From Bradyrhizobium macuxiense (GTDB taxonomy: Bacteria > Pseudomonadota > Alphaproteobacteria > Rhizobiales > Xanthobacteraceae), in contig NZ_LNCU01000036.1 in assembly GCF_001542415.1 (NCBI RefSeq), positions 172,570 to 236,569 on the forward strand: a stretch of DNA of 64,000 nt. The letters are read 5' to 3'. A model generated the notes under the pieces. It was given only the letters and a program-made list of their open reading frames with translations. It had not been told where the DNA came from and ran no database searches. A program made the position numbers and the translations under genes. Shown here piece by piece: positions 1 through 64,000 of this stretch. The number at the start of each line of letters is the position of its first letter. Position 1 is the stretch's first letter.

Positions 1-1
1 G

Positions 2-1330
2 GGCCGCACGCCCGCCGGGACCGATATCGGCAAATATGCCGAGAGCGGCCAGCGCGACATTCCGCCGACCGCGCCGGAGGCGGTCACCGTGCCCGGTGCG
101 ATCGATGCCTGGTGCCGGCTGGTCGCCGATCACGGCAGCAAGTCGCTGGAGGAGATTTTCCGGCCTGCGATCGCGGCAGCCGAGCAAGGCTTTTGCGTCA
201 CGCCGCGGGTCGCCGAGGACTGGCGCCGCTTCCGCGCGCGGGTCGAGATCGACACCAACGCGGCGGCGCAGTTCCTTCCCGGAGGCGCGGCCCCCGCGGT
301 CGGCGATATCAGGACGCAACCGGCGCTGGGCCGAACCTTGGGCAACATCGCGCGGCACGGACGCGATGCCTTTTACGCAGGCGAGGCGGCCGATGAGATG
401 GTGAGCATCCTGCGCGGGCTCGGCGGCGCCCACATCGCGGATGATTTCGCCGCGCAGGCCTCCGACTATGTGCGCCCGATCTCGGCGCGCTACCACGATC
501 ACGACGTGATCGAGTGTCCGCCCAACGGGCAGGGCCTTGCCGCGCTGATGATCCTGCGCACGCTCGCAGGTTTCGACGTCGGCACGCTGTCGCAGGCCGA
601 CCGCATCCATCTGCTGGCGGAAGCGACCAAGGCGGCGTACCGCGCCCGCGACGCCTTCTGCGATCCCGCGACCAGCAACATCGATCCGGGCTCGTTCCTT
701 GCCGAGGATTACATCGCCGATATCCGCAGTCGCATCGACATGGCGCGTGCGTCGACGCCCGCGACCTGGGACGACATTGAGCATCGCGACACCGTCTACG
801 TCACCGTGGTCGACCGCGACCTCAACGCTGTCTCGCTGATCAATTCGCTGTTCTATCCGTTCGGCAGCGGCATCTATGCGCCGAAATCCGGCATCCTGCT
901 GCACAATCGCGGCTGGAGCTTTCGCGCCAGGCCGGGACACGCCAATTCGCTCGGGTCGCGCAAGCGCCCGATGCACACGATCATCCCGGGCCTGTTGCGC
1001 AAGGACGGCAAGACCGTGATGTCGTTCGGCGTGATGGGCGGGCATTACCAGGCCGCGGGCCATGCCAATCTGCTGTCCAACATCTTCGACATGAAGATGG
1101 ACCTTCAGGCCGCGGCGGAGGCGCCGCGCTCCTTTGCCTTCGACGGCGTGCTGTCGCTGGAGACGACGATTGCGCCCGCGACCCGCGACGAGCTGCGGGC
1201 GCGGGGACACGATGCGCGCTTCTCCGAGGAGCCGATCGGCGGCTGCCAGGCGATCCGCATCGACCACGCGCGCGGCGTCCTGTTCGGCGCGTCCGATCAC
1301 CGCAAGGACGGGTTGGCGCTGGGGTTCTGA
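2..1330 (+). CDS. Gamma-glutamyltransferase-like protein (5' truncated by window edge)
   Basis: The open frame runs in from the left edge, so the N-terminus is missing; 442 codons remain. Near the start is [10 protein letters not shown], the conserved early GGT motif. The [16 protein letters not shown] segment followed by FGSGI and GILLHNRG matches the GGT self-cleavage region; the Thr codon at 791-793 should be the nucleophile freed by autoproteolysis. Family members are made as one chain, cut into two subunits, and hydrolyse or transfer gamma-glutamyl groups, often in the periplasm. The substrate here is unknown, and some relatives are acylases or hydrolases. The amidohydrolase downstream suggests shared amide or peptide catabolism. 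Confidence 0.85.
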
Positions 1331-1515
1331 GGCGAGATCCGCCACCTGCACTGCGGGAGCGGAGCGAGCATCCACCGGATGGTGGATTGTTCCGAACCGC
1401 GACTTGCCGAACCTTTTTGCTCAGGATGCCGGCCGGCCCGTCCGCGGATCTGCGGCCTCCGCTGCGTGTCCATCGGCGCCTGCCGACACGTATTTCAACC
1501 GGGAAGATGATGCAG

Positions 1516-3180
1516 ATGCACAAGAGCTTCGCCGACGCGGTGTTTCGCAACGGCCGGATCTACACGTCGAACCGAAAGCAACCCTGGGCGACATACGCTG
1601 CGGTGAAGGCTGGCCGGTTCGTCGCCGTCGGCGGGGAGCGCGACGTCGCGCCGTTGATCGGCGAGGGCACCGCGATCGTCGATCTCGGCGGGCGGATGGC
1701 GATGCCAGGGATCGTCGACATCCACAACCACATCATGATGGGCGGGCAGGCCGATCTCTACGAGCTGCGCTTCGCCTCCAGCGACAGCATTCCGCGGATC
1801 GCGGAGACGCTGCACAAGGCCGCATCCGCCGCGGCGCCCGGCGCCTGGATCGTCGGCGGTCAGTTCGGCAACAATCTGCTGAACGAGCTGAACACCGCGG
1901 AGTCCTTCGCGCTCTTGGATGCCGCATGCCTCGGGCATCCCGTCGTGCTGCGCGACGACAGCTATCACAACCGCTGGGCCAGCTCGGCGGCGCTGCGGCT
2001 CGCCGGCGTGAAGGCGGACTCGCCAAATCCGACCGACGGCGAGATCGGCCGTGACCTCAGGACCGGCACGCTCACCGGCGTGATGATCGAGGCTGCATCC
2101 GGCCTGGTGGAGCGGGCGCTCGCGGCGTCCGGCCACTATACGGCCGAGATGGACCGCGCTGCGGTGGCGCGCTCGATCTCGGTGCTGAACACCTATGGCG
2201 TCACTGCGTTCATCGACGCCGCCAGCATGCAGCCGATCATGGCAGCGCTGAAAGGGCTGGACGATCGCGGCGAGCTCACGGCGTGGGCGGTTTGCGCCAT
2301 GCCGGTGGTCGAACCTGGCTTCATGTTCGGCAAGGCGGGCGAGGAGCTGTTTGCGCTGCGCGAGGAGTATCGCGGCGCCCATGTGAAGCCCGATTATGTG
2401 AAGGTCTTCCTCGACGGCGTGCCCGGCGCCAAGACCGCGGCGTTCCATGAGCCTTATGTCGCTGACCCCGTGCGCGGCTGCTGCTTCCGCGGCGCGACCA
2501 TGCTGACCGTGCCGGATTTGATCCGCTGGCTCGGGCGCTGCGAGAAGCTCGGGCTCGCCGCCAAGATCCACTGCGCCGGCGATGCCGCAGTGACGCAGGC
2601 GCTCGATGCGATCGACGTCGTGCGCAGCTTCAATGGCCCGACCCATCTGATTCACCAAATCGCGCATGCGAGCTACATCGCGCCGGACGACGTGCCGCGC
2701 TTCGCCGAGCTCGGCGTTGCTGCCGATCTGTCGCCGATCATCTGGTATCCGACCATCTTCCTCGAGGCGCACAAGGCCGCGATGGGCGACGAGCGGGCGC
2801 AGCGCTTCTGGCCGAACAAGGATCTGAAGAACGCCGGTGCGCTGATGGCTGGCGGCTCGGACTGGCCGGTGATCCCGATCCCTGATCCCTGGCAGGGCAT
2901 CGAGGGCATGGTGACGCGGCAAAACCCGACCGGCGATTTTCCCGGGAAGTCGCTGTGGGCCGAGCAGGCGCTCGACCTTGCGACCGTGATCGACATCTAC
3001 ACCATCGACGCCGCGCGCGCGGCGGGGCTCGACCAGACCATCGGCTCGATCGAGATCGGCAAGTCGGCTGACCTGATCGTGCTCGACCAGATGATCTTCG
3101 ACATCCCGCCGGACCAGCTTGCCGACACGCGGGTCGAGATGACCTTCTTCGAGGGCCGCAAGGTGCACGAGCGGACGTGA
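1516..3180 (+). CDS. Amidohydrolase family protein (YtcJ-like)
   Basis: This 554-residue protein has the amidohydrolase metal site near its start: GIVDIHNHIMMGG places His70 and His72 as the first metal-binding pair. A later KIHCAGDAA segment supplies a further metal-site His, MAGGSDWPV gives the conserved late Asp, and the C-terminus GKSADLIVLD is the typical closing beta-sandwich. Length and layout fit the YtcJ group of exoenzyme-like metal hydrolases acting on amides or cyclic N-acyl compounds; the substrate is unknown. I chose the ATG at 1516 because GGGAAG sits nine bases upstream; ATGs at 1507 and 1510 and a longer frame from 1387 are less well placed. It ends four bases before the CobW-type GTPase. 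Confidence 0.85.
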   Translation: MHKSFADAVFRNGRIYTSNRKQPWATYAAVKAGRFVAVGGERDVAPLIGEGTAIVDLGGRMAMPGIVDIHNHIMMGGQADLYELRFASSDSIPRIAETLHKAASAAAPGAWIVGGQFGNNLLNELNTAESFALLDAACLGHPVVLRDDSYHNRWASSAALRLAGVKADSPNPTDGEIGRDLRTGTLTGVMIEAASGLVERALAASGHYTAEMDRAAVARSISVLNTYGVTAFIDAASMQPIMAALKGLDDRGELTAWAVCAMPVVEPGFMFGKAGEELFALREEYRGAHVKPDYVKVFLDGVPGAKTAAFHEPYVADPVRGCCFRGATMLTVPDLIRWLGRCEKLGLAAKIHCAGDAAVTQALDAIDVVRSFNGPTHLIHQIAHASYIAPDDVPRFAELGVAADLSPIIWYPTIFLEAHKAAMGDERAQRFWPNKDLKNAGALMAGGSDWPVIPIPDPWQGIEGMVTRQNPTGDFPGKSLWAEQALDLATVIDIYTIDAARAAGLDQTIGSIEIGKSADLIVLDQMIFDIPPDQLADTRVEMTFFEGRKVHERT

Positions 3181-3184
3181 AGCG

Positions 3185-4273
<1,089 letters not shown>

Positions 4274-4311
4274 GGCAACGAATATTGCAACGATTGGTCA
4301 GGGAGAGGGAC

Positions 4312-5631
4312 ATGACTGAGAATTCAAAGACGACATCACCAACGGCCGGCCGGCTCAACCGGCGCACGCTGCTGAAGGCGGCGGGCGCGACCGGCCTTGC
4401 GTCCGCGATGAACGTGCCGCTGGTCAACATAGCGCGTGCCGCCAGCAACACGATCAAGATCGGCTGGGTCGGGTGCCTCTCCGGTGTCCGCGCGCCGTTC
4501 GCCGAGCCGGACACCTGGATCCACGAGCGCATCAAGACCCGCCTCAAGGACGGGCTGAAGATCGGCGGCAAGACCTATCAGGTCGAGTTCGTCTTCAAGG
4601 ACAATCAATCCGACCCGAACCGGTCGTCGGTCGTGGCGAGCGAACTGGTGCTGCGCGAGAAGTGCGACCTGATCCTGATCGAAGACGGCGACGCGCAGGC
4701 GCCGGTGCAGGAGCTGGCCGACGCCCGCGGCATTCCCTCGATCTCGACCATGGTGCCGTGGCAGGGCTGGATGTTCCCGCGCAAGGGCACACCGGACAAG
4801 GGCTTCCCCTACAGCTTCCACTTCTTCTGGGGCGCCGACGATGTCGTGAAGAATTTTCTCGGCATGTGGCAATCGGTCGACACCAACAAGAAGGTCGGTA
4901 CGCTCTACATCGACAATCCGGCCGGTCAGGCCTTCTCCGATCCCAAGGTCGGTCTGCCCGGCGGCATTACCAAGGCCGGTTACCAGGAGTTCTCGGCCGG
5001 CAAGTTTCAGATCGCGACCGATGACTTCACCAACCAGGTCTCCGCCTTCAAGAACGACGGCGTCGATATCGTCTCCGGCTTCACCTACGGCAATCACTGG
5101 GTGACGCTGTGGAATCAGGCGGCACAGGCCGGCTTCAAGCCGCAGATCTGCACGGTGGCGGCGGCGTTCCTGTTTCCGAGCGCGGTGAATGCACTGGGCG
5201 ATCGCGGTGACGGCATGTCGAGTGAGGTGTGGTGGACGCCGGCCTATCCGTTCAAGTCGTCGTTGACCGGCCAGAGCGCCGCCGAGCTCGCCGCCGAGTG
5301 GGAGAAGACCACCGGCAAACAATGGACTCAACCGATCGGCTACGCCCATGCCCTGTGGGAGGTCGCGCTTGCGGCCTTGCAGAACAGCGATCCCAAGGAC
5401 AAGAACTCCCTGCGCAACGCGATCGCGGGGCTCGACATGGAGACCGTCGTCGGGCAGGTCAAGTTCAAGGATAGCCCGATCAAGAGCGTCGCCGTGACCT
5501 CGCTGTCGGGCGGCCAATGGCGCAAAAGCAAGGGCGGCAAGTCGAAATACGAGCTGCTCATCGTCCACAACGGCACGGCCCCGTTCATCCCGAAGCAGGC
5601 CGACCTCCAGTTGCTCTCAAAGCTGAGTTGA
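4312..5631 (+). CDS. ABC transporter substrate-binding protein, Liv/HAAT type
   Basis: This 439-residue periplasmic binding protein belongs to the branched-chain amino acid/amide (HAAT) group. The ATG at 4312 has AGGGAGAGGGA just upstream; an upstream in-frame extension to 4222 overlaps the GTPase and is rejected. The N-terminus carries a twin-arginine signal, RRTLLKAAG at residues 17-25, then a hydrophobic stretch and a likely cut after ARA near residue 44, so export as a folded protein by Tat is predicted. IKIGWVGCLSG opens the mature type I binding fold. The four other transporter parts follow in the same direction. The ligand cannot be read from sequence; the neighbours suggest an amide or amino compound. 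Confidence 0.88.
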   Translation: MTENSKTTSPTAGRLNRRTLLKAAGATGLASAMNVPLVNIARAASNTIKIGWVGCLSGVRAPFAEPDTWIHERIKTRLKDGLKIGGKTYQVEFVFKDNQSDPNRSSVVASELVLREKCDLILIEDGDAQAPVQELADARGIPSISTMVPWQGWMFPRKGTPDKGFPYSFHFFWGADDVVKNFLGMWQSVDTNKKVGTLYIDNPAGQAFSDPKVGLPGGITKAGYQEFSAGKFQIATDDFTNQVSAFKNDGVDIVSGFTYGNHWVTLWNQAAQAGFKPQICTVAAAFLFPSAVNALGDRGDGMSSEVWWTPAYPFKSSLTGQSAAELAAEWEKTTGKQWTQPIGYAHALWEVALAALQNSDPKDKNSLRNAIAGLDMETVVGQVKFKDSPIKSVAVTSLSGGQWRKSKGGKSKYELLIVHNGTAPFIPKQADLQLLSKLS

Positions 5632-5632
5632 G

Positions 5633-6364
5633 ATGGCACCGCTTCTGCGCGTCAGCGGGCTGTCCAAGCGCTTCGGCGAGATCATCGTCGCCGACGGCGT
5701 CAGCTTCGAGCTGGCGCGCGGCGAGTGCCTGGGCGTGATCGGCCCCAACGGCGCCGGCAAGAGCTCGCTGCTGAACCTGATTGTCGGCCTGCTCTCGGCC
5801 GACGGCGGGTCGATCTTGCTGGACGGCAAGGAGATCACCGGCCTGCCGCCGCATCGCAGGGCGCGCATGGGCCTGGGGCGGGCGTTCCAGATCCCGCAAC
5901 CGTTCCCGCATCTGTCGGTCTATGAGAACGCGCTCGCGGCTGCATCCTTCGGTGCGGGCTTGCACGGCGAGGCAGCATCGACCTGGACCATGGAGGTGCT
6001 GCAGCGGACCGGGCTCGACGCCAAGGCCGACAAGCTTGCCGGGGCGTTGCCGCTGATCGACCGCAAGCGGCTGGAATTCGCCAAGGCGCTGGCTTCCAAG
6101 CCGGCGCTGATCCTGCTCGACGAGATCGCTGCGGGGCTAACCGAGCCCGAGGTCGAGCGCCTGGTCGCGATCATCCAGACGGTCAAGGCCGATCACGCGA
6201 TCATCTGGATCGAGCACATTCCGCACGCGCTGCGCGCGGCGTCCGATCGCATCCTGGTGCTCAATTTCGGCCGCAAGGTTCTGGAGGGACCGCCCTCCGA
6301 AGTCATGGACAGCGCCGTCGTGCGCGAAATCTATATGGGACTGAAGGCCGATGGCGTTACTTGA
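5633..6364 (+). CDS. livG: ABC transporter ATP-binding protein, LivG type
   Basis: This 243-residue ATPase begins one base after the binding-protein stop. Walker A is GPNGAGKS at residues 37-44 and Walker B is LILLDEIAAGL. The usual LSGGQ signature is replaced by LPLIDRKRLE at about residue 139, a divergent form that I believe occurs in a LivG subgroup. It overlaps the next ATPase gene by 14 bases, implying coupled translation of the two nucleotide-binding subunits. It should power import of the HAAT-type ligand at the inner membrane. Confidence 0.88.
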   Translation: MAPLLRVSGLSKRFGEIIVADGVSFELARGECLGVIGPNGAGKSSLLNLIVGLLSADGGSILLDGKEITGLPPHRRARMGLGRAFQIPQPFPHLSVYENALAAASFGAGLHGEAASTWTMEVLQRTGLDAKADKLAGALPLIDRKRLEFAKALASKPALILLDEIAAGLTEPEVERLVAIIQTVKADHAIIWIEHIPHALRAASDRILVLNFGRKVLEGPPSEVMDSAVVREIYMGLKADGVT

Positions 6365-7049
6365 CGTGAGTGGCCTGCAGATCTTCTACGGCGATCTCCA
6401 GGCGGTGTTCGACATGAGCTTCACCGTCGCGGACGGCGAGGCCGTCGCGCTTGTCGGCGCCAACGGCGCGGGCAAGTCGACGTTCCTGAAAGCCCTGGTC
6501 GGGTTGAACGAGGAACGAAAGGGCGCGGTGCATTTCGACGGCGTCGACATCTCGCAGATGCCGGCGGAAGAGGTGTCGCGGCTCGGCCTGATCATGGTGC
6601 CCGAGGGCCGGCTGCTGTTCGACTCGCTGACCGTCGAGGAAAACCTGCTGATGGGCACCGTGAACCGGCGCTCCGGGAGCTGGACGCTGCGCCGGGTGTT
6701 CGACCTGTTTCCGATCCTCGAAGAGCGGCGGCGGATGTTTCCGGGGCAGCTTTCCGGCGGCCAGCAACAGATGGCGGCGATCGGCCGTGCCCTGATGTCG
6801 AATCCAAAGCTGCTGCTGTGCGACGAGATTTCGCTCGGGCTTGCGCCCGTCGTGGTGGAGCAGATCTATCGCTCGTTTGCGGATATCCGCCGCGAGGGCG
6901 CCGCGGTGGTGCTCGTGGAGCAGGATGTCAAGCGGGCGCTCGCGACGTCGGAGCGGATCTATTGCCTGCTGAAGGGACGGGTGTCGCTGACCGGGCCGGC
7001 GCAAGGCTTGCAACCCGAGCAACTGACGCATGCCTATTTCGGCAATTAG
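6351..7049 (+). CDS. livF: ABC transporter ATP-binding protein, LivF type
   Basis: This 232-residue ATPase has Walker A GANGAGKST, a normal LSGGQQQ signature and Walker B LLLCDEISLGL, with the LAPVVVEQIY segment diagnostic of LivF. Its start lies inside the end of livG. Together they form the asymmetric ATPase pair of a HAAT importer, this subunit carrying the canonical signature and its partner a degenerate one. The permease genes follow only after a 245-base gap filled with hairpins. Confidence 0.9.
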   Translation: MALLDVSGLQIFYGDLQAVFDMSFTVADGEAVALVGANGAGKSTFLKALVGLNEERKGAVHFDGVDISQMPAEEVSRLGLIMVPEGRLLFDSLTVEENLLMGTVNRRSGSWTLRRVFDLFPILEERRRMFPGQLSGGQQQMAAIGRALMSNPKLLLCDEISLGLAPVVVEQIYRSFADIRREGAAVVLVEQDVKRALATSERIYCLLKGRVSLTGPAQGLQPEQLTHAYFGN

Positions 7050-7097
7050 TGAGAAGTACGATGAGATCACTCCAGCCAGCTTCCGTGCGGGCGGTTC

Positions 7098-7227
7098 ACC
7101 TCTCCTCCTGTGGGAGAGGTCGGATCGCATCGTCAGATGCGATCCGGGTGAGGGGTTACGCCCTCTCGTGGGACCTGAACACCCTCACCCAGCGCTTGGC
7201 GCCGACCTCTCCCCAAAGGGGAGAGGT
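7098..7227. repeat. Array of four intergenic inverted repeats inside the liv operon
   Basis: Four stem-loops follow one another: ACCTCTCC/GGAGAGGT at 7098-7105 and 7113-7120; an 11-bp perfect stem CGGATCGCATC/GATGCGATCCG at 7121-7131 and 7136-7146 with a four-base loop; GGGTGAGGG/CCCTCACCC at 7146-7154 and 7182-7190; and a 10-bp perfect stem ACCTCTCCCC/GGGGAGAGGT at 7205-7214 and 7218-7227 with an AAA loop. The first and last stems share sequence, as in the composite palindromic elements scattered between genes in Bradyrhizobium. It fills most of the livF-livH gap (7050-7294) and could slow exonucleases or trim read-through into the permeases. Confidence 0.85.
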
Positions 7228-7294
7228 GATGCTTGTGGAGAGGCCGGTGCACACAAAACGCATCTGGCGCATTTTGACGACGGACCGGTGAGAC

Positions 7295-8161
7295 ATGATC
7301 TGGGTTGAGACGTTGATCAATGGAGCCCTGCTGGGCGGCCTTTATGCGTTGCTCGGCATCGGACTGGCGCTGGTGTTCGGCGTGATGCGCGTCGTCAATA
7401 TCGCGCATGGCGAGTTCATGGTGCTGAGCGCGTTCTGCGCGGTGTTCCTCGCCAATCTGTTTCCCACAGTGCCGCCGCTGTTGATGCTGATCCCGGTGAT
7501 TGCGCTGTCCTTTGCGGTTGGATGGATCTATCAGGCCGTCATCGTCAACCGGGTCGTGACGTCGCCGGATCCGCTGTCGCCGTTGCTGCTCACCTTCGGC
7601 GTGTCGGTGATCCTGCGCAACGTGATGGTCGAGGTGTTCGGCGCCGACGTGCGCAGCCTCCAGGTCGGTGAGCTCTCGCGCGCCAGCCTCGAAATCGGCG
7701 GCCTGAACATCGGCATCATGCCGCTGCTGACGCTGGTGCTGGCTGCACTGCTGTTCATGGTCCTGCAGCTGATCCTGCGCCATACAGAATTCGGGCGGAT
7801 TGTGCGGGCGACCGCCGACAGGCGCGACATCGTCCGCCTGTCGGGGGTCAAGCCCGATCGCGTCTATAATTACGTCATGGGCCTGTCGCTGGCGCTTGGC
7901 GCGATCGGCGGCGTGCTGCTCGCGGTGCGTTCGAGCTTCACGCCGTTCTCGGGGGCCGAGCGGCTCCTGATCGCATTCGAGGTGGTCGTGCTCGGCGGGC
8001 TCGGGTCGTTCTGGGGCGCGTTGCTCGGCGGCATTGCGCTCGGCATGGCGCAGCTGATCGGGTTGAAGATCGATCCGAATGCCGGGCTGCTCTATGCGCA
8101 TCTGCTGTTCTTCATCATGTTGCTGATCAGGCCGTCGGGCCTCGTGGCGAGCAAGGTGTGA
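7295..8161 (+). CDS. livH: ABC transporter permease, LivH type
   Basis: This 288-residue inner-membrane protein is almost wholly hydrophobic, with about eight predicted helices. The opening LINGALLGGLYALLGIGLALVFGVMRVVNIAHGEF is the hallmark start of LivH permeases, and GGLGSFWGALLGG near residue 230 is the conserved coupling region. It pairs with the LivM-type permease, which begins six bases after its stop. Both are needed to form the translocation pore. Confidence 0.9.
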   Translation: MIWVETLINGALLGGLYALLGIGLALVFGVMRVVNIAHGEFMVLSAFCAVFLANLFPTVPPLLMLIPVIALSFAVGWIYQAVIVNRVVTSPDPLSPLLLTFGVSVILRNVMVEVFGADVRSLQVGELSRASLEIGGLNIGIMPLLTLVLAALLFMVLQLILRHTEFGRIVRATADRRDIVRLSGVKPDRVYNYVMGLSLALGAIGGVLLAVRSSFTPFSGAERLLIAFEVVVLGGLGSFWGALLGGIALGMAQLIGLKIDPNAGLLYAHLLFFIMLLIRPSGLVASKV

Positions 8162-8166
8162 CGCCG

Positions 8167-9186
8167 ATGCCGACACGCACGATTCTCGCAGCAACTGGCC
8201 TTGTCCTGGTCGCCGTGGTCGCCGGCGCGCCCTTCGTGCTCAACGAGGGCTTTCTGCGGCTCGCCACCGAGTGCCTGCTGCTGCTGACGATGGCGCAGAT
8301 GTGGAACCTGCTCGCCGGCTATGCCGGGCTGGTGTCGCTCGGCCATCAGGTCTTCATCGCCTTCGGCGCCTATGCGCTGTTCCTGACGTCCGGATGGCTC
8401 GAGGTCAATCCGGTCTGGGTGCTGCCGGTGGCACCGCTGGTTGCGGCCGCCGTCGCCGCCATCATCGCCTTTCCGCTGTTTCGGCTGCGTGACGCCTATT
8501 TCTCGATCGCGATCTGGGTGTTCGCCGAGATCATCGGCGCGTTCACGATGAAATCGCAAGCCGTTGGCGGCACGTCGGGGGTGCCGCTCGCCACCAGCGA
8601 GCTGATCGATTTCGACTGGTTCGAGCCGATCATGTTCTGGCTGGCGGGGGGCCTGACGCTGGTCACCATCGCGGCGCTCTACAGATTGATGACCTCGAGC
8701 TTCGGGCTGGGCTTGATGAGCGTGCGTGACAACGATCTGGCCGCGATGAGCGTCGGCGTCGACGTCCAGCACAACCGCTTCGTCGCCTTCGTGCTGTCGG
8801 CGGCGGGATGTGGCCTCGCCGGTGCGCTCAGCTTCATGGGCAATCTGTTCATCGCGCCGCTCGCGGCGTTCGACGTCAACTGGTCCGTCTACATGATGTT
8901 CATCGTTATCATCGGCGGCATCGGCACGCTCGAAGGTCCGATCCTCGGCGTCGTCATCTTCTTCGGCCTGCGCGAGCTGATGACCGGGCCGCTCGGGCTG
9001 ACGGGCGGATGGTATCTGGTTGGGCTCGGCGTCATCGCCGTCATCGTCATGATCGTAGCCCCGCGTGGGATCTGGCCGGCGCTCCGCGACCGTATCGGGG
9101 TGCGCCTCCTCGATGTCCACCGCACTGCGCCGCGTCCTGCCGCAGCCTCAGTCCTGCCGAGCGTCTCGGAACAGACGGCGGGATGA
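8167..9186 (+). CDS. livM: ABC transporter permease, LivM type
   Basis: This 339-residue membrane protein shows LivM features: LLTMAQMWNLLAGYAGLVSLGHQVFIAFGAY early, RLRDAYFSIAIWVFAEI in the middle, and IGGIGTLEGPILG in the coupling region. I place the start at the ATG at 8167, which has AAGGTG eight bases upstream; a GTG at 8158 overlapping the livH stop is the alternative. It completes a five-gene importer. The gene stops about 65 bases before the amine oxidase. Confidence 0.9.
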   Translation: MPTRTILAATGLVLVAVVAGAPFVLNEGFLRLATECLLLLTMAQMWNLLAGYAGLVSLGHQVFIAFGAYALFLTSGWLEVNPVWVLPVAPLVAAAVAAIIAFPLFRLRDAYFSIAIWVFAEIIGAFTMKSQAVGGTSGVPLATSELIDFDWFEPIMFWLAGGLTLVTIAALYRLMTSSFGLGLMSVRDNDLAAMSVGVDVQHNRFVAFVLSAAGCGLAGALSFMGNLFIAPLAAFDVNWSVYMMFIVIIGGIGTLEGPILGVVIFFGLRELMTGPLGLTGGWYLVGLGVIAVIVMIVAPRGIWPALRDRIGVRLLDVHRTAPRPAAASVLPSVSEQTAG

Positions 9187-9251
9187 GCGGAGACTTCATG
9201 CCGCCGCCTTTGCCTGTATGCTGGCGACAGCAGCTTTGAGGAGAGGGCGGA

Positions 9252-11264
9252 ATGGTTCTGATATCCCGTCGTGTTGGTTGGGCATTGACCGGCGCGGTCG
9301 TCGCGGCGCTGGCTGTGCCGCTGCCGTCGCAGGCCGAGCACAGGGTTTGGCCGGAGGTGACGGCGACACACCCGATGGACGGGCTCACCGCGGACGAAAT
9401 CCAGTCCGTGTCCAATGTGCTCCGTGGCGCCGGCAAGTTCAGCGACACCACGCGGGTCGTCTCGATCGCGCTGGAGGAGGATCCCAAGGACGAGGTGCGG
9501 GCATGGCGACCCGGACAGCCTTTCGCGCGGCGCGCGGTGGCGACGCTGCTCAACGATGGCCATCTCTATGAAGCCCACGTGGATCTCGCCGCGCGCAGTC
9601 TCGCCGGTTGGGACGAGGTCAAGGACAAGCAGGCCGCGCTGACGATCGACGAGCTGATCTCCGCCGGCGATCTGCCGAAGCAAGATGCGCGTTGGGTGGC
9701 CGCGATGGCCAAGCGCGGCATCACCGATTTCAGCAACGTGCTGTGCCTGCCGCTGACAACCGGCCCGGTGACCGACCCTGCGCTGCGCGGGCATCGCCTG
9801 CTCAACGTTCCCTGCCTCGACAAGTCGGGGGCAGGTAACAATCTGTGGGGCAAGCCGATCGAGAATTTGATCGCGCAGGTCGACCTCACGACCAAGTCCG
9901 TGGTGTCGGTGATCGATCTCGGCGTCGTGCCGCCGCCTTCCTCGACGCCGTCGCACGCCTATGCCGACTCCGGGAAATACCGCAAGCCGCCGAAGCCGGT
10001 CGAGATCGCGCTGCCGCAGGGCAGTAACGTGATGGTGGAGGGCGGCCAGGTCCGCTGGGACAATTGGTCGTTCCACGTTCGCCTCGAGCCGCGTGTCGGC
10101 GCGGTGCTGTCGCTGATCCGCTACGACGATCATGGCACGTGGCGCGACATCGCCTATCAGATATCGGCGAGCGAAATGTTTGTGCCTTACATGGATCCGG
10201 ACGAAACCTGGTCGTTCCGCGCCTATATGGATATCGGCGAATACGGCTTCGGGGTGCTGGCGAGTGAATTGCAGCCCGGCAAGGATTGTCCTGACAGCGC
10301 GCACTTCCTCGACCTCACGATCTCCGACACCAAGGGCATGCCGGTTGTCTCCAAGGGTGCGGTCTGCATCTTCGAGCGTCCGACTGGCGATCCGATCTGG
10401 CGCCACAGCGAGTTGCTCAACAACACCGCCGAGGTGCGGCCGAACACCGAGCTCGTGGTGCGGATGGCGCCGGTCGTCGGCAATTACGACTATCTGGTCG
10501 ACTACGTGTTCGACCGCGCCGGCAACATCGACGTGCGGCTCGGCGCCTACGGCATCGATGCCACCAAGGGTGTTGCGAGCCGGACTTTGAGCGATCCGAC
10601 CGCTGCGCAGGATACGGCTTATGGAACGCTGATCGACGAGCGGCTGCTCGCGGTCAACCACGACCACTACATGACGTTCCGGATCGATATGGATGTCGAC
10701 GGCACCGGCAACCGTCTGGTCGAGGACCGCTTCAGCGTGCGCAAGCTGGACCGGGGTCCGCGCAAGAGCCTGTGGCAGGTCGATACCAAGCCTGTCCCCA
10801 CCGAAGGCCCGATCACGCTGCCGCTCAATGCGGCCCAGTTCAGGGTCGAGAGCACCGGCGAGACCAACAAGCAGGGCTACCACACCAGCTATCAGCTGAT
10901 GCCCGGTCATTCCGACGTCTCGCTGCTGGCGAAGGACGAGCCCATCCAGCTGCGCGCCGGCTTCAGCGCCTACACGCTGTGGGCCTCGGCCTACGCAAAA
11001 GACGAGCGATACGCTGCCGGCCTCTATCCGAACGAAAACCCAGAGGTCGACGGCCTGCCGAAATGGACCGCGGCGAAACGGCCGATCGAGGATCGCGATC
11101 TCGTGCTGTGGTACACGGTCGGTTTCCGCCACGTGCCGCGCGCCGAGGATTGGCCTGTGATGCCGGGGCTGTGGCACGGTTTCCGGCTGCGGCCGTTCAA
11201 CTTCTTCGATCGCAATCCGGCGCTCGATGTGCCGCCCGCGGCCGACGCCAAGGATACGAAATGA
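9252..11264 (+). CDS. Copper amine oxidase (TPQ-dependent primary-amine oxidase)
   Basis: The protein has 670 residues and an N-terminal signal peptide with a likely cut after SQA near residue 27, so it acts in the periplasm. The N-Y-D-Y motif at residues 411-414 puts the cofactor-precursor tyrosine at Tyr412 (codon 10485-10487), which is oxidised to topaquinone. Asp327 in YMDIGEYGFG is the expected catalytic base. His470 and His472 (HDH) and His627 in GFRHVPRAEDWP are the three copper ligands. The enzyme turns primary amines into aldehydes plus ammonia and peroxide. A good ribosome site (GGAGAGGG) precedes the ATG. A small exported protein is coupled to its stop codon. Confidence 0.95.
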   Translation: MVLISRRVGWALTGAVVAALAVPLPSQAEHRVWPEVTATHPMDGLTADEIQSVSNVLRGAGKFSDTTRVVSIALEEDPKDEVRAWRPGQPFARRAVATLLNDGHLYEAHVDLAARSLAGWDEVKDKQAALTIDELISAGDLPKQDARWVAAMAKRGITDFSNVLCLPLTTGPVTDPALRGHRLLNVPCLDKSGAGNNLWGKPIENLIAQVDLTTKSVVSVIDLGVVPPPSSTPSHAYADSGKYRKPPKPVEIALPQGSNVMVEGGQVRWDNWSFHVRLEPRVGAVLSLIRYDDHGTWRDIAYQISASEMFVPYMDPDETWSFRAYMDIGEYGFGVLASELQPGKDCPDSAHFLDLTISDTKGMPVVSKGAVCIFERPTGDPIWRHSELLNNTAEVRPNTELVVRMAPVVGNYDYLVDYVFDRAGNIDVRLGAYGIDATKGVASRTLSDPTAAQDTAYGTLIDERLLAVNHDHYMTFRIDMDVDGTGNRLVEDRFSVRKLDRGPRKSLWQVDTKPVPTEGPITLPLNAAQFRVESTGETNKQGYHTSYQLMPGHSDVSLLAKDEPIQLRAGFSAYTLWASAYAKDERYAAGLYPNENPEVDGLPKWTAAKRPIEDRDLVLWYTVGFRHVPRAEDWPVMPGLWHGFRLRPFNFFDRNPALDVPPAADAKDTK

Positions 11265-11572
11265 GAGGACGTCTGCATCGCCTTGCTGCAGTGGCCGGCG
11301 CCCTGCTGACGGCCCTCGTGACGCAGCCGGCCATGCGTGGCGCGATGGCTTCGCCCAATGCGGCAGGCGAGGACGCGTCCTTGCTCTATCTGCAGGCCAG
11401 TGACTGGGAGAAGCAGCCGGCGCCGCACAAGATCGCGCTCGCGGCCGACTTCATGCGGATTTTCTGCACCGACCAGACCATGTCGCCGGTCTCGCTGGCC
11501 GATTGTCTCGACCGCGACAAGGCCGATGGCGCGCTGTTCGAACGGGCCATCGCCTGCGTGAGCGCGAGATGA
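11261..11572 (+). CDS. Small exported cysteine-containing protein
   Basis: The ATG overlaps the amine oxidase stop (ATGA), so translation is coupled. The product has 103 residues: a basic, hydrophobic N-terminus (about residues 1-30) that looks like a signal peptide, then a short acidic domain with three cysteines (IFCTD, LADC, IACVSAR). I do not recognise the family. Context suggests a periplasmic helper or subunit of the amine oxidase, but nothing in the sequence shows a specific role. A longer in-frame extension from 10772 lies inside the oxidase gene and is rejected. Confidence 0.7.
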   Translation: MRGRLHRLAAVAGALLTALVTQPAMRGAMASPNAAGEDASLLYLQASDWEKQPAPHKIALAADFMRIFCTDQTMSPVSLADCLDRDKADGALFERAIACVSAR

Positions 11573-11594
11573 TTTCTGCGCGCAGTCTTATCCC

Positions 11595-11710
11595 CGTCAT
11601 TGCGAGCGAAGCGAAGCAATCCATTGCGCGGCAAGTGCAGCTATGGATTGCTTCGTCGCTATCAGCGCAAAATTGCTCCGCAATTTTGTCGCGAGCTCCT
11701 CGCAATGACG
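11595..11710. repeat. Dispersed intergenic palindromic repeat (CGTCATTGCGAG type)
   Basis: The element begins CGTCATTGCGAGCGAAGCGA and ends with its complement, CTCCTCGCAATGACG. Inside are AGCAATCCAT/ATGGATTGCT arms and a central perfect stem CAAAATTGC/GCAATTTTG at 11668-11676 and 11680-11688. Elements of this kind recur between genes in Bradyrhizobium and Rhodopseudomonas. It separates two convergent genes and could fold into a long RNA hairpin that ends transcription from both sides. Confidence 0.85.
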
Positions 11711-11728
11711 AGGAAATTTCACAACAGC

Positions 11729-13081
11729 TCAGCCGGCCGCTGAGAGGCCGGCGTCGATCCCTGCGGCGATCTTGCTGACGTCTGCGGCCGTCAGGATCAG
11801 GGGCGGCGACAGGATGATGGTGTTGCCGGAGACGCGCAGCATCACGCCGGCCTCGTAGGCGGCGTCGGCGACCTTGGCCATGGTCTTCTTGTCCGCCACC
11901 TTCTTGCTGTCGCGGTCGGCGACCAGCTCGAGCGCGGCCATCAGCCCCTTGCTCCTGACGTCACCGATCAGCTGATGCTTGTCCTTGAGCTTTGCGAGCG
12001 CAGCAGCGAGCTCCTCACCGCGCGCGGCTGCATTCTCGTTGAGCTTCAGGCGCCGGGTCTCGGCCAGTGCCGCAAGGCCGGCGGCGCAGCCGACCGGGTG
12101 GCCCGAATAGGTGTAGCCGTGTCCGATCGAGCCGAATGAGCTTGTGTCGGCTTCGAAGGTCTCCGCAACGGCTTCGCCGATCAGTGTCGCGCCGAGCGGG
12201 AAATAGCCAGAGGTGATCGCCTTGGCCATCGTCATCATGTCCGGTTTCACACCCCACAACCGCGAGCCCGACCACGCGCCGGTGCGGCCGAAGCCGGTGA
12301 CGACCTCGTCCGCGATCATAAGGATGCCGTGACGGTCACAGAGCTCGCGCGCCAGCCTCATGAAGCTCTCCGGCGGCACGATCACGCCGCCGGCGCCGAG
12401 CACCGGCTCCATGATGAAGGCGGCGATGGTGTCGGCGCCCTGGAACGCGATCTCGTCCTCCATCGCCGCCGCGCAGAGCTGCGCGAGCCGTGCGGGATCG
12501 GTCTCGTTGAAGGGATTGCGATAGGTCGAGGGCGCCGGGATGTGAAACACGCCCGGCAGCAGCGGCTCGTAGTTGCGGCGGAAGTTGGCGTTGCCGTTGA
12601 CCGAGGCGCTGCCGAAATGCGTGCCGTGATAGCCCTTCTTCAACGCCAGGAACTTGGTGCGGTCCGCCTGGCCCTTGATCTTCCAGTATTGCCGCGCGAG
12701 CCGCAGCGCGGTTTCCACCGAGTCGGACCCGCCTGAGGTGAAGAAGGCGCGCACCATGCCTTCCGGTTTGAACCATTCGGTGAGCTCGTAGGCGAGCTCG
12801 ATCGACGGGCCCGTCGAGGTACCGCGGAAGCCCGAATAGTAGGGCAGCGCGTTGAGCTGATCGGCGATCGCCTTCTTGATGGGATCGCAGCTGTAGCCGA
12901 GATTGACGTTCCAGAGGCCGCCGACCGCGTCCAGCACAGTCTTGCCGTCGATATCGGTGACGTGGACACCCTTGGCCTGCATCACGATCCGCGGCGGTTG
13001 CGCCCGCATCTCGGCGGGGTGGGCCATCGGATGCCAGATCGGCTTGGCGTTGTTCTCGACCAGGAAGTTTCTGTCGCGCAT
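11729..13081 (-). CDS. Class III omega-aminotransferase
   Basis: This 450-residue PLP enzyme has the class III layout: an N-terminal substrate-orienting segment, SGGSDSVETALRLARQYW, KKGYHGTHFGSASVNG, the cofactor Asp in LMIADEVVTGFGRTG, and the Schiff-base lysine Lys287 in TMAKAITSGYFPLGA. It resembles beta-alanine/omega-amino acid:pyruvate transaminases, moving an amino group from a terminal amine to a keto acid. The start is the ATG at 13081; the frame extends to 13234 but that part overlaps the HAD gene. Its neighbours suggest amine or diamine catabolism. Confidence 0.9.
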   Translation of the reverse strand: MRDRNFLVENNAKPIWHPMAHPAEMRAQPPRIVMQAKGVHVTDIDGKTVLDAVGGLWNVNLGYSCDPIKKAIADQLNALPYYSGFRGTSTGPSIELAYELTEWFKPEGMVRAFFTSGGSDSVETALRLARQYWKIKGQADRTKFLALKKGYHGTHFGSASVNGNANFRRNYEPLLPGVFHIPAPSTYRNPFNETDPARLAQLCAAAMEDEIAFQGADTIAAFIMEPVLGAGGVIVPPESFMRLARELCDRHGILMIADEVVTGFGRTGAWSGSRLWGVKPDMMTMAKAITSGYFPLGATLIGEAVAETFEADTSSFGSIGHGYTYSGHPVGCAAGLAALAETRRLKLNENAAARGEELAAALAKLKDKHQLIGDVRSKGLMAALELVADRDSKKVADKKTMAKVADAAYEAGVMLRVSGNTIILSPPLILTAADVSKIAAGIDAGLSAAG

Positions 13082-13095
13082 GATGGTTCTCTCGC

Positions 13096-13761
13096 TCAGT
13101 CGAATTGCAGCCCGAAATGGCGCAGCGCCTCGCGGTAGGAGGCAGCGGGATTCTTCACGTCGAACAGCACCGTGCGCAGGTGGCAGGCTTCCGCGCCCGC
13201 GATGTTGCGGTGCTGGTCGTCGACGAACACGCAATCATCGGCCGCCAGCGACAGCGCGTCCAGCACGCTCTGATAGGCGCGCGGATCGGGCTTCAGGATC
13301 CCGGTATGCGTCGCGTCCATGATGGTATCGAAGCGCGCCAGCACGGGGAGGCGGGCGCGGAAATCCCCGCCATAGAACAGATCAAGCTCGTTGGAGAGGA
13401 TCGCGAGCCTGAAGCCGGCATCGGCCACGATCCGGATCGCGCGCCCGGCTTCGGGACGGATCACGGTTTCAGGATCGGCGCCGCGCGCGCGCTTGACGAA
13501 GGTCTCCATGTCGGGCCAGTCCTCGCCCAGCATGCGCCCGACCTCGCGGCTGCGCGTCAGCCAGTAGCCGCGCTCGGAAATCTCACCGCGCTGCATCGCC
13601 GCCCAGAGCGGATCGCTCTCGGGGTCGAACGGACCGCGCCATGTCAGCGTGCCCGGCGCGAGGCCGAGTGTGCGCTCAGTCAGGTCGTGGGTCTCGAACA
13701 GGGTCTTCGAGATGACCCCGCCGAAATCGAGCACCAGGGCTCCGGCGATCGGCCTGTTCAC
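13096..13761 (-). CDS. HAD-superfamily hydrolase (subfamily IA)
   Basis: The 221-residue protein starts at a GTG overlapping the stop of the upstream Tm-1-like gene (GTGA). Motif I is VLDFGGVIS near residue 10, with Gly where many phosphatases have the second Asp, as in YihX-type members. Motif II Ser is in LAILSNELD, motif III Lys in GILKPDPRAY, and motif IV is CVFVDDQ. These proteins usually remove phosphate from small metabolites or act as dehalogenases. An in-frame extension to 13968 is noise. Coupling to the Tm-1-like gene suggests a shared, unidentified pathway. Confidence 0.85.
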   Translation of the reverse strand: MNRPIAGALVLDFGGVISKTLFETHDLTERTLGLAPGTLTWRGPFDPESDPLWAAMQRGEISERGYWLTRSREVGRMLGEDWPDMETFVKRARGADPETVIRPEAGRAIRIVADAGFRLAILSNELDLFYGGDFRARLPVLARFDTIMDATHTGILKPDPRAYQSVLDALSLAADDCVFVDDQHRNIAGAEACHLRTVLFDVKNPAASYREALRHFGLQFD

Positions 13762-15020
13762 GCCGCTACCGTGGTGCGGCCGGCCGGCACGATACCGGCC
13801 TCGACCCAGCGGTCGAAGATGGCGAGCACCGTCTCGTTGAAGACAGTGCTGTTGATGTGGTCCGCGATCTCGTGCAGCTCGACTGGGGCTGCGATCGCCG
13901 CGCGCATCGCGTCGACGAAGGTCGAGAGGGCATCGGGATCGTGCAGCGGTTCGCCGGCGCGGTCCCATTGCTGGATGCCGCCGGCCGGCAGCACGAAGGC
14001 GACCGGCGCCTTGGCATGAGACAGCTTCTCGGCGATCGCGCCCGCGATCCGGCGGCGGTCCACCGGCCGCGACGTCGCCGATGCGAGCAGGCGGTTATGC
14101 GCATGGAACGGACGATCGGCGAGGTCCTGCGGGATCGTCAGCCACGCCGGAAAATCCACCATGTCGACGGCACCGGGCGCGACGATCTGCGGGATGCCGG
14201 CGCGGCCGGCGTTCTCCAGCCGGTCCGCACCCGAATTGACCACGGAGCCGGTGAGCTGGTTGGCGACCTCCTGCAGGCTGAGATCGAGCACGGCAGCGAA
14301 ACCGCCTTGGGCGGCGATCGACTCCATCGCGCGGCCGCCCATGCCTGTGGTGTGGAAGATCACCACTTCGTAGCCGCGCTTCTCGAGCTGCGGCTTCAGT
14401 TCGACCATGTAGCGCAGGCAGCTCTTGCCGAGCGAGGTGATCGCGACGACCGGCCGCTTGTTCTGCGGCCTGATCGCGCTTTTCGCAGCGCCGACGATCG
14501 CACCGCAGGCCTGCGACAGCACCGCGGTGCAGGTGCCGTTGAGGCCGTAGAGACCGCCGGCCCACAGGATCATCATCAGGTCGGCGGCGACGCGCTCGGG
14601 CGGGATCAGATGCGAGAATGCAACCGTCGAGACGATCATTTTGGGCAGGCCCAGCGGCAGCGCCTGCGCGACGTCGAGCGCGAGATCGGTTCCCATCGTG
14701 CCGCCGATCGCGATCACCGCGTCGATGGCGTCGCGCGCGGCGAGATCGCGTGCCAGATTTGCAGCGCCAATTGCCATCAGCGACATCGCCGAGTTCTCGT
14801 CGCCACTGGACGCGATGTCCGCGATCGTGGTCTGCGCCGCCGCGGCCACGGCATGCTTGTCGTGTGCGGCCTTGTATGGCGGATCGCCGAGCACGCTGAT
14901 ATCCATCATGATCGTCCTGCCGCCGGCCTTCGCGATGCAGTCGCTCATGAACTTGAGTTCGTCGGCCTTGGTGTCTCCGGTTCCGATCAGGAGGATGCGG
15001 GGCTGCGTGATCTCTGGCAT
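13758..15020 (-). CDS. Tm-1-like ATP-binding domain protein (UPF0261)
   Basis: The 420-residue protein matches the UPF0261 family, whose plant relative is the N-terminal ATP-binding part of the tomato Tm-1 resistance protein. Family segments include ILLIGTGDTKADEL near the start, AIGGTMGTDLALDVAQALPLGLPKMIVSTVAF in the middle, and IVAPGAVDMVDFP later. The bacterial function is not known. It is often beside or fused to a TIM-barrel phosphoenolpyruvate-hydrolase-like domain; no such partner is seen here, and a HAD hydrolase overlaps its end instead. The start at 15020 (MPEITQPR) is preferred over 15095. The gap 15021-15234 holds the divergent promoters, with no clear motif. Confidence 0.85.
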   Translation of the reverse strand: MPEITQPRILLIGTGDTKADELKFMSDCIAKAGGRTIMMDISVLGDPPYKAAHDKHAVAAAAQTTIADIASSGDENSAMSLMAIGAANLARDLAARDAIDAVIAIGGTMGTDLALDVAQALPLGLPKMIVSTVAFSHLIPPERVAADLMMILWAGGLYGLNGTCTAVLSQACGAIVGAAKSAIRPQNKRPVVAITSLGKSCLRYMVELKPQLEKRGYEVVIFHTTGMGGRAMESIAAQGGFAAVLDLSLQEVANQLTGSVVNSGADRLENAGRAGIPQIVAPGAVDMVDFPAWLTIPQDLADRPFHAHNRLLASATSRPVDRRRIAGAIAEKLSHAKAPVAFVLPAGGIQQWDRAGEPLHDPDALSTFVDAMRAAIAAPVELHEIADHINSTVFNETVLAIFDRWVEAGIVPAGRTTVAA

Positions 15021-15234
15021 GATCTTGTCAGTGCTCGGCGGCGGGCGTGAGGGAAGTGGGCTGATTTGCACCGAGCGGGCAAGGCGTTCGGCCATCGTGC
15101 GATCACGCTATGGGGACGGTGGTCGCGGCGACATCCACCTATCGGTTGATTGCCGGCAAAGCCTTGAATTGGCGAGGATTGCGCTCACTAGCGTTCCGCC
15201 GGGCGGGCGCACTTTGCCATAGTCACAGTCTCAT

Positions 15235-16719
15235 ATGCAGCAAGCCCAGATCGATCGATTGAGGTCGGCCGTGATTCCGGCCCAGCAGCTCTTTGTCGGC
15301 GGACGGTCGACACAAGCCTCCGGCAACGCGCGGCTCGATGTCGTCTCGCCGATCGACGGCCGGGTGCTGACCACGATTGCCGATGGCGATGCGACCGACA
15401 TCGATCTCGCGGTGAGCCGTGCGCGACAGGCGTTCGAGCAGGGCACCTGGTCGCGTGCGGCGCCGGCGCAGCGCAAGAAGGTGCTGCTGAAGTTTGCGGA
15501 GCTCATCGAGCAGCATGCGCTCGAGATCGCGGTGCTCGGCGTGCGCGACAACGGCACCGAGATCGGGATGGCCTACAAGGCCGAGCCGCTGTCGGCCGCC
15601 GGAACCATCCGCTACTACGCCGAGGCGGTCGACAAGGTCTATGGCGAGATCGCGCCGACCTCAGGCGATGTGCTTGGCCTCGTGCATCGTGAGCCGCTCG
15701 GCGTCGTCGGCGTGATCGTGCCGTGGAATTTTCCGCTGATGATCGGCGCCTGGAAGATCGGCCCGGCGCTCGCGGCCGGCAACTCGGTCGTGGTGAAGCC
15801 GCCGGAGCTGGCGTCGCTGACTTTGTTACGGCTCGCGGAGCTCGCCAGCGAGGCGGGATTGCCCGACGGCGTGCTCAATGTCGTCACCGGCCGCGGCGCG
15901 TCTGCCGGCGAGGCGCTCGCGCTGCACATGGACGTCGATGCGCTGGCCTTCACCGGCTCCGGCGCGGTCGGCCGCCGCCTGCTGGAATGCTCCGCGCGGT
16001 CGAATTTGAAGCGCGTTCATCTCGAGCTCGGCGGCAAATCGCCCAACATCGTGTTCGCCGACGTGCCTGATATCAAGCAGGCGGCGAAGGTGTCGGCGAA
16101 CGGAATCTTCCGCAACTCCGGCCAGGTGTGCGTCGCCGGCTCGCGGCTGCTGGTGCAATCCGCGATCTATGAGCGCTTCATGGACGAGTTGCTGCAGGTA
16201 ACGGCAAAGCTCCGGGTCGGCGATCCGCTCGAGCTGACGTCGGACATTGGGGCGATTTCGAGCCACGCGCAGTTGCGCAAGAACCTCGACGCCGTCGCGC
16301 GCGCCGAAGAGCAGGGCGCGACGCGACTGGCCGGCGGCGAGCAGATACGCATCGAGAGCGGCGGCAACTTCATGGTACCCGCGATCCTTGCCGACGTTAC
16401 GCCTGCAATGGACCTGTGGCGCGAGGAGGTGTTCGGCCCCGTGCTCGCCGTCACGCGGTTCGAGCGCCAGGAGGAGGCGGTCGGGCTCGCCAATGCGACG
16501 CCCTACGGTCTTGCGTCGGCGGTGTGGACCGGCAGCTTGTCGAGGGCGCATCGCATGGTGCGTGCCGTCAGGGCCGGTGTCGTGCATGTCAACACCTATG
16601 GCGGGGCGGATATCACCGTGCCGCTCGGCGGCTTCAGGCAATCCGGGTTCGGGCGGGACAAATCGCTCCATGCGCTTGATGCCTATACCGATCTCAAGAC
16701 AGCGTGGATTGCCCTATGA
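15235..16719 (+). CDS. NAD(P)-dependent aldehyde dehydrogenase
   Basis: The 494-residue ALDH has VIVPWNFPLMIGAWKIGPALAAGNSVVVKP at the cofactor site, the general-base Glu in HLELGGKSPN, and catalytic Cys299 in SGQVCVAGSR, ending with the usual GGFRQSGFGRDKS segment. It oxidises an aldehyde to the acid. The next gene starts inside its stop codon (ATGA), so it is the first of four coupled genes. With the aminotransferases beside it, an amino-aldehyde substrate is plausible. No strong ribosome site is visible before the ATG. Confidence 0.92.
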   Translation: MQQAQIDRLRSAVIPAQQLFVGGRSTQASGNARLDVVSPIDGRVLTTIADGDATDIDLAVSRARQAFEQGTWSRAAPAQRKKVLLKFAELIEQHALEIAVLGVRDNGTEIGMAYKAEPLSAAGTIRYYAEAVDKVYGEIAPTSGDVLGLVHREPLGVVGVIVPWNFPLMIGAWKIGPALAAGNSVVVKPPELASLTLLRLAELASEAGLPDGVLNVVTGRGASAGEALALHMDVDALAFTGSGAVGRRLLECSARSNLKRVHLELGGKSPNIVFADVPDIKQAAKVSANGIFRNSGQVCVAGSRLLVQSAIYERFMDELLQVTAKLRVGDPLELTSDIGAISSHAQLRKNLDAVARAEEQGATRLAGGEQIRIESGGNFMVPAILADVTPAMDLWREEVFGPVLAVTRFERQEEAVGLANATPYGLASAVWTGSLSRAHRMVRAVRAGVVHVNTYGGADITVPLGGFRQSGFGRDKSLHALDAYTDLKTAWIAL

Positions 16720-18104
16720 CCGTCGCGGCCGTTGAGCGCAAAGCCATCGTGAACCGGCTGCTCGATGCCGAGCAGGAGCGCTTCAAGGCGTTGCACCCGC
16801 GCTCGGCTGCGGCCTGGCAGGACGGTAAGCAGCATTTTCTCTATGGCGGCCCGTCGCACTGGATGCGGCGCTGGGCCGGCGGTTTCCCGGTTTATGCCGA
16901 TGAGGCCGATGGCGCGCATATCAGGGATATCGACGGGCGCGACTACATCGATTTCTGCCTCGGCGATACCGGCGGCATGTGCGGCCACGCGCCCGAGGCG
17001 GTGACGGAGGCCGCGACGCGCCAGCTCAAGCGCGGCACGACGATGATGCTGCCGACCGAGGACAGTCTTTGGGTTGGCGCCGAGCTCTCGCGCCGCTTCG
17101 GCCCGAAATACTGGACGCTGACGACATCGGCGACCGACGCCAACCGCGCCGCGATCCGGATCTCGCGTATGATCACCGGCCGTCGCAAGGTGCTGGTGTT
17201 CTCCGGCTGCTATCACGGCGGGGTCGAGGAGGCGCATGTCGAGATCCGTGACGGCCGCGTCGCGCTGCGCAACATGATCCATCCGAACGGCGTCGATCAT
17301 GACGCCGTCAGCCGGGTCATCGAGTTCAACGATGTGGCTGCGCTGGAGGCCGCGCTGGCGCATGGCGACGTCGCCTGTGTGCTCACCGAGCCGCTGATGA
17401 CGAATTTCGGCATGATCCCGGTCGATCCCGGCTTTCACCGCGCGTTGCGTGACCTGACCCGCCGCGTCGGCGCGATCCTGATCATCGACGAGACCCACAC
17501 GCTGTCGTGCGGGCCGGGCGGCTACACGGCGGCTAGTGGCCTCGAACCCGACATCTTCGTCGCGGGCAAGGCGATCGCGGGCGGGATTCCGGCTGGTATC
17601 TTCGGCCTGAGCCAGAAGATCGCTGAACGGCTCTGGACGATCGTTCCGCACGTCAATCCGCGCGAGCGGCAGTCCGCGCATCTCGGATTTGGCGGCACGC
17701 TGGCCGGCAATGCGCTGACCGTTGCGACCATGCGCGCGGTGCTGGAACAGGTGCTGACGCCAACGAACTACGAGCACATGATCGCCACTGCCACGCAACT
17801 CGCGAGCGCGGCCCGTGGCCTGATCGAGGCTAGTGATCTGCCCTGGCACGTCACGCAGGTCGGAGCACGCGCCGAGATCATGTTCATGCCACAGCCGCCG
17901 CGCAGCGGTGCGGATGTCATTGCGGGCCGCCAGCCCGATCTCGAGACCCTGCTGCACGCCTTCTACATGAACGAGGGCATCCTGGTGACGCCGTTCCATA
18001 CGATGTTCCTGATGTGCCCGGCGACGTCGGCGCAAGACGTCGATCGCCACACCGCCGTCTTCGCGCGCTTCATCGATCTGTTGCGGCAGGCCGGAGCGCT
18101 CTGA
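16716..18104 (+). CDS. Class III aminotransferase (glutamate-1-semialdehyde aminomutase-like)
   Basis: The 462-residue PLP protein has the class III cofactor Asp in ILIIDETHTLSCGPGG and the Schiff-base lysine Lys285 in IFVAGKAIAGGIPAGIFG. GDTGGMCGHAPEAV near residue 90 and the FSGCYHGGVEEA segment fit the aspartate-aminotransferase/aminomutase branch (HemL-like) rather than omega-transaminases. It is probably catabolic, not the heme-pathway enzyme, since it sits between an ALDH and an SDR. Its ATG overlaps the ALDH stop and its own stop overlaps the SDR start. Confidence 0.87.
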   Translation: MTVAAVERKAIVNRLLDAEQERFKALHPRSAAAWQDGKQHFLYGGPSHWMRRWAGGFPVYADEADGAHIRDIDGRDYIDFCLGDTGGMCGHAPEAVTEAATRQLKRGTTMMLPTEDSLWVGAELSRRFGPKYWTLTTSATDANRAAIRISRMITGRRKVLVFSGCYHGGVEEAHVEIRDGRVALRNMIHPNGVDHDAVSRVIEFNDVAALEAALAHGDVACVLTEPLMTNFGMIPVDPGFHRALRDLTRRVGAILIIDETHTLSCGPGGYTAASGLEPDIFVAGKAIAGGIPAGIFGLSQKIAERLWTIVPHVNPRERQSAHLGFGGTLAGNALTVATMRAVLEQVLTPTNYEHMIATATQLASAARGLIEASDLPWHVTQVGARAEIMFMPQPPRSGADVIAGRQPDLETLLHAFYMNEGILVTPFHTMFLMCPATSAQDVDRHTAVFARFIDLLRQAGAL

Positions 18105-18901
18105 TGCAGAAGCCGCCATTCGATCTCGCGGGAAGGGTCGCCATCGTCACCGGCGGCGGCAGGGGCATCGGCGCCGCCATCGTCACGCGGCTCGCACAGG
18201 CCGGCGCGACCGTCGCGATCGCCAACCGGACGCCGGACGTTGCCGAGGCGCTGGCGCGCGAGCTCGCCGCCGACGGATTGGCGGCGCAGTCGGTGCCGTT
18301 CGACAAACTCGACCGGGCGAGCTTGCGCCTGCTGGTCGACGGCGTCGCCGTGCGACACGGCCGGCTCGACATCATCGTGCACAATGCCGGCGGCTGTCCC
18401 TGGTCGTCGCTGGAAGAGCTCGATGAGGCGAGGCTGGAGGAGGCGCTGGCGCTGAACCTCAGTGCGAGCTTCTGGCTGGCGCAGGCTGCGATCCCCCATA
18501 TGCGCGCGATCGGCTTCGGGCGGATTCTGGTGACGTCATCGGTCTCCGCACGCGTTGCGATGGGCGGCGGCGCGCATTATTCGGCGGCGAAGGCCGGCGT
18601 CAACGCCTTCATTCGCGGCGCCGCATTCGAGCTGGCGCGTGACGGCATCACGGTCAATGGTGTCGAGGCCGGGTTCATCGAGAAACCGGGCCGTGGCACC
18701 ATGAGCCAGCCGGAGAACAAGGCGAAGCTCGAGCGCTTCATCCCGATGGGGCATATGGGCAGCGCAGACGACATCGCCTGCGCGATGCTTTATCTTGCTT
18801 CCGCCGAAGCCGAATATGTCACCGGGCAAACCATCGTCGTCGACGGCGGTTCGACCCTGCCGGAAACCGGGTTTGCCGTCGAACGGCAATGGGGATTGTA
18901 G
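18104..18901 (+). CDS. Short-chain dehydrogenase/reductase
   Basis: This 265-residue classical SDR starts on the last base of the preceding stop (TGATG). The cofactor motif TGGGRGIG is near residue 18, NNAG appears as HNAGG, the catalytic Ser is in VTSSVSARV, and the catalytic YxxxK is YSAAK. It interconverts an alcohol and a ketone with NAD(P)(H). The substrate is unknown; the neighbours suggest a hydroxy intermediate from amino-compound breakdown. A second SDR follows directly. Confidence 0.9.
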   Translation: MQKPPFDLAGRVAIVTGGGRGIGAAIVTRLAQAGATVAIANRTPDVAEALARELAADGLAAQSVPFDKLDRASLRLLVDGVAVRHGRLDIIVHNAGGCPWSSLEELDEARLEEALALNLSASFWLAQAAIPHMRAIGFGRILVTSSVSARVAMGGGAHYSAAKAGVNAFIRGAAFELARDGITVNGVEAGFIEKPGRGTMSQPENKAKLERFIPMGHMGSADDIACAMLYLASAEAEYVTGQTIVVDGGSTLPETGFAVERQWGL

Positions 18902-19672
18902 ATGCCGCGGCTCGAAGGAAAGACGGCGCTGGTCACGGGAGCCGCGACCGGCATCGGCCGTGCCACGGCACTGCTGCTGGCGAAGCATGGCGCGCGCGTG
19001 GTGTTGTTCGGCCTTGGCGAAACCGAGCTGCAGGGGGCCGCAGCCGAAGCCGGCGGGCTCGCCGTTCACGGCGACGTCACCCAGGCTGCTGATATAGCGA
19101 CGGCGATCGGGGCCTGCGGCGCGCGGCTCGACATTCTCGTCAATGCCGCCGGCCTGATCATCCCCGATCAGCCCGCAAACGTCTCCGACCACGTGTGGGC
19201 CAAAACCCTCGACGTCAATCTCACCGGGACGATGCGCGTCTGTCGCGCGGCCCTGCCGCTGCTCCGGCAGCGCGGCGGCGCAATCGTGAATATCGCCTCC
19301 GTCGCCGCGTTCAACGCCAGCCCGGATAGCGCGAGCTACGCGGCCAGCAAGGCGGCTGTCGTCGCCTATACGCGCTCGCTGGCCTATGCGCACGGTGCCG
19401 ACGGCATTCGCGCCAACGCCGTGGCGCCCGGATGGGTGCGCACGCCGATGAGCGACTACGAGATGCGGTTGCTTGCGGAGCAGAACGGCACGACGCCCGA
19501 CGCAGAATCCCAGGCGATCGAGCGGCGGATCGCGCTGGGACGGATGGCCGAGCCTGCGGAGATCGCAGCCTGCTGTCTCTTTCTGGTGTCCGACGAGGCG
19601 TCCTTCGTGACGGGCGCTGTATTGGTTGCCGATGGCGGTGGCCGCGCACCGACGCAGCATCGCGCGGTTTAG
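18902..19672 (+). CDS. Short-chain dehydrogenase/reductase
   Basis: This 256-residue SDR begins at the base after the first SDR's stop. It has TGAATGIG, the NAAG motif as VNAAG, the catalytic Ser in VNIASVAAF, the YAASK catalytic pair, and the PGWVRTPM loop. The two SDRs differ clearly in sequence, so this is not a recent tandem copy. It closes the four-gene coupled set that begins with the ALDH. Confidence 0.9.
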   Translation: MPRLEGKTALVTGAATGIGRATALLLAKHGARVVLFGLGETELQGAAAEAGGLAVHGDVTQAADIATAIGACGARLDILVNAAGLIIPDQPANVSDHVWAKTLDVNLTGTMRVCRAALPLLRQRGGAIVNIASVAAFNASPDSASYAASKAAVVAYTRSLAYAHGADGIRANAVAPGWVRTPMSDYEMRLLAEQNGTTPDAESQAIERRIALGRMAEPAEIAACCLFLVSDEASFVTGAVLVADGGGRAPTQHRAV

Positions 19673-19933
19673 CGGCGCATCATCCCCAACACCTTCAGCC
19701 AGCCTGGTGCTGGCCTTGGACCGATCATCGCGCAAGGCACGTCGACGACGCCGTCAACCGTGCGGCGAGATCGAACCTGCGCGCCTCTCGTTCCGCCCTT
19801 CCTCCGGCTTCCCCTCAGCTCGGCGCGATCTCCCATTGACAGGTCAGTCGTTCTGATAGAATTATAACACAGTAAGTTGTAATAATAACAAAATGTCACC
19901 ATCGTAGCAGCGATGGGTTAGCGGGAGGAGAAT
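19673..19933 (+). promoter_or_regulatory. Control region of the Rbs-type transporter operon
   Basis: The first half holds no feature beyond a weak GCCAG/CTGGC hairpin after the SDR stop. The second half turns AT-rich. A perfect TTGACA (-35) lies at 19836-19841, with TAGAAT or AATTAT as candidate -10 boxes at 19857-19865. Downstream is an imperfect inverted pair TTATAAC/GTTGTAA, and GTTGTAATAATAACA at 19876-19890. The last element recurs with 13 of 15 bases conserved in the region upstream of deoC, again about 40 bases after a TTGACA. A DeoR-family protein encoded between the two sites is the obvious candidate to bind it. Confidence 0.55.
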
Positions 19934-21526
19934 GTGGAGCCGTCTGGTTCGGTTGCAGCACAGCCCGGGCCGCCGACGCCGCTTGTGATGGTCAACGGCA
20001 TCAACAAGCGCTTTGGCGGCGTGCGTGCGTTGCGCGACGTGAACCTGGAGGTCCGGGCCGGCGAGGTGCTCGCGCTGCTAGGCGAGAATGGCGCCGGAAA
20101 ATCGACGTTGATCAAGATCCTCAGCGGCGTCCACGCCCCTGACGGCGGCGCAATCGAGATCGAAGGCCGGCCGGCGGCGTTCGACAGTCCGGCCAAATCG
20201 CGCGAGGCGGGGATCGCCGTCGTCTACCAGGATCTGAGCCTCGTTGAATCGCTCAGCGTTGCGGACAATCTGTTGCTCGGCCGCGAGCCGCTGGCCCGCT
20301 TCGGCTTTGTCAGGAAGCGCGCGTTGATGGCGCAGGCCGAGGCGTTCCTGGCGCAACTCGGCATTCCCCTGGATATCAAGGCGACCGTGGGCTCGCTGCC
20401 CTTCGCCTACCGCCAGATGACGGAGATCGCGAAGGCGCTGATGGGCGAGGTACGGCTGCTCATCCTCGACGAGCCGACGTCTTCGCTGACATCAGACGAG
20501 GTCCGTATCCTGTTCGACGCGATCGGCAAGGTGACGCGCCGCGGCGTCGGCGTAATCTATGTGACGCATCGGTTGAACGAGGTGTTCGAGATCTCGCAGC
20601 GTGTCACCGTGCTCCGCGACGGCGCCAACGCCGGCACCTTCGTCACCGCAGATACCGACATGAAGCGCCTTGTGAATGCGATCGTCGGCAGCGATCGGTT
20701 GGCGCCGGCGGCGCCTCGCGCCGCGCCGCCCACCACCGCTTCCTTCGAGACGGCGCAGGTCCTGTCCCTGTCGAACGTGTCAAACGATCGGCTGCGCGCC
20801 GTCGACCTGTCGATTCTCAAGGGCGAGATCCACGGCCTGGCCGGACTGATCGGCAGCGGCCGCACCGAGATTCTCGAGACGATCTTCGGCCTCCGGTCGG
20901 TCGACGACGGTACGTTCGAAATCGACGGCCGGCGATGGCTGCCGAAGAACCCGGCCGACGCGATCGATCAGGGCATCGCCCTGGTGCCCGAGGATCGTCA
21001 CGTGGGCCTGGTGCTGGACCACTCGATCGAACGCAATGTCACGCTGTCGCGATTGCCCTATTTCTCGCGTTGGGGCTGGATGCAGCAACGCGCTGCCGGC
21101 AAGCGCGCCGAGACCGCGATCAGCAGGCTCGCGGTGAAGGCGCAGGGCGCATCGAGCTTGGTCAGGACGCTCTCCGGCGGCAACCAGCAGAAGGTCGTGT
21201 TCGGAAAGTGGAATGATCCGCGTCCGCGCGTGCTGCTGCTCGATGAACCTACCGTCGGCGTCGATGTCGGCGCGCGCGAGGAAATCTATGGCGTGATCCG
21301 CCATGCCGTCCGTGACGGCACCGGCGTTCTCGTCGTCTCGTCCGACTTGGTCGAATTGATCGAGCTCTGCGACCGCATCTCCGTGATCGTCGACGGCCGC
21401 GTCGCCCGGACCTTGCTGCGCGGCGAGATCGACGACGCCGAGGAACTGCACCATCTCCTTCAACTGTACCAGGCCTCCGGCCCAAGCGCATTGGACAAAG
21501 GCGCATCGCAAGAGCTGCCAGCATGA
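19934..21526 (+). CDS. Sugar ABC transporter ATP-binding protein (RbsA/MglA type)
   Basis: This 530-residue protein has two fused ABC domains, the CUT2 sugar-importer layout. Domain 1 has Walker A GENGAGKST at residues 50-58 and Walker B LLILDEPTSSLT. Domain 2 has the degenerate loop GLIGSGRTE, then LSGGNQQKVVFGKW and VLLLDEPTVGVDVG. The start is a GTG at 19934 with GGAGG five bases upstream; an ATG at 19988 is the other option. It is first in an ATPase-permease-binding protein operon next to deoC, a kinase and a mutarotase, so a pentose or deoxypentose ligand is likely. Confidence 0.92.
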   Translation: MEPSGSVAAQPGPPTPLVMVNGINKRFGGVRALRDVNLEVRAGEVLALLGENGAGKSTLIKILSGVHAPDGGAIEIEGRPAAFDSPAKSREAGIAVVYQDLSLVESLSVADNLLLGREPLARFGFVRKRALMAQAEAFLAQLGIPLDIKATVGSLPFAYRQMTEIAKALMGEVRLLILDEPTSSLTSDEVRILFDAIGKVTRRGVGVIYVTHRLNEVFEISQRVTVLRDGANAGTFVTADTDMKRLVNAIVGSDRLAPAAPRAAPPTTASFETAQVLSLSNVSNDRLRAVDLSILKGEIHGLAGLIGSGRTEILETIFGLRSVDDGTFEIDGRRWLPKNPADAIDQGIALVPEDRHVGLVLDHSIERNVTLSRLPYFSRWGWMQQRAAGKRAETAISRLAVKAQGASSLVRTLSGGNQQKVVFGKWNDPRPRVLLLDEPTVGVDVGAREEIYGVIRHAVRDGTGVLVVSSDLVELIELCDRISVIVDGRVARTLLRGEIDDAEELHHLLQLYQASGPSALDKGASQELPA

Positions 21527-22515
21527 CCGAATTGACCGCACCCAACATCGTGACATCGCCGACACCATCTGATCGCCGGCGCAAGCTGTTGCAGAACCTG
21601 CTGCGTGGCGAGCGGCCGTACATGCTCTACATCGCCTTCGTGATCCTGCTCGTCGTGTTCAGCCTGTCCTCGCCCTGGTTCCTGTCGGTCGAGAACTTCC
21701 TGAACATCGGCCGGCAGACCACGCTGGTGTCGATCATTGCCGTCGGCATGACCTTCGTCATCATTGCGCGCCAGATCGATCTCTCGATCGCATCGACGCT
21801 GGCGCTCTCGGGCATGGCGGCTGCGCTGGCGATGAGCCATGTCGACAACAGCTGGATCGTCGGCGCCGCGGCCGGGCTCGGCACCGGCGCGCTGGTCGGA
21901 TTGCTCAACGGCATCCTGACCACGCAGCTTTCGATCCCGTCCTTCCTCGTGACGCTGGGCACGCTCAGCATGGCGCGCGGGCTGGCGATGATGGTGACCA
22001 ACACCAAGCCGGTCATCATCACCAATGAGACTTATTTTGCGATCTTCGGCGAAGGCTCGTTCTTCGGCATACCTGTGCCGATCGCCTGGACGCTGGCGGC
22101 GATGATCGTCGGCATCCTGCTGCTGCACTACAATGTGTTCGGTCGAAGGATCTACGCGGTCGGCGGCAACCCGACCGCGGCGCTCTATTCCGGCATCAAT
22201 ACCAAATGGGTGACGACGGCAGCCTTCGTCCTCACTGGGACGCTGGCCGGTCTCGCGGCGCTGGTGCTGTCGGCGCGTTCGCATGCGGCGCGGCCCGACG
22301 TCGTCCAGGGCATGGAGCTCGACGTCATCGCGGCCGTCATCCTCGGCGGCTGCAGTCTGTTCGGCGGGCGCGGCTACATCCTGGGAACGCTGTTCGGCAG
22401 CCTGATCATCGGCACGCTCAACAACGGCCTCGTGCTGCTCGGCGTCAGCTCGCCGATGCAGCTCGTGATCAAGGGCGCGATCATCGTTGCCGCGGTTGCT
22501 TTCACCAAACGCTAG
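21523..22515 (+). CDS. Sugar ABC transporter permease (RbsC type)
   Basis: This 330-residue inner-membrane protein overlaps the ATPase stop by four bases (ATGA). It has about nine or ten hydrophobic helices. IIARQIDLSIASTLALSGM and the late GMELDVIAAVILGGCSLFGGRG segment, the ATPase-coupling loop, are hallmarks of CUT2 permeases. It forms the pore of the Rbs-type importer, probably as a homodimer. Confidence 0.92.
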   Translation: MTELTAPNIVTSPTPSDRRRKLLQNLLRGERPYMLYIAFVILLVVFSLSSPWFLSVENFLNIGRQTTLVSIIAVGMTFVIIARQIDLSIASTLALSGMAAALAMSHVDNSWIVGAAAGLGTGALVGLLNGILTTQLSIPSFLVTLGTLSMARGLAMMVTNTKPVIITNETYFAIFGEGSFFGIPVPIAWTLAAMIVGILLLHYNVFGRRIYAVGGNPTAALYSGINTKWVTTAAFVLTGTLAGLAALVLSARSHAARPDVVQGMELDVIAAVILGGCSLFGGRGYILGTLFGSLIIGTLNNGLVLLGVSSPMQLVIKGAIIVAAVAFTKR

Positions 22516-22618
22516 TCGTGGTCAGGCGCATCGCATGAGGACAAGGTCATTGCGCTGCGCGGGTAGGGGTAAGGTCGCTGGCCCTCCGGTCAATCGGCGA
22601 CCAAAACGGGAGGAAACA

Positions 22619-23770
22619 ATGAAGCCAATCTTGCGACAAGCCTTGCCGCTGACCGCGCTGATCGCGGCCACGGCGATCTCGATTGCTCCCTCGGCCCGCG
22701 CCGAAGTGCCGGCGACCTGCGTCAAGGGCGTCGATCTCGCGACACTCGGACCGAAATCGATCGTCGGCCAAGGGCCGCATGGCGAGAAGGCCGCCTCGCC
22801 CGAAGTGCTGGCGCTGTCGGACGCCGATGCCGCCAAGGTCAAGGAGAAGCACTTCAAGGTCGGCATCTCCATGCAGACCGTCAACCTCGACTGGTCGCAG
22901 CTGCAGATCCAGGGCATCACCGACACGCTGAAGAAATATGGCGTGACGGTCACTGGCGTCGCATCGGCCGAGTACCAGGTGGACAAGCAGATCGCGGACA
23001 TCGAGAACACGATCCAGCAGCATCCGGACGGCATCATCTCGATCCCCGTCGATTTCACCGCGACCGCGCCGACCTACAAGAAAATCGCCCAGGCCGGCAT
23101 CAAGCTGGTCCTGATGGACAGCATCCCTACCGGCCTCAAGCACCCGGAGGAATATGCGGCGATGGTCTCGGCTGACAGCCAGGGCAACGGCCAGATCGCA
23201 GCGCAAATACTTGCATCCTGCGTGGCGCAGGGCGGCACCATCGGTCTCGTCAATTTCGGCGTCGACTATTTCAGCACCAATGAGCGCACTAAGGGCGTGC
23301 GCGAATGGATGAAGAAGAACCGGCCGGACATCAAGATGAAGCAGGTCGATTTCACCGACCCGCCGAAGGTCTCGCAGATCGCGGGCGACTTCCTCACCGG
23401 CAATCCTGACATCAAGGGACTGTTCGCGGTCTGGGATCAGCCGGCGCTGGACACGCTGAGCTCGATGCGCGCCCAGGGTATCGACATTCCCGTCACGACC
23501 GTCGACCTCGGTCTACAATCGGCGATCGAGATTGCCAAGGGCGGTCCGTTGAAGGCGACCGGCTCGCAACGGCCCTATGACCAGGGCGTCGCAGAAGCGT
23601 TGGCAATGATGAACGCTCTGTTGGGCAAGGAGACGCCGGCCTGGATCGGCGTGCAGTCGCTGCCGGTGACGCAGTCGAACGTGCTGGAATCCTACAAGAC
23701 GGTGTTCAAGAAGGAGCCGCCGCCGGAGCTCGCTGACGCCTGCAGCAAGGCCAAGCCCGCCTGCAACTGA
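22619..23770 (+). CDS. Periplasmic sugar-binding protein (CUT2 type)
   Basis: The 383-residue binding protein has a Sec signal peptide with a cut after ARA near residue 27, then a two-lobed ribose-type fold: KVGISMQTVNLDWSQLQIQGI opens lobe one, and DGIISIPVD, GGTIGLVNFGVDYFST and VTTVDLG follow. GGGAGGAAACA precedes the ATG; the upstream in-frame extension lacks a signal and is rejected. The about 50-residue segment between the signal and the fold is longer than in E. coli RbsB. It should capture the sugar for the preceding permease. Confidence 0.9.
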   Translation: MKPILRQALPLTALIAATAISIAPSARAEVPATCVKGVDLATLGPKSIVGQGPHGEKAASPEVLALSDADAAKVKEKHFKVGISMQTVNLDWSQLQIQGITDTLKKYGVTVTGVASAEYQVDKQIADIENTIQQHPDGIISIPVDFTATAPTYKKIAQAGIKLVLMDSIPTGLKHPEEYAAMVSADSQGNGQIAAQILASCVAQGGTIGLVNFGVDYFSTNERTKGVREWMKKNRPDIKMKQVDFTDPPKVSQIAGDFLTGNPDIKGLFAVWDQPALDTLSSMRAQGIDIPVTTVDLGLQSAIEIAKGGPLKATGSQRPYDQGVAEALAMMNALLGKETPAWIGVQSLPVTQSNVLESYKTVFKKEPPPELADACSKAKPACN

Positions 23771-23820
23771 GGTTTCGGATTCCGATGCGCGGTCCCGCAA
23801 GGCCGCGCGTTGTGAAGCAG

Positions 23821-23856
23821 CCTGATCCGGGCGAGCCAGCCCCCGCCCGGGTCAGG
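23821..23856. terminator. Bidirectional hairpin between convergent genes
   Basis: A 13-bp stem CCTGATCCGGGCG/CGCCCGGGTCAGG, with one G-T wobble and a ten-base loop, lies between the binding-protein gene and the convergent DeoR gene and overlaps the last DeoR codons. A smaller GCGCGG/CCGCGC hairpin sits at 23787-23808. There is no strong T-run, so it may need Rho or act mainly by stabilising mRNA 3' ends. Confidence 0.6.
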
Positions 23857-24652
23857 TTGCGTTGGTCACATACGCGACGGGAAGACTGCGGAAGTGCTTG
23901 CGCATGTCCGATGACGCGGCGCCGCCGACGATGATCCGTGAGAACGCGCCGATGTCCGAGAAGAACGCCGGCTTGAGGCTGCCGAGCTTGCTGGCATCGA
24001 CCACCAGGATGCTCTCCATCGCGGTGGCAATCACGGCCTGCTTGATTGCGACTTCGTGAAAGTTCGAGCAACTGGCGCCGCGGGTCCAGTGCACGCCGCC
24101 GGCGGATATGAAGGCCTTGTTGATCCCGAGTCGTCGCAGGTACGACAGGCCGTCGTCGGACGAAAACGACTGCGACGAGGGATGGTAGAGCCCGCCCATC
24201 AGCATCACCTGCGTCGCCGGTCGCCGCGTCACGATCGACGCCACGTTCATCGAATAGCAGATCACCGAGAGCGGCAGATCCTCGGGCAGGCAATCCGCCA
24301 GCGACTGCATCGTGGTTCCGCAGTCGATGAAGATCGTGTCGCCTTCCTTGATCGAGGCGGCGGCGGAGCGGCAGGCGAGCAGCTTGTCCTGGGTGTGCTG
24401 GTCGATCTCCTGCTCGAACGTGTACTTGATCCCGGTCGGCGACGCCGCGTTCACGACATAGCCGCCGAGCAGGGCGAGTGCCGCCTCGGGACCGGCGAGA
24501 TCGCGTCGCACCGTCATTTCGGAAACCTTGAGCAATTCGGCGGCATCCTTCAGGTGCAGCGCGCCGCTGCTCTCGACGGCGCGGCGCAGCCTTTGCAGGC
24601 GCTGAACGCGCGTCTCGCTTGGTCGTGTCGGTGTTTCAGCCATTTTGGTCAC
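23852..24652 (-). CDS. DeoR/GlpR-family transcription regulator
   Basis: The 266-residue regulator has the DeoR N-terminal helix-turn-helix (LHLKDAAELLKVSEMTVRRDLAG, about residues 33-55) and the sugar-phosphate-sensing C-terminal domain with IFIDCGTTMQSLA and a late VVDASKLG segment. Members usually repress sugar operons and release DNA when a phosphorylated intermediate binds. It is transcribed away from deoC and convergently with the Rbs-type transporter, between two copies of an AT-rich palindromic element. That makes it the likely regulator of the whole locus. The ATG at 24643 is an alternative start. Confidence 0.9.
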   Translation of the reverse strand: MTKMAETPTRPSETRVQRLQRLRRAVESSGALHLKDAAELLKVSEMTVRRDLAGPEAALALLGGYVVNAASPTGIKYTFEQEIDQHTQDKLLACRSAAASIKEGDTIFIDCGTTMQSLADCLPEDLPLSVICYSMNVASIVTRRPATQVMLMGGLYHPSSQSFSSDDGLSYLRRLGINKAFISAGGVHWTRGASCSNFHEVAIKQAVIATAMESILVVDASKLGSLKPAFFSDIGAFSRIIVGGAASSDMRKHFRSLPVAYVTNAT

Positions 24653-24814
24653 CGAGCTTGCTTATCCGGTTGACAATGATCTTACAATGTTGTGAGTTTA
24701 TCAACGGTAGCATGTTAGAATAATAACATGGAGCCCACAGGGACAATCCAACGTCTGGTCATGTCGTGCGTCGGCAGGCTGCGTGCTCCAGCGCGCAAGG
24801 TCTGGGAGGATCAC
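24653..24814. promoter_or_regulatory. Divergent control region between deoR and deoC
   Basis: This AT-rich stretch has TTGACA at 24670-24675 and a TACAAT at 24683-24688 that could pair with TTGCTT at 24659. A perfect inverted repeat CATGTTA-N6-TAACATG lies at 24711-24730 and contains GTTAGAATAATAACA, nearly identical to the element before the Rbs-type operon. Position and symmetry fit an operator for the adjacent DeoR protein. Confidence 0.55.
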
Positions 24815-24865
24815 ATGTTGCAATCCGGACATCCAACTTATCTGGCGTTTCAGTCGATTCGCTAG
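24815..24865 (+). CDS. Possible 16-residue leader peptide upstream of deoC
   Basis: An ATG at 24815 has a strong ribosome site (GGGAGGA at 24804-24810) and opens a 16-codon frame, MLQSGHPTYLAFQSIR, ending in TAG 16 bases before the deoC ATG. deoC itself has no comparable ribosome site, so ribosomes may load here and re-start. The peptide shows no run of one amino acid that would suggest classic attenuation. It could instead be a chance frame, with deoC starting elsewhere. Confidence 0.35.
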   Translation: MLQSGHPTYLAFQSIR

Positions 24866-24881
24866 CACCGCGGGCGTCTCG

Positions 24882-25910
24882 ATGACTCACAGCGTCCTTA
24901 TGCAGAATCCGTCAGCGTTGCCGGTGCAGCCGCATGCCCGCGGCGAGGCGCAACCCTATCCGGTCTCACGCAACGGCGGCCGTCCGCTCGAGATGGATTG
25001 GGTCGACGAGATTAGGATCAATCTGTCTGCCGCTGAACGGCGCGTGGCGAGCCTGCCGGGCCGGCGCACGGTCAAGAAAGACGCGCAGGCGGCGTGGCTC
25101 CTCAAGGCGGTCACCTGCATCGACCTGACGACCCTCAATGGCGACGACACCGCCGAACGCGTGAAGCGCCTTTGCGCCAAGGCCAGGGCTCCCGTGCGAA
25201 ACGATATTCTCGAGGCGCTCGGCTTTGCCGGGCGAGGGCTGCACACCGGCGCGGTCTGTGTCTATCACCGCTTCGTCGCCACGGCGGCTGAAGCACTCGA
25301 CGGATCGGACATTCCGGTCGCCGCGGTGTCGACCGGATTTCCCGCAGGCCTCGTGCCCCATGATCTGAAGCTCAAGGAGATCGAAGCTTCGGTTCGGGAC
25401 GGCGCGCAGGAGATCGACATCGTCATCACCCGCGAGCACGTGCTGACCGGCGATTGGCGCGCGCTCTACGCCGAGGTGAAAGATTTTCGCGCCGCCTGCG
25501 GCACTGCGCATCTGAAGACCATTCTGGCGACCGGCGATCTCAAGACGTTGCGCAATGTCGCCAAGGCGTCGATGGTCTGCATGATGGCCGGCGCCGACTT
25601 CATCAAGACATCGACCGGCAAGGAAGGCGTGAACGCGACATTGCCCGTGACGCTCGCGATGCTGCGGATGATCCGGGTGTATCAGGAGCGCACCGGCTAC
25701 AAGATCGGCTTCAAGCCGGCCGGTGGAATCTCGACGGCAAAGGACGTGCTCAACTATCAGTTCCTGATGAAGGAGGAATTAGGCCGCGACTGGCTGGAGC
25801 CGGATCTGTTCCGCATCGGCGCGTCGAGCCTGCTTGCCGACATCGAGCGCCAGCTCGAGCACCACGTCACCGGCCGCTACTCGGCCTTCAACCGCCACCC
25901 CGTGGGATGA
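24882..25910 (+). CDS. deoC: Deoxyribose-phosphate aldolase
   Basis: The 342-residue class I aldolase has Schiff-base Lys242 in ADFIKTSTGKEG and the second active-site Lys278 in GFKPAGGISTAKD, with LTTLNGDDT and VSTGFPAGLVPHDLKLKEIE upstream. Its length matches the long DERA type found in animals and many alpha-proteobacteria rather than the about 260-residue E. coli form. It splits 2-deoxyribose 5-phosphate into glyceraldehyde 3-phosphate and acetaldehyde. The aldehyde dehydrogenase starting 10 bases downstream could oxidise the acetaldehyde. The start is uncertain: ATG 24882 has a weak ribosome site, 24900 is an alternative, and a GTG at 24783 opens the frame further. Confidence 0.95.
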   Translation: MTHSVLMQNPSALPVQPHARGEAQPYPVSRNGGRPLEMDWVDEIRINLSAAERRVASLPGRRTVKKDAQAAWLLKAVTCIDLTTLNGDDTAERVKRLCAKARAPVRNDILEALGFAGRGLHTGAVCVYHRFVATAAEALDGSDIPVAAVSTGFPAGLVPHDLKLKEIEASVRDGAQEIDIVITREHVLTGDWRALYAEVKDFRAACGTAHLKTILATGDLKTLRNVAKASMVCMMAGADFIKTSTGKEGVNATLPVTLAMLRMIRVYQERTGYKIGFKPAGGISTAKDVLNYQFLMKEELGRDWLEPDLFRIGASSLLADIERQLEHHVTGRYSAFNRHPVG

Positions 25911-25920
25911 GACTCCGGCG

Positions 25921-28308
25921 ATGAGCGTCGCACAATACTACGAGACCATGGAGTATGGTCCCGCTCCCGAGGCGGACGGCGAGGCCCGTGCTTGGCTGAA
26001 GCAGCACGGCGCCGTGTTCGGGCATTTCATCGGCGGCAAGTTCGTCGTGCCGCATTCCGGCAAGCATCTCGCGACGATCGAGCCCGCCACCGGAAAGGCG
26101 CTGGCGAAGATCGCGCAGGGGTCGTCTGCGGATGTGGAGGCGGCCGTGAGCGCCGCGCGCACCGCGCAACCGCTGTGGGCAAAACTCGGTGGTCACGGCC
26201 GTGCGCGCCATCTCTACGCGCTGGCGCGGATGCTGCAGCGGCATGCCCGGTTGTTCGCGGTGCTGGAGGCGATCGACAACGGCAAGCCGATCCGGGAAAC
26301 CCGCGATCTCGACGTGCCGCTCGCCGCGCGCCATTTCCAGTATCACGCCGGCTGGGCGCAGTTGCAGGAGCGCGAGTTCGCCGATCAGGTGCCGATCGGC
26401 GTGATCGGGCAGATCATCCCGTGGAATTTCCCGCTGCTGATGCTGGCGTGGAAGATCGCGCCTGCGCTGGCTGCAGGCAATACGGTGGTGCTGAAGCCAG
26501 CGGAGTTCACCTCGCTCACAGCTTTGCTCTTCGCCGAGCTCGCGGCGGAGGCGGGCCTGCCGCCGGGCGTGCTCAATGTGGTGACGGGCGATGGTGCGAC
26601 CGGCGCGTTGCTGGTCGAGAACCCCGGCGTCGACAAGATCGCCTTTACGGGATCGACCGAGGTCGGGCGGCTGATCCGTCAGTCGACCGCAGGGACGGGC
26701 AAGTCGCTGACCCTCGAGCTCGGCGGCAAGTCACCCTTCATAGTCTTCGATGATGCCGACATTGACGGCGCCGTGGAAGGCGTGGTCGATGCCATCTGGT
26801 TCAACCAGGGTCAGGTCTGCTGCGCCGGTTCGCGTCTGCTGTTGCAGGAAGGCATCGCGGAGACGTTCCGCCGACGCCTCGTCCGCCGCATGGAAACGCT
26901 GCGCGTCGGCATGCCGCTCGACAAGGCGATCGACATGGGCGCCGTGGTGGCGCCGGTGCAGCTCGAGCGGATCAAAACGCTGGTCGAGACCGGGGTGAAG
27001 GAGGGCGCCGAGAAATACCAGGCGCCCGGCGAGATTCCGTCGGAGGGATGCTTCTACCCGCCGACCCTGCTCTGGAACGTGCATCCGTCCTCGACCGTGG
27101 CGGTCGAGGAAATCTTCGGGCCGGTGCTGGTGGCGATGACGTTCCGCACGCCGGATGAAGCCGTGATGCTCGCCAACAACACGCGCTACGGGCTTGCCGC
27201 CAGTGTGTGGAGCGAGACCATCGGCCTGGCGCTGGATATCGCGCCGAATCTCCTGGCCGGCGTGGTCTGGGTCAACGCGACCAACCTGTTCGACGCCAGC
27301 GTCGGCTTTGGCGGCTATCGCGAGTCCGGCTTCGGCCGCGAGGGCGGACGCGAGGGCATGTATGAGTATCTCAAGCCCAACGCATGGAGCGGACGCAAGG
27401 CGCGGGCCAAGGCATTGCCACCGCCGACCCAATCCGCCGACAAGGCCGGATTTGGTGTGCCGCCGATCGACCGGACAGCTAAACTATTCGTCGGCGGCAA
27501 GCAGGTCCGTCCCGACGGCAATTATTCGCGCGTGGTGCTGTCGCCAAAGGGCCGGCATCTGGGCGAGGCCGGCGCGGGCAATCGCAAGGACATCCGCAAT
27601 GCGGTGGCCGCCGCGCGGTCTGCTGAAGCATGGGCGAGGGCGACGGCGCATAATCGCGCCCAGATCCTCTACTACCTTGCCGAGAATCTCTCGGCGCGCG
27701 GCGACGAATTCGCCCGGCGCATCGCCGAGATGACGGGTGTCTCGGGCGCAAGAGCGCGTGCGGAGGTCGATACGAGCATCGAACGGCTGTTCAGCTATGG
27801 GGCCTGGGCCGACAAGTTCGAAGGCAGCGTTCATGCGCCGCCGCTTCGCGGTGTTGCGCTCGCGATGCACGAGCCGATCGGCGTGGTCGGTGTTGCCTGT
27901 CCCGACGAGGCGCCGCTGCTCGGCTTTGTCAGCCTGATCGCCCCCTTGATTGCAATGGGCAATCGCGTGGTCGCTGTGCCGAGCGAGCAGCATCCGCTGG
28001 CCGCGACCGACTTCTACCAGGTGCTGGAGACGTCGGATGTGCCGGGCGGCGTCGTCAATATCGTCACCGGCAGCCGCGACGAACTGGTGAAGGTCCTTGC
28101 CGAGCACGACGATGTCGACGCACTCTGGGTGTTCGGTTCACAGGACGCCTCGGCGATCGCGGAGCGGCTGTCGATCGGCAATCTCAAGCGTACGCTCGTC
28201 GATTACGGGCTGATGCTCGATTGGTACGACAGGGCAGCGTCTGAAGGTCCGATCCTGCTTCGCCACGCCGTGCAGGTGAAGAACATCTGGATTCCTTACG
28301 GAGACTAG
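25921..28308 (+). CDS. Two-domain aldehyde dehydrogenase
   Basis: This 795-residue protein joins a full ALDH (about residues 30-500) to a partial one (about 515-780). Domain one has IIPWNFPLLMLAWKIAPALAAGNTVVLKP, the catalytic base in LELGGKSP and nucleophile Cys300 in NQGQVCCAGSR. Domain two repeats the N-terminal ALDH pattern (LFVGGKQVRPDGNYSRVV, EPIGVVGVACPDEAPLL, GGVVNIVTGS) but ends before a catalytic cysteine region, so it should be structural or regulatory. Placement right after deoC suggests it oxidises the acetaldehyde released there. The ATG at 25921 is 10 bases past the deoC stop. Confidence 0.9.
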   Translation: MSVAQYYETMEYGPAPEADGEARAWLKQHGAVFGHFIGGKFVVPHSGKHLATIEPATGKALAKIAQGSSADVEAAVSAARTAQPLWAKLGGHGRARHLYALARMLQRHARLFAVLEAIDNGKPIRETRDLDVPLAARHFQYHAGWAQLQEREFADQVPIGVIGQIIPWNFPLLMLAWKIAPALAAGNTVVLKPAEFTSLTALLFAELAAEAGLPPGVLNVVTGDGATGALLVENPGVDKIAFTGSTEVGRLIRQSTAGTGKSLTLELGGKSPFIVFDDADIDGAVEGVVDAIWFNQGQVCCAGSRLLLQEGIAETFRRRLVRRMETLRVGMPLDKAIDMGAVVAPVQLERIKTLVETGVKEGAEKYQAPGEIPSEGCFYPPTLLWNVHPSSTVAVEEIFGPVLVAMTFRTPDEAVMLANNTRYGLAASVWSETIGLALDIAPNLLAGVVWVNATNLFDASVGFGGYRESGFGREGGREGMYEYLKPNAWSGRKARAKALPPPTQSADKAGFGVPPIDRTAKLFVGGKQVRPDGNYSRVVLSPKGRHLGEAGAGNRKDIRNAVAAARSAEAWARATAHNRAQILYYLAENLSARGDEFARRIAEMTGVSGARARAEVDTSIERLFSYGAWADKFEGSVHAPPLRGVALAMHEPIGVVGVACPDEAPLLGFVSLIAPLIAMGNRVVAVPSEQHPLAATDFYQVLETSDVPGGVVNIVTGSRDELVKVLAEHDDVDALWVFGSQDASAIAERLSIGNLKRTLVDYGLMLDWYDRAASEGPILLRHAVQVKNIWIPYGD

Positions 28309-28315
28309 AGAGATT

Positions 28316-28360
28316 GTCTCGCAATGAGGCGAGACGCGATCCGGACCGTCAGAGTCCGGA
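28316..28360. other. Tandem stem-loops between ALDH and the mutarotase gene
   Basis: Two perfect 7-bp stems lie back to back: GTCTCGC/GCGAGAC at 28316-28322 and 28329-28335, and TCCGGAC/GTCCGGA at 28340-28346 and 28354-28360. They sit in the 79-base gap inside an otherwise compact operon and could mark an mRNA processing or partial termination point. A strong GGGAGGGAGG ribosome site follows. Confidence 0.5.
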
Positions 28361-28387
28361 CGATTTCGAGGAAGGGAGGGAGGCAAT

Positions 28388-28843
28388 ATGCTCAAGAGCA
28401 TCAATCCGCTGCTGAATGCCGACGTGCTCTATGCGTTGCGTGCCATGGGGCATGGAGATCGTCTGGTCGTCTGCGACACCAATTTTCCGGCCGACTCTAT
28501 TGCGCGCCAAACCGTTCTTGGCCGGCTGCTGCGCATCGACAATGTCAGTGCCGCGAAGGCGGTCGAGGCCGTCCTCTCGGTGCTGCCGCTCGATACTTTC
28601 GTCGATGACGCGGCGATCCGGATGGAGATCGTCGGTCAGCCGCAGGAAGTGCCGCCGGTCCAGCGCGAGGTGCAGGGCGAGATCGATCGCGCCGAGGGCC
28701 GGTCCTGGCCGCTCGTCGGTGTCGAGCGCCACGCCTTCTATGAGAAGGCCAAGGGCGCCTATTGCGTGATCGCGACGGGTGAGCGCCGCTTCTACGGCTG
28801 CTTCCTGTTCAGCAAGGGCGTCATCGCACCGGACGGAGAGTGA
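28388..28843 (+). CDS. RbsD/FucU-family sugar mutarotase
   Basis: The 151-residue protein opens with LKSINPLLNADVLYALRAMGHGDRLVVCDTNFPAD, the conserved family start with the catalytic His in MGHGD. The LPLDTFVDD and late YCVIATGERRFYGCFLFSKG segments fit FucU more than RbsD. These enzymes speed interconversion of sugar anomers or of pyranose and furanose forms in the cytoplasm, supplying the form the kinase accepts. The ribokinase-family gene starts five bases later, which supports that role. Confidence 0.92.
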   Translation: MLKSINPLLNADVLYALRAMGHGDRLVVCDTNFPADSIARQTVLGRLLRIDNVSAAKAVEAVLSVLPLDTFVDDAAIRMEIVGQPQEVPPVQREVQGEIDRAEGRSWPLVGVERHAFYEKAKGAYCVIATGERRFYGCFLFSKGVIAPDGE

Positions 28844-28847
28844 TGCC

Positions 28848-29771
28848 ATGAGCAGGAACGGCGTCGCCATCCTCGGCGTCTTCGTCGTCGATCTCGCCTT
28901 CCGCGCCGGCAACATGCCCGCGATCGGCGAGACCATTGCCGGATCGGGATTTGCCATGGGCCCCGGCGGCAAGGGATCGAACCAGGCCGTTGCGGCGGCA
29001 CGCGCGGGCGCCGGCGTGACTTTCATCTCGCGGATCGGCAGCGATGCCTTCGGCGACCTTGCGATCAAGACCTGGGAAGCCGAGGGGATCCGGCCGCGCG
29101 TGGCCAAGACGGCCGAGGCGCCGACCGGCGCGGCATTCATCTATGTCCACGAGACGCGCGGCGACAATGCGATCATCGTGGTGCCTGGAGCTGCCGGCGG
29201 CCTCAGTCCGGCCGATGTCGATGCGGCGGCCGATGCTATCCGGAGCAGCCAGGTGTTCGTGACTCAGCTCGAACAGCCCGAGGATGCGGCACGGCGCGGG
29301 CTCGAACTCGCGCATGCCGCGGGCAGCATCACGGTGTTCAACCCTGCGCCGGCGATCAAGTTCGACGCGAGCCTGTTTGCGCTCTGCGACTATGTCGTCC
29401 CCAACGAGACCGAGGCTGAGGCATTGACCGGCATCGCTGTCAGCGATCTTGCCGGCGCCCGCCGTGCGGGTGACGCTCTGCTGGCCAAGGGGGCCGGGAC
29501 GGCGCTGATCACGCTCGGTGAGCGCGGCGCGCTGTTCCATGGACGCGATTGCTCGCTGCATGTGACGCCCTTTGCCGCCGGCAAGGTCGTCGAAACCACG
29601 GGCGCGGGCGACGCATTCGTCGGCGGCTTCGCGGCTGCGCTGGCGGATGGCGCGGATCCACTCGAGGCGGCGCGCTTCGGTTCGGCGACTGCCGGGATTT
29701 CGGTAACGCGAGCCGGGACGGCGCCCTCGATGCCGCGGCGCGCGGAGATCGAAGCTCTGTTGAGGGAGTGA
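28848..29771 (+). CDS. PfkB-family carbohydrate kinase (ribokinase-like)
   Basis: The 307-residue kinase has the PfkB signature GPGGKGSNQAVAAARAG near residue 40 and the C-terminal TTGAGDAFVGGF with catalytic base Asp255. It resembles ribokinases; with deoC in the same operon, a deoxyribokinase making 2-deoxyribose 5-phosphate is an attractive alternative that the sequence alone cannot settle. The ATG at 28848 follows the mutarotase closely; its stop overlaps a possible GTG start of the next permease. Confidence 0.92.
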   Translation: MSRNGVAILGVFVVDLAFRAGNMPAIGETIAGSGFAMGPGGKGSNQAVAAARAGAGVTFISRIGSDAFGDLAIKTWEAEGIRPRVAKTAEAPTGAAFIYVHETRGDNAIIVVPGAAGGLSPADVDAAADAIRSSQVFVTQLEQPEDAARRGLELAHAAGSITVFNPAPAIKFDASLFALCDYVVPNETEAEALTGIAVSDLAGARRAGDALLAKGAGTALITLGERGALFHGRDCSLHVTPFAAGKVVETTGAGDAFVGGFAAALADGADPLEAARFGSATAGISVTRAGTAPSMPRRAEIEALLRE

Positions 29772-29779
29772 TCCTCTCC

Positions 29780-30655
29780 ATGATGCGGAATGATCCGATC
29801 AAGCATGTCTTCATCTGGCCGGCGGTGCTCGTCGTGCTGGCGATCTCGATCTTTCCGCTGATCTATTCGCTCACCACGAGCTTCCTCAGCTATCGGCTGA
29901 TTCCGCCGATCCCGCCGCGAGTGGTCTGGCTCGGCAACTATGCGATGTTGCTGCAGGAGCCGCGCTTCTGGAACGCGATCTTCACGACGACGCTGATCGC
30001 CTTCATCGCAGTCGGGCTGCAATACGCAATCGGTTTCAGTGTGGCGCTCGCGCTGAACGCGCGTGTCCCGGGCGAGCGGCTGTTTCGCGTCGCTTTGCTG
30101 CTGCCGATGCTGCTTGCGCCGGTTGCCGTCGCGCTTGTGGCGCGCATGATGTTCAACCCGACGATGGGGCCTCTCAACCAGTTCCTCAGCCTGTTCGGCC
30201 TGGTCAACCTGCCGTTCCTCACCAATGGACATTGGGCGCTCGCCTGTATCATCGCGGTCGAGGTCTGGCAGTGGACGCCGTTCGTGATCCTGATGATGCT
30301 GGCCGGCTTGCAGACGCTGCCGGAGGATGTCTACGAGGCGGCCGAGCTCGAGAACGCCAGCGCCTGGCAGCAGTTCTGGGGTATCACGTTCCCGATGCTG
30401 CTGCCGATCTCGGCGGCGGTCGTCTTCATCCGCCTGATCGAGAGCTACAAGATCATGGATACCGTCTTCGTGATGACGGGCGGCGGACCGGGCGTGGAAA
30501 CCGAGACGCTGACGCTGTTCGCCTATCAGGAAGGCTTCAAGAAGTTCAATCTCGGCTACACGTCGGCGCTGAGCTTCCTCTTCCTGATCGCGATCACGAT
30601 CATCGGCGTCACCTATCTGGCGTTGCTGCGGCCGCATCTGGAGAAACGCCGATGA
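29780..30655 (+). CDS. ABC sugar permease (MalF/UgpA type)
   Basis: This 291-residue inner-membrane protein has about six helices and the cytoplasmic EAA loop YEAAELENASAWQQFWGITFPMLLP that contacts the ATPase. It is a CUT1 (oligosaccharide/polyol) permease, a different class from the RbsC-type protein earlier in the locus. The start may be ATG 29780, ATG 29783 or GTG 29768 overlapping the kinase stop; I chose 29780 for its GGGAG spacing. Its partner permease overlaps its stop. Confidence 0.9.
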   Translation: MMRNDPIKHVFIWPAVLVVLAISIFPLIYSLTTSFLSYRLIPPIPPRVVWLGNYAMLLQEPRFWNAIFTTTLIAFIAVGLQYAIGFSVALALNARVPGERLFRVALLLPMLLAPVAVALVARMMFNPTMGPLNQFLSLFGLVNLPFLTNGHWALACIIAVEVWQWTPFVILMMLAGLQTLPEDVYEAAELENASAWQQFWGITFPMLLPISAAVVFIRLIESYKIMDTVFVMTGGGPGVETETLTLFAYQEGFKKFNLGYTSALSFLFLIAITIIGVTYLALLRPHLEKRR

Positions 30656-31689
30656 GCGGGCAGGGTCTGACCGGACTGTCGTTGTGGAGCCGCCGCCTCG
30701 TCGCTGTCGGCGTTCTCGCCTGGTGCCTGGTCACAGTGTTTCCGCTCTATTGGGTGGTCGTGACGGCGTTCAAGACTCCGCCCGGTGTCGTCGGTGGTCC
30801 GACCTACCTGCCGTTCATCGACTTCACACCGACCTTGCAACCCTTCATCGATCTCTATCAGGGGATCCGCGGCGAGTTCTTCCGCACATTCCTGAACTCG
30901 ACCATCGTCGGCCTGTCGGCGGCGGCCATCGCGACAACGATTGGTGCAATGGCGGCCTATGCGCTGGTGCGGTTCGAATTCAAGGTTCGGCTCGGCGCAG
31001 GCTTTGCCTTCTTCCTGCTCGCGCTCGGCGGCTATCTGGTCTTCAACAACACGCTCGGCTTCACCCGGCCGCAGGCGCTGCTGCTTGCGTTCCCGATCGC
31101 GCTTGTCGTCGCGATCGTGGCCAATCGCCTGCCTCTGCCCGGACCGATCCTCGGCAACGAAGACATCCTGTTCTGGTTCGTCAGCCAGCGCATGTTCCCG
31201 CCCATTGTCACGGCCTTTGCGCTCTACCTGCTCTATAGCGAGATCGGCCGGCTCGGATTCCAGCTGATCGACAGCTATGTCGGGCTGACGCTGTGCTACG
31301 TCGCATTCTCGCTGCCGATCGTGGTCTGGCTGATGCGGGACTTCTTCGAGGCGGTGCCGATCGAGGTGGAAGAGGCCGCGATGGTCGACAACGTGCCGAG
31401 CTGGCGCATCTTCTTCGGCATCGTGGTGCCGATGTCGATGAACGGGCTGCTGGCGACCTTCATGATCACGCTGGCCTTCGTCTGGAACGAGTTTCTGTTC
31501 GCGCTGTTCCTGACCAATTCGAGGTGGCAGACGCTTCCCATTCTGGTGGCGGGACAGAACAGCCAGCGCGGTGATGAATGGTGGGCGATTTCCGCCGCGG
31601 CGCTGGTCGCCATCGTTCCAATGATGATCATGGCGGGCCTGCTGAGCCGGATGATGCGGTCGGGCCTGCTGCTCGGAGCCATCAAGTAA
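30652..31689 (+). CDS. ABC sugar permease (MalG/UgpE type)
   Basis: The 345-residue membrane protein begins within the previous stop codon (ATGA). The EAA loop reads VEEAAMVDNVPSWRIFFGIVVPMSMNGL, then AFVWNEFLFALFLT, typical of MalG-type subunits. At about 345 residues it is longer than the usual 280; an insert near residues 115-170 (LGFTRPQALLLAFPIALVV onward) accounts for the extra length. It forms the CUT1 pore with the preceding MalF-type subunit. Confidence 0.9.
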   Translation: MSGQGLTGLSLWSRRLVAVGVLAWCLVTVFPLYWVVVTAFKTPPGVVGGPTYLPFIDFTPTLQPFIDLYQGIRGEFFRTFLNSTIVGLSAAAIATTIGAMAAYALVRFEFKVRLGAGFAFFLLALGGYLVFNNTLGFTRPQALLLAFPIALVVAIVANRLPLPGPILGNEDILFWFVSQRMFPPIVTAFALYLLYSEIGRLGFQLIDSYVGLTLCYVAFSLPIVVWLMRDFFEAVPIEVEEAAMVDNVPSWRIFFGIVVPMSMNGLLATFMITLAFVWNEFLFALFLTNSRWQTLPILVAGQNSQRGDEWWAISAAALVAIVPMMIMAGLLSRMMRSGLLLGAIK

Positions 31690-31716
31690 GAAAACTCAGT
31701 TAGGGAGGACCATACG

Positions 31717-33177
31717 ATGTTGCGACGAACATTTCTGATGCTTGCCACTACACTTGCGACGGCTTGCGTTGCCGGTCACGCCAACGCGGCCTGCAGCCCT
31801 GACTATACCGGCGTCACCCTGACGGTGGCGTCGCAAACCGGACCCTATATCGCGTCCGCGCTCAAGCTCGGCGCTGATGAATGGACCAAGAAGACCTGCG
31901 GCAAGGTCAATGTCGTCGAGTTTCCATGGTCGGAGCTGTATCCGAAGATCGCGACGTCGCTGACGGCATCCGATGCGACGTTCGATCTGGTCAGCTTCGC
32001 GCCGGCCTGGCTCCCCGACTTCGTTCCCTATCTCAGCGAGATGCCCAAGGAGATGCAGTCCGGCAAGGATTGGGACGATATCGAGCCAGCCTATCGCGAG
32101 CGCCTGATGGTGTGGGAAGGCAAGATCTACTCGCAGTCGATGGACGGCGACGTCCACACCTACACCTATCGCACCGACCTGTTCAGCGATCCCAAGGAGA
32201 AGGACGCCTTCAAGGCCAAGTACGGTTACGACCTGGCGCCGCCGAAGACCTGGAAACAGTATCTCGACATCGCCGAGTTTTTCCAGCGTCCGGACAAGGG
32301 GCTGTGGGGGACGGCGGAAGCATTCCGGCGCGGCGGCCAGCAGTTCTGGTTCTTCTTCAGTCACGCGGCGGCCTACACCAACAACCCGAATTATCCGGGC
32401 GCGATGTTCTTCGATCCGGAGACCATGGACGCGCAGATCAACAATCCGGGTTGGGTGAAGGGGCTGGAGGAATACATCCGGGCCTCGAAGCTCGGACCGC
32501 CGAACGCGCTGAATTTCTCGTTCGGCGAGGTGAACGCGGCCGTGGCCGGTGGCCAGGTGGCGGAGTCGATCGGATGGGGCGACACTGGCGTCATCGCCGC
32601 CGACCCCAAGCAGTCGAAGATCTCGGGCAAGGTCGGTTCGGCGATGCTGCCCGGCTCGGATGAGATTTGGAACGCCAAGACCAAGAAGTGGGACAAGTTC
32701 CCGAGCGTGTTGCCGGGGCCGTTCATGGCGTTCGGCGGCTGGCAGATCGCGGTGCCGAAGGCCGGCAAGAACCAGCAGGCAGCCTGGGACTTCGTCAAGA
32801 CGCTGACCAGCCCGGAAGTCTCGGGCCAGGCGGCGATCACCGGCGGCAGCGGCGTCAATCCCTACCGCAAGTCGCATACCGCCAATCTGCAGCTGTGGAG
32901 CAAGATCTTCACGCCTGAAGAGGCCAAGGAATATCTCGGCGCGCAGTCCGACTCGATCAACGCCAAGAACGTCGCGCTCGACATGCGACTGCCCGGCTAT
33001 TTCTCCTACACCGAGGTCGTGGAGATCGAACTCGGCAAGGCACTCGCCGGCCAAACCACGCCGCAGGCGGCGCTCGACGCGATGGCAAAGGAGTGGAATC
33101 GTCTGACCGACGAGTTCGGCCGCGCCAAGCAACTCGCCGCCTATCGGGCAGCGATGGGCCTGCCGCCCAAGAACTAG
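31717..33177 (+). CDS. Extracellular solute-binding protein (family 1)
   Basis: The 486-residue protein has a signal peptide with a cut after ANA near residue 24, then a type II binding fold of the maltose-binding group. GGGAGG lies nine bases before the ATG. Segments such as GDVHTYTYRTDLFSDPKEKDAF, AVAGGQVAESIGWGD and PGPFMAFGGWQIAVPKAGKNQQAAWDFVK fit CUT1 sugar binders. The ligand is unknown; the operon suggests a sugar or nucleoside-like compound feeding the aldolase pathway. Confidence 0.9.
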   Translation: MLRRTFLMLATTLATACVAGHANAACSPDYTGVTLTVASQTGPYIASALKLGADEWTKKTCGKVNVVEFPWSELYPKIATSLTASDATFDLVSFAPAWLPDFVPYLSEMPKEMQSGKDWDDIEPAYRERLMVWEGKIYSQSMDGDVHTYTYRTDLFSDPKEKDAFKAKYGYDLAPPKTWKQYLDIAEFFQRPDKGLWGTAEAFRRGGQQFWFFFSHAAAYTNNPNYPGAMFFDPETMDAQINNPGWVKGLEEYIRASKLGPPNALNFSFGEVNAAVAGGQVAESIGWGDTGVIAADPKQSKISGKVGSAMLPGSDEIWNAKTKKWDKFPSVLPGPFMAFGGWQIAVPKAGKNQQAAWDFVKTLTSPEVSGQAAITGGSGVNPYRKSHTANLQLWSKIFTPEEAKEYLGAQSDSINAKNVALDMRLPGYFSYTEVVEIELGKALAGQTTPQAALDAMAKEWNRLTDEFGRAKQLAAYRAAMGLPPKN

Positions 33178-33274
33178 CAGAAGAACTGGCATATGATCGA
33201 AGCCTTCCGGATGGCGCGTGAGTGTCATCCGGGCGGCTGCAACGGCCGTCGGCGAGAGGCGGAAAAAGGACTCC

Positions 33275-34372
<1,098 letters not shown>

Positions 34373-34395
34373 TTGCCCGTGTGGCAGCCGTCGGC

Positions 34396-35328
34396 CTATC
34401 GGCGCGACGCGCTCATGAACAGCGGGCGGAAGATGTCGAGGAAGCCGGTCGCGGCCGGCGTCAACGCGCGATTCTTCAGCCGCAGGATCCCGATCCGGCG
34501 CACCAGCGTCGGCGAGACCAGCCGCTTGACGACGACGCCGCGCGGGGCGCGGGGCGGCAGCGCCGATGCCGGAACGATCGAGATGCCGACATTGGCCGCG
34601 ACGAAATCGAACAGGGTGCCGAACTGTTCGACGACGGTACTGTGCTTGAGCACGATGCCGTTGGCGGTCGCGACGCTGTCGATCTGCTTTCGCAGGCCGG
34701 ACCCGGTCGGAAGCGAAACGAAAACTTCGTTGCGAAGCTCGCGAAGACCGAGCGTGGCCTTGCCGCAAAGCGGATGCCGCGACGGCAGGATGGCGAAGCA
34801 GGACTCCTGCACCGTATCGTCGGCGACCACCTCCTGGCCGAGCCCGGTGACGTTGCCGACGGCGAAATCGGCGAGTCCACTCCGGACGTCCTCATAGACC
34901 TCGCTGCCGAGCCCTTCGCGCAGGTAGATTTCGACCCCGGGATGCGCCTTCCTGTATTTCAGCACGGCCTCCGGCACCACATGATGGGTGAGCGATAGCA
35001 GGCAGGAGATGATCAATCGTCCCTTGATCTGTCCGCCGAGCGCGCGCGCGTTGTCGACCTGGGTGCCAAGATCGTCGAGCAGGCGTTGGGTCGACGCCGT
35101 GAATTCGCGGCCGGGTGCCGTCAGAATCACGTTGCGCGTCGATCGCAGGAACAGCGAGACGCCGAGCTGTCTCTCGAGTTGAAGCACCAGCCGGCTGACC
35201 GCGGACTGCGTCATGCCGAGGTCGGCCGCGGCCGCCGTGAAGCTTCCATACACCGCAACTGAATTGGCGGCGCGAAGATGTTTGAGGCTGACCTCGAACT
35301 GCCGTGGGCGACGCATGATCCATTCCAT
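34396..35328 (-). CDS. LysR-family transcription regulator
   Basis: The 310-residue regulator has the LysR winged helix-turn-helix (FTAAAADLGMTQSAVSRLVLQLERQLGVSLFLRS, about residues 30-63) and a periplasmic-binding-like effector domain. It is divergent from the class III CoA-transferase gene, the classic LysR layout, so it probably controls that operon. The inducer cannot be told. The 92-base gap between them contains an inverted TTGAC/GTCAA pair. Confidence 0.92.
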   Translation of the reverse strand: MEWIMRRPRQFEVSLKHLRAANSVAVYGSFTAAAADLGMTQSAVSRLVLQLERQLGVSLFLRSTRNVILTAPGREFTASTQRLLDDLGTQVDNARALGGQIKGRLIISCLLSLTHHVVPEAVLKYRKAHPGVEIYLREGLGSEVYEDVRSGLADFAVGNVTGLGQEVVADDTVQESCFAILPSRHPLCGKATLGLRELRNEVFVSLPTGSGLRKQIDSVATANGIVLKHSTVVEQFGTLFDFVAANVGISIVPASALPPRAPRGVVVKRLVSPTLVRRIGILRLKNRALTPAATGFLDIFRPLFMSASRR

Positions 35329-35355
35329 TTCTGCATCAATAATCCGGATCGGAAA

Positions 35356-35384
35356 ATATTTGACCTCAATGCAGCCGACGTCAA
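35356..35384 (-). promoter_or_regulatory. Probable lysR promoter with inverted TTGAC/GTCAA pair
   Basis: On the minus strand TTGACG at 35384-35379 is followed after 17 bases by AAATAT at 35361-35356, a fair sigma-70 promoter about 30 bases before the LysR start. On the plus strand TTGACC at 35360-35365 and AACGAT at 35383-35388 are also 17 bases apart. TTGAC (35360-35364) and GTCAA (35380-35384) form an inverted pair, so the two divergent promoters overlap and one regulator could control both. Confidence 0.4.
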
Positions 35385-35420
35385 CGATGAAGAGGACAAA
35401 AACGAGTAAGGGAACGCCGG

Positions 35421-36674
35421 ATGACAGAGAGCCAGACGACGAAGCAGGGCGCGCTGCAAGGCATCCGGGTGCTCGATCTCACACGCTTTTATTCCGGTCC
35501 GTTCGCGACCCTGATGCTGGCGGGCTTCGGTGCGGAGGTCATTCGTATCGACGGACCCGAGCAGGGGGATCCCACCATGACGGGCCCGCCGTTCCTCGGA
35601 AAGGACGGCGTCTCGCTGGACCGTCGTCATGACAGCGATCTCGGTCTCGCTTATCTCAAGCGTTGCCGCGACAAGAAGTCGATCACGTTGAACATGCGCA
35701 CGCCCGAGGGCATGGAGCTCTTCCATGCGCTACTGCGCAAGTCGGACATCCTGGTTGAGAATCTGCGTCCCGGCGCGGCGGAGCGGCTCGGAATCGACTA
35801 CGAGACAAACCGGCAGGTCAACCCCGCGATCATTCACTGTGCGCTCACCGGCTATGGCTCGACCGGCGCCGATCGGCGCCTCAAGGCCTACGACCTGATG
35901 ATCCAGGCCGCGGCCGGCCTGATGTCCATCACCGGCGCTCCGGGCGGGGGCCCGAGCAAGGCGGGCACCGCACTTGCGGACGGGATCACGGGAGCCTTTG
36001 CCGTCTCCGGCATCCTCGCCGCGCTGACCGAGCAGCGCATATCCGGGCAGGGCCAGTTCGTCGACGTCTCGATGGCCGACTGCATGCTGTCACTGGTGCT
36101 CGACGAACCGCTGGATTGCTACGGACAGATCGGAATGGCGCCGCGCCAGGGCAATCGCATCATGCGGTTTTCGCCGTTCAACACCTATTCGACGCGCGAC
36201 GGCGCGATCGCGCTCGGTGCCGCCACGAACGAGGACTGGCTGGCACTTCTGCGAGTGATGGACCGGCTGGATTTGGTGCAAGACGAGAAGTTCATGAACA
36301 CCGGTTGGCGCGTCGGCAACAATGCCACCATCGACGCCATCGTCACCGAATGGACGTCGCTTCGGACCACGGCCGAGGCGATCGACGCGCTCAATCGTGG
36401 CGACGTGGCCGCCAGCCCCATTCGTGACATCGACGACATCCTCGCCTGGGAGCATCTGGGCGCGCGAGACATGCTGCAGGCGGTCGACCACCCGACGGAG
36501 ACGTTGGATCAGCGGGTCGTCGGTGCAGGCTTCCCGATCAAGATGGGGCGTACGCACAAGGGATACACGGCCCCGGCGCCGACGCTCGGCCAGAACAACG
36601 AGGAGATCTATGGCGGTCTGCTCGGCCTGTCGGGACGGAGGCTCGACGATCTCAAGGCTCGGCAGATCATCTGA
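35421..36674 (+). CDS. Class III (CaiB/BaiF) CoA-transferase
   Basis: The 417-residue protein has the family start GIRVLDLTRFYSGPFATLMLAGFGAEVIRID, the middle segment MRTPEGMELFHALLRKSDILVENLRPGAAERLG, and Asp158 in KAYDLMIQAAAGLMSITG at the place of the catalytic aspartate that carries the acyl-anhydride intermediate. These enzymes move CoA between carboxylic acids. The substrate is unknown. It leads the LysR-controlled operon and has a distant homologue four genes later. Confidence 0.9.
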   Translation: MTESQTTKQGALQGIRVLDLTRFYSGPFATLMLAGFGAEVIRIDGPEQGDPTMTGPPFLGKDGVSLDRRHDSDLGLAYLKRCRDKKSITLNMRTPEGMELFHALLRKSDILVENLRPGAAERLGIDYETNRQVNPAIIHCALTGYGSTGADRRLKAYDLMIQAAAGLMSITGAPGGGPSKAGTALADGITGAFAVSGILAALTEQRISGQGQFVDVSMADCMLSLVLDEPLDCYGQIGMAPRQGNRIMRFSPFNTYSTRDGAIALGAATNEDWLALLRVMDRLDLVQDEKFMNTGWRVGNNATIDAIVTEWTSLRTTAEAIDALNRGDVAASPIRDIDDILAWEHLGARDMLQAVDHPTETLDQRVVGAGFPIKMGRTHKGYTAPAPTLGQNNEEIYGGLLGLSGRRLDDLKARQII

Positions 36675-36684
36675 AGCAACCAAG

Positions 36685-36715
36685 GGCGGCACATGCATGC
36701 CGTCCCCAAACGGGG
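36685..36715 (+). other. Two small hairpins between CoA-transferase and binding-protein genes
   Basis: GGCGGCA/TGCCGTC at 36685-36691 and 36698-36704 (one G-T wobble) runs directly into CCCC-AAAC-GGGG at 36704-36715. They fall 18-48 bases before the binding-protein ATG and might tune its translation or protect its message. Support is weak. Confidence 0.3.
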
Positions 36716-36732
36716 AAACGTCGAGGACGATC

Positions 36733-37959
36733 ATGAGAAGGAAACGAGACGTCATATTTGCAACGGCCGTGTCGCTGATCGGAGGTGCGATTGCGCTGCC
36801 GGCCCATGCCGAGGATACGCCACCGCCGGTCAAGATCGGGGTGCTCACCGACATGTCGGGCATGTACCGGGACATCATGGGGCCGGGATCGGTGCTTGCG
36901 GCGAAGATGGCGGTTGAGGATTTCGGCGGCAAGGTGCTTGGGCGCCCGATCGAGGTCGTCTCCGGCGATCACCAGGCGAAGCCCGACGTCGGAGCAGCGA
37001 TTGCCCGCAACTGGTTCGACAATGGGGGCGCCGACGTGATCGTCGACGTGGCGCAATCCGCGGTGGCGCTCGCCGTCCAGGAATTGGCGCGGGCGCGCAA
37101 CAAGATCGTGATTCACGGTGTCACCGGCAGCCCCGCGATCACCCAGCAGGCCTGCGCACCCACCGCATTCTCGTGGTCGCTGAATGCCTATGCGATCTCG
37201 GCGCCGTTGCCGAAGCCGCTGATCGAGCGCGGGCTCGACACCTTCTTCTTCCTCTCGGCCGACTATTCCTTTGGCAAGGCGATGGAGGACGCTGCCGCGG
37301 GCGCGATCAAGGCGGCTGGCGGAAAGGTGCTGGGCTCGGTGCGCTTCCCGCAGAACAATCCCGACTTCAGCTCGTTCCTGCTGCAGGCGGTGTCGTCGAA
37401 GGCCAAGGTGATCTGGCTGATTTCGGCTGCTGAGGACACGACCAACGCTCTGAAGCAGGCGAAGGAATTCGGCATCGCCGAAGGCGGCCAGCTCATCGTC
37501 GTGCCGCTGACCTACATCACCAACGTGCACGCGCTGGGAATTGCCAACGTACAGGGGCTGACCTTCGCGACGCCGTTCTATTGGGATCGCACGGCCGAAA
37601 CCCGCGCCTGGTCGGAACGCTTCTTCAAGCAGCACCAGGCGATGCCGACTATGGACCAGGCCGCGGTCTATTCAGGCACGCTGCACTACCTCAAGGCCGT
37701 GGCTGCCGCCAACAGCCTGGACGGGCTGAAGGTCGCCGACGAGATCAGGAAGCTGCCGGTCAACGATATGTATGTGCAGAACGGCGCCGTGCGCGCTGAC
37801 GGATGGCTGATGCATCCGTTCTACATGGCCAGCATCAAGGCCCCGGGCGGGGTCAAGAAGCCCTGGGACTACTACACCATCGAGAAGGTCATACCGGCGT
37901 CCGAAGCAGCACAACCGCTCTCGGAAAGCCAGTGCCCGCTCGTCGCTCAGTCACAGTGA
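36733..37959 (+). CDS. ABC-type substrate-binding protein (Liv/urea type), orphan
   Basis: The 408-residue protein has a signal peptide with a cut after AHA near residue 26 and the type I binding fold opening VKIGVLTDMSGMYRDIMGPGS. Later segments FFFLSADYSFGKAMEDAA and VRADGWLMHPFYMASIK fit the HAAT group. No permease or ATPase lies beside it, so it must share a transporter encoded elsewhere or act as a sensor. An ATG at 36697 in the same frame would spoil the signal peptide. It probably captures the acid that the flanking CoA-transferases activate. Confidence 0.87.
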   Translation: MRRKRDVIFATAVSLIGGAIALPAHAEDTPPPVKIGVLTDMSGMYRDIMGPGSVLAAKMAVEDFGGKVLGRPIEVVSGDHQAKPDVGAAIARNWFDNGGADVIVDVAQSAVALAVQELARARNKIVIHGVTGSPAITQQACAPTAFSWSLNAYAISAPLPKPLIERGLDTFFFLSADYSFGKAMEDAAAGAIKAAGGKVLGSVRFPQNNPDFSSFLLQAVSSKAKVIWLISAAEDTTNALKQAKEFGIAEGGQLIVVPLTYITNVHALGIANVQGLTFATPFYWDRTAETRAWSERFFKQHQAMPTMDQAAVYSGTLHYLKAVAAANSLDGLKVADEIRKLPVNDMYVQNGAVRADGWLMHPFYMASIKAPGGVKKPWDYYTIEKVIPASEAAQPLSESQCPLVAQSQ

Positions 37960-37976
37960 GATCGAAAGGAGAGACA

Positions 37977-38594
37977 ATGTCTCGCGAAATTCTCAAGATG
38001 TACTCCGACTACAAGAGCCCTTACGCTTGGCTTGCGTTCGACCCGGTGTTCGAGCTGGAGAACCGGTACAACATCAAGGTGCAATGGCGCCCCTTCCAGC
38101 TCCGGATCAAGGGCTCCGGCCAGCGTAGCGTCTATTCGGAATACAAGGTCAAGTATTCCTACATGGATGCGCGGCGCAGCGCAAACGAACGCGGCGACAA
38201 GAAGATCATCCGCGGTCCCTTGAAGATCTTCGACACCGCACCGGCGCTGATCGGCGGCCTGTTTGCGGAGAAGCAGGGACGTCTGATCGAATACAGCCGT
38301 CTGGTCTACGAGCTGTTCTTCCGCCGCGAACTCGCGGTCGACGAGGTCGACGCGGTCGAGCGCTTCATCGAGTCGCTCGGCATGTCCGGCTCCGAGTATC
38401 TCGCCTATCTCGAAGGCGATGGCCGGCGCGAGTATGAAGAGGCGCAGCAGGAAAGCCAGCAGGATCATATCTTCGGTGTTCCAATCTGCGTCTTCCGCGG
38501 CGAGCAGTTCTGGGGCAACGACAGGGTGCCGATGCTCGAGCGGCGGCTTCAGGAGGTCGGCCTTTCGCTTGCTTGCGAAAAGCAGCCGGCCTGA
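37977..38594 (+). CDS. DsbA-family / 2-hydroxychromene-2-carboxylate isomerase-like protein
   Basis: The 205-residue protein opens EILKMYSDYKSPYAWLAF, with Ser-Pro where thioredoxins have CxxC, as in the kappa-class glutathione transferase/HCCA isomerase group. The C-terminal DHIFGVPICVFRGEQFWGNDRVPML is the family's cis-proline and closing motif. Such enzymes use glutathione to isomerise aromatic ring-cleavage products; close relatives have unknown substrates. A good AAAGGAGAG ribosome site precedes it. A second glutathione-type enzyme follows. Confidence 0.85.
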   Translation: MSREILKMYSDYKSPYAWLAFDPVFELENRYNIKVQWRPFQLRIKGSGQRSVYSEYKVKYSYMDARRSANERGDKKIIRGPLKIFDTAPALIGGLFAEKQGRLIEYSRLVYELFFRRELAVDEVDAVERFIESLGMSGSEYLAYLEGDGRREYEEAQQESQQDHIFGVPICVFRGEQFWGNDRVPMLERRLQEVGLSLACEKQPA

Positions 38595-38611
38595 GCGGCG
38601 CGGAGATCCCG

Positions 38612-39349
38612 ATGATCGATCTTCATTTCGCGCCGACGCCGAATGGCTGGAAGGTCTCGATCATGCTCGAGGAGTGCGAGCTGCCGTACACGGTCGTGCC
38701 GGTCAACATCACCCGTGGTGACCAGTTCAAGCCGGAATTCGGGAGCCTCAATCTCAACCGGCGGATTCCCGTCATTGTCGACAGGGATCCGCCGGAGGGA
38801 GGAGATCCTCTCGCGATCGCCGAATCCGGAGCGATTCTGCTCTACCTCGCGGAGAAGACCTTGCGCTTCGTTCCGTGCGATCTGCGCGGGCGCCATTGCA
38901 TGCTGCAATGGCTGATGTGGCAGATGAGCGCGCTTGGACCGATGCTCGGCCAGAACGGGCACTTCTCGCTCTATGCCCCAACCAGGATCCCGTACGCGAT
39001 CGAACGCTACCGCAGCGAGGCGCGCCGGCTCTATGGCGTGCTCGACGATCGGCTGGGCGAAACCGGCAGCTACGTCGCAGGCGATGACTACTCGATCGCC
39101 GACATCGCCTGCTTTCCCTGGGTGATGACCCACAAGGCGCAGGGTTTCACGCTGGACGAGTTCGTGCACGTCAGGCGCTGGTATGCGGAGCTGCGAGCAC
39201 GGCCGCTGCTGCAGAAAGGCCTCGAGGTCGGCCGGCGCGCGGTTCGCAAGACGCTCGACGACCGGGCGCGGGAACATTTGTTTGGAACGAGGCCGGTGGC
39301 AGCGGACCGGCCCGTCGAAGCGTCAGAAACGCAACGATTGGACAATTGA
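38612..39349 (+). CDS. Glutathione S-transferase (Ure2p/YghU-like)
   Basis: The 245-residue protein has an N-terminal thioredoxin-like domain (PTPNGWKVSIMLEECELPYTVVPVNI, NRRIPVIVD, and the glutathione-binding ESGAILLYLAEK) and an all-helical C-terminal domain with DDYSIADIACFPWV. The PNGxKxxI start is the nu-class pattern of Ure2p/YghU/YfcG enzymes, often disulfide reductases. It may work with the adjacent isomerase-like protein on the same compound. Confidence 0.9.
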   Translation: MIDLHFAPTPNGWKVSIMLEECELPYTVVPVNITRGDQFKPEFGSLNLNRRIPVIVDRDPPEGGDPLAIAESGAILLYLAEKTLRFVPCDLRGRHCMLQWLMWQMSALGPMLGQNGHFSLYAPTRIPYAIERYRSEARRLYGVLDDRLGETGSYVAGDDYSIADIACFPWVMTHKAQGFTLDEFVHVRRWYAELRARPLLQKGLEVGRRAVRKTLDDRAREHLFGTRPVAADRPVEASETQRLDN

Positions 39350-39350
39350 G

Positions 39351-40622
39351 ATGACACTGCCTCCGAAGATGCTCACCGGCTATCGCGTCCTCGATATCAC
39401 CCAGTTCGTCGCAGGGCCGACCTGCACGCGCCTTCTGGCAGAGGCCGGCGCCGACGTCATCAAGATCGAGCTGGCGCCATTCGGCGATCGATCGCGGTTC
39501 CAGGGTCTCAAGCCGCGCGATCCCGCCTACAAGAACACATCGCAGAGCACCTATTTCTTCCAGCAGAACCACTCGAAGCGAAGCCTGGCGCTCGATTTCA
39601 AGAGCGAGAAGAGCCGCCAGATCCTGACCCGGCTGGCAGCCAAGACCGACGTCCTGGTCGAGAATTTTACGCCCGGCGTGATGGAGCGCGCCGGTCTCGG
39701 TTACGAAGCGCTGAAGAAAATCAATCCGCGGTTGATCATGTGCTCGATCTCCTTCGCGGGTCAGACAGGGCCGTTGAGCGACAAGCCCGGCTTCGACTAC
39801 ATCGCGCAGGCGTTCTCCGGAATCACCGGAGTCATCGGCGATCCCGAGGGCAAGCCGGCGCAGGTCCCGGTCGCGATCGGAGACGTATCGACCGGTGTCG
39901 CCGCGGCGATGTCGGTGGGCTTTGCGCTCCTGCACCGCGAACGTACGGGGGAGGGACAATTCATCGAAGCCACCTTGCTCGATACCTATTTTCACATGCA
40001 TGAGGCGAACGTGCCGAAGGTCGCCTTGCGAGGGGATTCCTTTGTACCCCAGCGGGAAGGGTCCTTGCACCCGAACGGCGGGCCTGTCGGCGTGTTCGAT
40101 TGCGGGCGCGGAGAGTTTCTCGTGATCTGCGCGCTGGCGCATCAATGGCCGCAGATGGTTCGTGCGCTGGGGCGGCCGGAACTCGAGAAGGATCCGCGAT
40201 TCGAGTCTGCCCGCGCCCGCGCAGACAACAGGGTGATGGTGGGCGAGATCGTCGAGACCTGGCTCAAGACCTTTCCATCCCGCGAGGCGGCCGTTGCCGC
40301 ACTCGAGAAGGAACGGATTCCGTGCGCGCCGGTGCTGACCTTGAATGATGCGATGGCCCAGCCGCATCTGGTCGAGCGCGGCACGGTTCGCTATGTGAAC
40401 GACCCGCAGATCGGCAGGTTCGCCATCCCGGGCGGACCGACGCGCTTCTCGGACTGGGAGCCATGCCCTGACCTCAAGGCCGATCTTCTCGGCGAACACA
40501 ATGAGGAGATCTTGGGCGAGCTTGGGCTAACCGGCCAGGAGATCGATCAGCTCTATGCCGAGAACATCCTGGTGCAGGATCGCGACTTGCGCGCGGAAAG
40601 GCAACAGCGCCGCATCGCCTGA
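39351..40622 (+). CDS. Class III (CaiB/BaiF) CoA-transferase
   Basis: The 423-residue second CoA-transferase of this operon starts just after the GST stop. It has GYRVLDITQFVAGPTCTRLLAEAGADVIKIE, LVENFTPGVMERAGLGYEALK and Asp149 in KPGFDYIAQAFSGITGVIG as the likely catalytic residue. It is clearly diverged from the first, so the two probably act on different acids or opposite ends of the pathway. Confidence 0.9.
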   Translation: MTLPPKMLTGYRVLDITQFVAGPTCTRLLAEAGADVIKIELAPFGDRSRFQGLKPRDPAYKNTSQSTYFFQQNHSKRSLALDFKSEKSRQILTRLAAKTDVLVENFTPGVMERAGLGYEALKKINPRLIMCSISFAGQTGPLSDKPGFDYIAQAFSGITGVIGDPEGKPAQVPVAIGDVSTGVAAAMSVGFALLHRERTGEGQFIEATLLDTYFHMHEANVPKVALRGDSFVPQREGSLHPNGGPVGVFDCGRGEFLVICALAHQWPQMVRALGRPELEKDPRFESARARADNRVMVGEIVETWLKTFPSREAAVAALEKERIPCAPVLTLNDAMAQPHLVERGTVRYVNDPQIGRFAIPGGPTRFSDWEPCPDLKADLLGEHNEEILGELGLTGQEIDQLYAENILVQDRDLRAERQQRRIA

Positions 40623-40639
40623 TCGCGAGCGAGGGTGCC

Positions 40640-40834
40640 ATGGATGACCAGCGAGGGCGGTGCGACAACTTAGCCGGAGTTTCGGGCGCGGGAAGTCATC
40701 CGCAGTCGTTGCGTGGTTACGGCAACATCCTGTTGCGGCCGCAACGCAAGCAGCCGCTATGGGACGATCTGAGCCAGACCCGCGATTGGGCCGACTTTGC
40801 GTCGATCATGGCGGTGGCGAGCCAGATATTATGA
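40640..40834 (+). CDS. Hypothetical short reading frame (64 residues)
   Basis: An ATG after GCGAGGGTGCC opens a 64-codon frame that ends six bases inside the convergent carboxylase gene. I do not recognise the product, which has no signal or membrane segment. It fills the otherwise empty 206-base gap after the CoA-transferase, and contains a perfect 14-bp palindrome, GTTGCGGCCGCAAC, at 40732-40745. It may be a chance frame. Confidence 0.25.
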   Translation: MDDQRGRCDNLAGVSGAGSHPQSLRGYGNILLRPQRKQPLWDDLSQTRDWADFASIMAVASQIL

Positions 40835-42871
40835 CGCGCCGCCCGCGGTCCGGTCGACCGCTGGCACAACCTGCTCGGCATCGACAACTGCGACCACGGC
40901 ATTGCGCTCGACCGTATCGCCAGCCTTGACGTGAATTGCGCTCACGATGCCGTCGACCTTGCTGGCGGGGCGAAATTCCATCTTCATGGATTCCATTACG
41001 ACCACCGCATCGCCCGCCTTCACGGGATCGCCGACGGCAACATTGACGTTCAGAACCACGCCGGTCATCGGCGCTCGCAACTCGCCGCTGACCTCGGCTG
41101 TCGCGCTGATGTAGCCGAGATAGGGCATCGCCGTCATCGCGTGGTGCTTCGGTCGGTCCTGAACGAAGATCGTCTGGTCCTGCTGCTGGATGCGAACGGT
41201 CCGGTGCTGCGATCCGGTCACAGCCGAGAACACGTGGTCTCCGAGGCTGGTCAGCCTGACGCGGATGCGTGCGTCATCGATGCCAATCAGCATTGAGCCG
41301 TCGGGAGCAAGCGGAGCAAAGCGAATCTCCGCTTTCGCGCTCCCGCTCTCGAGGTGCAGGATCGGAATTGGCGACAGCCCGTCGTCGCCCGATCTCATCT
41401 GCCATCCGGTGAGCTGCCGCATCTGCCAGGGATCGGTCGAAGCAGTCGGGCGGCTCTGCAGCAGCCAGAAGCAGGCCGCCATCGCCAGCGCTTCGACGTC
41501 GAGCGCCCGGTTCTTTGCCGTGAGAAACTCAATATCGTCGTCGATCAGGCGGGTATGGAATGTGGCCGTCCGCGTCGAGGGCAGGGCAATCAGGCGCCTG
41601 AGAAAGTCCCGGTTCGTCGTTAGGCCAAGGACCGATGTGTCGTCCAATGCCGTTGCCAGCCGGTCAAGCGCTGCGTCGCGCGTGTCCGCATGGGAAATCA
41701 GCTTGGCCAGCATCGAATCGTAGTGCGGCGTAACCACCGAGCCGGTCTCGATTCCGGTCTCGACGCGGATGTTGCCGTCCGGAAACTGGACATGGGCGAG
41801 CTCGCCGGTCGCCGGCAAGAAGCCATTGTCAGGATCCTCGGCGCAGAGGCGCGCTTCGACTGCGTGGCCGCGGAGACGGACCTGATCCTGCGTGAAGGGC
41901 AGCCCTTCGCCAGCCGCGATCCGGAGCATGAGCTCGACGATGTCGACGCCGGTCACCATTTCCGTGACGGGATGCTCCACCTGCAAGCGTGGATTGACTT
42001 CGAGGAAATAGTAGCTGTCGCCGCTGACAATGAACTCGACGGTACCGACGCCGCGATATTTCAGGCGTTGGCCTAGGCGGACCGCGTCGGCCAAGATGCC
42101 TTTGCGGATCGGATCGGGGAGGTTGGCGGCCGGCGCTTCCTCGATCAGTTTCTGATGGCGGCGCTGCAGTGAGCACTCGCGCTCGAACACGTGGACCACA
42201 CGGCCCTTGCCGTCGCCAGCGATCTGCACCTCGATGTGCCGGCCGCGCTGGACCAGCTTCTCGACAATGAGGCCGGCATGGCCAAAGGCATTCTTGGCCT
42301 CGCGCATGGCGGACTCGATCTCCTCGTCGAGCCGGTCCAGCGACGTGATCGCGCGCATACCCTTGCCGCCGCCGCCGGCCGCAGCCTTGAGCATGACGGG
42401 AAGACCGAGTTCTCTGACGATCCGCGCGATCTCGCTCGGATCTTCGCTTAGCGCTGTGCTGCCCGGGACGGTCGGCACATCAGCGGCTGACGCTTCGGCC
42501 TTGGCGGAGGCCTTGTCGCCGAGCCGTTCGATCGTCTCCGGTGTGGGGCCGATGAAGATCAAACCGGCGGCCTCCACCGCGCGGGCGAAAGCGGCGTTTT
42601 CCGCGAGGAAGCCAAAACCTGGGTGTATGGCCTCCGCGCCGGTGGCTCGGGCCGCGGCGATGACAGCTTCAATGTTGAGATAGCTTTCGGCCGCCGGCGC
42701 GTCGCCGATCTCCACGGACTCGCCGATCAGCTTGACAGCGAGAGAACCGGCGTCCGCGGAAGAATGGACACCGGCAACGGCGATGCCGAGCCGCCTGCAG
42801 GTGCGGGCGATCCGGCATGCGATCTCACCGCGATTGGCGATCAGGATCTTCTTGAACACAGGGCCTCCCAT
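40829..42871 (-). CDS. Acyl-CoA carboxylase biotin-carboxylase/BCCP subunit
   Basis: The 680-residue alpha subunit has a biotin carboxylase domain (FKKILIANRGEIACRIARTCRRLGI at the start, the ATP loop GGGGKGM, EVNPRLQVEHPVTEMVTG) over about residues 1-450, a linker, and a C-terminal carrier domain with biotinyl Lys630 in MESMKMEF. The layout is that of 3-methylcrotonyl-CoA, geranyl-CoA or propionyl-CoA carboxylases. Its ATG overlaps the stop of the carboxyltransferase gene by one base. The substrate depends on the other subunit. The frame runs upstream to 43207, but that part is shadow. Confidence 0.93.
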   Translation of the reverse strand: MGGPVFKKILIANRGEIACRIARTCRRLGIAVAGVHSSADAGSLAVKLIGESVEIGDAPAAESYLNIEAVIAAARATGAEAIHPGFGFLAENAAFARAVEAAGLIFIGPTPETIERLGDKASAKAEASAADVPTVPGSTALSEDPSEIARIVRELGLPVMLKAAAGGGGKGMRAITSLDRLDEEIESAMREAKNAFGHAGLIVEKLVQRGRHIEVQIAGDGKGRVVHVFERECSLQRRHQKLIEEAPAANLPDPIRKGILADAVRLGQRLKYRGVGTVEFIVSGDSYYFLEVNPRLQVEHPVTEMVTGVDIVELMLRIAAGEGLPFTQDQVRLRGHAVEARLCAEDPDNGFLPATGELAHVQFPDGNIRVETGIETGSVVTPHYDSMLAKLISHADTRDAALDRLATALDDTSVLGLTTNRDFLRRLIALPSTRTATFHTRLIDDDIEFLTAKNRALDVEALAMAACFWLLQSRPTASTDPWQMRQLTGWQMRSGDDGLSPIPILHLESGSAKAEIRFAPLAPDGSMLIGIDDARIRVRLTSLGDHVFSAVTGSQHRTVRIQQQDQTIFVQDRPKHHAMTAMPYLGYISATAEVSGELRAPMTGVVLNVNVAVGDPVKAGDAVVVMESMKMEFRPASKVDGIVSAIHVKAGDTVERNAVVAVVDAEQVVPAVDRTAGGAS

Positions 42872-44478
42872 TACATCCGGAGCACGCCGAAATTCGTCGG
42901 CTGAGGCGGCAAGCGGCCGGCAAGATCGAGCAGCAGGCTCATCACCTGACGCGTTTCCAGCGGGTCGATCACCATGTCGCACCAGGTGTTGCGCGCGAAA
43001 TTGTAAGCGTTGGCGAATTCCTCGAATGTCTTGCGGGTCGGCGCCATGTAGGCTTCGCGCTCCGCCTCGGTCCAGCTGGTACCCTCGCGCTTGTGAACCT
43101 CGTCGCGGACCATCGCGAGTGTGGTGGCGGCTTGATCCGGCCCCATGATGGCCGAGCGACCGTTCGGCCACATCATCATGGCGTTGGGCTTGAAGGCGCG
43201 GCCGCACATTGCGAGATAGCCGGCGCCATAGGCGTTGCCGATGATCAGGGTGTATTTCGGCACGTTGGCGCTCGCCATCGCCGTGATCATCTTGGCCCCG
43301 TCCTTGGAGATGCCGCCTTCCTCCGCCTCGCGGCCGACCATGAACCCGGTGACATCTGCGATGAACAGCAGCGGAATGTCGCGCTTGCAGCAGAGATCGA
43401 TGAAGTGCGTCGCCTTCAGTGCGCTTTCGGAAAACAGCACGCCGTTGTTGCAGAGAATGCCGACCTCGAAGCCCATGATCTTGGCGAACCCTGTGATCAG
43501 GGTGTCGCCATAGAGTGGCTTGAACTCGTGGAATTCGCTGCCGTCGACCAGGCGTGCGAGAATGTCGCGATTGCTGGTGGGGATGCGGGGATCGGAGCTG
43601 ATCAGGCCGTAAATCTCCTTCGGGTCGAACGCCGGCTCGCGTGTCGGCGCTACTGTCCGGCGCTGCGCCGGGATTTCACCCAAATTGGCCACAATGTCGC
43701 GGGTGATCGCGACGGCGTGCCCGTCATTCTCGGCCAGGTGATCGGTGACGCCGCTGATGCGGCTGTGCATCTCGCCGCCGCCGAGCTCCTCGATACCGAC
43801 CTCTTCGCGGGTTGCGGCATAGACCAGCTGCGGGCCGCCGAGGAACATCGCGCCCTGATTGCGCACGATCACGGTTTCATCGCACAGCGCGGGCATATAC
43901 GCGCCGCCCGCCGTCGAGGGGCCGTGGACGATCGCGATCTGCGCGATTCCTTCGCCGGACATCCGAATCTGGTTGTAGAAGATCGAGCCGAACTGTCCCT
44001 CGTCGGGAAAGATGTTCGGCTGATCGGGCAGGTTGGCGCCACCCGATTGCACCATGGTGATGCAGGGCAGGCGATGCTGCCAGGCAAAGCGCTGGGCGCG
44101 GACGTGCTTCTTGCAGGTGATGCCGTAATAGGTGCCGCCCTTCACGGTCGGCTCATTGGCGATGATCATGCAAGGGCGACCCTTGATGATGCCGACGCCG
44201 GTGATGATGCTGCCACCCGGCGGCACACCCTCATACATCCCTTCGCCGGCGAGCTGGCAGAACTCGAAAAACGGCGATCCCGGATCGATCAGCGCGGCGA
44301 TCCGCTCCCGCGGCAGCAGCTGATTGCGTTCCTTGTGCAGTCGCCGCGCGCGCTCGGGGCCGCCGAGCGCTGCCTCGGCGCGGCGCCGGTAGAGATCGGC
44401 GATCCGCGCCTCGTAGGCCTGCCGGTTGCGGCGATATTCCTCGCTGCCGACAGCTACATCTGACTTCATCATTGTCAT
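42871..44478 (-). CDS. Acyl-CoA carboxylase carboxyltransferase subunit
   Basis: The 535-residue beta subunit has the two crotonase-fold halves of the MCC/GCC type: NEPTVKGGTYYGITCKKHVRAQ, VQSGGANLPDQPNIFPD, HGPSTAGGAYMPALCDE in the first and FIADVTGFMVGREAEEGGISKDGAKM, GNAYGAGYLAMCGRAF in the second. EELGGGEMHSRISGVTDHLA matches methylcrotonyl-type carboxyltransferases. It carries CO2 from biotin to an acyl-CoA. Both subunits and the acyl-CoA dehydrogenase form one operon. No HMG-CoA lyase is present, so a leucine pathway is not shown. Confidence 0.92.
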   Translation of the reverse strand: MTMMKSDVAVGSEEYRRNRQAYEARIADLYRRRAEAALGGPERARRLHKERNQLLPRERIAALIDPGSPFFEFCQLAGEGMYEGVPPGGSIITGVGIIKGRPCMIIANEPTVKGGTYYGITCKKHVRAQRFAWQHRLPCITMVQSGGANLPDQPNIFPDEGQFGSIFYNQIRMSGEGIAQIAIVHGPSTAGGAYMPALCDETVIVRNQGAMFLGGPQLVYAATREEVGIEELGGGEMHSRISGVTDHLAENDGHAVAITRDIVANLGEIPAQRRTVAPTREPAFDPKEIYGLISSDPRIPTSNRDILARLVDGSEFHEFKPLYGDTLITGFAKIMGFEVGILCNNGVLFSESALKATHFIDLCCKRDIPLLFIADVTGFMVGREAEEGGISKDGAKMITAMASANVPKYTLIIGNAYGAGYLAMCGRAFKPNAMMMWPNGRSAIMGPDQAATTLAMVRDEVHKREGTSWTEAEREAYMAPTRKTFEEFANAYNFARNTWCDMVIDPLETRQVMSLLLDLAGRLPPQPTNFGVLRM

Positions 44479-44487
44479 GGACGGGTC

Positions 44488-45651
44488 CTAATAGCTGCGC
44501 GGCAAGCCCATGACGTGCTCGCCGATATAGTTGAGGATCATCTCCCGATTCAACGGCGCGGTCTTCAGCAGACGCACGAATGGGTAGAGGTCGAAGATGC
44601 CATATTCCTTGGTGAAGCCGTTGCCGCCGTGGCACTGGATTGCGGTATCCACGGCCTTGATGCCGGCATCTGCTGCGGCGAGCTTGGCCATGTTGGCGAA
44701 CTCGCCGGCTTCGCGGCCTTGATCGAAAGTCCATGCCGCCTTCAGCGTCATCAGCGAGGCCAGCTCGACATCGGTGCGCGCACTCGCGAGCGGATGCTGC
44801 AGGCCCTGATACGCACCGATCGGCACATCGTTAAAGACCTTGCGTTCGCTTGTGTAGGCGACGGCGCGGTTGAGCGCATAGCGCCCAAGGCCGCAGCAGA
44901 TCGAGCCGACCAGGATGCGCTCGGGATTGAGGCTCTTGAACAGGATGCCAAAACCCTTGTCGATTTCGCCGACGACGTCCTCCGGGCCGAGTTCGACCTC
45001 GTCGAAGAACAACTGCCATTGGGTCTCGGGCGCGGGGATGCTCACGGGGATGTACTGCTTCTGGACGCCCTTGGCCTTCAGGTTGACGATGAAGAGCGTG
45101 AAGCCTTCCGTCTTGCGCTGCACTTCTGTGTGCGGCGTGGTGCGGGCCACGACCAGCGCATAGTCCGAGCCGTCGGCGTCGGTGATGAAGGTTTTCTGTC
45201 CGCTCAGTGCAAAGCGGTTGCTGCGCCGTTTCGCGACAGTTGCGGTGCGGATGGTGTTGGTGCCCGCATCAGGCTCGGTGATCGCGAAGCAGAAGCGGGT
45301 GTTGCCCCGGCATGCATCGGGCAGATAGCGCCTCTTCTGGGCCTCGGAGCCGTACTTGGCGATAAAGCCGAGGCTCATCGCGGCACCGACGACGAGGTTC
45401 AATAGCGGGATGCCGTTGTTGGAGAGACCTTCGAGAAACAGGTGCATCTCCACCATGCCCTGGCCGGCGCCGCCATATTCCTCCGGCACCATGGTTCCGA
45501 CAAAGCCGTCCTCCGCGATCTGCCGATAGAGGGCTTCGGGGAAGACGCGCTTCTCGGCGCATTCCATCCAGTATTTGCGGTCGAACTTCCGGGCGATCGC
45601 GTCGCCATAGTCGAGAACCTGCCGCTGCTCCTGCGTGAGATCGAAGTCCAT
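44488..45651 (-). CDS. Acyl-CoA dehydrogenase
   Basis: The 387-residue FAD enzyme has the family fold: LTQEQRQVLDYGDAIARKF helix start, CFAITEPDAGTNTIRTATVAKR at the flavin site, LNPERILVGSICCGLGRYALN, and QCHGGNGFTKEYGI near the C-terminus. The C-terminal segment APLNREMILNYIGEHVMGLPRSY is typical of a group tied to branched or terpenoid acids. It makes an alpha,beta double bond in an acyl-CoA. GGAGGACGC precedes the ATG, and an operator palindrome lies upstream. It leads the carboxylase operon. Confidence 0.93.
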   Translation of the reverse strand: MDFDLTQEQRQVLDYGDAIARKFDRKYWMECAEKRVFPEALYRQIAEDGFVGTMVPEEYGGAGQGMVEMHLFLEGLSNNGIPLLNLVVGAAMSLGFIAKYGSEAQKRRYLPDACRGNTRFCFAITEPDAGTNTIRTATVAKRRSNRFALSGQKTFITDADGSDYALVVARTTPHTEVQRKTEGFTLFIVNLKAKGVQKQYIPVSIPAPETQWQLFFDEVELGPEDVVGEIDKGFGILFKSLNPERILVGSICCGLGRYALNRAVAYTSERKVFNDVPIGAYQGLQHPLASARTDVELASLMTLKAAWTFDQGREAGEFANMAKLAAADAGIKAVDTAIQCHGGNGFTKEYGIFDLYPFVRLLKTAPLNREMILNYIGEHVMGLPRSY

Positions 45652-45732
45652 GCGTCCTCCCTAGACGGCACGTCGACGTACTGATCGGCACGATCATTCT
45701 TAGGCGGCGGGGCCGTCGACTTCAATGACAAA

Positions 45733-45750
45733 ATCTAACGTTTGTTAGAA
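45733..45750. promoter_or_regulatory. Operator-like palindrome, site 1 (acyl-CoA dehydrogenase operon)
   Basis: ATCTAACGTTTGTTAGAA lies about 80 bases before the acyl-CoA dehydrogenase start. It differs from the perfect TTCTAACA-N2-TGTTAGAA palindromes at 49002 and 51882 at two arm positions. It is the weakest of the three copies. The local TetR protein is the probable binder. Confidence 0.65.
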
Positions 45751-45787
45751 ATTGGTGCGGCAAATCAGGCCGCAGAGAGCAGGGCGA

Positions 45788-46207
45788 TCAGATATTGCGG
45801 AACCGCGGCAGGGTCACCTCGTCCGTGACCTTTTCGAGGGCGAGCTCGACCGGCATGTCGAAGGTCACTTCATCAGGAGGCCCGCCGGTATAGGTGCTGA
45901 TCATCCGCGGCCCTTCCTCCAGCTCGACCAGCAAGACAGCGTAGGGCAAGTCGGCCTTGAACGCCGGTCCGGGGGCGCGGTGAACGACGCTGAAAGAATG
46001 CACCTTGCCGCGTCCGCTGGCGGGACGATGTTCCAGCTCTTCGCGCCCGCAGGCGCGGCAGGTGGCCTGCTGATAGTATTGCACGTTCCCGCAGGCCACG
46101 CAGTGCTGAAGAAGCAGTTGGCCATCACGCAGGCCGCGCCAGAAGGCGGCCGTGTCGGCGTCGGGCGTTGGCAGCGGCTTGCGGGCAGCTTCCTCGGCTG
46201 AGATCAC
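45788..46207 (-). CDS. DUF35 zinc-ribbon/OB-fold protein
   Basis: The 139-residue protein has a rubredoxin-like zinc ribbon, Cys-Val-Ala-Cys then Cys-Arg-Ala-Cys about 13 residues on (near residues 37-53), and an OB fold ending VTLPRFRNI. Such proteins bind acyl-CoA and work as partners of thiolase-fold enzymes, for example ChsH2 with Ltp2 in steroid side-chain degradation. The GTG start overlaps the stop of the thiolase-like gene (GTGA), supporting a complex between the two. Confidence 0.9.
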   Translation of the reverse strand: MISAEEAARKPLPTPDADTAAFWRGLRDGQLLLQHCVACGNVQYYQQATCRACGREELEHRPASGRGKVHSFSVVHRAPGPAFKADLPYAVLLVELEEGPRMISTYTGGPPDEVTFDMPVELALEKVTDEVTLPRFRNI

Positions 46208-47385
46208 AGCGTGTCCTCCGTGCCGAGCACCGTCGTGGCGTTGGTGGCAAACCCGGCCCCGAGACTATGGACCAGGCCAAGTTTTGCACCCTCGACCTGG
46301 CGCGGTCCGCAGTCGCCGCGCAATTGCGCGACCACCTCGTGGAAGTGAAACAACGATCCGGGAATGCCGGAATGGGCGAACGAGAGCAGGCCGCCATGGG
46401 TGTTGGAGGGAATCTTTCCGCCATAGGTCATCTGTCCGTCGGCGACGAAGCGTCCACCTTCTCCCTTCGGGCAGAAGCCGAGGTCTTCCAGCATCATGAT
46501 CACGGTGCCGGTGAAGCAGTCATAGACGCCGGCGACATGCATGTCGTCGGGAGCATAGCCTGCCATCTTGTAGGCGCGCCGGCTGGACTCAACGGCGCCC
46601 GTCACCGTCAGCGACGGCATCAGGAAGATGTGTTCGTGCGTGTAACATTCGCCGCCCCCGAGGATGTAGACGGGCTTCTCGATGCCGAGTGTCTTGGCGC
46701 GCTCCGCAGACATCAGAATGAACGCAGCACCTCCGTCCGAGATCAGCGAGCAGTCGAGCTTGTGATACGGCGTCGTCACCATGCCGGAGTTGAGGACGTC
46801 GTCTACCGTGATCGGCGTGGTCTGCTGCGCGCCCCGGGTCAGCGAGGCGTGGCGGCGCTGGGTGACCGCGACCTTCGCGAGTTGTTCGGGCGTGGTGCCG
46901 AACTCCTTCATGTGCCGGTGCGCCGTCATGGCGAAGGTGTTGGCGACGGGAATGCCGAACGGCATCTCGTATTGCTGGTCGCGGCTTTCCGTTAGGGATC
47001 GGAGCGCGAGGTCCGGGGTGAGACCGGTCATCAGGCTGTCCGCGGCCACCACGAGCACGACCTCTGCCAGTCCGCTACAGATTGCCGACGCGCCGATATT
47101 GAACATCGTGGCCGCCGTCGCGCCGGAAACCTGTAGGTTGTTGGAGAAGGTCGGCTGGATGCCGAAATACTCGCTGAAAGCCACGCTGAAGCGATGGAAG
47201 GGCGAGGCCATGGCGTGGCTCGACAGAACGCCGTCGATCTGGCTCTTGTCGATGCCGGCGTCGGCGACAGCCTTCTTCGCCGCATCGGCCGCGAGCCATA
47301 GCGGACTGCGGCCGGGGACCTTGCCGACGGGCGATTGCCCGATCCCGACGATGGCGACCTTGCCGCGGAGAGTGTCCTTGTTCAT
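46204..47385 (-). CDS. Thiolase-fold protein lacking the nucleophilic cysteine (SCP-x/Ltp-like)
   Basis: The 393-residue protein belongs to the lipid-transfer thiolase group: KVAIVGIGQSPVGK at the start, SLISDGGAAFILMS in the middle, NTHGGLLSFAHSGIPG and LGLVHSLGAGFATNATTVLG near the end. At the position of the usual nucleophilic Cys it has Thr90 (QVSGATAATMF). That, with the coupled DUF35 gene, resembles Ltp2-type retro-aldolases, which cut beta-hydroxyacyl-CoAs without forming a Cys-acyl intermediate. The activity is therefore more likely aldol cleavage than thiolysis, but this is inference. Its ATG overlaps the synthetase stop. Confidence 0.88.
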   Translation of the reverse strand: MNKDTLRGKVAIVGIGQSPVGKVPGRSPLWLAADAAKKAVADAGIDKSQIDGVLSSHAMASPFHRFSVAFSEYFGIQPTFSNNLQVSGATAATMFNIGASAICSGLAEVVLVVAADSLMTGLTPDLALRSLTESRDQQYEMPFGIPVANTFAMTAHRHMKEFGTTPEQLAKVAVTQRRHASLTRGAQQTTPITVDDVLNSGMVTTPYHKLDCSLISDGGAAFILMSAERAKTLGIEKPVYILGGGECYTHEHIFLMPSLTVTGAVESSRRAYKMAGYAPDDMHVAGVYDCFTGTVIMMLEDLGFCPKGEGGRFVADGQMTYGGKIPSNTHGGLLSFAHSGIPGSLFHFHEVVAQLRGDCGPRQVEGAKLGLVHSLGAGFATNATTVLGTEDTL

Positions 47386-48917
47386 GGCGCGACCTTGGTG
47401 AGGCGGGTTTCGAGCTCGTGGCGCTGCACCTTGCCGCTGGTCGAGCGCGGGAAATCGGCGAAGTCGATGAAGTGAAACTGCCTCGGACGCTTATAGCCGG
47501 CGAGATCGCGCCGGCAGAGCTCGACGAGCTCGGCCTCCGTCAGGCTGTCGTCCCGGCATGCAACGAACGCCACCGGCACCTCGCCCCATTTGGCATCGCG
47601 TGCCCGCACCACGGCGACCTCCGTGATCCGCTTGTCGGTCAGGAGGACGCGCTCGATCTCGGCGGGGTAGACGTTCTCGCCGCCGGACTTGATCATGTAT
47701 TTGGCGCGGTCGACGAAATCGAGCGTGCCGTCCTCATTGCGGCGGAACACATCGCCCATGTGGAACCAGCCGCCGCGGAAGTCGCGCGCATTCACCTCGT
47801 CCGCCTGCCAATAGCCGGAAAATACCGTGCCGCCGCGGATGGCGAGCTCGCCCGGATCGCCGAGTGACACCTCATTGTCGGCGGGATCCACCAGCTTGAC
47901 CTCGCAGAAGGCGTTCTGGCGTTTCGAGAGCCGCGTCGGCGCGACGCCGATCGGGATGAGATCCCGCGTGGCGGGCGGTAGCCCGGTCTCGGTCGAGCCG
48001 AAGCTGTTGAGATAGGGCGCCTTGATCAGTTCGGTCGCCGCCGCAATCGCATGCGGCGGCACCAGGTCGGCCATCGCACCGCAGACGCGTACGCCCTTTG
48101 CGATTGTTCGTTCCGCTCGCATGCTCTCGACCAGTGCTTCCACCATGCCGGGGATCAGCACCAACCAACCGATGTGATGCGAGCTGATTGCCTGCAGCAA
48201 AGGTTCGATCCGGAAGCCGTCGATGATCACGACCGTGCCACCGCGCAAGAGCGTGGCGAGGCCGTGGTCGGTGGAAGCCATGTGGAACAGCGGAGCCCAG
48301 GCGACGAAGCTCTCGGATGTCGTGATCCCGAGTTCCGACGTGAAAACCAACGCGCGCATGATCATCGCGCGATGCGAGATCACGGCACCCTTGGGCAGGC
48401 CCGTGGTTCCGCTGGTGTAAAGGATAACGAGCCCGTCCTCGGGCTGGGCCGTCGGAGGAATGCCGCGAGCATCCTGCTGTGCGAGAAGGCGTTCATACTG
48501 CGGGCCCAGCTCGATTTGCGGACAGGAGGGTCGGGATCCCAGCGAAGCCGCCAGATCGGGTTCGACGACCAGCAATTTGGGCGAAACAAGCTCGACGCAG
48601 TAAGCGAGCTCGCGTGGCGACAGGCGCCAGTTCAGGCATGCGGTGATGCCGCCGAGATTGGCGGCGGCGAGCTCGATCTCGAAATATTCGGGGCGGTTGC
48701 GGGAGAGCAGGGCGACCCGGTCGCCGCGCTGGAGTCCCTGCGCCGCCAGCATGGCGCTGGCGCGGCTGACGCGGTCGAGAAGTTCGCCGTAGCTGATGCG
48801 CCGGTCGCGGTATTCGATGGCGATCGATCCCGAATTCAGCGCAGCATACGTGCTGAAGAGTGCGCCGACGGTCGCGATGGAGCCCGCGCGCGCGGGAAGG
48901 TTATCCTGGCCGGTCAT
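47382..48917 (-). CDS. Acyl-CoA synthetase (AMP-binding)
   Basis: The 511-residue ligase has the ATP motif LYTSGTTGLPKGAVISH, the NSFGSTETG loop, WFHMGDVFRRNEDGTLDFVDRAKYMIKSGGENVYPAEIE, and the catalytic C-terminal Lys in RSTSGKVQRHE. It makes an acyl-CoA from an acid, ATP and CoA, probably the entry step for this operon. Its start lies 85 bases from the perfect palindrome at 49002, which it shares with the divergent hydratase gene. Confidence 0.92.
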   Translation of the reverse strand: MTGQDNLPARAGSIATVGALFSTYAALNSGSIAIEYRDRRISYGELLDRVSRASAMLAAQGLQRGDRVALLSRNRPEYFEIELAAANLGGITACLNWRLSPRELAYCVELVSPKLLVVEPDLAASLGSRPSCPQIELGPQYERLLAQQDARGIPPTAQPEDGLVILYTSGTTGLPKGAVISHRAMIMRALVFTSELGITTSESFVAWAPLFHMASTDHGLATLLRGGTVVIIDGFRIEPLLQAISSHHIGWLVLIPGMVEALVESMRAERTIAKGVRVCGAMADLVPPHAIAAATELIKAPYLNSFGSTETGLPPATRDLIPIGVAPTRLSKRQNAFCEVKLVDPADNEVSLGDPGELAIRGGTVFSGYWQADEVNARDFRGGWFHMGDVFRRNEDGTLDFVDRAKYMIKSGGENVYPAEIERVLLTDKRITEVAVVRARDAKWGEVPVAFVACRDDSLTEAELVELCRRDLAGYKRPRQFHFIDFADFPRSTSGKVQRHELETRLTKVAP

Positions 48918-49001
48918 CGTGTTTCCTCAAAGGACGCGCTGTCTTTGTCGACAATCTTGGTCCAAACTCCGAGCTTGCGAGGCCCGTCGATCGGTCCTAA
49001 A

Positions 49002-49019
49002 TTCTAACATCTGTTAGAA
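49002..49019. promoter_or_regulatory. Operator-like palindrome, site 2 (synthetase/hydratase divergent promoter)
   Basis: TTCTAACATCTGTTAGAA is a perfect 8-2-8 inverted repeat in the gap between the minus-strand acyl-CoA synthetase and the plus-strand enoyl-CoA hydratase. The same arms recur at 51882-51899. Size and symmetry fit a TetR-family operator controlling both directions. Confidence 0.75.
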
Positions 49020-49074
49020 AGAATTGATAGGCCGAACGCGCCGTGCGCGGCGAGGGAACAACGAGGAAATGCCG

Positions 49075-49884
49075 ATGTCCAACCGCTACGCCGCCTACAC
49101 CCGCCTCAAGCTCGATTATCCCGCCGAACGGATCCTGCGGCTGACCTTCGACCGGCCCGAGACCTACAATTCGGTCGATGCCGAGACCCACACGCAGCTC
49201 ACCAACATATGGCGGGATATCAACGACGACCCCGGCATCAACGCGGTCATCGTCACCGGCGCCGGCAAGGCGTTCTCGGCCGGCGGCGACTTCGAGCTCA
49301 TCAAGAGCATCCTCGACAATCCGGTCGCGCGGATGGCGACCTGGAAGGAAGCGAAGGATCTCGTCTACAACGTCATCAACTGCAACAAGCCGATCATTTC
49401 TGCGATCAACGGCGTCGCCGTCGGGGCCGGTCTCGTGGTCGGCATTCTCGCCGACGTTTCGATCTGCGGAAAGTCGGCGCGGATCGTCGACGGTCATACC
49501 AGGCTCGGCGTCGCCGCCGGTGACGTGGCCTGCATCATCTGGCCGCTGCTGTGCGGGCTTGCCAAGGCCAAGTACTATCTTCTGACCTGCAAGCCGCTGT
49601 CGGGCGAGGAGGCCGAGCGCATCGGGCTGGTGTCCCTGTGCGTCGAGGACGCCGATCTGCAGAAGACTGCCCTCGAGACGGCGCAGGATCTGGCGACCGG
49701 TGCGCAAAGCGCGATCCGCTGGACCAAATACGCGCTCAACAACTGGTTGCGCGTCAACGGACCGCTGTTCGATACGTCCACCGCACTGGAACTGCTGGGG
49801 TTCAGCGGTGTGGAAGCGCGGGAGGGGCTGGCTTCGCATCTCGAAAAGCGCAAGCCGTCATTCCCGCCGGATTGCCCGATCTGA
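49075..49884 (+). CDS. Enoyl-CoA hydratase/isomerase
   Basis: The 269-residue crotonase has RPETYNSVDAETHTQL, the oxyanion-hole segment VTGAGKAFSAGGDFELIKS, and KPIISAINGVAVGAGLVVGILADVSICGKSARIVDGHTRLGVAAGD. At the second catalytic glutamate position of true hydratases the sequence looks changed (HTRLGVAAGD), so isomerase or hydrolase activity is possible. I place the start at 49075, with GAGG eight bases upstream; ATG 49069 is close behind. It is divergent from the synthetase operon across operator site 2. Confidence 0.9.
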   Translation: MSNRYAAYTRLKLDYPAERILRLTFDRPETYNSVDAETHTQLTNIWRDINDDPGINAVIVTGAGKAFSAGGDFELIKSILDNPVARMATWKEAKDLVYNVINCNKPIISAINGVAVGAGLVVGILADVSICGKSARIVDGHTRLGVAAGDVACIIWPLLCGLAKAKYYLLTCKPLSGEEAERIGLVSLCVEDADLQKTALETAQDLATGAQSAIRWTKYALNNWLRVNGPLFDTSTALELLGFSGVEAREGLASHLEKRKPSFPPDCPI

Positions 49885-49887
49885 CAA

Positions 49888-51840
49888 TCAGCTCGCCGCG
49901 AGCTGCTGCCGGATCTGCGCGATCGCTTCGGGATTGGCCAACGCCGAGAGATCGCCCGGATCCTTGTTCTCGAACACGGCGCGCAGCACCCGGCGCATGA
50001 TCTTCATGTTGCGCGTGCGCGGCAGGTCGTCGACCAGGACGATCCTCTCGGGGCGATAGGATGCGCCCATGCCGCGCACGAGTGCGGCTGCGAGCTCATC
50101 GGCCAACCCGTTCGTGCCGGCGATGCCCGGCATGGGCACGCAGGCACAAACGATCGCCGAGCCCTTGACGGGGTGCGGAATGCCGAACACGGCCACCTCC
50201 GCGAGCTTGCCTGTTCCGATCAGGATGCCTTCGAGCTCCGCCGGGCCGGTGCGCTTGCCGGAAATCTTGATCGTGTCGTCCGACCTGCCGAGAATGTAGT
50301 ACAGGCCGTCATGTCCGCGCATGGCGAAGTCGCCGTGCACCCAAAGGCCGGGAATTGTGCTCCAGTAGCTTTCTAGGTAGCGCGCGTCGGCCTTCCACAG
50401 GCTCTTGGTCAGGCCGATCGAGGAGTGTCGGAGCACCAATTCGCCGACCTCGCCGTCCGCCACGCGCTTTCCGGACATGTCGACGATGTCGGCGCCCATG
50501 CCGAGCGCCGGGCGCGAAAACGCGCACGGATTCATCGGATGGTTGGATGTGCCGGTGAAGATGCAGCCGCCGATCTCGGTGCCTCCGGAGATATTGATGA
50601 TGGGGATGGCCTTCTTGCAGACATGCTCGAAGAACCAGGTCCAGGGCGTTTCGGTCCAGGCCTCACCGCCCGAAGCCGTGATCCGCAGGCTGGAGAGGTC
50701 GTATTTGTCGACCTCGTCGCCATAGCGCATCAGGCTGCGGACGATGGTGGGCGATACGCCAAGATAGGTCACCCGGTGATCGGCGATCAGGCGCCAGAAG
50801 CGTCCTGTCTCGGGGTAATCGGGCGTGCCTTCCGCGATCAGCAGGCTGCCGCCGGCAAAGCTCGGAATGCAGGCGCACATGGCGCCGACCATCCATCCCA
50901 TGTCGCTGAGGAAGAAGAAGCGGTCGGATGCCTTGAAGTCTCCGCAGATAATGATGTCGCGTGTTACCATAGTGCCAATGAAGCCGATATGGGTCCACAC
51001 GCATCCCTTCGGCTCGCCTGTGGTGCCCGACGTGTAGAGCAGGATCGCGGGATCTTCGGTCTGCATCTCGACGGTTGCGATGTCGCTCTCGGCCGTAGAC
51101 ACGATGTCGTGCCACCAGAGATCGCGGCCACGGCGCATCGGCGTCTCGATATCGAGACCGTCACGTTCGACCACGATCACATGGCGCACGCCGGGAACAG
51201 ACTCCAGTGCGACATCAAGCACCGGTTTGAGCGGGGCGGCAGTGCCCCGGCGCCAGGTTCCGCTCGCTGTTATCACCGCCTTGGCACCGCCATGGTTCAG
51301 CCGGGCCTCGATCGGGCTTGGACCAAAGCCCGAGAACAGCGGCATGACGATCGCACCGATCTTGAGGATGGCGAAGAACGTCACAAACGTCTCGGGCAGG
51401 TTGGGCATGTAGATGGCCACCACATCGCCCCGGCCGAGGCCGAGCTTGCGCAGCGCGCTCGCCAGCCGGTCGACCTCGGCGGCGAATGCCGCGTAGGTCA
51501 GGCTCCGCTGTTCGTTGCTATCTTCGCCTTCCCACACCAGGAAGGTTTGATCCCAGACCGGCGTGCCGCGATGCTTGTCGAGGCAGTTGAGGACGATATT
51601 GGTGGTGCCGCCGACGCACCAGCGCGCCCAGGGCTGGCCGCGCGACAGGTCAAGCATCTGATCATATTGCCTGTAGAACCTGACATCGCAGAACCGGAAC
51701 ACTTCCGCCATCAGCCATGCGGGGTCCGCATCCGCCTTGGCTGCCAATGCGCCGTAGTCCGGCTGGCCGGTGGCGCGCAGAAAGGCGGTGAGGTTGCTTT
51801 GTTCCACCAGCTCCGGCGGTGGCGTCCATAGATATGACAT
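49888..51840 (-). CDS. Acyl-/acetoacetyl-CoA synthetase-like AMP-binding enzyme
   Basis: The 650-residue enzyme is of acetyl-CoA-synthetase length: an N-terminal ACAS-like region with DLSRGQPWARWCVGGTTNIVLNCLDKH, the ATP motif LLYTSGTTGEPKGCVWTH, the NISGGTEIGGC loop, and the C-terminal Lys in PRTRNMKIMRRVLRAVF. Acetoacetate, acetate or propionate are typical family substrates; the true one is unknown. ATG 51840 is preferred over an in-frame TTG at 51849. It is convergent with the first hydratase and divergent from the second across operator site 3. Confidence 0.88.
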   Translation of the reverse strand: MSYLWTPPPELVEQSNLTAFLRATGQPDYGALAAKADADPAWLMAEVFRFCDVRFYRQYDQMLDLSRGQPWARWCVGGTTNIVLNCLDKHRGTPVWDQTFLVWEGEDSNEQRSLTYAAFAAEVDRLASALRKLGLGRGDVVAIYMPNLPETFVTFFAILKIGAIVMPLFSGFGPSPIEARLNHGGAKAVITASGTWRRGTAAPLKPVLDVALESVPGVRHVIVVERDGLDIETPMRRGRDLWWHDIVSTAESDIATVEMQTEDPAILLYTSGTTGEPKGCVWTHIGFIGTMVTRDIIICGDFKASDRFFFLSDMGWMVGAMCACIPSFAGGSLLIAEGTPDYPETGRFWRLIADHRVTYLGVSPTIVRSLMRYGDEVDKYDLSSLRITASGGEAWTETPWTWFFEHVCKKAIPIINISGGTEIGGCIFTGTSNHPMNPCAFSRPALGMGADIVDMSGKRVADGEVGELVLRHSSIGLTKSLWKADARYLESYWSTIPGLWVHGDFAMRGHDGLYYILGRSDDTIKISGKRTGPAELEGILIGTGKLAEVAVFGIPHPVKGSAIVCACVPMPGIAGTNGLADELAAALVRGMGASYRPERIVLVDDLPRTRNMKIMRRVLRAVFENKDPGDLSALANPEAIAQIRQQLAAS

Positions 51841-51881
51841 CGGCGACAACGTGCCCGTTGTTTTTGATCCGCTCCGGAGTA

Positions 51882-51899
51882 TTCTAACAGATGTTAGAA
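51882..51899. promoter_or_regulatory. Operator-like palindrome, site 3 (synthetase/second hydratase promoter)
   Basis: TTCTAACAGATGTTAGAA is a perfect 8-2-8 inverted repeat 16 bases before the hydratase ATG at 51916 and 41 bases before the divergent synthetase start. Its arms are identical to those at 49002-49019; only the two centre bases differ. Its closeness to the hydratase start suggests repression by blocking transcription. Confidence 0.75.
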
Positions 51900-51915
51900 A
51901 TGACGGAAGCGAACA

Positions 51916-52701
51916 ATGTCCGACCAGGAACCGGTGCGCTACGAGATCAGCGAAGGCGTCGCAACTGTGACGATCGATCGGCCGGAGCGCAAGAACGCGC
52001 TCTCCGTCGAAGCGATGAACGGCTTGACCGAGGCTTGGGCACGGGCGGAGGCTGATGCTGCAGTGCGCGCGATCATCCTGACGTCGACCGATTGCGGCGT
52101 GTTCTGTGCCGGCCTCGACCTCAAGCAGGCGGCGGAGATCAGGGCACGGGACGGCGTCGATATCCTGACCCTGATGCGGGACCCGATGCAGACCGCGATG
52201 CGGAAAGTGACGAAGCCGATCGTCGCGGCCATGACCGGCTCGCTGATGGCCGGTGGCATGATGCTCGCGCTGAAATCAGATCTTCGGGTTGGCCTGAGCG
52301 GCAGCCGAGCCGGGATCACCGAGGTCAAGATGGGGCGGGGCACGCCGTGGTCCGTGCCCATGCTCTGGATGTTGCCGCAACCATTGATGATGGAATTGGT
52401 GCTGACCGGCGAGACAATGCCGATCGAGCGTCTGGCCGCGCATGGCTTCCTCAACTACCTGGAGCCGACGCCGGATGCCGTGCGCGCCCGCGCCTTGCAG
52501 TTGGCGCGCGCAATCGTCGAGGGCGCGCCGCTGTCGGTGAAGGCCGCCAAGGCAACTGTGCTCGCGGCGATGGATCTCGGCTACGAACGAGGCGCGATCG
52601 AAGGCGACCGCCTGCATGTCGAGGTCTACGCCAGCCGGGATGCGATCGAGGGGCCGCGCGCCTTCGCCGAGAAGAGGAAGCCGAACTGGCAGGGACGCTA
52701 G
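51916..52701 (+). CDS. Enoyl-CoA hydratase/isomerase
   Basis: The 261-residue crotonase has RPERKNALSVEAMNGL, the oxyanion segment STDCGVFCAGLDLKQAAE, and KPIVAAMTGSLMAGGMMLALKSDLRVGLSGSRAGITEVKMGRG; the ITEVKMG segment carries the second catalytic Glu position. It hydrates or isomerises an enoyl-CoA in the pathway. It differs clearly from the hydratase at 49075. The TetR gene converges on it with a nine-base gap. Confidence 0.92.
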   Translation: MSDQEPVRYEISEGVATVTIDRPERKNALSVEAMNGLTEAWARAEADAAVRAIILTSTDCGVFCAGLDLKQAAEIRARDGVDILTLMRDPMQTAMRKVTKPIVAAMTGSLMAGGMMLALKSDLRVGLSGSRAGITEVKMGRGTPWSVPMLWMLPQPLMMELVLTGETMPIERLAAHGFLNYLEPTPDAVRARALQLARAIVEGAPLSVKAAKATVLAAMDLGYERGAIEGDRLHVEVYASRDAIEGPRAFAEKRKPNWQGR

Positions 52702-52710
52702 GGCGCGCCA

Positions 52711-53394
52711 TTACTTCTTGATGCCGTCAAACACCATCAGCTGGGTTCGCCGGGCAAGCTTGAGCACGTCGTCCTTGCTGTCGAGCCTGAACCACTCGAC
52801 GGTCCAGTTGAGTGCGCCAATGACGAAGATGCGAAGCGGCTCGATCTCGATGTCGGCGCGGATCTCGCCGGCTTTGCGCGCGTCGAGGAACAGCTTGTCC
52901 CAATAGCGCGCGTAGGCGCGCCGCAGCGGCCGATGCGGCTTCTTCAGATGCTCCTGCAATTGGCCGTAGATGCGGATGTTGGCCGAGGTGAAGTCACTGG
53001 ATTCCAGCAGCGCCACGAGATGAGCTTCGATCGCAAGCTCGATGCGCCGCCGGTAGGTTGCCTGACCGGCTCCTTTGACGGCGGCCTTCACCGATTCGAA
53101 GACGTGGCGTAGGCCGCGATCGAGGATCTCGTCCAGGATCGCTTCCTTGGAATCGAAATAATAGTAGATGCTGCCGGCTTCGATGCGGGCGGCGGCCGCG
53201 ATCTGGCGCAGGGTGGTTGCCGAGAAGCCCTGCTCGCGAAAGAGCTTGGCCGCCGAGTGCAGGATCAGGTTTCGGGATTTTTCAGCCTTCGTGGGAAGAC
53301 TTGCTTCCTGCTTCGCCACAGTGGCCTTCGGCGCACGCGGCCTGGAAGGCGCGTTGCCCTTTGATGCATTGCGCTGGCGGCCGCTGGAGTCCAA
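52711..53394 (-). CDS. TetR-family transcription regulator
   Basis: The 227-residue regulator has a basic, Pro-rich leader of about 35 residues, then the TetR helix-turn-helix (ILHSAAKLFREQGFSATTLRQIAAAARIEAGSIYYYFDSKEAIL, about residues 44-87) and a helical ligand domain like that of acyl-CoA-sensing FadR/KstR2-type repressors. It sits at the edge of the acyl-CoA cluster, whose promoters hold three matching palindromes. No copy lies before its own gene, so it may not repress itself. The ligand is probably a pathway acyl-CoA. Confidence 0.92.
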   Translation of the reverse strand: MDSSGRQRNASKGNAPSRPRAPKATVAKQEASLPTKAEKSRNLILHSAAKLFREQGFSATTLRQIAAAARIEAGSIYYYFDSKEAILDEILDRGLRHVFESVKAAVKGAGQATYRRRIELAIEAHLVALLESSDFTSANIRIYGQLQEHLKKPHRPLRRAYARYWDKLFLDARKAGEIRADIEIEPLRIFVIGALNWTVEWFRLDSKDDVLKLARRTQLMVFDGIKK

Positions 53395-53437
53395 TAGAAA
53401 CCGCCGTCTCTTCCACGTTGGCGATGTGATCCCGTCG

Positions 53438-53467
53438 ATTATTGGCGATGTTTTTTCACCGGGTCAA
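53438..53467 (-). promoter_or_regulatory. Probable tetR promoter
   Basis: On the minus strand TTGACC (53467-53462) and AATAAT (53443-53438) are 18 bases apart, a good sigma-70 match about 45 bases before the TetR start. A 10-base direct repeat, TTGGCGATGT, occurs at 53418-53427 and 53442-53451, flanking the -10 box. No copy of the TTCTAACA palindrome is present here. Confidence 0.5.
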
Positions 53468-53535
53468 CCGCGCCGTTCCCGCGCCTCGACGGCGAGCGAG
53501 ACCGCGCACCGTTCGAAGAGGGGACCTCGACGCTG

Positions 53536-54531
53536 TTAAGCGATCGTCTTGAGATACAGGCTGGGGTCGAAATACTTGCTCGCGGGGGTGAAGTCCTTCA
53601 CGCCTGCATTGGCCATGAAGAAGTCGGTCGACTGCTGCAGCCAGTTCGTGACGGTGCCGTCCGAATAGAGGCGCTTCCAGTCCCGCGACGTGAACATCTT
53701 CTGGGCCTTGAAGGACTCGTTGATGTCGCTGAGCGGGGTCTGGCTGTAATGGCCCTTCTGCAGCTTCTCCATGGCCTCGGTGCTGTTCGCGACGATGTAA
53801 TCGTTGGCGTCGGCCCAGCCGCGGATGAGCTTGGCGAGCGTCTCCTTGTTCGGCTCGTAGTAGTCGTTGGCCGCGGCCCAGCCGCCGATGATGGCGGCCT
53901 GGGGGTAATAGGCCGATGCGTCGGCAAGCTTGACTGCGCCCGGCACCTTGTCGCGCACCGTCACGTTGAAGGGGACCCAGAGCGCGACGGCCGGCACCGC
54001 GCCGGAGACGAAGGCCGTCACGGCAGCCGGCATGGTCTGGTTGACGAGCTCGACATCCTTGGGATCGATCTTGTTGGCGCGCAGCGCCTTGTCGAGGAAC
54101 ACATGCGCGGTGGTCCCGGTCGCGGTCGCGATGCGTTTGCCCTTGAGGTCCGCAAAGGACTTGATGCCTTGATCGGAACGCACCCACAGCTGGGCGGTCG
54201 CAACCTCAATGTCGTTGATCAGGAACACCTTGCCCTGTCCCCGGGCCGGGAAGTTCGAGAGCACCGCGCCGGTGGCGAGAACGTCGAGGCTGCCGCCGAT
54301 CAGCGCCTGGAAGATTTCGAGGCCGGTGTTGAACTGGCGCAATTCGAGATCAAGGCCCTCTTTCTCGAAACTGCCCCGGTCCATGCCGGTCCAGATCTGG
54401 CCGTCGACCGCGACCGTGTGCAGATAGCCGACACGAAGCTTGGTCCGGGCCTGCGCGATTGCGGGCGCGGCCGCCGCGAATGTCCCCAGGGCGAGACCGG
54501 CGGTCGTGGTCAGGAATTGTCGGCGATCCAT
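53536..54531 (-). CDS. ABC transporter substrate-binding protein (taurine/sulfonate/nitrate type)
   Basis: The 331-residue protein starts at ATG 54531, with GAGGAG seven bases upstream. DRRQFLTTTAG at residues 2-12 is a possible twin-arginine signal, with a cut after AIAQA. The mature part, LRVGYLHTVAVDGQIWTGMDRGSFEKEGLDLELRQF and SFADLKGKRIATATGTTAHVFLDKAL, fits the SsuA/TauA/NMT1 group. Ligands of this group range from sulfonates to pyrimidines, so the substrate is open. ATPase and permease genes lie just upstream on the same strand. Confidence 0.9.
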   Translation of the reverse strand: MDRRQFLTTTAGLALGTFAAAAPAIAQARTKLRVGYLHTVAVDGQIWTGMDRGSFEKEGLDLELRQFNTGLEIFQALIGGSLDVLATGAVLSNFPARGQGKVFLINDIEVATAQLWVRSDQGIKSFADLKGKRIATATGTTAHVFLDKALRANKIDPKDVELVNQTMPAAVTAFVSGAVPAVALWVPFNVTVRDKVPGAVKLADASAYYPQAAIIGGWAAANDYYEPNKETLAKLIRGWADANDYIVANSTEAMEKLQKGHYSQTPLSDINESFKAQKMFTSRDWKRLYSDGTVTNWLQQSTDFFMANAGVKDFTPASKYFDPSLYLKTIA

Positions 54532-54555
54532 GGCGTTACTCCTCAATATCTATAA

Positions 54556-55365
54556 CTATTCCGAGAATGACGCTGGGCGCATCTGCGCCTGCTGCGCACG
54601 GTATTCGTCCATTACGAGCTGTCTGATGTGGCTACGGAGCTCGCCGAACTCGGGGCGCTCCTCGATGGACTCGTCGCGCGGATAGGGGAAGGGGACCTCG
54701 ATGATCTCCTTGATCTTTGCAGGCCGCGCCGTCACGACGACGATGCGTGACGCAAGGTAGATGGCCTCTTCGACGGAGTGGGTGATCAGCATGACCGTCT
54801 TGCCCTCGGCGGCTAGCACCTTGAGCAACAGGTTCTGCATGTTGGCCCGCGTCTGGGCGTCGAGCGCGCCGAACGGCTCGTCCATCAGAAGGAACTGCGG
54901 CTTGACCGCATAGGCGCGGGCGATGGCAAGGCGCTGGCGCATGCCGCCCGAGAGATGTTTCGGATAGGAGTTGGCGAAATCGGCGAGGCCCATCAGGCTG
55001 AGGTAATGGTCGCAGATCGCATCGCGCTCCGAATCCGGAACACGGTTGGCCTTGAGCTTCAGGCCGAATGCGATGTTCTGCTTCACCGTCAACCATGGGA
55101 AGACGCCATACTCCTGAAAGATGACACCACGTTCGGGGCCGGGACCGGTCACGGGAGCGCCGTCAAACAGCACCTTTCCGGTCGTCGGTTTCTGGAAACC
55201 CGCAAGCATGCTCATCATCGTGGTCTTGCCGCAGCCGGACGGGCCGATCACGGCAATGAAGTCGCCGTCGTTGATGTCGTAGGAGACATCCTCGACGACA
55301 TTGAGCCGGCCTTTGGGCGTCTCGAAGGCAAGCGAGACGTGGTCGAACTGCGCGCGTTTCTTCAT
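54556..55365 (-). CDS. ABC transporter ATP-binding protein (TauB/SsuB type)
   Basis: The 269-residue ATPase has Walker [10 protein letters not shown], signature LSGGMRQRLAIARAYA, Walker B FLLMDEPFGALDAQTR and switch His in LITHSVEEAIYLASR, all typical of the taurine/nitrate/sulfonate group. Its ATG overlaps the permease stop (ATGA). It energises import of the ligand caught by the binding protein encoded next. Confidence 0.93.
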   Translation of the reverse strand: MKKRAQFDHVSLAFETPKGRLNVVEDVSYDINDGDFIAVIGPSGCGKTTMMSMLAGFQKPTTGKVLFDGAPVTGPGPERGVIFQEYGVFPWLTVKQNIAFGLKLKANRVPDSERDAICDHYLSLMGLADFANSYPKHLSGGMRQRLAIARAYAVKPQFLLMDEPFGALDAQTRANMQNLLLKVLAAEGKTVMLITHSVEEAIYLASRIVVVTARPAKIKEIIEVPFPYPRDESIEERPEFGELRSHIRQLVMDEYRAQQAQMRPASFSE

Positions 55366-56132
55366 GACATTGCCCGTTCCTGCCAGACCAGAAGGCGGGC
55401 GCTGATCTTGCGCAGGATCAGGTCCATGATCAGGGCAATGACGCCGATGCAGATGATACCGACATAGATGACGTCGAGCAGGAAGTAGGTCGATGCGTTC
55501 TGGATCATGGCGCCAAGTCCGCGCTGGGCCGCGATCAGCTCCGAAGCCACCAGGGTCGCCCAGGCGACACCGAGCGCTACCCGCAGCGCGGTCAGGATAT
55601 GCGGCACGGTGAGGGGGATGATGACCTTGCGGAAGATTTCGAATTCGTTGGCACCGAGCGTCTTCGCGACGCGGATGTAGAGCGGCGTGATCTGCGAGAC
55701 GCCCTCATACATCACGATTACGCCGGAGAAGAACGCGGCGTAGAACAGGATGACCAGCTTGGCGAGCTCGTCGACCCCGAAATAGACGATCACAAGCGGG
55801 ATCAGCGCGATCGGCGGCAGTGCGCGGAAGAAGTTGATCATCGGGTCGGCGAAGGTCCGCGCCGGGCGATACCAGCCGAGCAGGAAGCCGACCGGGACGG
55901 CGACCAGGATTCCAAGGACTACGCCGAGCACCACGCGACGCGAGGACACATAGATGTCGAGCAGCAGGTTCTCGCGCGTCAGGAGTTCGTAGAACTTGGC
56001 TGCGACCTGGTGCGGTGCGGGAATCAGCGAGGCGTTGACGAACCCGCTCCAGCGGACAGCGTACCAGAGCAGGATGGCGCCGACCCACGGCGCAAGTCCG
56101 AGCAACAGGCGTCTCACGACCTGTCCATTCAT
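55362..56132 (-). CDS. ABC transporter permease (TauC/SsuC type)
   Basis: The 256-residue inner-membrane protein has about six helices and the SsuC-type coupling segment TLGANEFEIFRKVIIPLTVPHILTALRVALGVAWATLVASELI. It is first in a permease-ATPase-binding protein operon and divergent from the enolase-superfamily gene. The pore is probably a homodimer. Confidence 0.92.
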   Translation of the reverse strand: MNGQVVRRLLLGLAPWVGAILLWYAVRWSGFVNASLIPAPHQVAAKFYELLTRENLLLDIYVSSRRVVLGVVLGILVAVPVGFLLGWYRPARTFADPMINFFRALPPIALIPLVIVYFGVDELAKLVILFYAAFFSGVIVMYEGVSQITPLYIRVAKTLGANEFEIFRKVIIPLTVPHILTALRVALGVAWATLVASELIAAQRGLGAMIQNASTYFLLDVIYVGIICIGVIALIMDLILRKISARLLVWQERAMS

Positions 56133-56240
56133 TCCGACGCTTCCTACCTTGCAATTGTAGTTGATGCCGGCAAATTCATATTATAAATAGGATGACCATA
56201 CAAGGACAATTTCACCGCGCTCGGCGTGCGGGTTTCCGGC
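56133..56240. promoter_or_regulatory. Divergent promoter region between transporter and racemase-like gene
   Basis: The gap contains an AT-rich core, ATATTATAAAT at 56178-56188. On the minus strand TTGTCC followed after 18 bases by TATAAT fits a promoter for the transporter operon. On the plus strand TTGATG at 56161 with TAAATA 17 bases on is a weaker match for the racemase-like gene. I see no clear operator for the GntR regulator encoded downstream. Confidence 0.4.
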
Positions 56241-57368
56241 ATGACATCACAGGCTTTCACGATCAAGAACGTTCAGGCGTTCTGCTATCGCTATCCGCTG
56301 GCGACGCCTGTCGTCACATCGTTCGGCAGGATGTTGAGCAGGCCCGCGGTCTTCGTTCGCGCCGAGGACACGGACGGTGTCGTCGGATGGGGTGAAGTCT
56401 GGTGCAACTTCCCCTCGACGGGGGCCGAGCATCGTGCGCGTCTCGTCAACGAGGTGCTGGCGCCGGCCGCGGTCGGCGTGGTGATCGATCAGCCGACAGA
56501 GCTGTTCGACAAATTGACGTCAGGCACGTCCGTTCTCGCGCTTCAATCCGGTGAGGCCGGCCCCTTCGCGCAATCGATTGCCGGTATCGATCTGGCGATC
56601 TGGGATCTCTACGCACGGCGGCAAAAGACGGCGCTGTGGCAGGCGCTTGGTGGCGCGCGAAGCCAGATCAAGGTGTATGCAAGCGGGATCAACCCGACGG
56701 GCTCGCGCGGGATGGCGGAGGCGGCACTCGTGAGAGGACATCGCGCGCTCAAGCTGAAGGTGGGCTTTGCACCCGAAACCGATCGCGCCAATCTGTCCGC
56801 GTTGCGCGACCTCGTCGGTGCGGGACTGTTGGCGGCGGATGTCAATCAGGCGTGGTCGGTCGAGCAGGCGATCGAGCTGGCGCCGCGGTGGCAGGAGTTC
56901 GGTCTCGCCTGGCTCGAGGAGCCGGTCCGCGCGGATCGTCCCTGGCAGGAGTGGGAGACACTTGCCGCCAACGCAAGTGTACCGCTTGCGGCGGGAGAGA
57001 ACATCGCAAGCCGTGCCGGTTTCACGCAGGCATTGACGGGCGACGTGCTGTCCGTCGTGCAGCCCGACATCGCGAAATGGGGTGGCCTGTCGGTTTGCGT
57101 TGACATTGCGCGCGATATCATCAGGTCTGGCAAGACGTTCTGTCCACATTATCTCGGCGGCGGCATTGGCCTGTTGGCTTCGGCGCATCTCCTGGCGGGC
57201 GTCGGCGGCGCGGGACTTCTGGAAGTCGATGCCAACGACAATCCGCTGCGCGATCGGCTTTGCGGTCCGGTTCGTGATGTGCGCGACGGCATGATCACGC
57301 TAGGCGATGAGCCGGGCCTTGGGATTGAGCCGGACCTGGCTTCGATCGAACAGTATCGGACGGCCTAG
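56241..57368 (+). CDS. Enolase-superfamily enzyme (mandelate racemase/muconate lactonizing type)
   Basis: The 375-residue protein carries the full mandelate-racemase active-site set: the KxK pair Lys171/Lys173, metal ligands Asp200, Glu226 (WLEEP) and Glu252 (AGEN), and the Asp276-His303 dyad (QPDIAKW and CPHYLGGGIG). It therefore takes a proton from carbon next to a carboxylate, as in acid-sugar dehydratases or racemases. The substrate is unknown. ATG 56241 is used; a GTG at 56226 is possible. The GMC oxidoreductase follows one base after its stop. Confidence 0.9.
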   Translation: MTSQAFTIKNVQAFCYRYPLATPVVTSFGRMLSRPAVFVRAEDTDGVVGWGEVWCNFPSTGAEHRARLVNEVLAPAAVGVVIDQPTELFDKLTSGTSVLALQSGEAGPFAQSIAGIDLAIWDLYARRQKTALWQALGGARSQIKVYASGINPTGSRGMAEAALVRGHRALKLKVGFAPETDRANLSALRDLVGAGLLAADVNQAWSVEQAIELAPRWQEFGLAWLEEPVRADRPWQEWETLAANASVPLAAGENIASRAGFTQALTGDVLSVVQPDIAKWGGLSVCVDIARDIIRSGKTFCPHYLGGGIGLLASAHLLAGVGGAGLLEVDANDNPLRDRLCGPVRDVRDGMITLGDEPGLGIEPDLASIEQYRTA

Positions 57369-57369
57369 C

Positions 57370-58965
57370 ATGGCGGCACGAGGTTACGACTACATCATTG
57401 TCGGCGCCGGCTCCGCGGGCTGCGTCGTGGCGAACCGCCTGTCAGCCGATCCGTCATGCCGTGTGCTGCTCCTGGAGGCCGGCGGTTCGGATCGGAGCTT
57501 CTGGCTCAACCTTCCGGTCGGGTACTATCGCACGATCTACAACGAACGCTTCTCGCGCTTGTTCAAGACGGAGCCGAGCGAAGGCAGTGGCGGTCGATCG
57601 ATTGTGTGGCCACGCGGCCGCGTGATCGGCGGCTCCTCCTCGATCAACGGCCTAATCTTCATCCGTGGCCAGCATGAGGATTTCGACGACTGGGAGCGCC
57701 TCGGTGCGACCGGCTGGAGCTACCGCGAACTGCTGCCGTATTTCCGGCGCTACGAGCGCTATCGCGGCGGCGACAGCCAGTATCACGGCGGCTTCGGCGA
57801 GTTCGAGGTGTCGGAGCTGCGCAACGACAACCCGGCGTCAGCGGCGTGGGTGGAGGCGGGCGTCGAGTTCGGCCTGCCGCGCAATCCTGACTTCAACGGC
57901 GAGTCAACCCTTGGAGTCGGGAGCTACCAGCTCGGAATCGGCCGGCACTGGCGCAGCAGTTCGGCATCGGCGTTTTTGCGTCCAATCCGCGGGCGCCAGA
58001 ATCTGACAATCATTATGGGCGCGCAGGTCAGCAAGGTCCTGTTCCGGGGCCAGAAGGCCGTTGGTGTGGAGTGGATCAAGGACAAGCAGATCGCTTCCGC
58101 ATCCGCCGATCGTGAAGTGATCCTGTGTGCCGGCGCGTTGCAGTCGCCACAGCTTCTGCAATTGTCCGGGGTCGGTCCAGCCGATCTGCTCCGCCAGCAC
58201 GGCATCCCCGTCGTGGCCGACACGGCCGGGGTCGGCGAGAACCTGCAGGACCATTATCAAGCGCGCCTGATCGTGCGGCTGAAGGATCGCATTTCGCTGA
58301 ACGACCAGGTGCGCAACCCTGTCGCGCTGGCGACAATGGGGCTGCAATGGATGTTTGCCGGTCGCGGTCCGCTCACGGTCGGGGCCGGGCAGGTGGGCGG
58401 CGCGGCCTGCACCGAATACGCCGCTAGCGGGCGACCCGACGTGCAGTTCAACGTCATGCCGCTGTCGGTCGACAAGCCCGGCGATCCCTTGCATAACTAT
58501 TCCGGCTTCACCGCCTCGGTCTGGCAGTGCCACGGCCGGTCGCGAGGGCGGCTTGCGATCCGCTCGACCGACCCGTTCGATCAACCGCGGATCGAACCCA
58601 ATTATTTCTCGGACGAGATCGACCGCAAGATCATCGTCGCGGGACTCAAGATCCTGCGCGAGATCTACCAGCAGAGAGCCTTTCGGCCGCTGTGGGATGT
58701 CGAGATGGTTCCGGGCGAGGCCGCTACGGATGACGCCGGGCTGTGGGAGTTCGCCCGCAACACGGGCGGGACGGTCTTTCATTGCGTCGGCACGTGCCGG
58801 ATGGGGAGCGATGATCAATCCGTGGTCGATCCGCGCTTGCGCGTGCGCGGCGTCGAAGGGCTGCGGGTGATCGATGCGTCCGTGATGCCGCAAATCACGT
58901 CCGCCAATACCAATGCGACGAGCCTGATGATCGGCGAACGGGGCGCGGCCCTCGTTCTGTCCTGA
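57370..58965 (+). CDS. GMC-family FAD oxidoreductase (choline dehydrogenase-like)
   Basis: The 531-residue flavoprotein begins with the FAD loop YIIVGAGSAGCVVANRLS and has the two GMC signatures, RGRVIGGSSSINGLIFIRG and GALQSPQLLQLSGVG. The C-terminal HCVGTCRMG supplies the active-site His, and the TNATSLMIGERGA region the partner Asn. It oxidises an alcohol to an aldehyde or ketone. It probably acts before or after the racemase-like enzyme on the same compound. Confidence 0.92.
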   Translation: MAARGYDYIIVGAGSAGCVVANRLSADPSCRVLLLEAGGSDRSFWLNLPVGYYRTIYNERFSRLFKTEPSEGSGGRSIVWPRGRVIGGSSSINGLIFIRGQHEDFDDWERLGATGWSYRELLPYFRRYERYRGGDSQYHGGFGEFEVSELRNDNPASAAWVEAGVEFGLPRNPDFNGESTLGVGSYQLGIGRHWRSSSASAFLRPIRGRQNLTIIMGAQVSKVLFRGQKAVGVEWIKDKQIASASADREVILCAGALQSPQLLQLSGVGPADLLRQHGIPVVADTAGVGENLQDHYQARLIVRLKDRISLNDQVRNPVALATMGLQWMFAGRGPLTVGAGQVGGAACTEYAASGRPDVQFNVMPLSVDKPGDPLHNYSGFTASVWQCHGRSRGRLAIRSTDPFDQPRIEPNYFSDEIDRKIIVAGLKILREIYQQRAFRPLWDVEMVPGEAATDDAGLWEFARNTGGTVFHCVGTCRMGSDDQSVVDPRLRVRGVEGLRVIDASVMPQITSANTNATSLMIGERGAALVLS

Positions 58966-58993
58966 TCAGATATCCTGACGCGGGGAGCGTGTG

Positions 58994-59716
58994 ATGGACT
59001 TGAATTCCGAGAGTCACGTTCCGAAGTACGCGCAGATTGCCGACATCTTCCGTCAGCGTATCGCTCGCGGCATCTGGGCCAAGGGCTTGCGGTTGCCAGC
59101 CAACGAGGAGCTGGCCGCCGAGTTCGGGGTCTCCCGCGTGACCATTCGGCAGGCCGTCGAGCTATTGTCGCGCGAAGGTGTCATCGAAGCGCAGCAGGGG
59201 CGCGGCACGTTCGTCACGGGCACGGTGAAGCAGGACCGCTGGCTGAAGGTCGAGACGACGCTGTCGGACCTTGCCGAGATGTACCGCGACACGTCGCCCG
59301 AGATCATCAATATTTCCGAGAGCCGCACCGATGCGCCGCTGCTGCCGGAAGACGGCAAGCCGGCCTCGAAATACGTCTTCATGCGACGCGTTCATTCACG
59401 CCAGAAGGAGCCGTATTGCGTCATCTCGATCTACCTGGACGAGAAGATCTTTCGGCGCCATCCGAAGCGTTTCCGCAACGAGACGGTGATCCCGATCCTC
59501 AACGATCTCCGTGATCCCGAGATCGCGCGGGCGCGGCAGACGCTGACGATTGGAACGGCGGATCTCGAGGTCGCGCGGCTGCTCAAGGTGCCCTTGAATT
59601 CGCCGGTCGCCGAGGTGCGCCGGGTGTTCTCCAGCGCCGATCAGACGGTGATCTATCTGGGCGAGGTGACCTATCGCGGGGATTTCGTCCGCATCGACAT
59701 GGATCTGCGGCCGTAG
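58994..59716 (+). CDS. GntR-family regulator (HutC/UTRA subfamily)
   Basis: The 240-residue regulator has the GntR winged helix (LAAEFGVSRVTIRQAVELLSREGVIEAQQGRGTFVTG, about residues 36-75) and a C-terminal UTRA ligand domain ending EVTYRGDFVRIDMDLRP. It lies 28 bases after the GMC gene and probably controls this racemase/oxidoreductase operon and the divergent transporter. GGGGAG precedes the ATG; a GTG three bases earlier is possible. Confidence 0.92.
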   Translation: MDLNSESHVPKYAQIADIFRQRIARGIWAKGLRLPANEELAAEFGVSRVTIRQAVELLSREGVIEAQQGRGTFVTGTVKQDRWLKVETTLSDLAEMYRDTSPEIINISESRTDAPLLPEDGKPASKYVFMRRVHSRQKEPYCVISIYLDEKIFRRHPKRFRNETVIPILNDLRDPEIARARQTLTIGTADLEVARLLKVPLNSPVAEVRRVFSSADQTVIYLGEVTYRGDFVRIDMDLRP

Positions 59717-59739
59717 CGCCCGGCAGTGCTCTAAGGCGC

Positions 59740-59857
59740 GATGAGATTGAGCTGAATCGTCATCGCGCTTTGGCTCTTTGTTTGAGCCTGATCTCCGCGC
59801 AAACGCGTCCCGCGTTTGTCGCGAGGGAAAATCGCTTCACACTTTTCCGGATCATGC
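59740..59857. repeat. Dispersed intergenic repeat (GATGAGATTGAGCTGAATCG type)
   Basis: The gap after the GntR gene matches an intergenic element common in Bradyrhizobium, with GATGAGATTGAGCTGAATCG at its start and CGCTTCACACTTTTCCGGAT near its end. A perfect AAACGCG-TCC-CGCGTTT hairpin lies at 59801-59817. It sits between convergent genes and may act as a two-way terminator. Confidence 0.75.
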
Positions 59858-59858
59858 T

Positions 59859-61664
59859 TTAGCGGAAGAACAGTTCCTCGTTGCGGCGCTCCAGCTCCTC
59901 GCCGTAGGTCCGTAGCACGTGCGACTCGCTGACAACCCCGATCGCGGCGCGGTGATCGCTGCGGTCGATCACCGCCAGGGCGTCAGCTTCGCTGCGTGCG
60001 AACATCTTCATGATGTCGCGGATCGAGGCGCTGGGCAGCAGGAATTCGTTGGTCTGTCGCGCCAGCGTCGCGAGTGTCTGATCGTCGGTCTGATCGTCCT
60101 GGGCCGCGGTCGAATAGAGGTCGGCCGAGGTCACGATACCGGCGTAGGCCCCCTTGGGATCGCGCAGCACGATCTGCCGGACCTGCGCCGGGGAGAAGGT
60201 CTTTTGCGCCTCCGCGATTGGCATCGTGCTGAGCGCGCTTTCGAAGTCGGTGCGCATCAGCGACGTCGCGCTGAGTTGGCGAACCCAGCCGACGTCCTGC
60301 GGGCCGCGGATCACTTCTCCGCGCAGGTGGAAGCGCCAGGTAGCGAAGCTGTAGCCGAACAGCTCGCGGACGATCAGGGCGCACACCGATGAGGCGACCA
60401 CGGCCCCGACCGTGACCGAGAAGTCGCCGGTGATCTCAAGCGCGAGACAGACCATGCTGAAGGGGGCACCGAGAACACCGGTCCCGAATGCGGCAAGCGC
60501 GGCGATGGCCGCGGTTCCGGGTTGCAGGGCGATTCCCGGCAGGAAGCTCGTGACCACGATGCTGTAGAGCTGTCCGAGCAGCGCGCCCAGCAGGAGCGAT
60601 GCGAAGAACAGGCCACCGCGAAATCCGGATCCGAGCGAGACTGCGGACGCCGCCATCTTGAACAGAATGGTCGTCGTCAACAGCAGCCAGGTGGGATTGC
60701 TGACGAGCAGGATCTGCATCGCGCCGTGACCCGCGCCGAGCACGGTCGGCGTCAGCAGGGCTAGGCTGCCGAGCAGCGCGCCGCCCAGTACAGGCCGCAG
60801 CGTGCCCTTGAAGATCGAGATGCGCTGGAAGCAGCGCTCGGAGAAGGCGACTGCCACCATCACCAGGATGCTGGCGAAGGCGCAGAGGACGCCGATGACG
60901 GCGCTCTGTCCGACCATCTCGACCGAAACCGGCGAAGGAAAACCCGGGACCATCAGGAAGGATTGATGAGTCAAATGGCGCGCGACGAGCCAGGCCGTGA
61001 CTGCGCTGGCGATGACCGGGACGAGCCCCGCGGACGTATAGGCGCCCAGCACGACCTCGAACGCATAGAAGGCGCCGGCCAGCGGGGCCGAGAAGGCGGC
61101 GCTGATCGCGCCGGCGGCGCCGTAGGCCACGAGCAACCGCATGTCATTTCGGCGGGCGGCCAATCGCTGTCCGAAATGCGAGCTGAACATCGAGCAGATC
61201 TGGGTATAGCCGGCCTCCAGTCCGACCGAGCCGCCAAATCCGTTGGACAGCAGCGTTTGCAGGGAGATCAGCAGACTGCCCCTGAACGAGAGGCGCCCGC
61301 CGTAAAGGGCATTGGCCTCGATGGCGTCGGCGAGCTGCTGCCCCTTGACGCGCTTAGCGAAGAACCGCGCCACCACGGCCAGCACGACGCCGCCGATGGT
61401 CGGGATCAGCAAGGTGCGCTGCCAGGAAATGACGCCGGTGGCGCTGAGATGTGCGTCCAGCGGAATATCGAACAGGAAGGAATGGGTGGCCTGGCTCAGA
61501 TAGGAGATCGTGGCGACGAGCAGTCCCGAGAGCAACCCGATCACGATGGCAACCGCGACAAGGCCGGTTTCCCGATTCCGGACATAATTGCGCAACTCCG
61601 CAGGCAGCAGATAGACTGCTGCCGCTGGGCTCTTGGGCGTATTGACCGGCGACGTGACTGTCAT
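59859..61664 (-). CDS. ClC-family anion channel/transporter with C-terminal CBS domains
   Basis: The 601-residue protein has about ten or more membrane segments followed by two CBS domains from about residue 450. Glu150 in GGSVGLEAGY matches the gating glutamate of the GREGP motif. The usual GSGIP selectivity motif is replaced by KGQQLADA at about 107-114, so the anion-binding serine is missing, and GxFxP is altered to GSGFRGGLFF. It may carry an anion other than chloride. Its ATG overlaps the stop of a decayed gene; the GAAGG ribosome site lies inside that remnant. Confidence 0.88.
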   Translation of the reverse strand: MTVTSPVNTPKSPAAAVYLLPAELRNYVRNRETGLVAVAIVIGLLSGLLVATISYLSQATHSFLFDIPLDAHLSATGVISWQRTLLIPTIGGVVLAVVARFFAKRVKGQQLADAIEANALYGGRLSFRGSLLISLQTLLSNGFGGSVGLEAGYTQICSMFSSHFGQRLAARRNDMRLLVAYGAAGAISAAFSAPLAGAFYAFEVVLGAYTSAGLVPVIASAVTAWLVARHLTHQSFLMVPGFPSPVSVEMVGQSAVIGVLCAFASILVMVAVAFSERCFQRISIFKGTLRPVLGGALLGSLALLTPTVLGAGHGAMQILLVSNPTWLLLTTTILFKMAASAVSLGSGFRGGLFFASLLLGALLGQLYSIVVTSFLPGIALQPGTAAIAALAAFGTGVLGAPFSMVCLALEITGDFSVTVGAVVASSVCALIVRELFGYSFATWRFHLRGEVIRGPQDVGWVRQLSATSLMRTDFESALSTMPIAEAQKTFSPAQVRQIVLRDPKGAYAGIVTSADLYSTAAQDDQTDDQTLATLARQTNEFLLPSASIRDIMKMFARSEADALAVIDRSDHRAAIGVVSESHVLRTYGEELERRNEELFFR

Positions 61665-61797
61665 GCTGCGCCTTCAACGCCGGAGCGCACAACGCGAAAA
61701 CCAATCTTGTTGGTCGAGCTGTCCAGCGTGTCGGCGCTTCGTGCCGCAATGCGGTACGGGTTGCAACAGGATTCACGGCAAAAAGCCAGCTGCCCCG
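61661..61797 (-). pseudogene. C-terminal remnant of a formylglycine-generating-enzyme (sulfatase-modifying) gene
   Basis: The minus-strand frame ending at 61661 reads FCRESCCNPYRIAARS then STNKIGFRVVRS, matching the closing segment of FGE-sulfatase domains (C-x-YC-x-YR-x-AAR ... S-x-x-x-GFR). The preceding family motif RGGSW appears as RGSWLF in a different frame; the shift falls at a run of five T (plus-strand A-run 61780-61784). No further FGE sequence, such as the NVWEW motif, is seen upstream. Its stop overlaps the ClC start (ATGA), so an ancestral FGE-ClC operon has probably decayed. The rest of the gap, 61798-62005, shows no other feature. Confidence 0.55.
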
Positions 61798-62005
61798 CAA
61801 AAGCCCGGTTTGGCCTTGTAACGATGTTCCAGGTGATATGCGGTCGGAGCGGCGGCCCTTGCGTTCCGGGACTGGCTGCGGGCGACAGGATTGTGCCAGA
61901 TGGCCGCAGATTGCTACAGGCCCGCCTCCAAGTCCCGTGACGACTAGTGGGCGCACCAATGGTAACCCAACTCAACAAAACGCCACGAGAAGATAGGAAA
62001 TGCCC

Positions 62006-62887
62006 ATGTCGGAGAAGGTCGCAGTCATTGGAATGGGCCAGATGGGATCCGGGATGGCAGGACGCCTCAAGGAATCCGGTCTCGACGTCGTGGGTTATGA
62101 CGTCAACGCGGACCAGCGCGCGCGACTGACCAAGGATGGCTTCCGGATGGCCGCGAGCATCGTGGAGGCGCTGGATGGCCGGGCGCTGGTGTTGACGAGC
62201 TTGCCCGATCCGAAGGCTGTGACCGATGCCTGGCTCGGCGCCGACGGAATCGTCGCACACGCCGCCAAGGGCACATTGTGCATCGAGCTCAGCACCATCG
62301 ATCCGCAGACGATGCGCCAGGCAGCCGGGGCCGCCGCCGCGCGCGGCATCGCCGTTGTGGATTGCCCCGTCAGCGGCAGCCCCAACGAGGCGCATGCCGG
62401 CAAGCTGATCCTGATCGCGGGCGGCGAACAGGCAGATGTAAAGCGCGCCGAACCTATCCTCAAGCTGCTCGGCACCGACTGGAAGTACACGGGTCCTGTC
62501 GGCACGGCAAAGGTCGTCAAGATCGTCAACAACATGATGTCGATGGGCAACGTGCTGGTCGCCGCGGAAGCCTTCGCCCTCGGTGTTGCCGCCGGCGTCG
62601 AGCCCGAGAAGCTCTATGATGTGCTGTCGGTCAGCGGCGGCCGCTCGCACCATTTCACCAAGCGCTTCCCCAACGCGCTGAAGGGTGATTTCTCGCCGGG
62701 CTTCAAAATGGAGCTTGGCGAGAAGGACCTCGCGCTCGGTGTCGAACTGGGACGAATGACCCGGATGCCGACGCCGTCGGCGTCCGCGACCCGCGAGCTC
62801 TATGCGCTCGCGCTGGCCGAGGGATTCCGCGGTCAGGACATCGTCGCGTTGCTCGCGATGTATCAGAACTGGGCCAAGCCGGCCTGA
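62006..62887 (+). CDS. NAD(P)-dependent beta-hydroxyacid dehydrogenase
   Basis: The 293-residue enzyme has the Rossmann motif VAVIGMGQMGSGMAGRL at the start, the substrate-binding DCPVSGSPNEAHAGKL segment, and catalytic Lys172 in KVVKIVNNMM. It belongs to the 3-hydroxyisobutyrate/tartronate-semialdehyde reductase family, which oxidises 3-hydroxy acids or reduces the semialdehydes. ATG 62006 has AGGA seven bases upstream; ATG 62000 is too close to it. No pathway partner is visible beside it. Confidence 0.92.
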   Translation: MSEKVAVIGMGQMGSGMAGRLKESGLDVVGYDVNADQRARLTKDGFRMAASIVEALDGRALVLTSLPDPKAVTDAWLGADGIVAHAAKGTLCIELSTIDPQTMRQAAGAAAARGIAVVDCPVSGSPNEAHAGKLILIAGGEQADVKRAEPILKLLGTDWKYTGPVGTAKVVKIVNNMMSMGNVLVAAEAFALGVAAGVEPEKLYDVLSVSGGRSHHFTKRFPNALKGDFSPGFKMELGEKDLALGVELGRMTRMPTPSASATRELYALALAEGFRGQDIVALLAMYQNWAKPA

Positions 62888-63036
62888 CGCGAGAGGAGAA
62901 CGGCAGGGCGGCATCCTTCATCCCCAGACAGTCCGACAGGTCATTCGGGTCTCTCGTCTCATGCGGGCTTGGCGACCGGAGCGCAATCGGCTTACATAGA
63001 GGCAGACTGGTCGCTTCCGGGGACAAACCACAAAGG

Positions 63037-63873
63037 ATGCCGGCGTCACTGCTTGCCAATTTGACGGAACGGCCGTCCTTCAACCGCGTCCTCATGCGGA
63101 CGTTGGTCGTGGTCGCCTACGTGATCATCTTCGCGCCGGTCGCCATGATCGTTGCGACCAGCTTTTTCGCCCAGGAGATCGTCAGCTTTCCGCCGCCGGC
63201 GCTGACCTGGGACTGGTACCTCAACGCCTGGGATAAGCCGGAATTCCTCCGCGGGCTGGTCACGAGCCTTCAGGTCGCCTTGCTCGCGGCTGCCATCGGC
63301 GTGCCGATCGGCACAGCCGCCGCGCTGGCTATCGTGCGCGGCCAATTTCCGGGCAAGCAGGTGATCGGCGCGCTCCTGCTTGCGCCCCTTGCCGTGCCCG
63401 GCGTCGTGGCGGGCTCGGGACTCTACATGTTCTATGTGCTTGCGGAGAACGCACTCGACCGCGACATCAAGGCGACGACGCAAGGGCTCGTCGCCGCTCA
63501 CGTGCTCCTCACCATTCCGTGGACCGTGCGGCTGGTGGTCGCAAGCCTGCAGGGCCTCGATCGCGCGGCGGAGGAGGCGGCCGCCAATCTCGGCGCGGGC
63601 CCCTTCACGGTGTTTCGCCGGATCACGCTGCCGATGATGCGGCCCGGGATCGTGGCCGCGGCGATGTTCTCCTTCATCCAGAGTTTCGAGAACCTAGACC
63701 TGTCGCTGCTCCTGGTCGGTCCCGGTCGCATCACGCTGCCCGTCGCGATGCTCAATTATCTCGAATTTCGGATCGACCCGACGCTGGCCGCGGTCGCGAC
63801 GGTGCAGATCCTGATCGTCGGAGTGCTCATGGTTGTGACTGACCGGTTCGTCAAATTGTCGCGGGTCGTCTGA
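63037..63873 (+). CDS. ABC transporter permease (PotC/polyamine type)
   Basis: The 278-residue inner-membrane protein has about six helices. The coupling loop [48 protein letters not shown] is typical of PotC-type permeases for polyamines, opines or iron. An ATPase gene overlaps its stop. The first permease and a binding protein, usually upstream, are absent; they may lie beyond the right edge or be missing. The gap 62888-63036 shows no clear motif. Confidence 0.88.
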
Positions 63874-64000
63874 TGGCAAGCCTGTCGATCGAAAACCTCA
63901 CCAAGCGGTTCGGGACTTCGGTTGCCGTCGACGGTCTCGATCTTGCCGTGCAGGAGGGGGAACTGGTCGCGCTGCTCGGTCCTTCCGGTTGCGGGAAGAC
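63873..64000 (+). CDS. ABC transporter ATP-binding protein (PotA type), 3' truncated by window edge
   Basis: The ATG lies in the permease stop (TGATG). Only the first 42 residues are in the window, [14 protein letters not shown] and [16 protein letters not shown], ending within Walker A. The start fits PotA-type ATPases. The rest of the operon continues beyond the window. Confidence 0.85.

Follow-up and report, generated by a model that had tools for sequence, protein, structure and literature searches.

What reaction is carried out by a thiolase-fold protein that lacks the nucleophilic cysteine of thiolases and whose gene overlaps that of a DUF35 partner? The initial annotation of this protein, here called THIO, proposed a retro-aldolase with the composition of Ltp2-ChsH2. 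To place the pair in its setting, we analyzed the window, the whole stretch of 64,000 nucleotides at positions 172570-236569 of contig C36 in the 8.7-Mb genome G000 (137 contigs), which holds the following features:

40829..42871 (start approximate), minus strand: BC-BCCP, biotin carboxylase plus biotin carrier domain (Biotin_carb_N/C, Biotin_lipoyl)
42871..44478, minus strand: CT, divergent MCC-type carboxyltransferase (PDB matches, motif alignment)
44488..45651, minus strand: ACAD, acyl-CoA dehydrogenase (Pfam; PDB 1ws9, 161.5 bits)
45788..46207, minus strand: DUF35 partner, zinc ribbon plus OB fold, 139 aa, GTG start (PF12172, zf-ChsH2; PF01796, OB_ChsH2_C)
46204..47385, minus strand: THIO, predicted Cys-less thiolase-fold CoA-thioester aldolase, 393 aa (Pfam, PDB phmmer, AlphaFold2, VIA-align)
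46372..46374, minus strand: His338 codon of THIO, at the place of CtSal Gln352 and TcLtp2 Tyr344 (99/99 clade rows, alignment)
46516..46518, minus strand: Cys290 codon, proposed acid, equivalent to CtSal Cys304 (99/99, alignment)
46522..46524, minus strand: Tyr288 codon (YDCF), proposed base, equivalent to CtSal Tyr302 and TcLtp2 Tyr294 (99/99, alignment)
47122..47124, minus strand: Gly88 codon, at the thiolase nucleophile Cys position (Gly in 99/99 clade rows)
47382..48917, minus strand: ACS1, acyl-CoA ligase (PF00501), sharing a 4-nt ATGA overlap with THIO
49069..49884, plus strand: ECH1, crotonase-fold, PRK07327/EchA15-like (416.9 bits, cut-off 292)
49888..51840, minus strand: ACS2, acetyl/acetoacetyl-CoA-synthetase-like ligase with the pocket motif GGTE (PF00501, ACAS_N)
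51916..52701, plus strand: ECH2, crotonase-fold (PF00378)
52711..53394, minus strand: TetR-type regulator (NCBIfam TetR-family matches, none above cut-off)

On the minus strand, the genes follow the order ACS1-THIO-DUF35 with 4-nt overlaps at both junctions (ATGA and GTGA). ACAD lies 136 bases after DUF35, CT follows after a gap of 9 bases, and BC-BCCP stands directly behind CT, while ECH1 is divergent to the THIO operon. The biotin carboxylase/carboxyltransferase pair was not mentioned in the initial annotation and is the most telling neighbor of THIO.

Analysis of the single-chain AlphaFold2 model of THIO (pLDDT 94.2, 54 aligned sequences) leaves the predicted thiolase fold certain. Pfam matched Thiolase_C_1 (PF22691) with 181.5 bits and Thiolase_N weakly with 34.8 bits. 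The phmmer search of the PDB returned 4u4e (268 bits), CtSal (9myr, 196 bits), and Ltp2 (6ok1, 182 bits), together with thiolases. Structural comparison by VIA-align gave Z scores of 57.4 for TbSLP, 55.8 for the acetoacetyl-CoA thiolase 6esq, 54.4 for CtSal, 53.3 for 4u4e, and 52.7 for Ltp2. The Foldseek TM-scores, normalized to the THIO model, were 0.85 for 4u4e, 0.89 for CtSal, 0.90 for TbSLP (5ab6_B), and 0.87 for Ltp2; these four and DUF35/SCP2-type thiolases are the best fold neighbors. The modeled fold does not discriminate an aldolase from a thiolase, as 6esq, a true thiolase with DUF35, scores above CtSal. The paralogues of THIO in its own genome are at most 41% identical to it.

Comparison with the paralogues L014 and L016 and the PDB entries 6hsj and 7yvy revealed that their nucleophilic Cys aligns on Gly88 of THIO. 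The absence of the nucleophile is borne out, and in the sequence alignment no other Cys takes its position, Cys290 being the second thiolase Cys, which is kept. Thr90, which had been named as the replacement, aligns two residues past the thiolase Cys and is ruled out as the nucleophile position. Residues Gly88, Tyr288, Cys290, and His338 are invariant in all 99 clade rows (the window, the 18 loci L017-L034, and the 80 loci L064-L143), which correspond to 89 distinct places because ten of the 80 named-genome loci coincide with loci of the G genomes. At positions 88/288/290/338, the fingerprint of the THIO clade is G-Y-C-H, compared with G-Y-C-Q in CtSal, G-Y-H-Y in Ltp2, G-Y-S-H in 4u4e, and C-H-C-H in SCP2 thiolase. 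Tyr288 occupies the place of the His of the HDCF motif found in 6hsj, 7yvy, L014, and L016, and His338 is the His that the aligned thiolases carry there. Tyr288 and Cys290 correspond to the Tyr302/Cys304 dyad of CtSal, and Leu333 and His338 align with its Gln347 and Gln352. The first catalytic tyrosine of Ltp2 is kept as Tyr288, and the second, Tyr344, is His338 in the sequence alignment; the YDHF of Ltp2 reads YDCF. The proposed likeness to Ltp2-ChsH2 accordingly extends to the thiolase fold and the DUF35 partner, and the active site departs from it at Cys290 and His338.

The combination of the Tyr-Cys dyad with His338 is absent from the five PDB sequences aligned and is also present in L035, a 43% relative. 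Position 290 in 18 other relatives is Ala in eight, Ser in six, Cys in three, and Asp in one, with His338 kept in 17 and Tyr288 in 16. The occurrence of Ser or Ala beside His338 hints that the chemistry in the wider family may not depend on Cys. In CtSal, the Y302F mutation abolished activity and the C304A, C304S, and C304H mutants had no detectable activity, and the authors conclude from the Gly at the thiolase nucleophile place that thiolytic cleavage is impossible (PMC12329534). Following the same residue logic, THIO should lack thiolase activity and be capable of aldolase activity. We infer that His338 tunes Cys290. His64, Arg65, Arg129, and Arg135 are each found in at least 97% of the clade rows, whereas the 19 Cys-less rows outside the clade have them in 0, 1, 4, and 0 cases, respectively; this pattern is only suggestive of a basic patch that might bind a distal carboxylate.

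The DUF35 partner contains the zinc ribbon Cys36-Cys39-Cys50-Cys53, and its PDB matches include ChsH2 (6ok1_B, 78.8 bits) and 9myr_B (70.1 bits). Its GTG start lies over the TGA stop of THIO, in agreement with the zinc-ribbon/OB-fold gene initially described across the stop codon. An overlapping start codon is possible at the same place in 98 of 98 relative loci, and the four-Cys motif is likewise present in all 98. We propose that THIO and DUF35 constitute one enzyme; aldolases of the broad thiolase-fold/DUF35 kind are heterotetramers with DUF35, an assembly that this pair may share.

At the family level, 151 of the 296 genomes searched contain matches with E values up to 1e-60. In nineteen of these places, that of THIO itself included, the identity is 83-100%, and the next among the matches listed is 49% identical. 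Scanning named genomes yielded 132 stretches with 110 relatives, of which the best 80, at 71-88% identity, were used, so that the contexts described are those of the closer relatives. These best 80 of 110 loci belong to Alpha-, Beta-, and Gammaproteobacteria, one MAG titled Deltaproteobacteria, and one actinobacterium, with genera such as Bradyrhizobium, Afipia, Noviherbaspirillum, Polaromonas, Hydrogenophaga, Tepidiphilus, Cycloclasticus, and Paraconexibacter, among others; the nearest named relatives are in Bradyrhizobium and Afipia. The 145 plasmid records matched at E values up to 1e-50 are all below 60% identity. Because this level of identity is maintained and a DUF35 relative is present in every one of the best 80 of 110 loci, the THIO-DUF35 pairing is not due to chance. 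In a tree of 42 rows out of the 122 available, the THIO clade has a support of 100/100 and stands apart from Sal, Ltp2, the 4u4e group, and the thiolases, and the four rows with Cys88 split from the remaining 38 with a support of 100/99. The deeper placement is unsure, since a number of the reference branches are long and the tree program warns that such joins may be false.

By its fold, residues, and partner gene, THIO fits the known kind of thiolase-fold/DUF35 CoA-ester aldolase, combining the missing nucleophile Cys and a Tyr at the base position with a DUF35 gene. The initial retro-aldolase reading is the best interpretation for this kind of enzyme, and the residues separate THIO from Ltp2; by analogy, THIO probably works like Sal. 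Our favored chemistry for the pair, with good confidence, is the cleavage of a beta-hydroxyacyl-CoA by a retro-aldol reaction. In the proposed mechanism, modeled on CtSal, DUF35 would dock on THIO and shape the substrate cleft, and the C-C bond of the beta-hydroxyacyl-CoA would be cut through a retro-aldol reaction, not thiolysis. Tyr288, aided by Cys290 and probably His338, would take the proton of the beta-hydroxyl, after which the C-alpha/C-beta bond would break and Cys290 would protonate the CoA enolate. The reaction would release a carbonyl compound together with acetyl-CoA or an alpha-substituted acyl-CoA.

Analysis of CT indicated an MCC-type enzyme, with PDB scores of 606 bits for AccD1 (4q0g), 603 for human MCC (8j4z), and 584 for 9tps (deposited as propionyl CoA carboxylase), and lower scores of 428 for geranyl-CoA carboxylase (5ikl) and 254 for propionyl-CoA carboxylase (1vrg). 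On these bit scores (428 against 606), a geranyl-CoA carboxylase identity is improbable. The THIO-linked CT shares 51-55% identity with the ordinary CTs, whose motif GPPLVKAATGE is changed to GPQLVYAATRE in the window. The Lys of this or a similar motif is found in 6/6 ordinary CTs and other paralogues and is replaced by Tyr, Phe, His, or Glu in 21/21 THIO-linked CTs, a sequence change that could reflect an altered function.

Among the best 80 of the 110 loci, relatives of the window proteins with at least 45% identity were counted for DUF35 (80 loci), ACS2 (49), BC (34), ACS1 (32), CT (32), ECH1 (30), TetR (19), ACAD (17), and ECH2 (17); full 10-kb flanks are available in just 57 of the 80 loci, so that the neighbor counts are lower bounds. 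At E values up to 1e-12, CT is found in 38 of these best 80 loci, with at least 60% identity in 32 of the 38. It is present in 29 of the 30 Bradyrhizobium/Afipia-type loci of this sample, always at 60% identity or more and with L084 as the exception, and in 17 of the 18 loci L046-L063, a set that has ten loci in common with the 80. As a rough expectation, the seven other CT matches in the 8.7 Mb of the own genome amount to about 0.02 per 21 kb. CTs of at least 60% identity also occur in other arrangements in Tepidiphilus, Xenophilus, and Cycloclasticus. Of the nine CTs outside the Bradyrhizobium/Afipia-type loci, three (L111, L142, and L143) share the strand of THIO and have 65-66% identity. 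In Cycloclasticus (L142), CT, BC, THIO, and DUF35 are contiguous and belong to a one-direction run with two dehydrogenase-like genes (the second assigned by eye), a metallo-beta-lactamase-like, two dehydratase-like, and a ligase-like gene.

The THIO loci were compared with the ordinary MCC operons. The own genome contains such an operon on contig C72 (L194) in which ACAD, CT, BC, and HMG-CoA lyase stand in a row; genome G281 (L195) has the same arrangement, and G112 (L196) has CT, BC, and the lyase. Of 12 genomes, 10 have a strong HMG-CoA lyase match at a distance of 2-3 kb from the ordinary CT, which in G236 is split into two pieces; the two exceptions are G027 and G135. The lyase query, which found the lyase in the three ordinary MCC operons examined, gave no match in any of the 98 THIO loci (88 of them distinct and many truncated), nor in the window. 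Because an MCC-type CT is found without a lyase at THIO loci and the lyase is found beside the ordinary CT, THIO-DUF35 stands at the place expected for the lyase, and it may do the lyase's job. Given the ordinary operon L194 in the own genome, and CT and lyase paired closely elsewhere in 10 of 12 genomes, leucine degradation by the THIO cluster is unlikely.

An acid with a branched beta carbon, the substrate suggested in the initial annotation, is plausible and is supported by the linked MCC-type carboxylase. Such an acid would be activated by ACS1 and desaturated by ACAD, followed by an MCC-type gamma-carboxylation by CT and BC and by hydration. THIO-DUF35 would then cut the resulting 3-hydroxy-3-R-glutaryl-CoA into acetyl-CoA and a free beta-keto acid, which the AACS-like ACS2 would activate. 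A retro-aldol THIO-DUF35 combined with this carboxylase-linked course is the best explanation as a whole, in which we have moderate confidence. That the pair replaces HMG-CoA lyase on a 3-hydroxy-3-substituted-glutaryl-CoA in clusters of the window type is a tentative assignment. More speculative still is the full proposal that the genome runs a second MCC-type pathway of divergent sequence in which a THIO/DUF35 aldolase took over from HMG-CoA lyase, with Tyr288, Cys290, and His338 cutting a 3-hydroxy-3-alkylglutaryl-CoA into acetyl-CoA and a beta-keto acid that is activated by ACS2.

The weak step of the carboxylase-pathway reading is hydration. In crotonase-fold proteins, two Glu residues serve the hydratase role. 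Both positions are changed in ECH1 (Val or Ala, and His, in 31/31), ECH2 keeps one of the two (18/18), and no crotonase with both is found in the cluster of the window. The neighborhood of synthetase, dehydrogenase, and hydratases initially described is confirmed for the first two and for the presence of ECH-family genes, with the hydratase residues incomplete. A crotonase with both Glu, f7, occurs in 27 of the best 80 of 110 loci, including 22 of the 38 with CT, and lies at the cluster end in four of six genomes checked; it is not found in the own genome or G281, where the best matches are 43% and 42% identical, respectively. For the last step, the GGTE motif of ACS2 resembles the GGTD of the own genome's acetoacetate ligase L188 (663.8 bits, above the TIGR01217 cut-off of 520.9) and is unlike the WWQTE of paralogue L190. 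WWQTE is the motif of acetate ligases. ACS2 scored 518 and 510 bits with acetate-ligase models and 338 and 260 bits with acetoacetate-ligase models, all below the cut-offs, and its pocket motif suggests a free acid product of THIO.

Alternatively, THIO-DUF35 could be a retro-aldolase acting on an uncarboxylated beta-hydroxyacyl-CoA to yield acetyl-CoA and a ketone or aldehyde, with the carboxylase serving another step, which we consider somewhat unlikely. The characterized substrates of Ltp2 and Sal have no distal carboxylate. Moreover, the non-rhizobial part of the best 80 of 110 loci, 50 in number, has CT in 9 (7 of 34 when both 10-kb flanks are complete), and in the 41 without it (27 of 34) THIO is still 71-82% identical. 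Six of these nine CTs are encoded in the direction opposite to THIO, at only 39-43% identity; L102, L105, and L115 resemble one inherited arrangement, and the CT copy of L115 is closest to MCC-type entries and 9tps. In L131, a 313-aa ORF located upstream of THIO had no Pfam match. Given that the carboxylase is missing from most non-rhizobial loci, another substrate class is possible there. However, the nearly constant CT of the Bradyrhizobium/Afipia-type loci, its recurrence in Tepidiphilus, Xenophilus, and Cycloclasticus, and the free acid suggested by ACS2 argue for the carboxylase-linked retro-aldol course.

It is very improbable that THIO is a CoA-thioester decarboxylase or a C-C bond-forming enzyme of the same fold (aldol addition, Claisen, or Friedel-Crafts type). 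PhlC and benzoylsuccinyl-CoA thiolase chains are among its fold neighbors, and TbSLP, which also has YDCF, slowly decarboxylates malonyl-CoA; on the other side, CtSal did not show this activity, and the ligase, dehydrogenase, and carboxylase of the operon fit breakdown. There is even less reason to regard THIO as a steroid or bile-acid side-chain aldolase orthologous to Ltp2 or Sal: it shares the fold, the DUF35 partner, and the YDC motif, but the single Sal sequence, CtSal, groups on long branches with Ltp2 and paralogue L015 (91/80) outside the THIO clade, Gln352 and Tyr344 have no equivalent, and a carboxylase is present. No steroid model reached its cut-off on the ten cluster proteins, the best being steroid-24-oyl-CoA synthetase on ACS1 (217.5 of 750 bits). 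Least probable of all is the ordinary degradative thiolase (acetyl-CoA acetyltransferase) of the family names, for which speak the top NCBIfam model PRK06158 "acetyl-CoA acetyltransferase" (though 362 bits, below the cut-off of 421), Cys290 and His338 as in the aligned SCP2 thiolase, and a DUF35-bound thiolase among the best folds, and against which stand the Gly at the nucleophile position and the Tyr for the His of HDCF in 99/99 rows.

The new elements here are the clade's own residue fingerprint and the carboxylase-linked context. A literature survey of the titles and abstract openings listed, with subscription journals mostly outside its coverage, found no description of the THIO clade or of a carboxylase-linked DUF35 aldolase. 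The proven aldolases of this kind in the literature consulted, Ltp2 and Sal, act on steroids. With a widespread clade whose active site is distinct and whose genes stand beside a carboxylase, the range of thiolase-fold aldolases would grow to include other acids. Many bacterial genes now called thiolase or acetyl-CoA acetyltransferase would then need new names, and THIO-DUF35 may represent another way, of unrelated origin, to carry out the step of HMG-CoA lyase.

Among known systems, CtSal-CtShy(DUF35), the bile-acid side-chain aldolase of Comamonas testosteroni (9MYR), shares with THIO the fold, the DUF35 partner, the Gly at the nucleophile position, and the Tyr-Cys dyad (YDC). It differs in Gln352 at the place of His338, with 34% identity, and it lacks the carboxylase neighbors; its DUF35 is part of a MaoC-DUF35 protein, whereas that of THIO is a separate gene, and the zinc ribbon is Cys3His1 in CtShy, compared with four Cys. 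TcLtp2-ChsH2(DUF35), a steroid C3 side-chain aldolase (6OK1), shares the fold, a four-Cys DUF35, and the first catalytic Tyr, but has the His of YDHF at Cys290 and Tyr344 at His338. TbSLP, the SCP2-thiolase-like protein of Trypanosoma brucei (5AB4-5AB7), has the top structural Z score and the same YDCF (motif from PMC12329534), but is only 26% identical, has no DUF35 partner, and has no proven function, aldolase activity included. The putative thiolase 4U4E of Sphaerobacter thermophilus, for which no paper was found, is the best PDB sequence match (40% identity) and shares Gly, Tyr, and His at 88/288/338, with Ser at 290 and a place in another tree group. IpfE of the ibuprofen degradation pair IpfD-IpfE is a DUF35 protein. 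The thiolase of this pair is named in the literature as giving propionyl-CoA; it is likened to THIO by description, not sequence, and its substrate is aromatic, unlike that proposed for THIO. HMG-CoA lyase of the PRK05692 type is comparable in the proposed reaction type and in its place beside an MCC-type carboxylase, but it belongs to a family unrelated to the thiolase fold of THIO, and the own genome keeps it in the ordinary MCC operon.

Judged from its sequence, ECH1 (window 49069-49884, + strand) is a crotonase-fold enzyme that is highly conserved despite the loss of both hydratase glutamates. A His and an Asp are invariant in all 31 of the sequences (31/31). Across those of the 18 loci L046-L063 that carry ECH1, its identity is 90–96%, and in most of these ECH1-carrying loci it exceeds that of the divergent carboxyltransferase CT or of the Cys-less thiolase-fold protein THIO.

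Beyond the THIO cluster, the following genes were named by eye.
Within 53536-59716: taurine-type ABC transporter genes
Within 53536-59716: enolase-superfamily-like gene
Within 53536-59716: GMC-oxidoreductase-like gene
Within 53536-59716: GntR-like regulator
Within 24783-29771: deoxyribose-phosphate-aldolase-like gene
Within 24783-29771: double aldehyde-dehydrogenase-like ORF, 824 aa
Within 24783-29771: ribokinase-like gene

Among the same 18 loci, L046 is the only one in which the transporter genes recur at high identity, together with the beginning of the enolase-like gene. The names given to the genes of 24783-29771 suggest that this region may serve the catabolism of nucleosides or sugars.

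A nitroreductase-like gene, with its Pfam basis in the L066 copy only, adjoins or is close to THIO in 23 of the 80 loci examined (the best 80 of 110 relatives), namely L066, L069, L070, L072-L075, L092, and 15 non-rhizobial loci; none was seen among the window ORFs read. Some relatives (L066, at 11616-13292, and similar loci) have an extra carboxyltransferase copy, which shares 68–69% identity with the window CT and is placed on the opposite strand between the genes for DUF35 and the acyl-CoA dehydrogenase ACAD.

The source genome contains four more Cys-less THIO paralogues, located on contigs C60 (L197), C107 (L198), C40 (L199), and C11 (L200). Each is adjoined by a DUF35-like match, with position 290 occupied by Ser or Ala, and by sequence the four paralogues are further candidates for the thiolase-fold/DUF35 kind.
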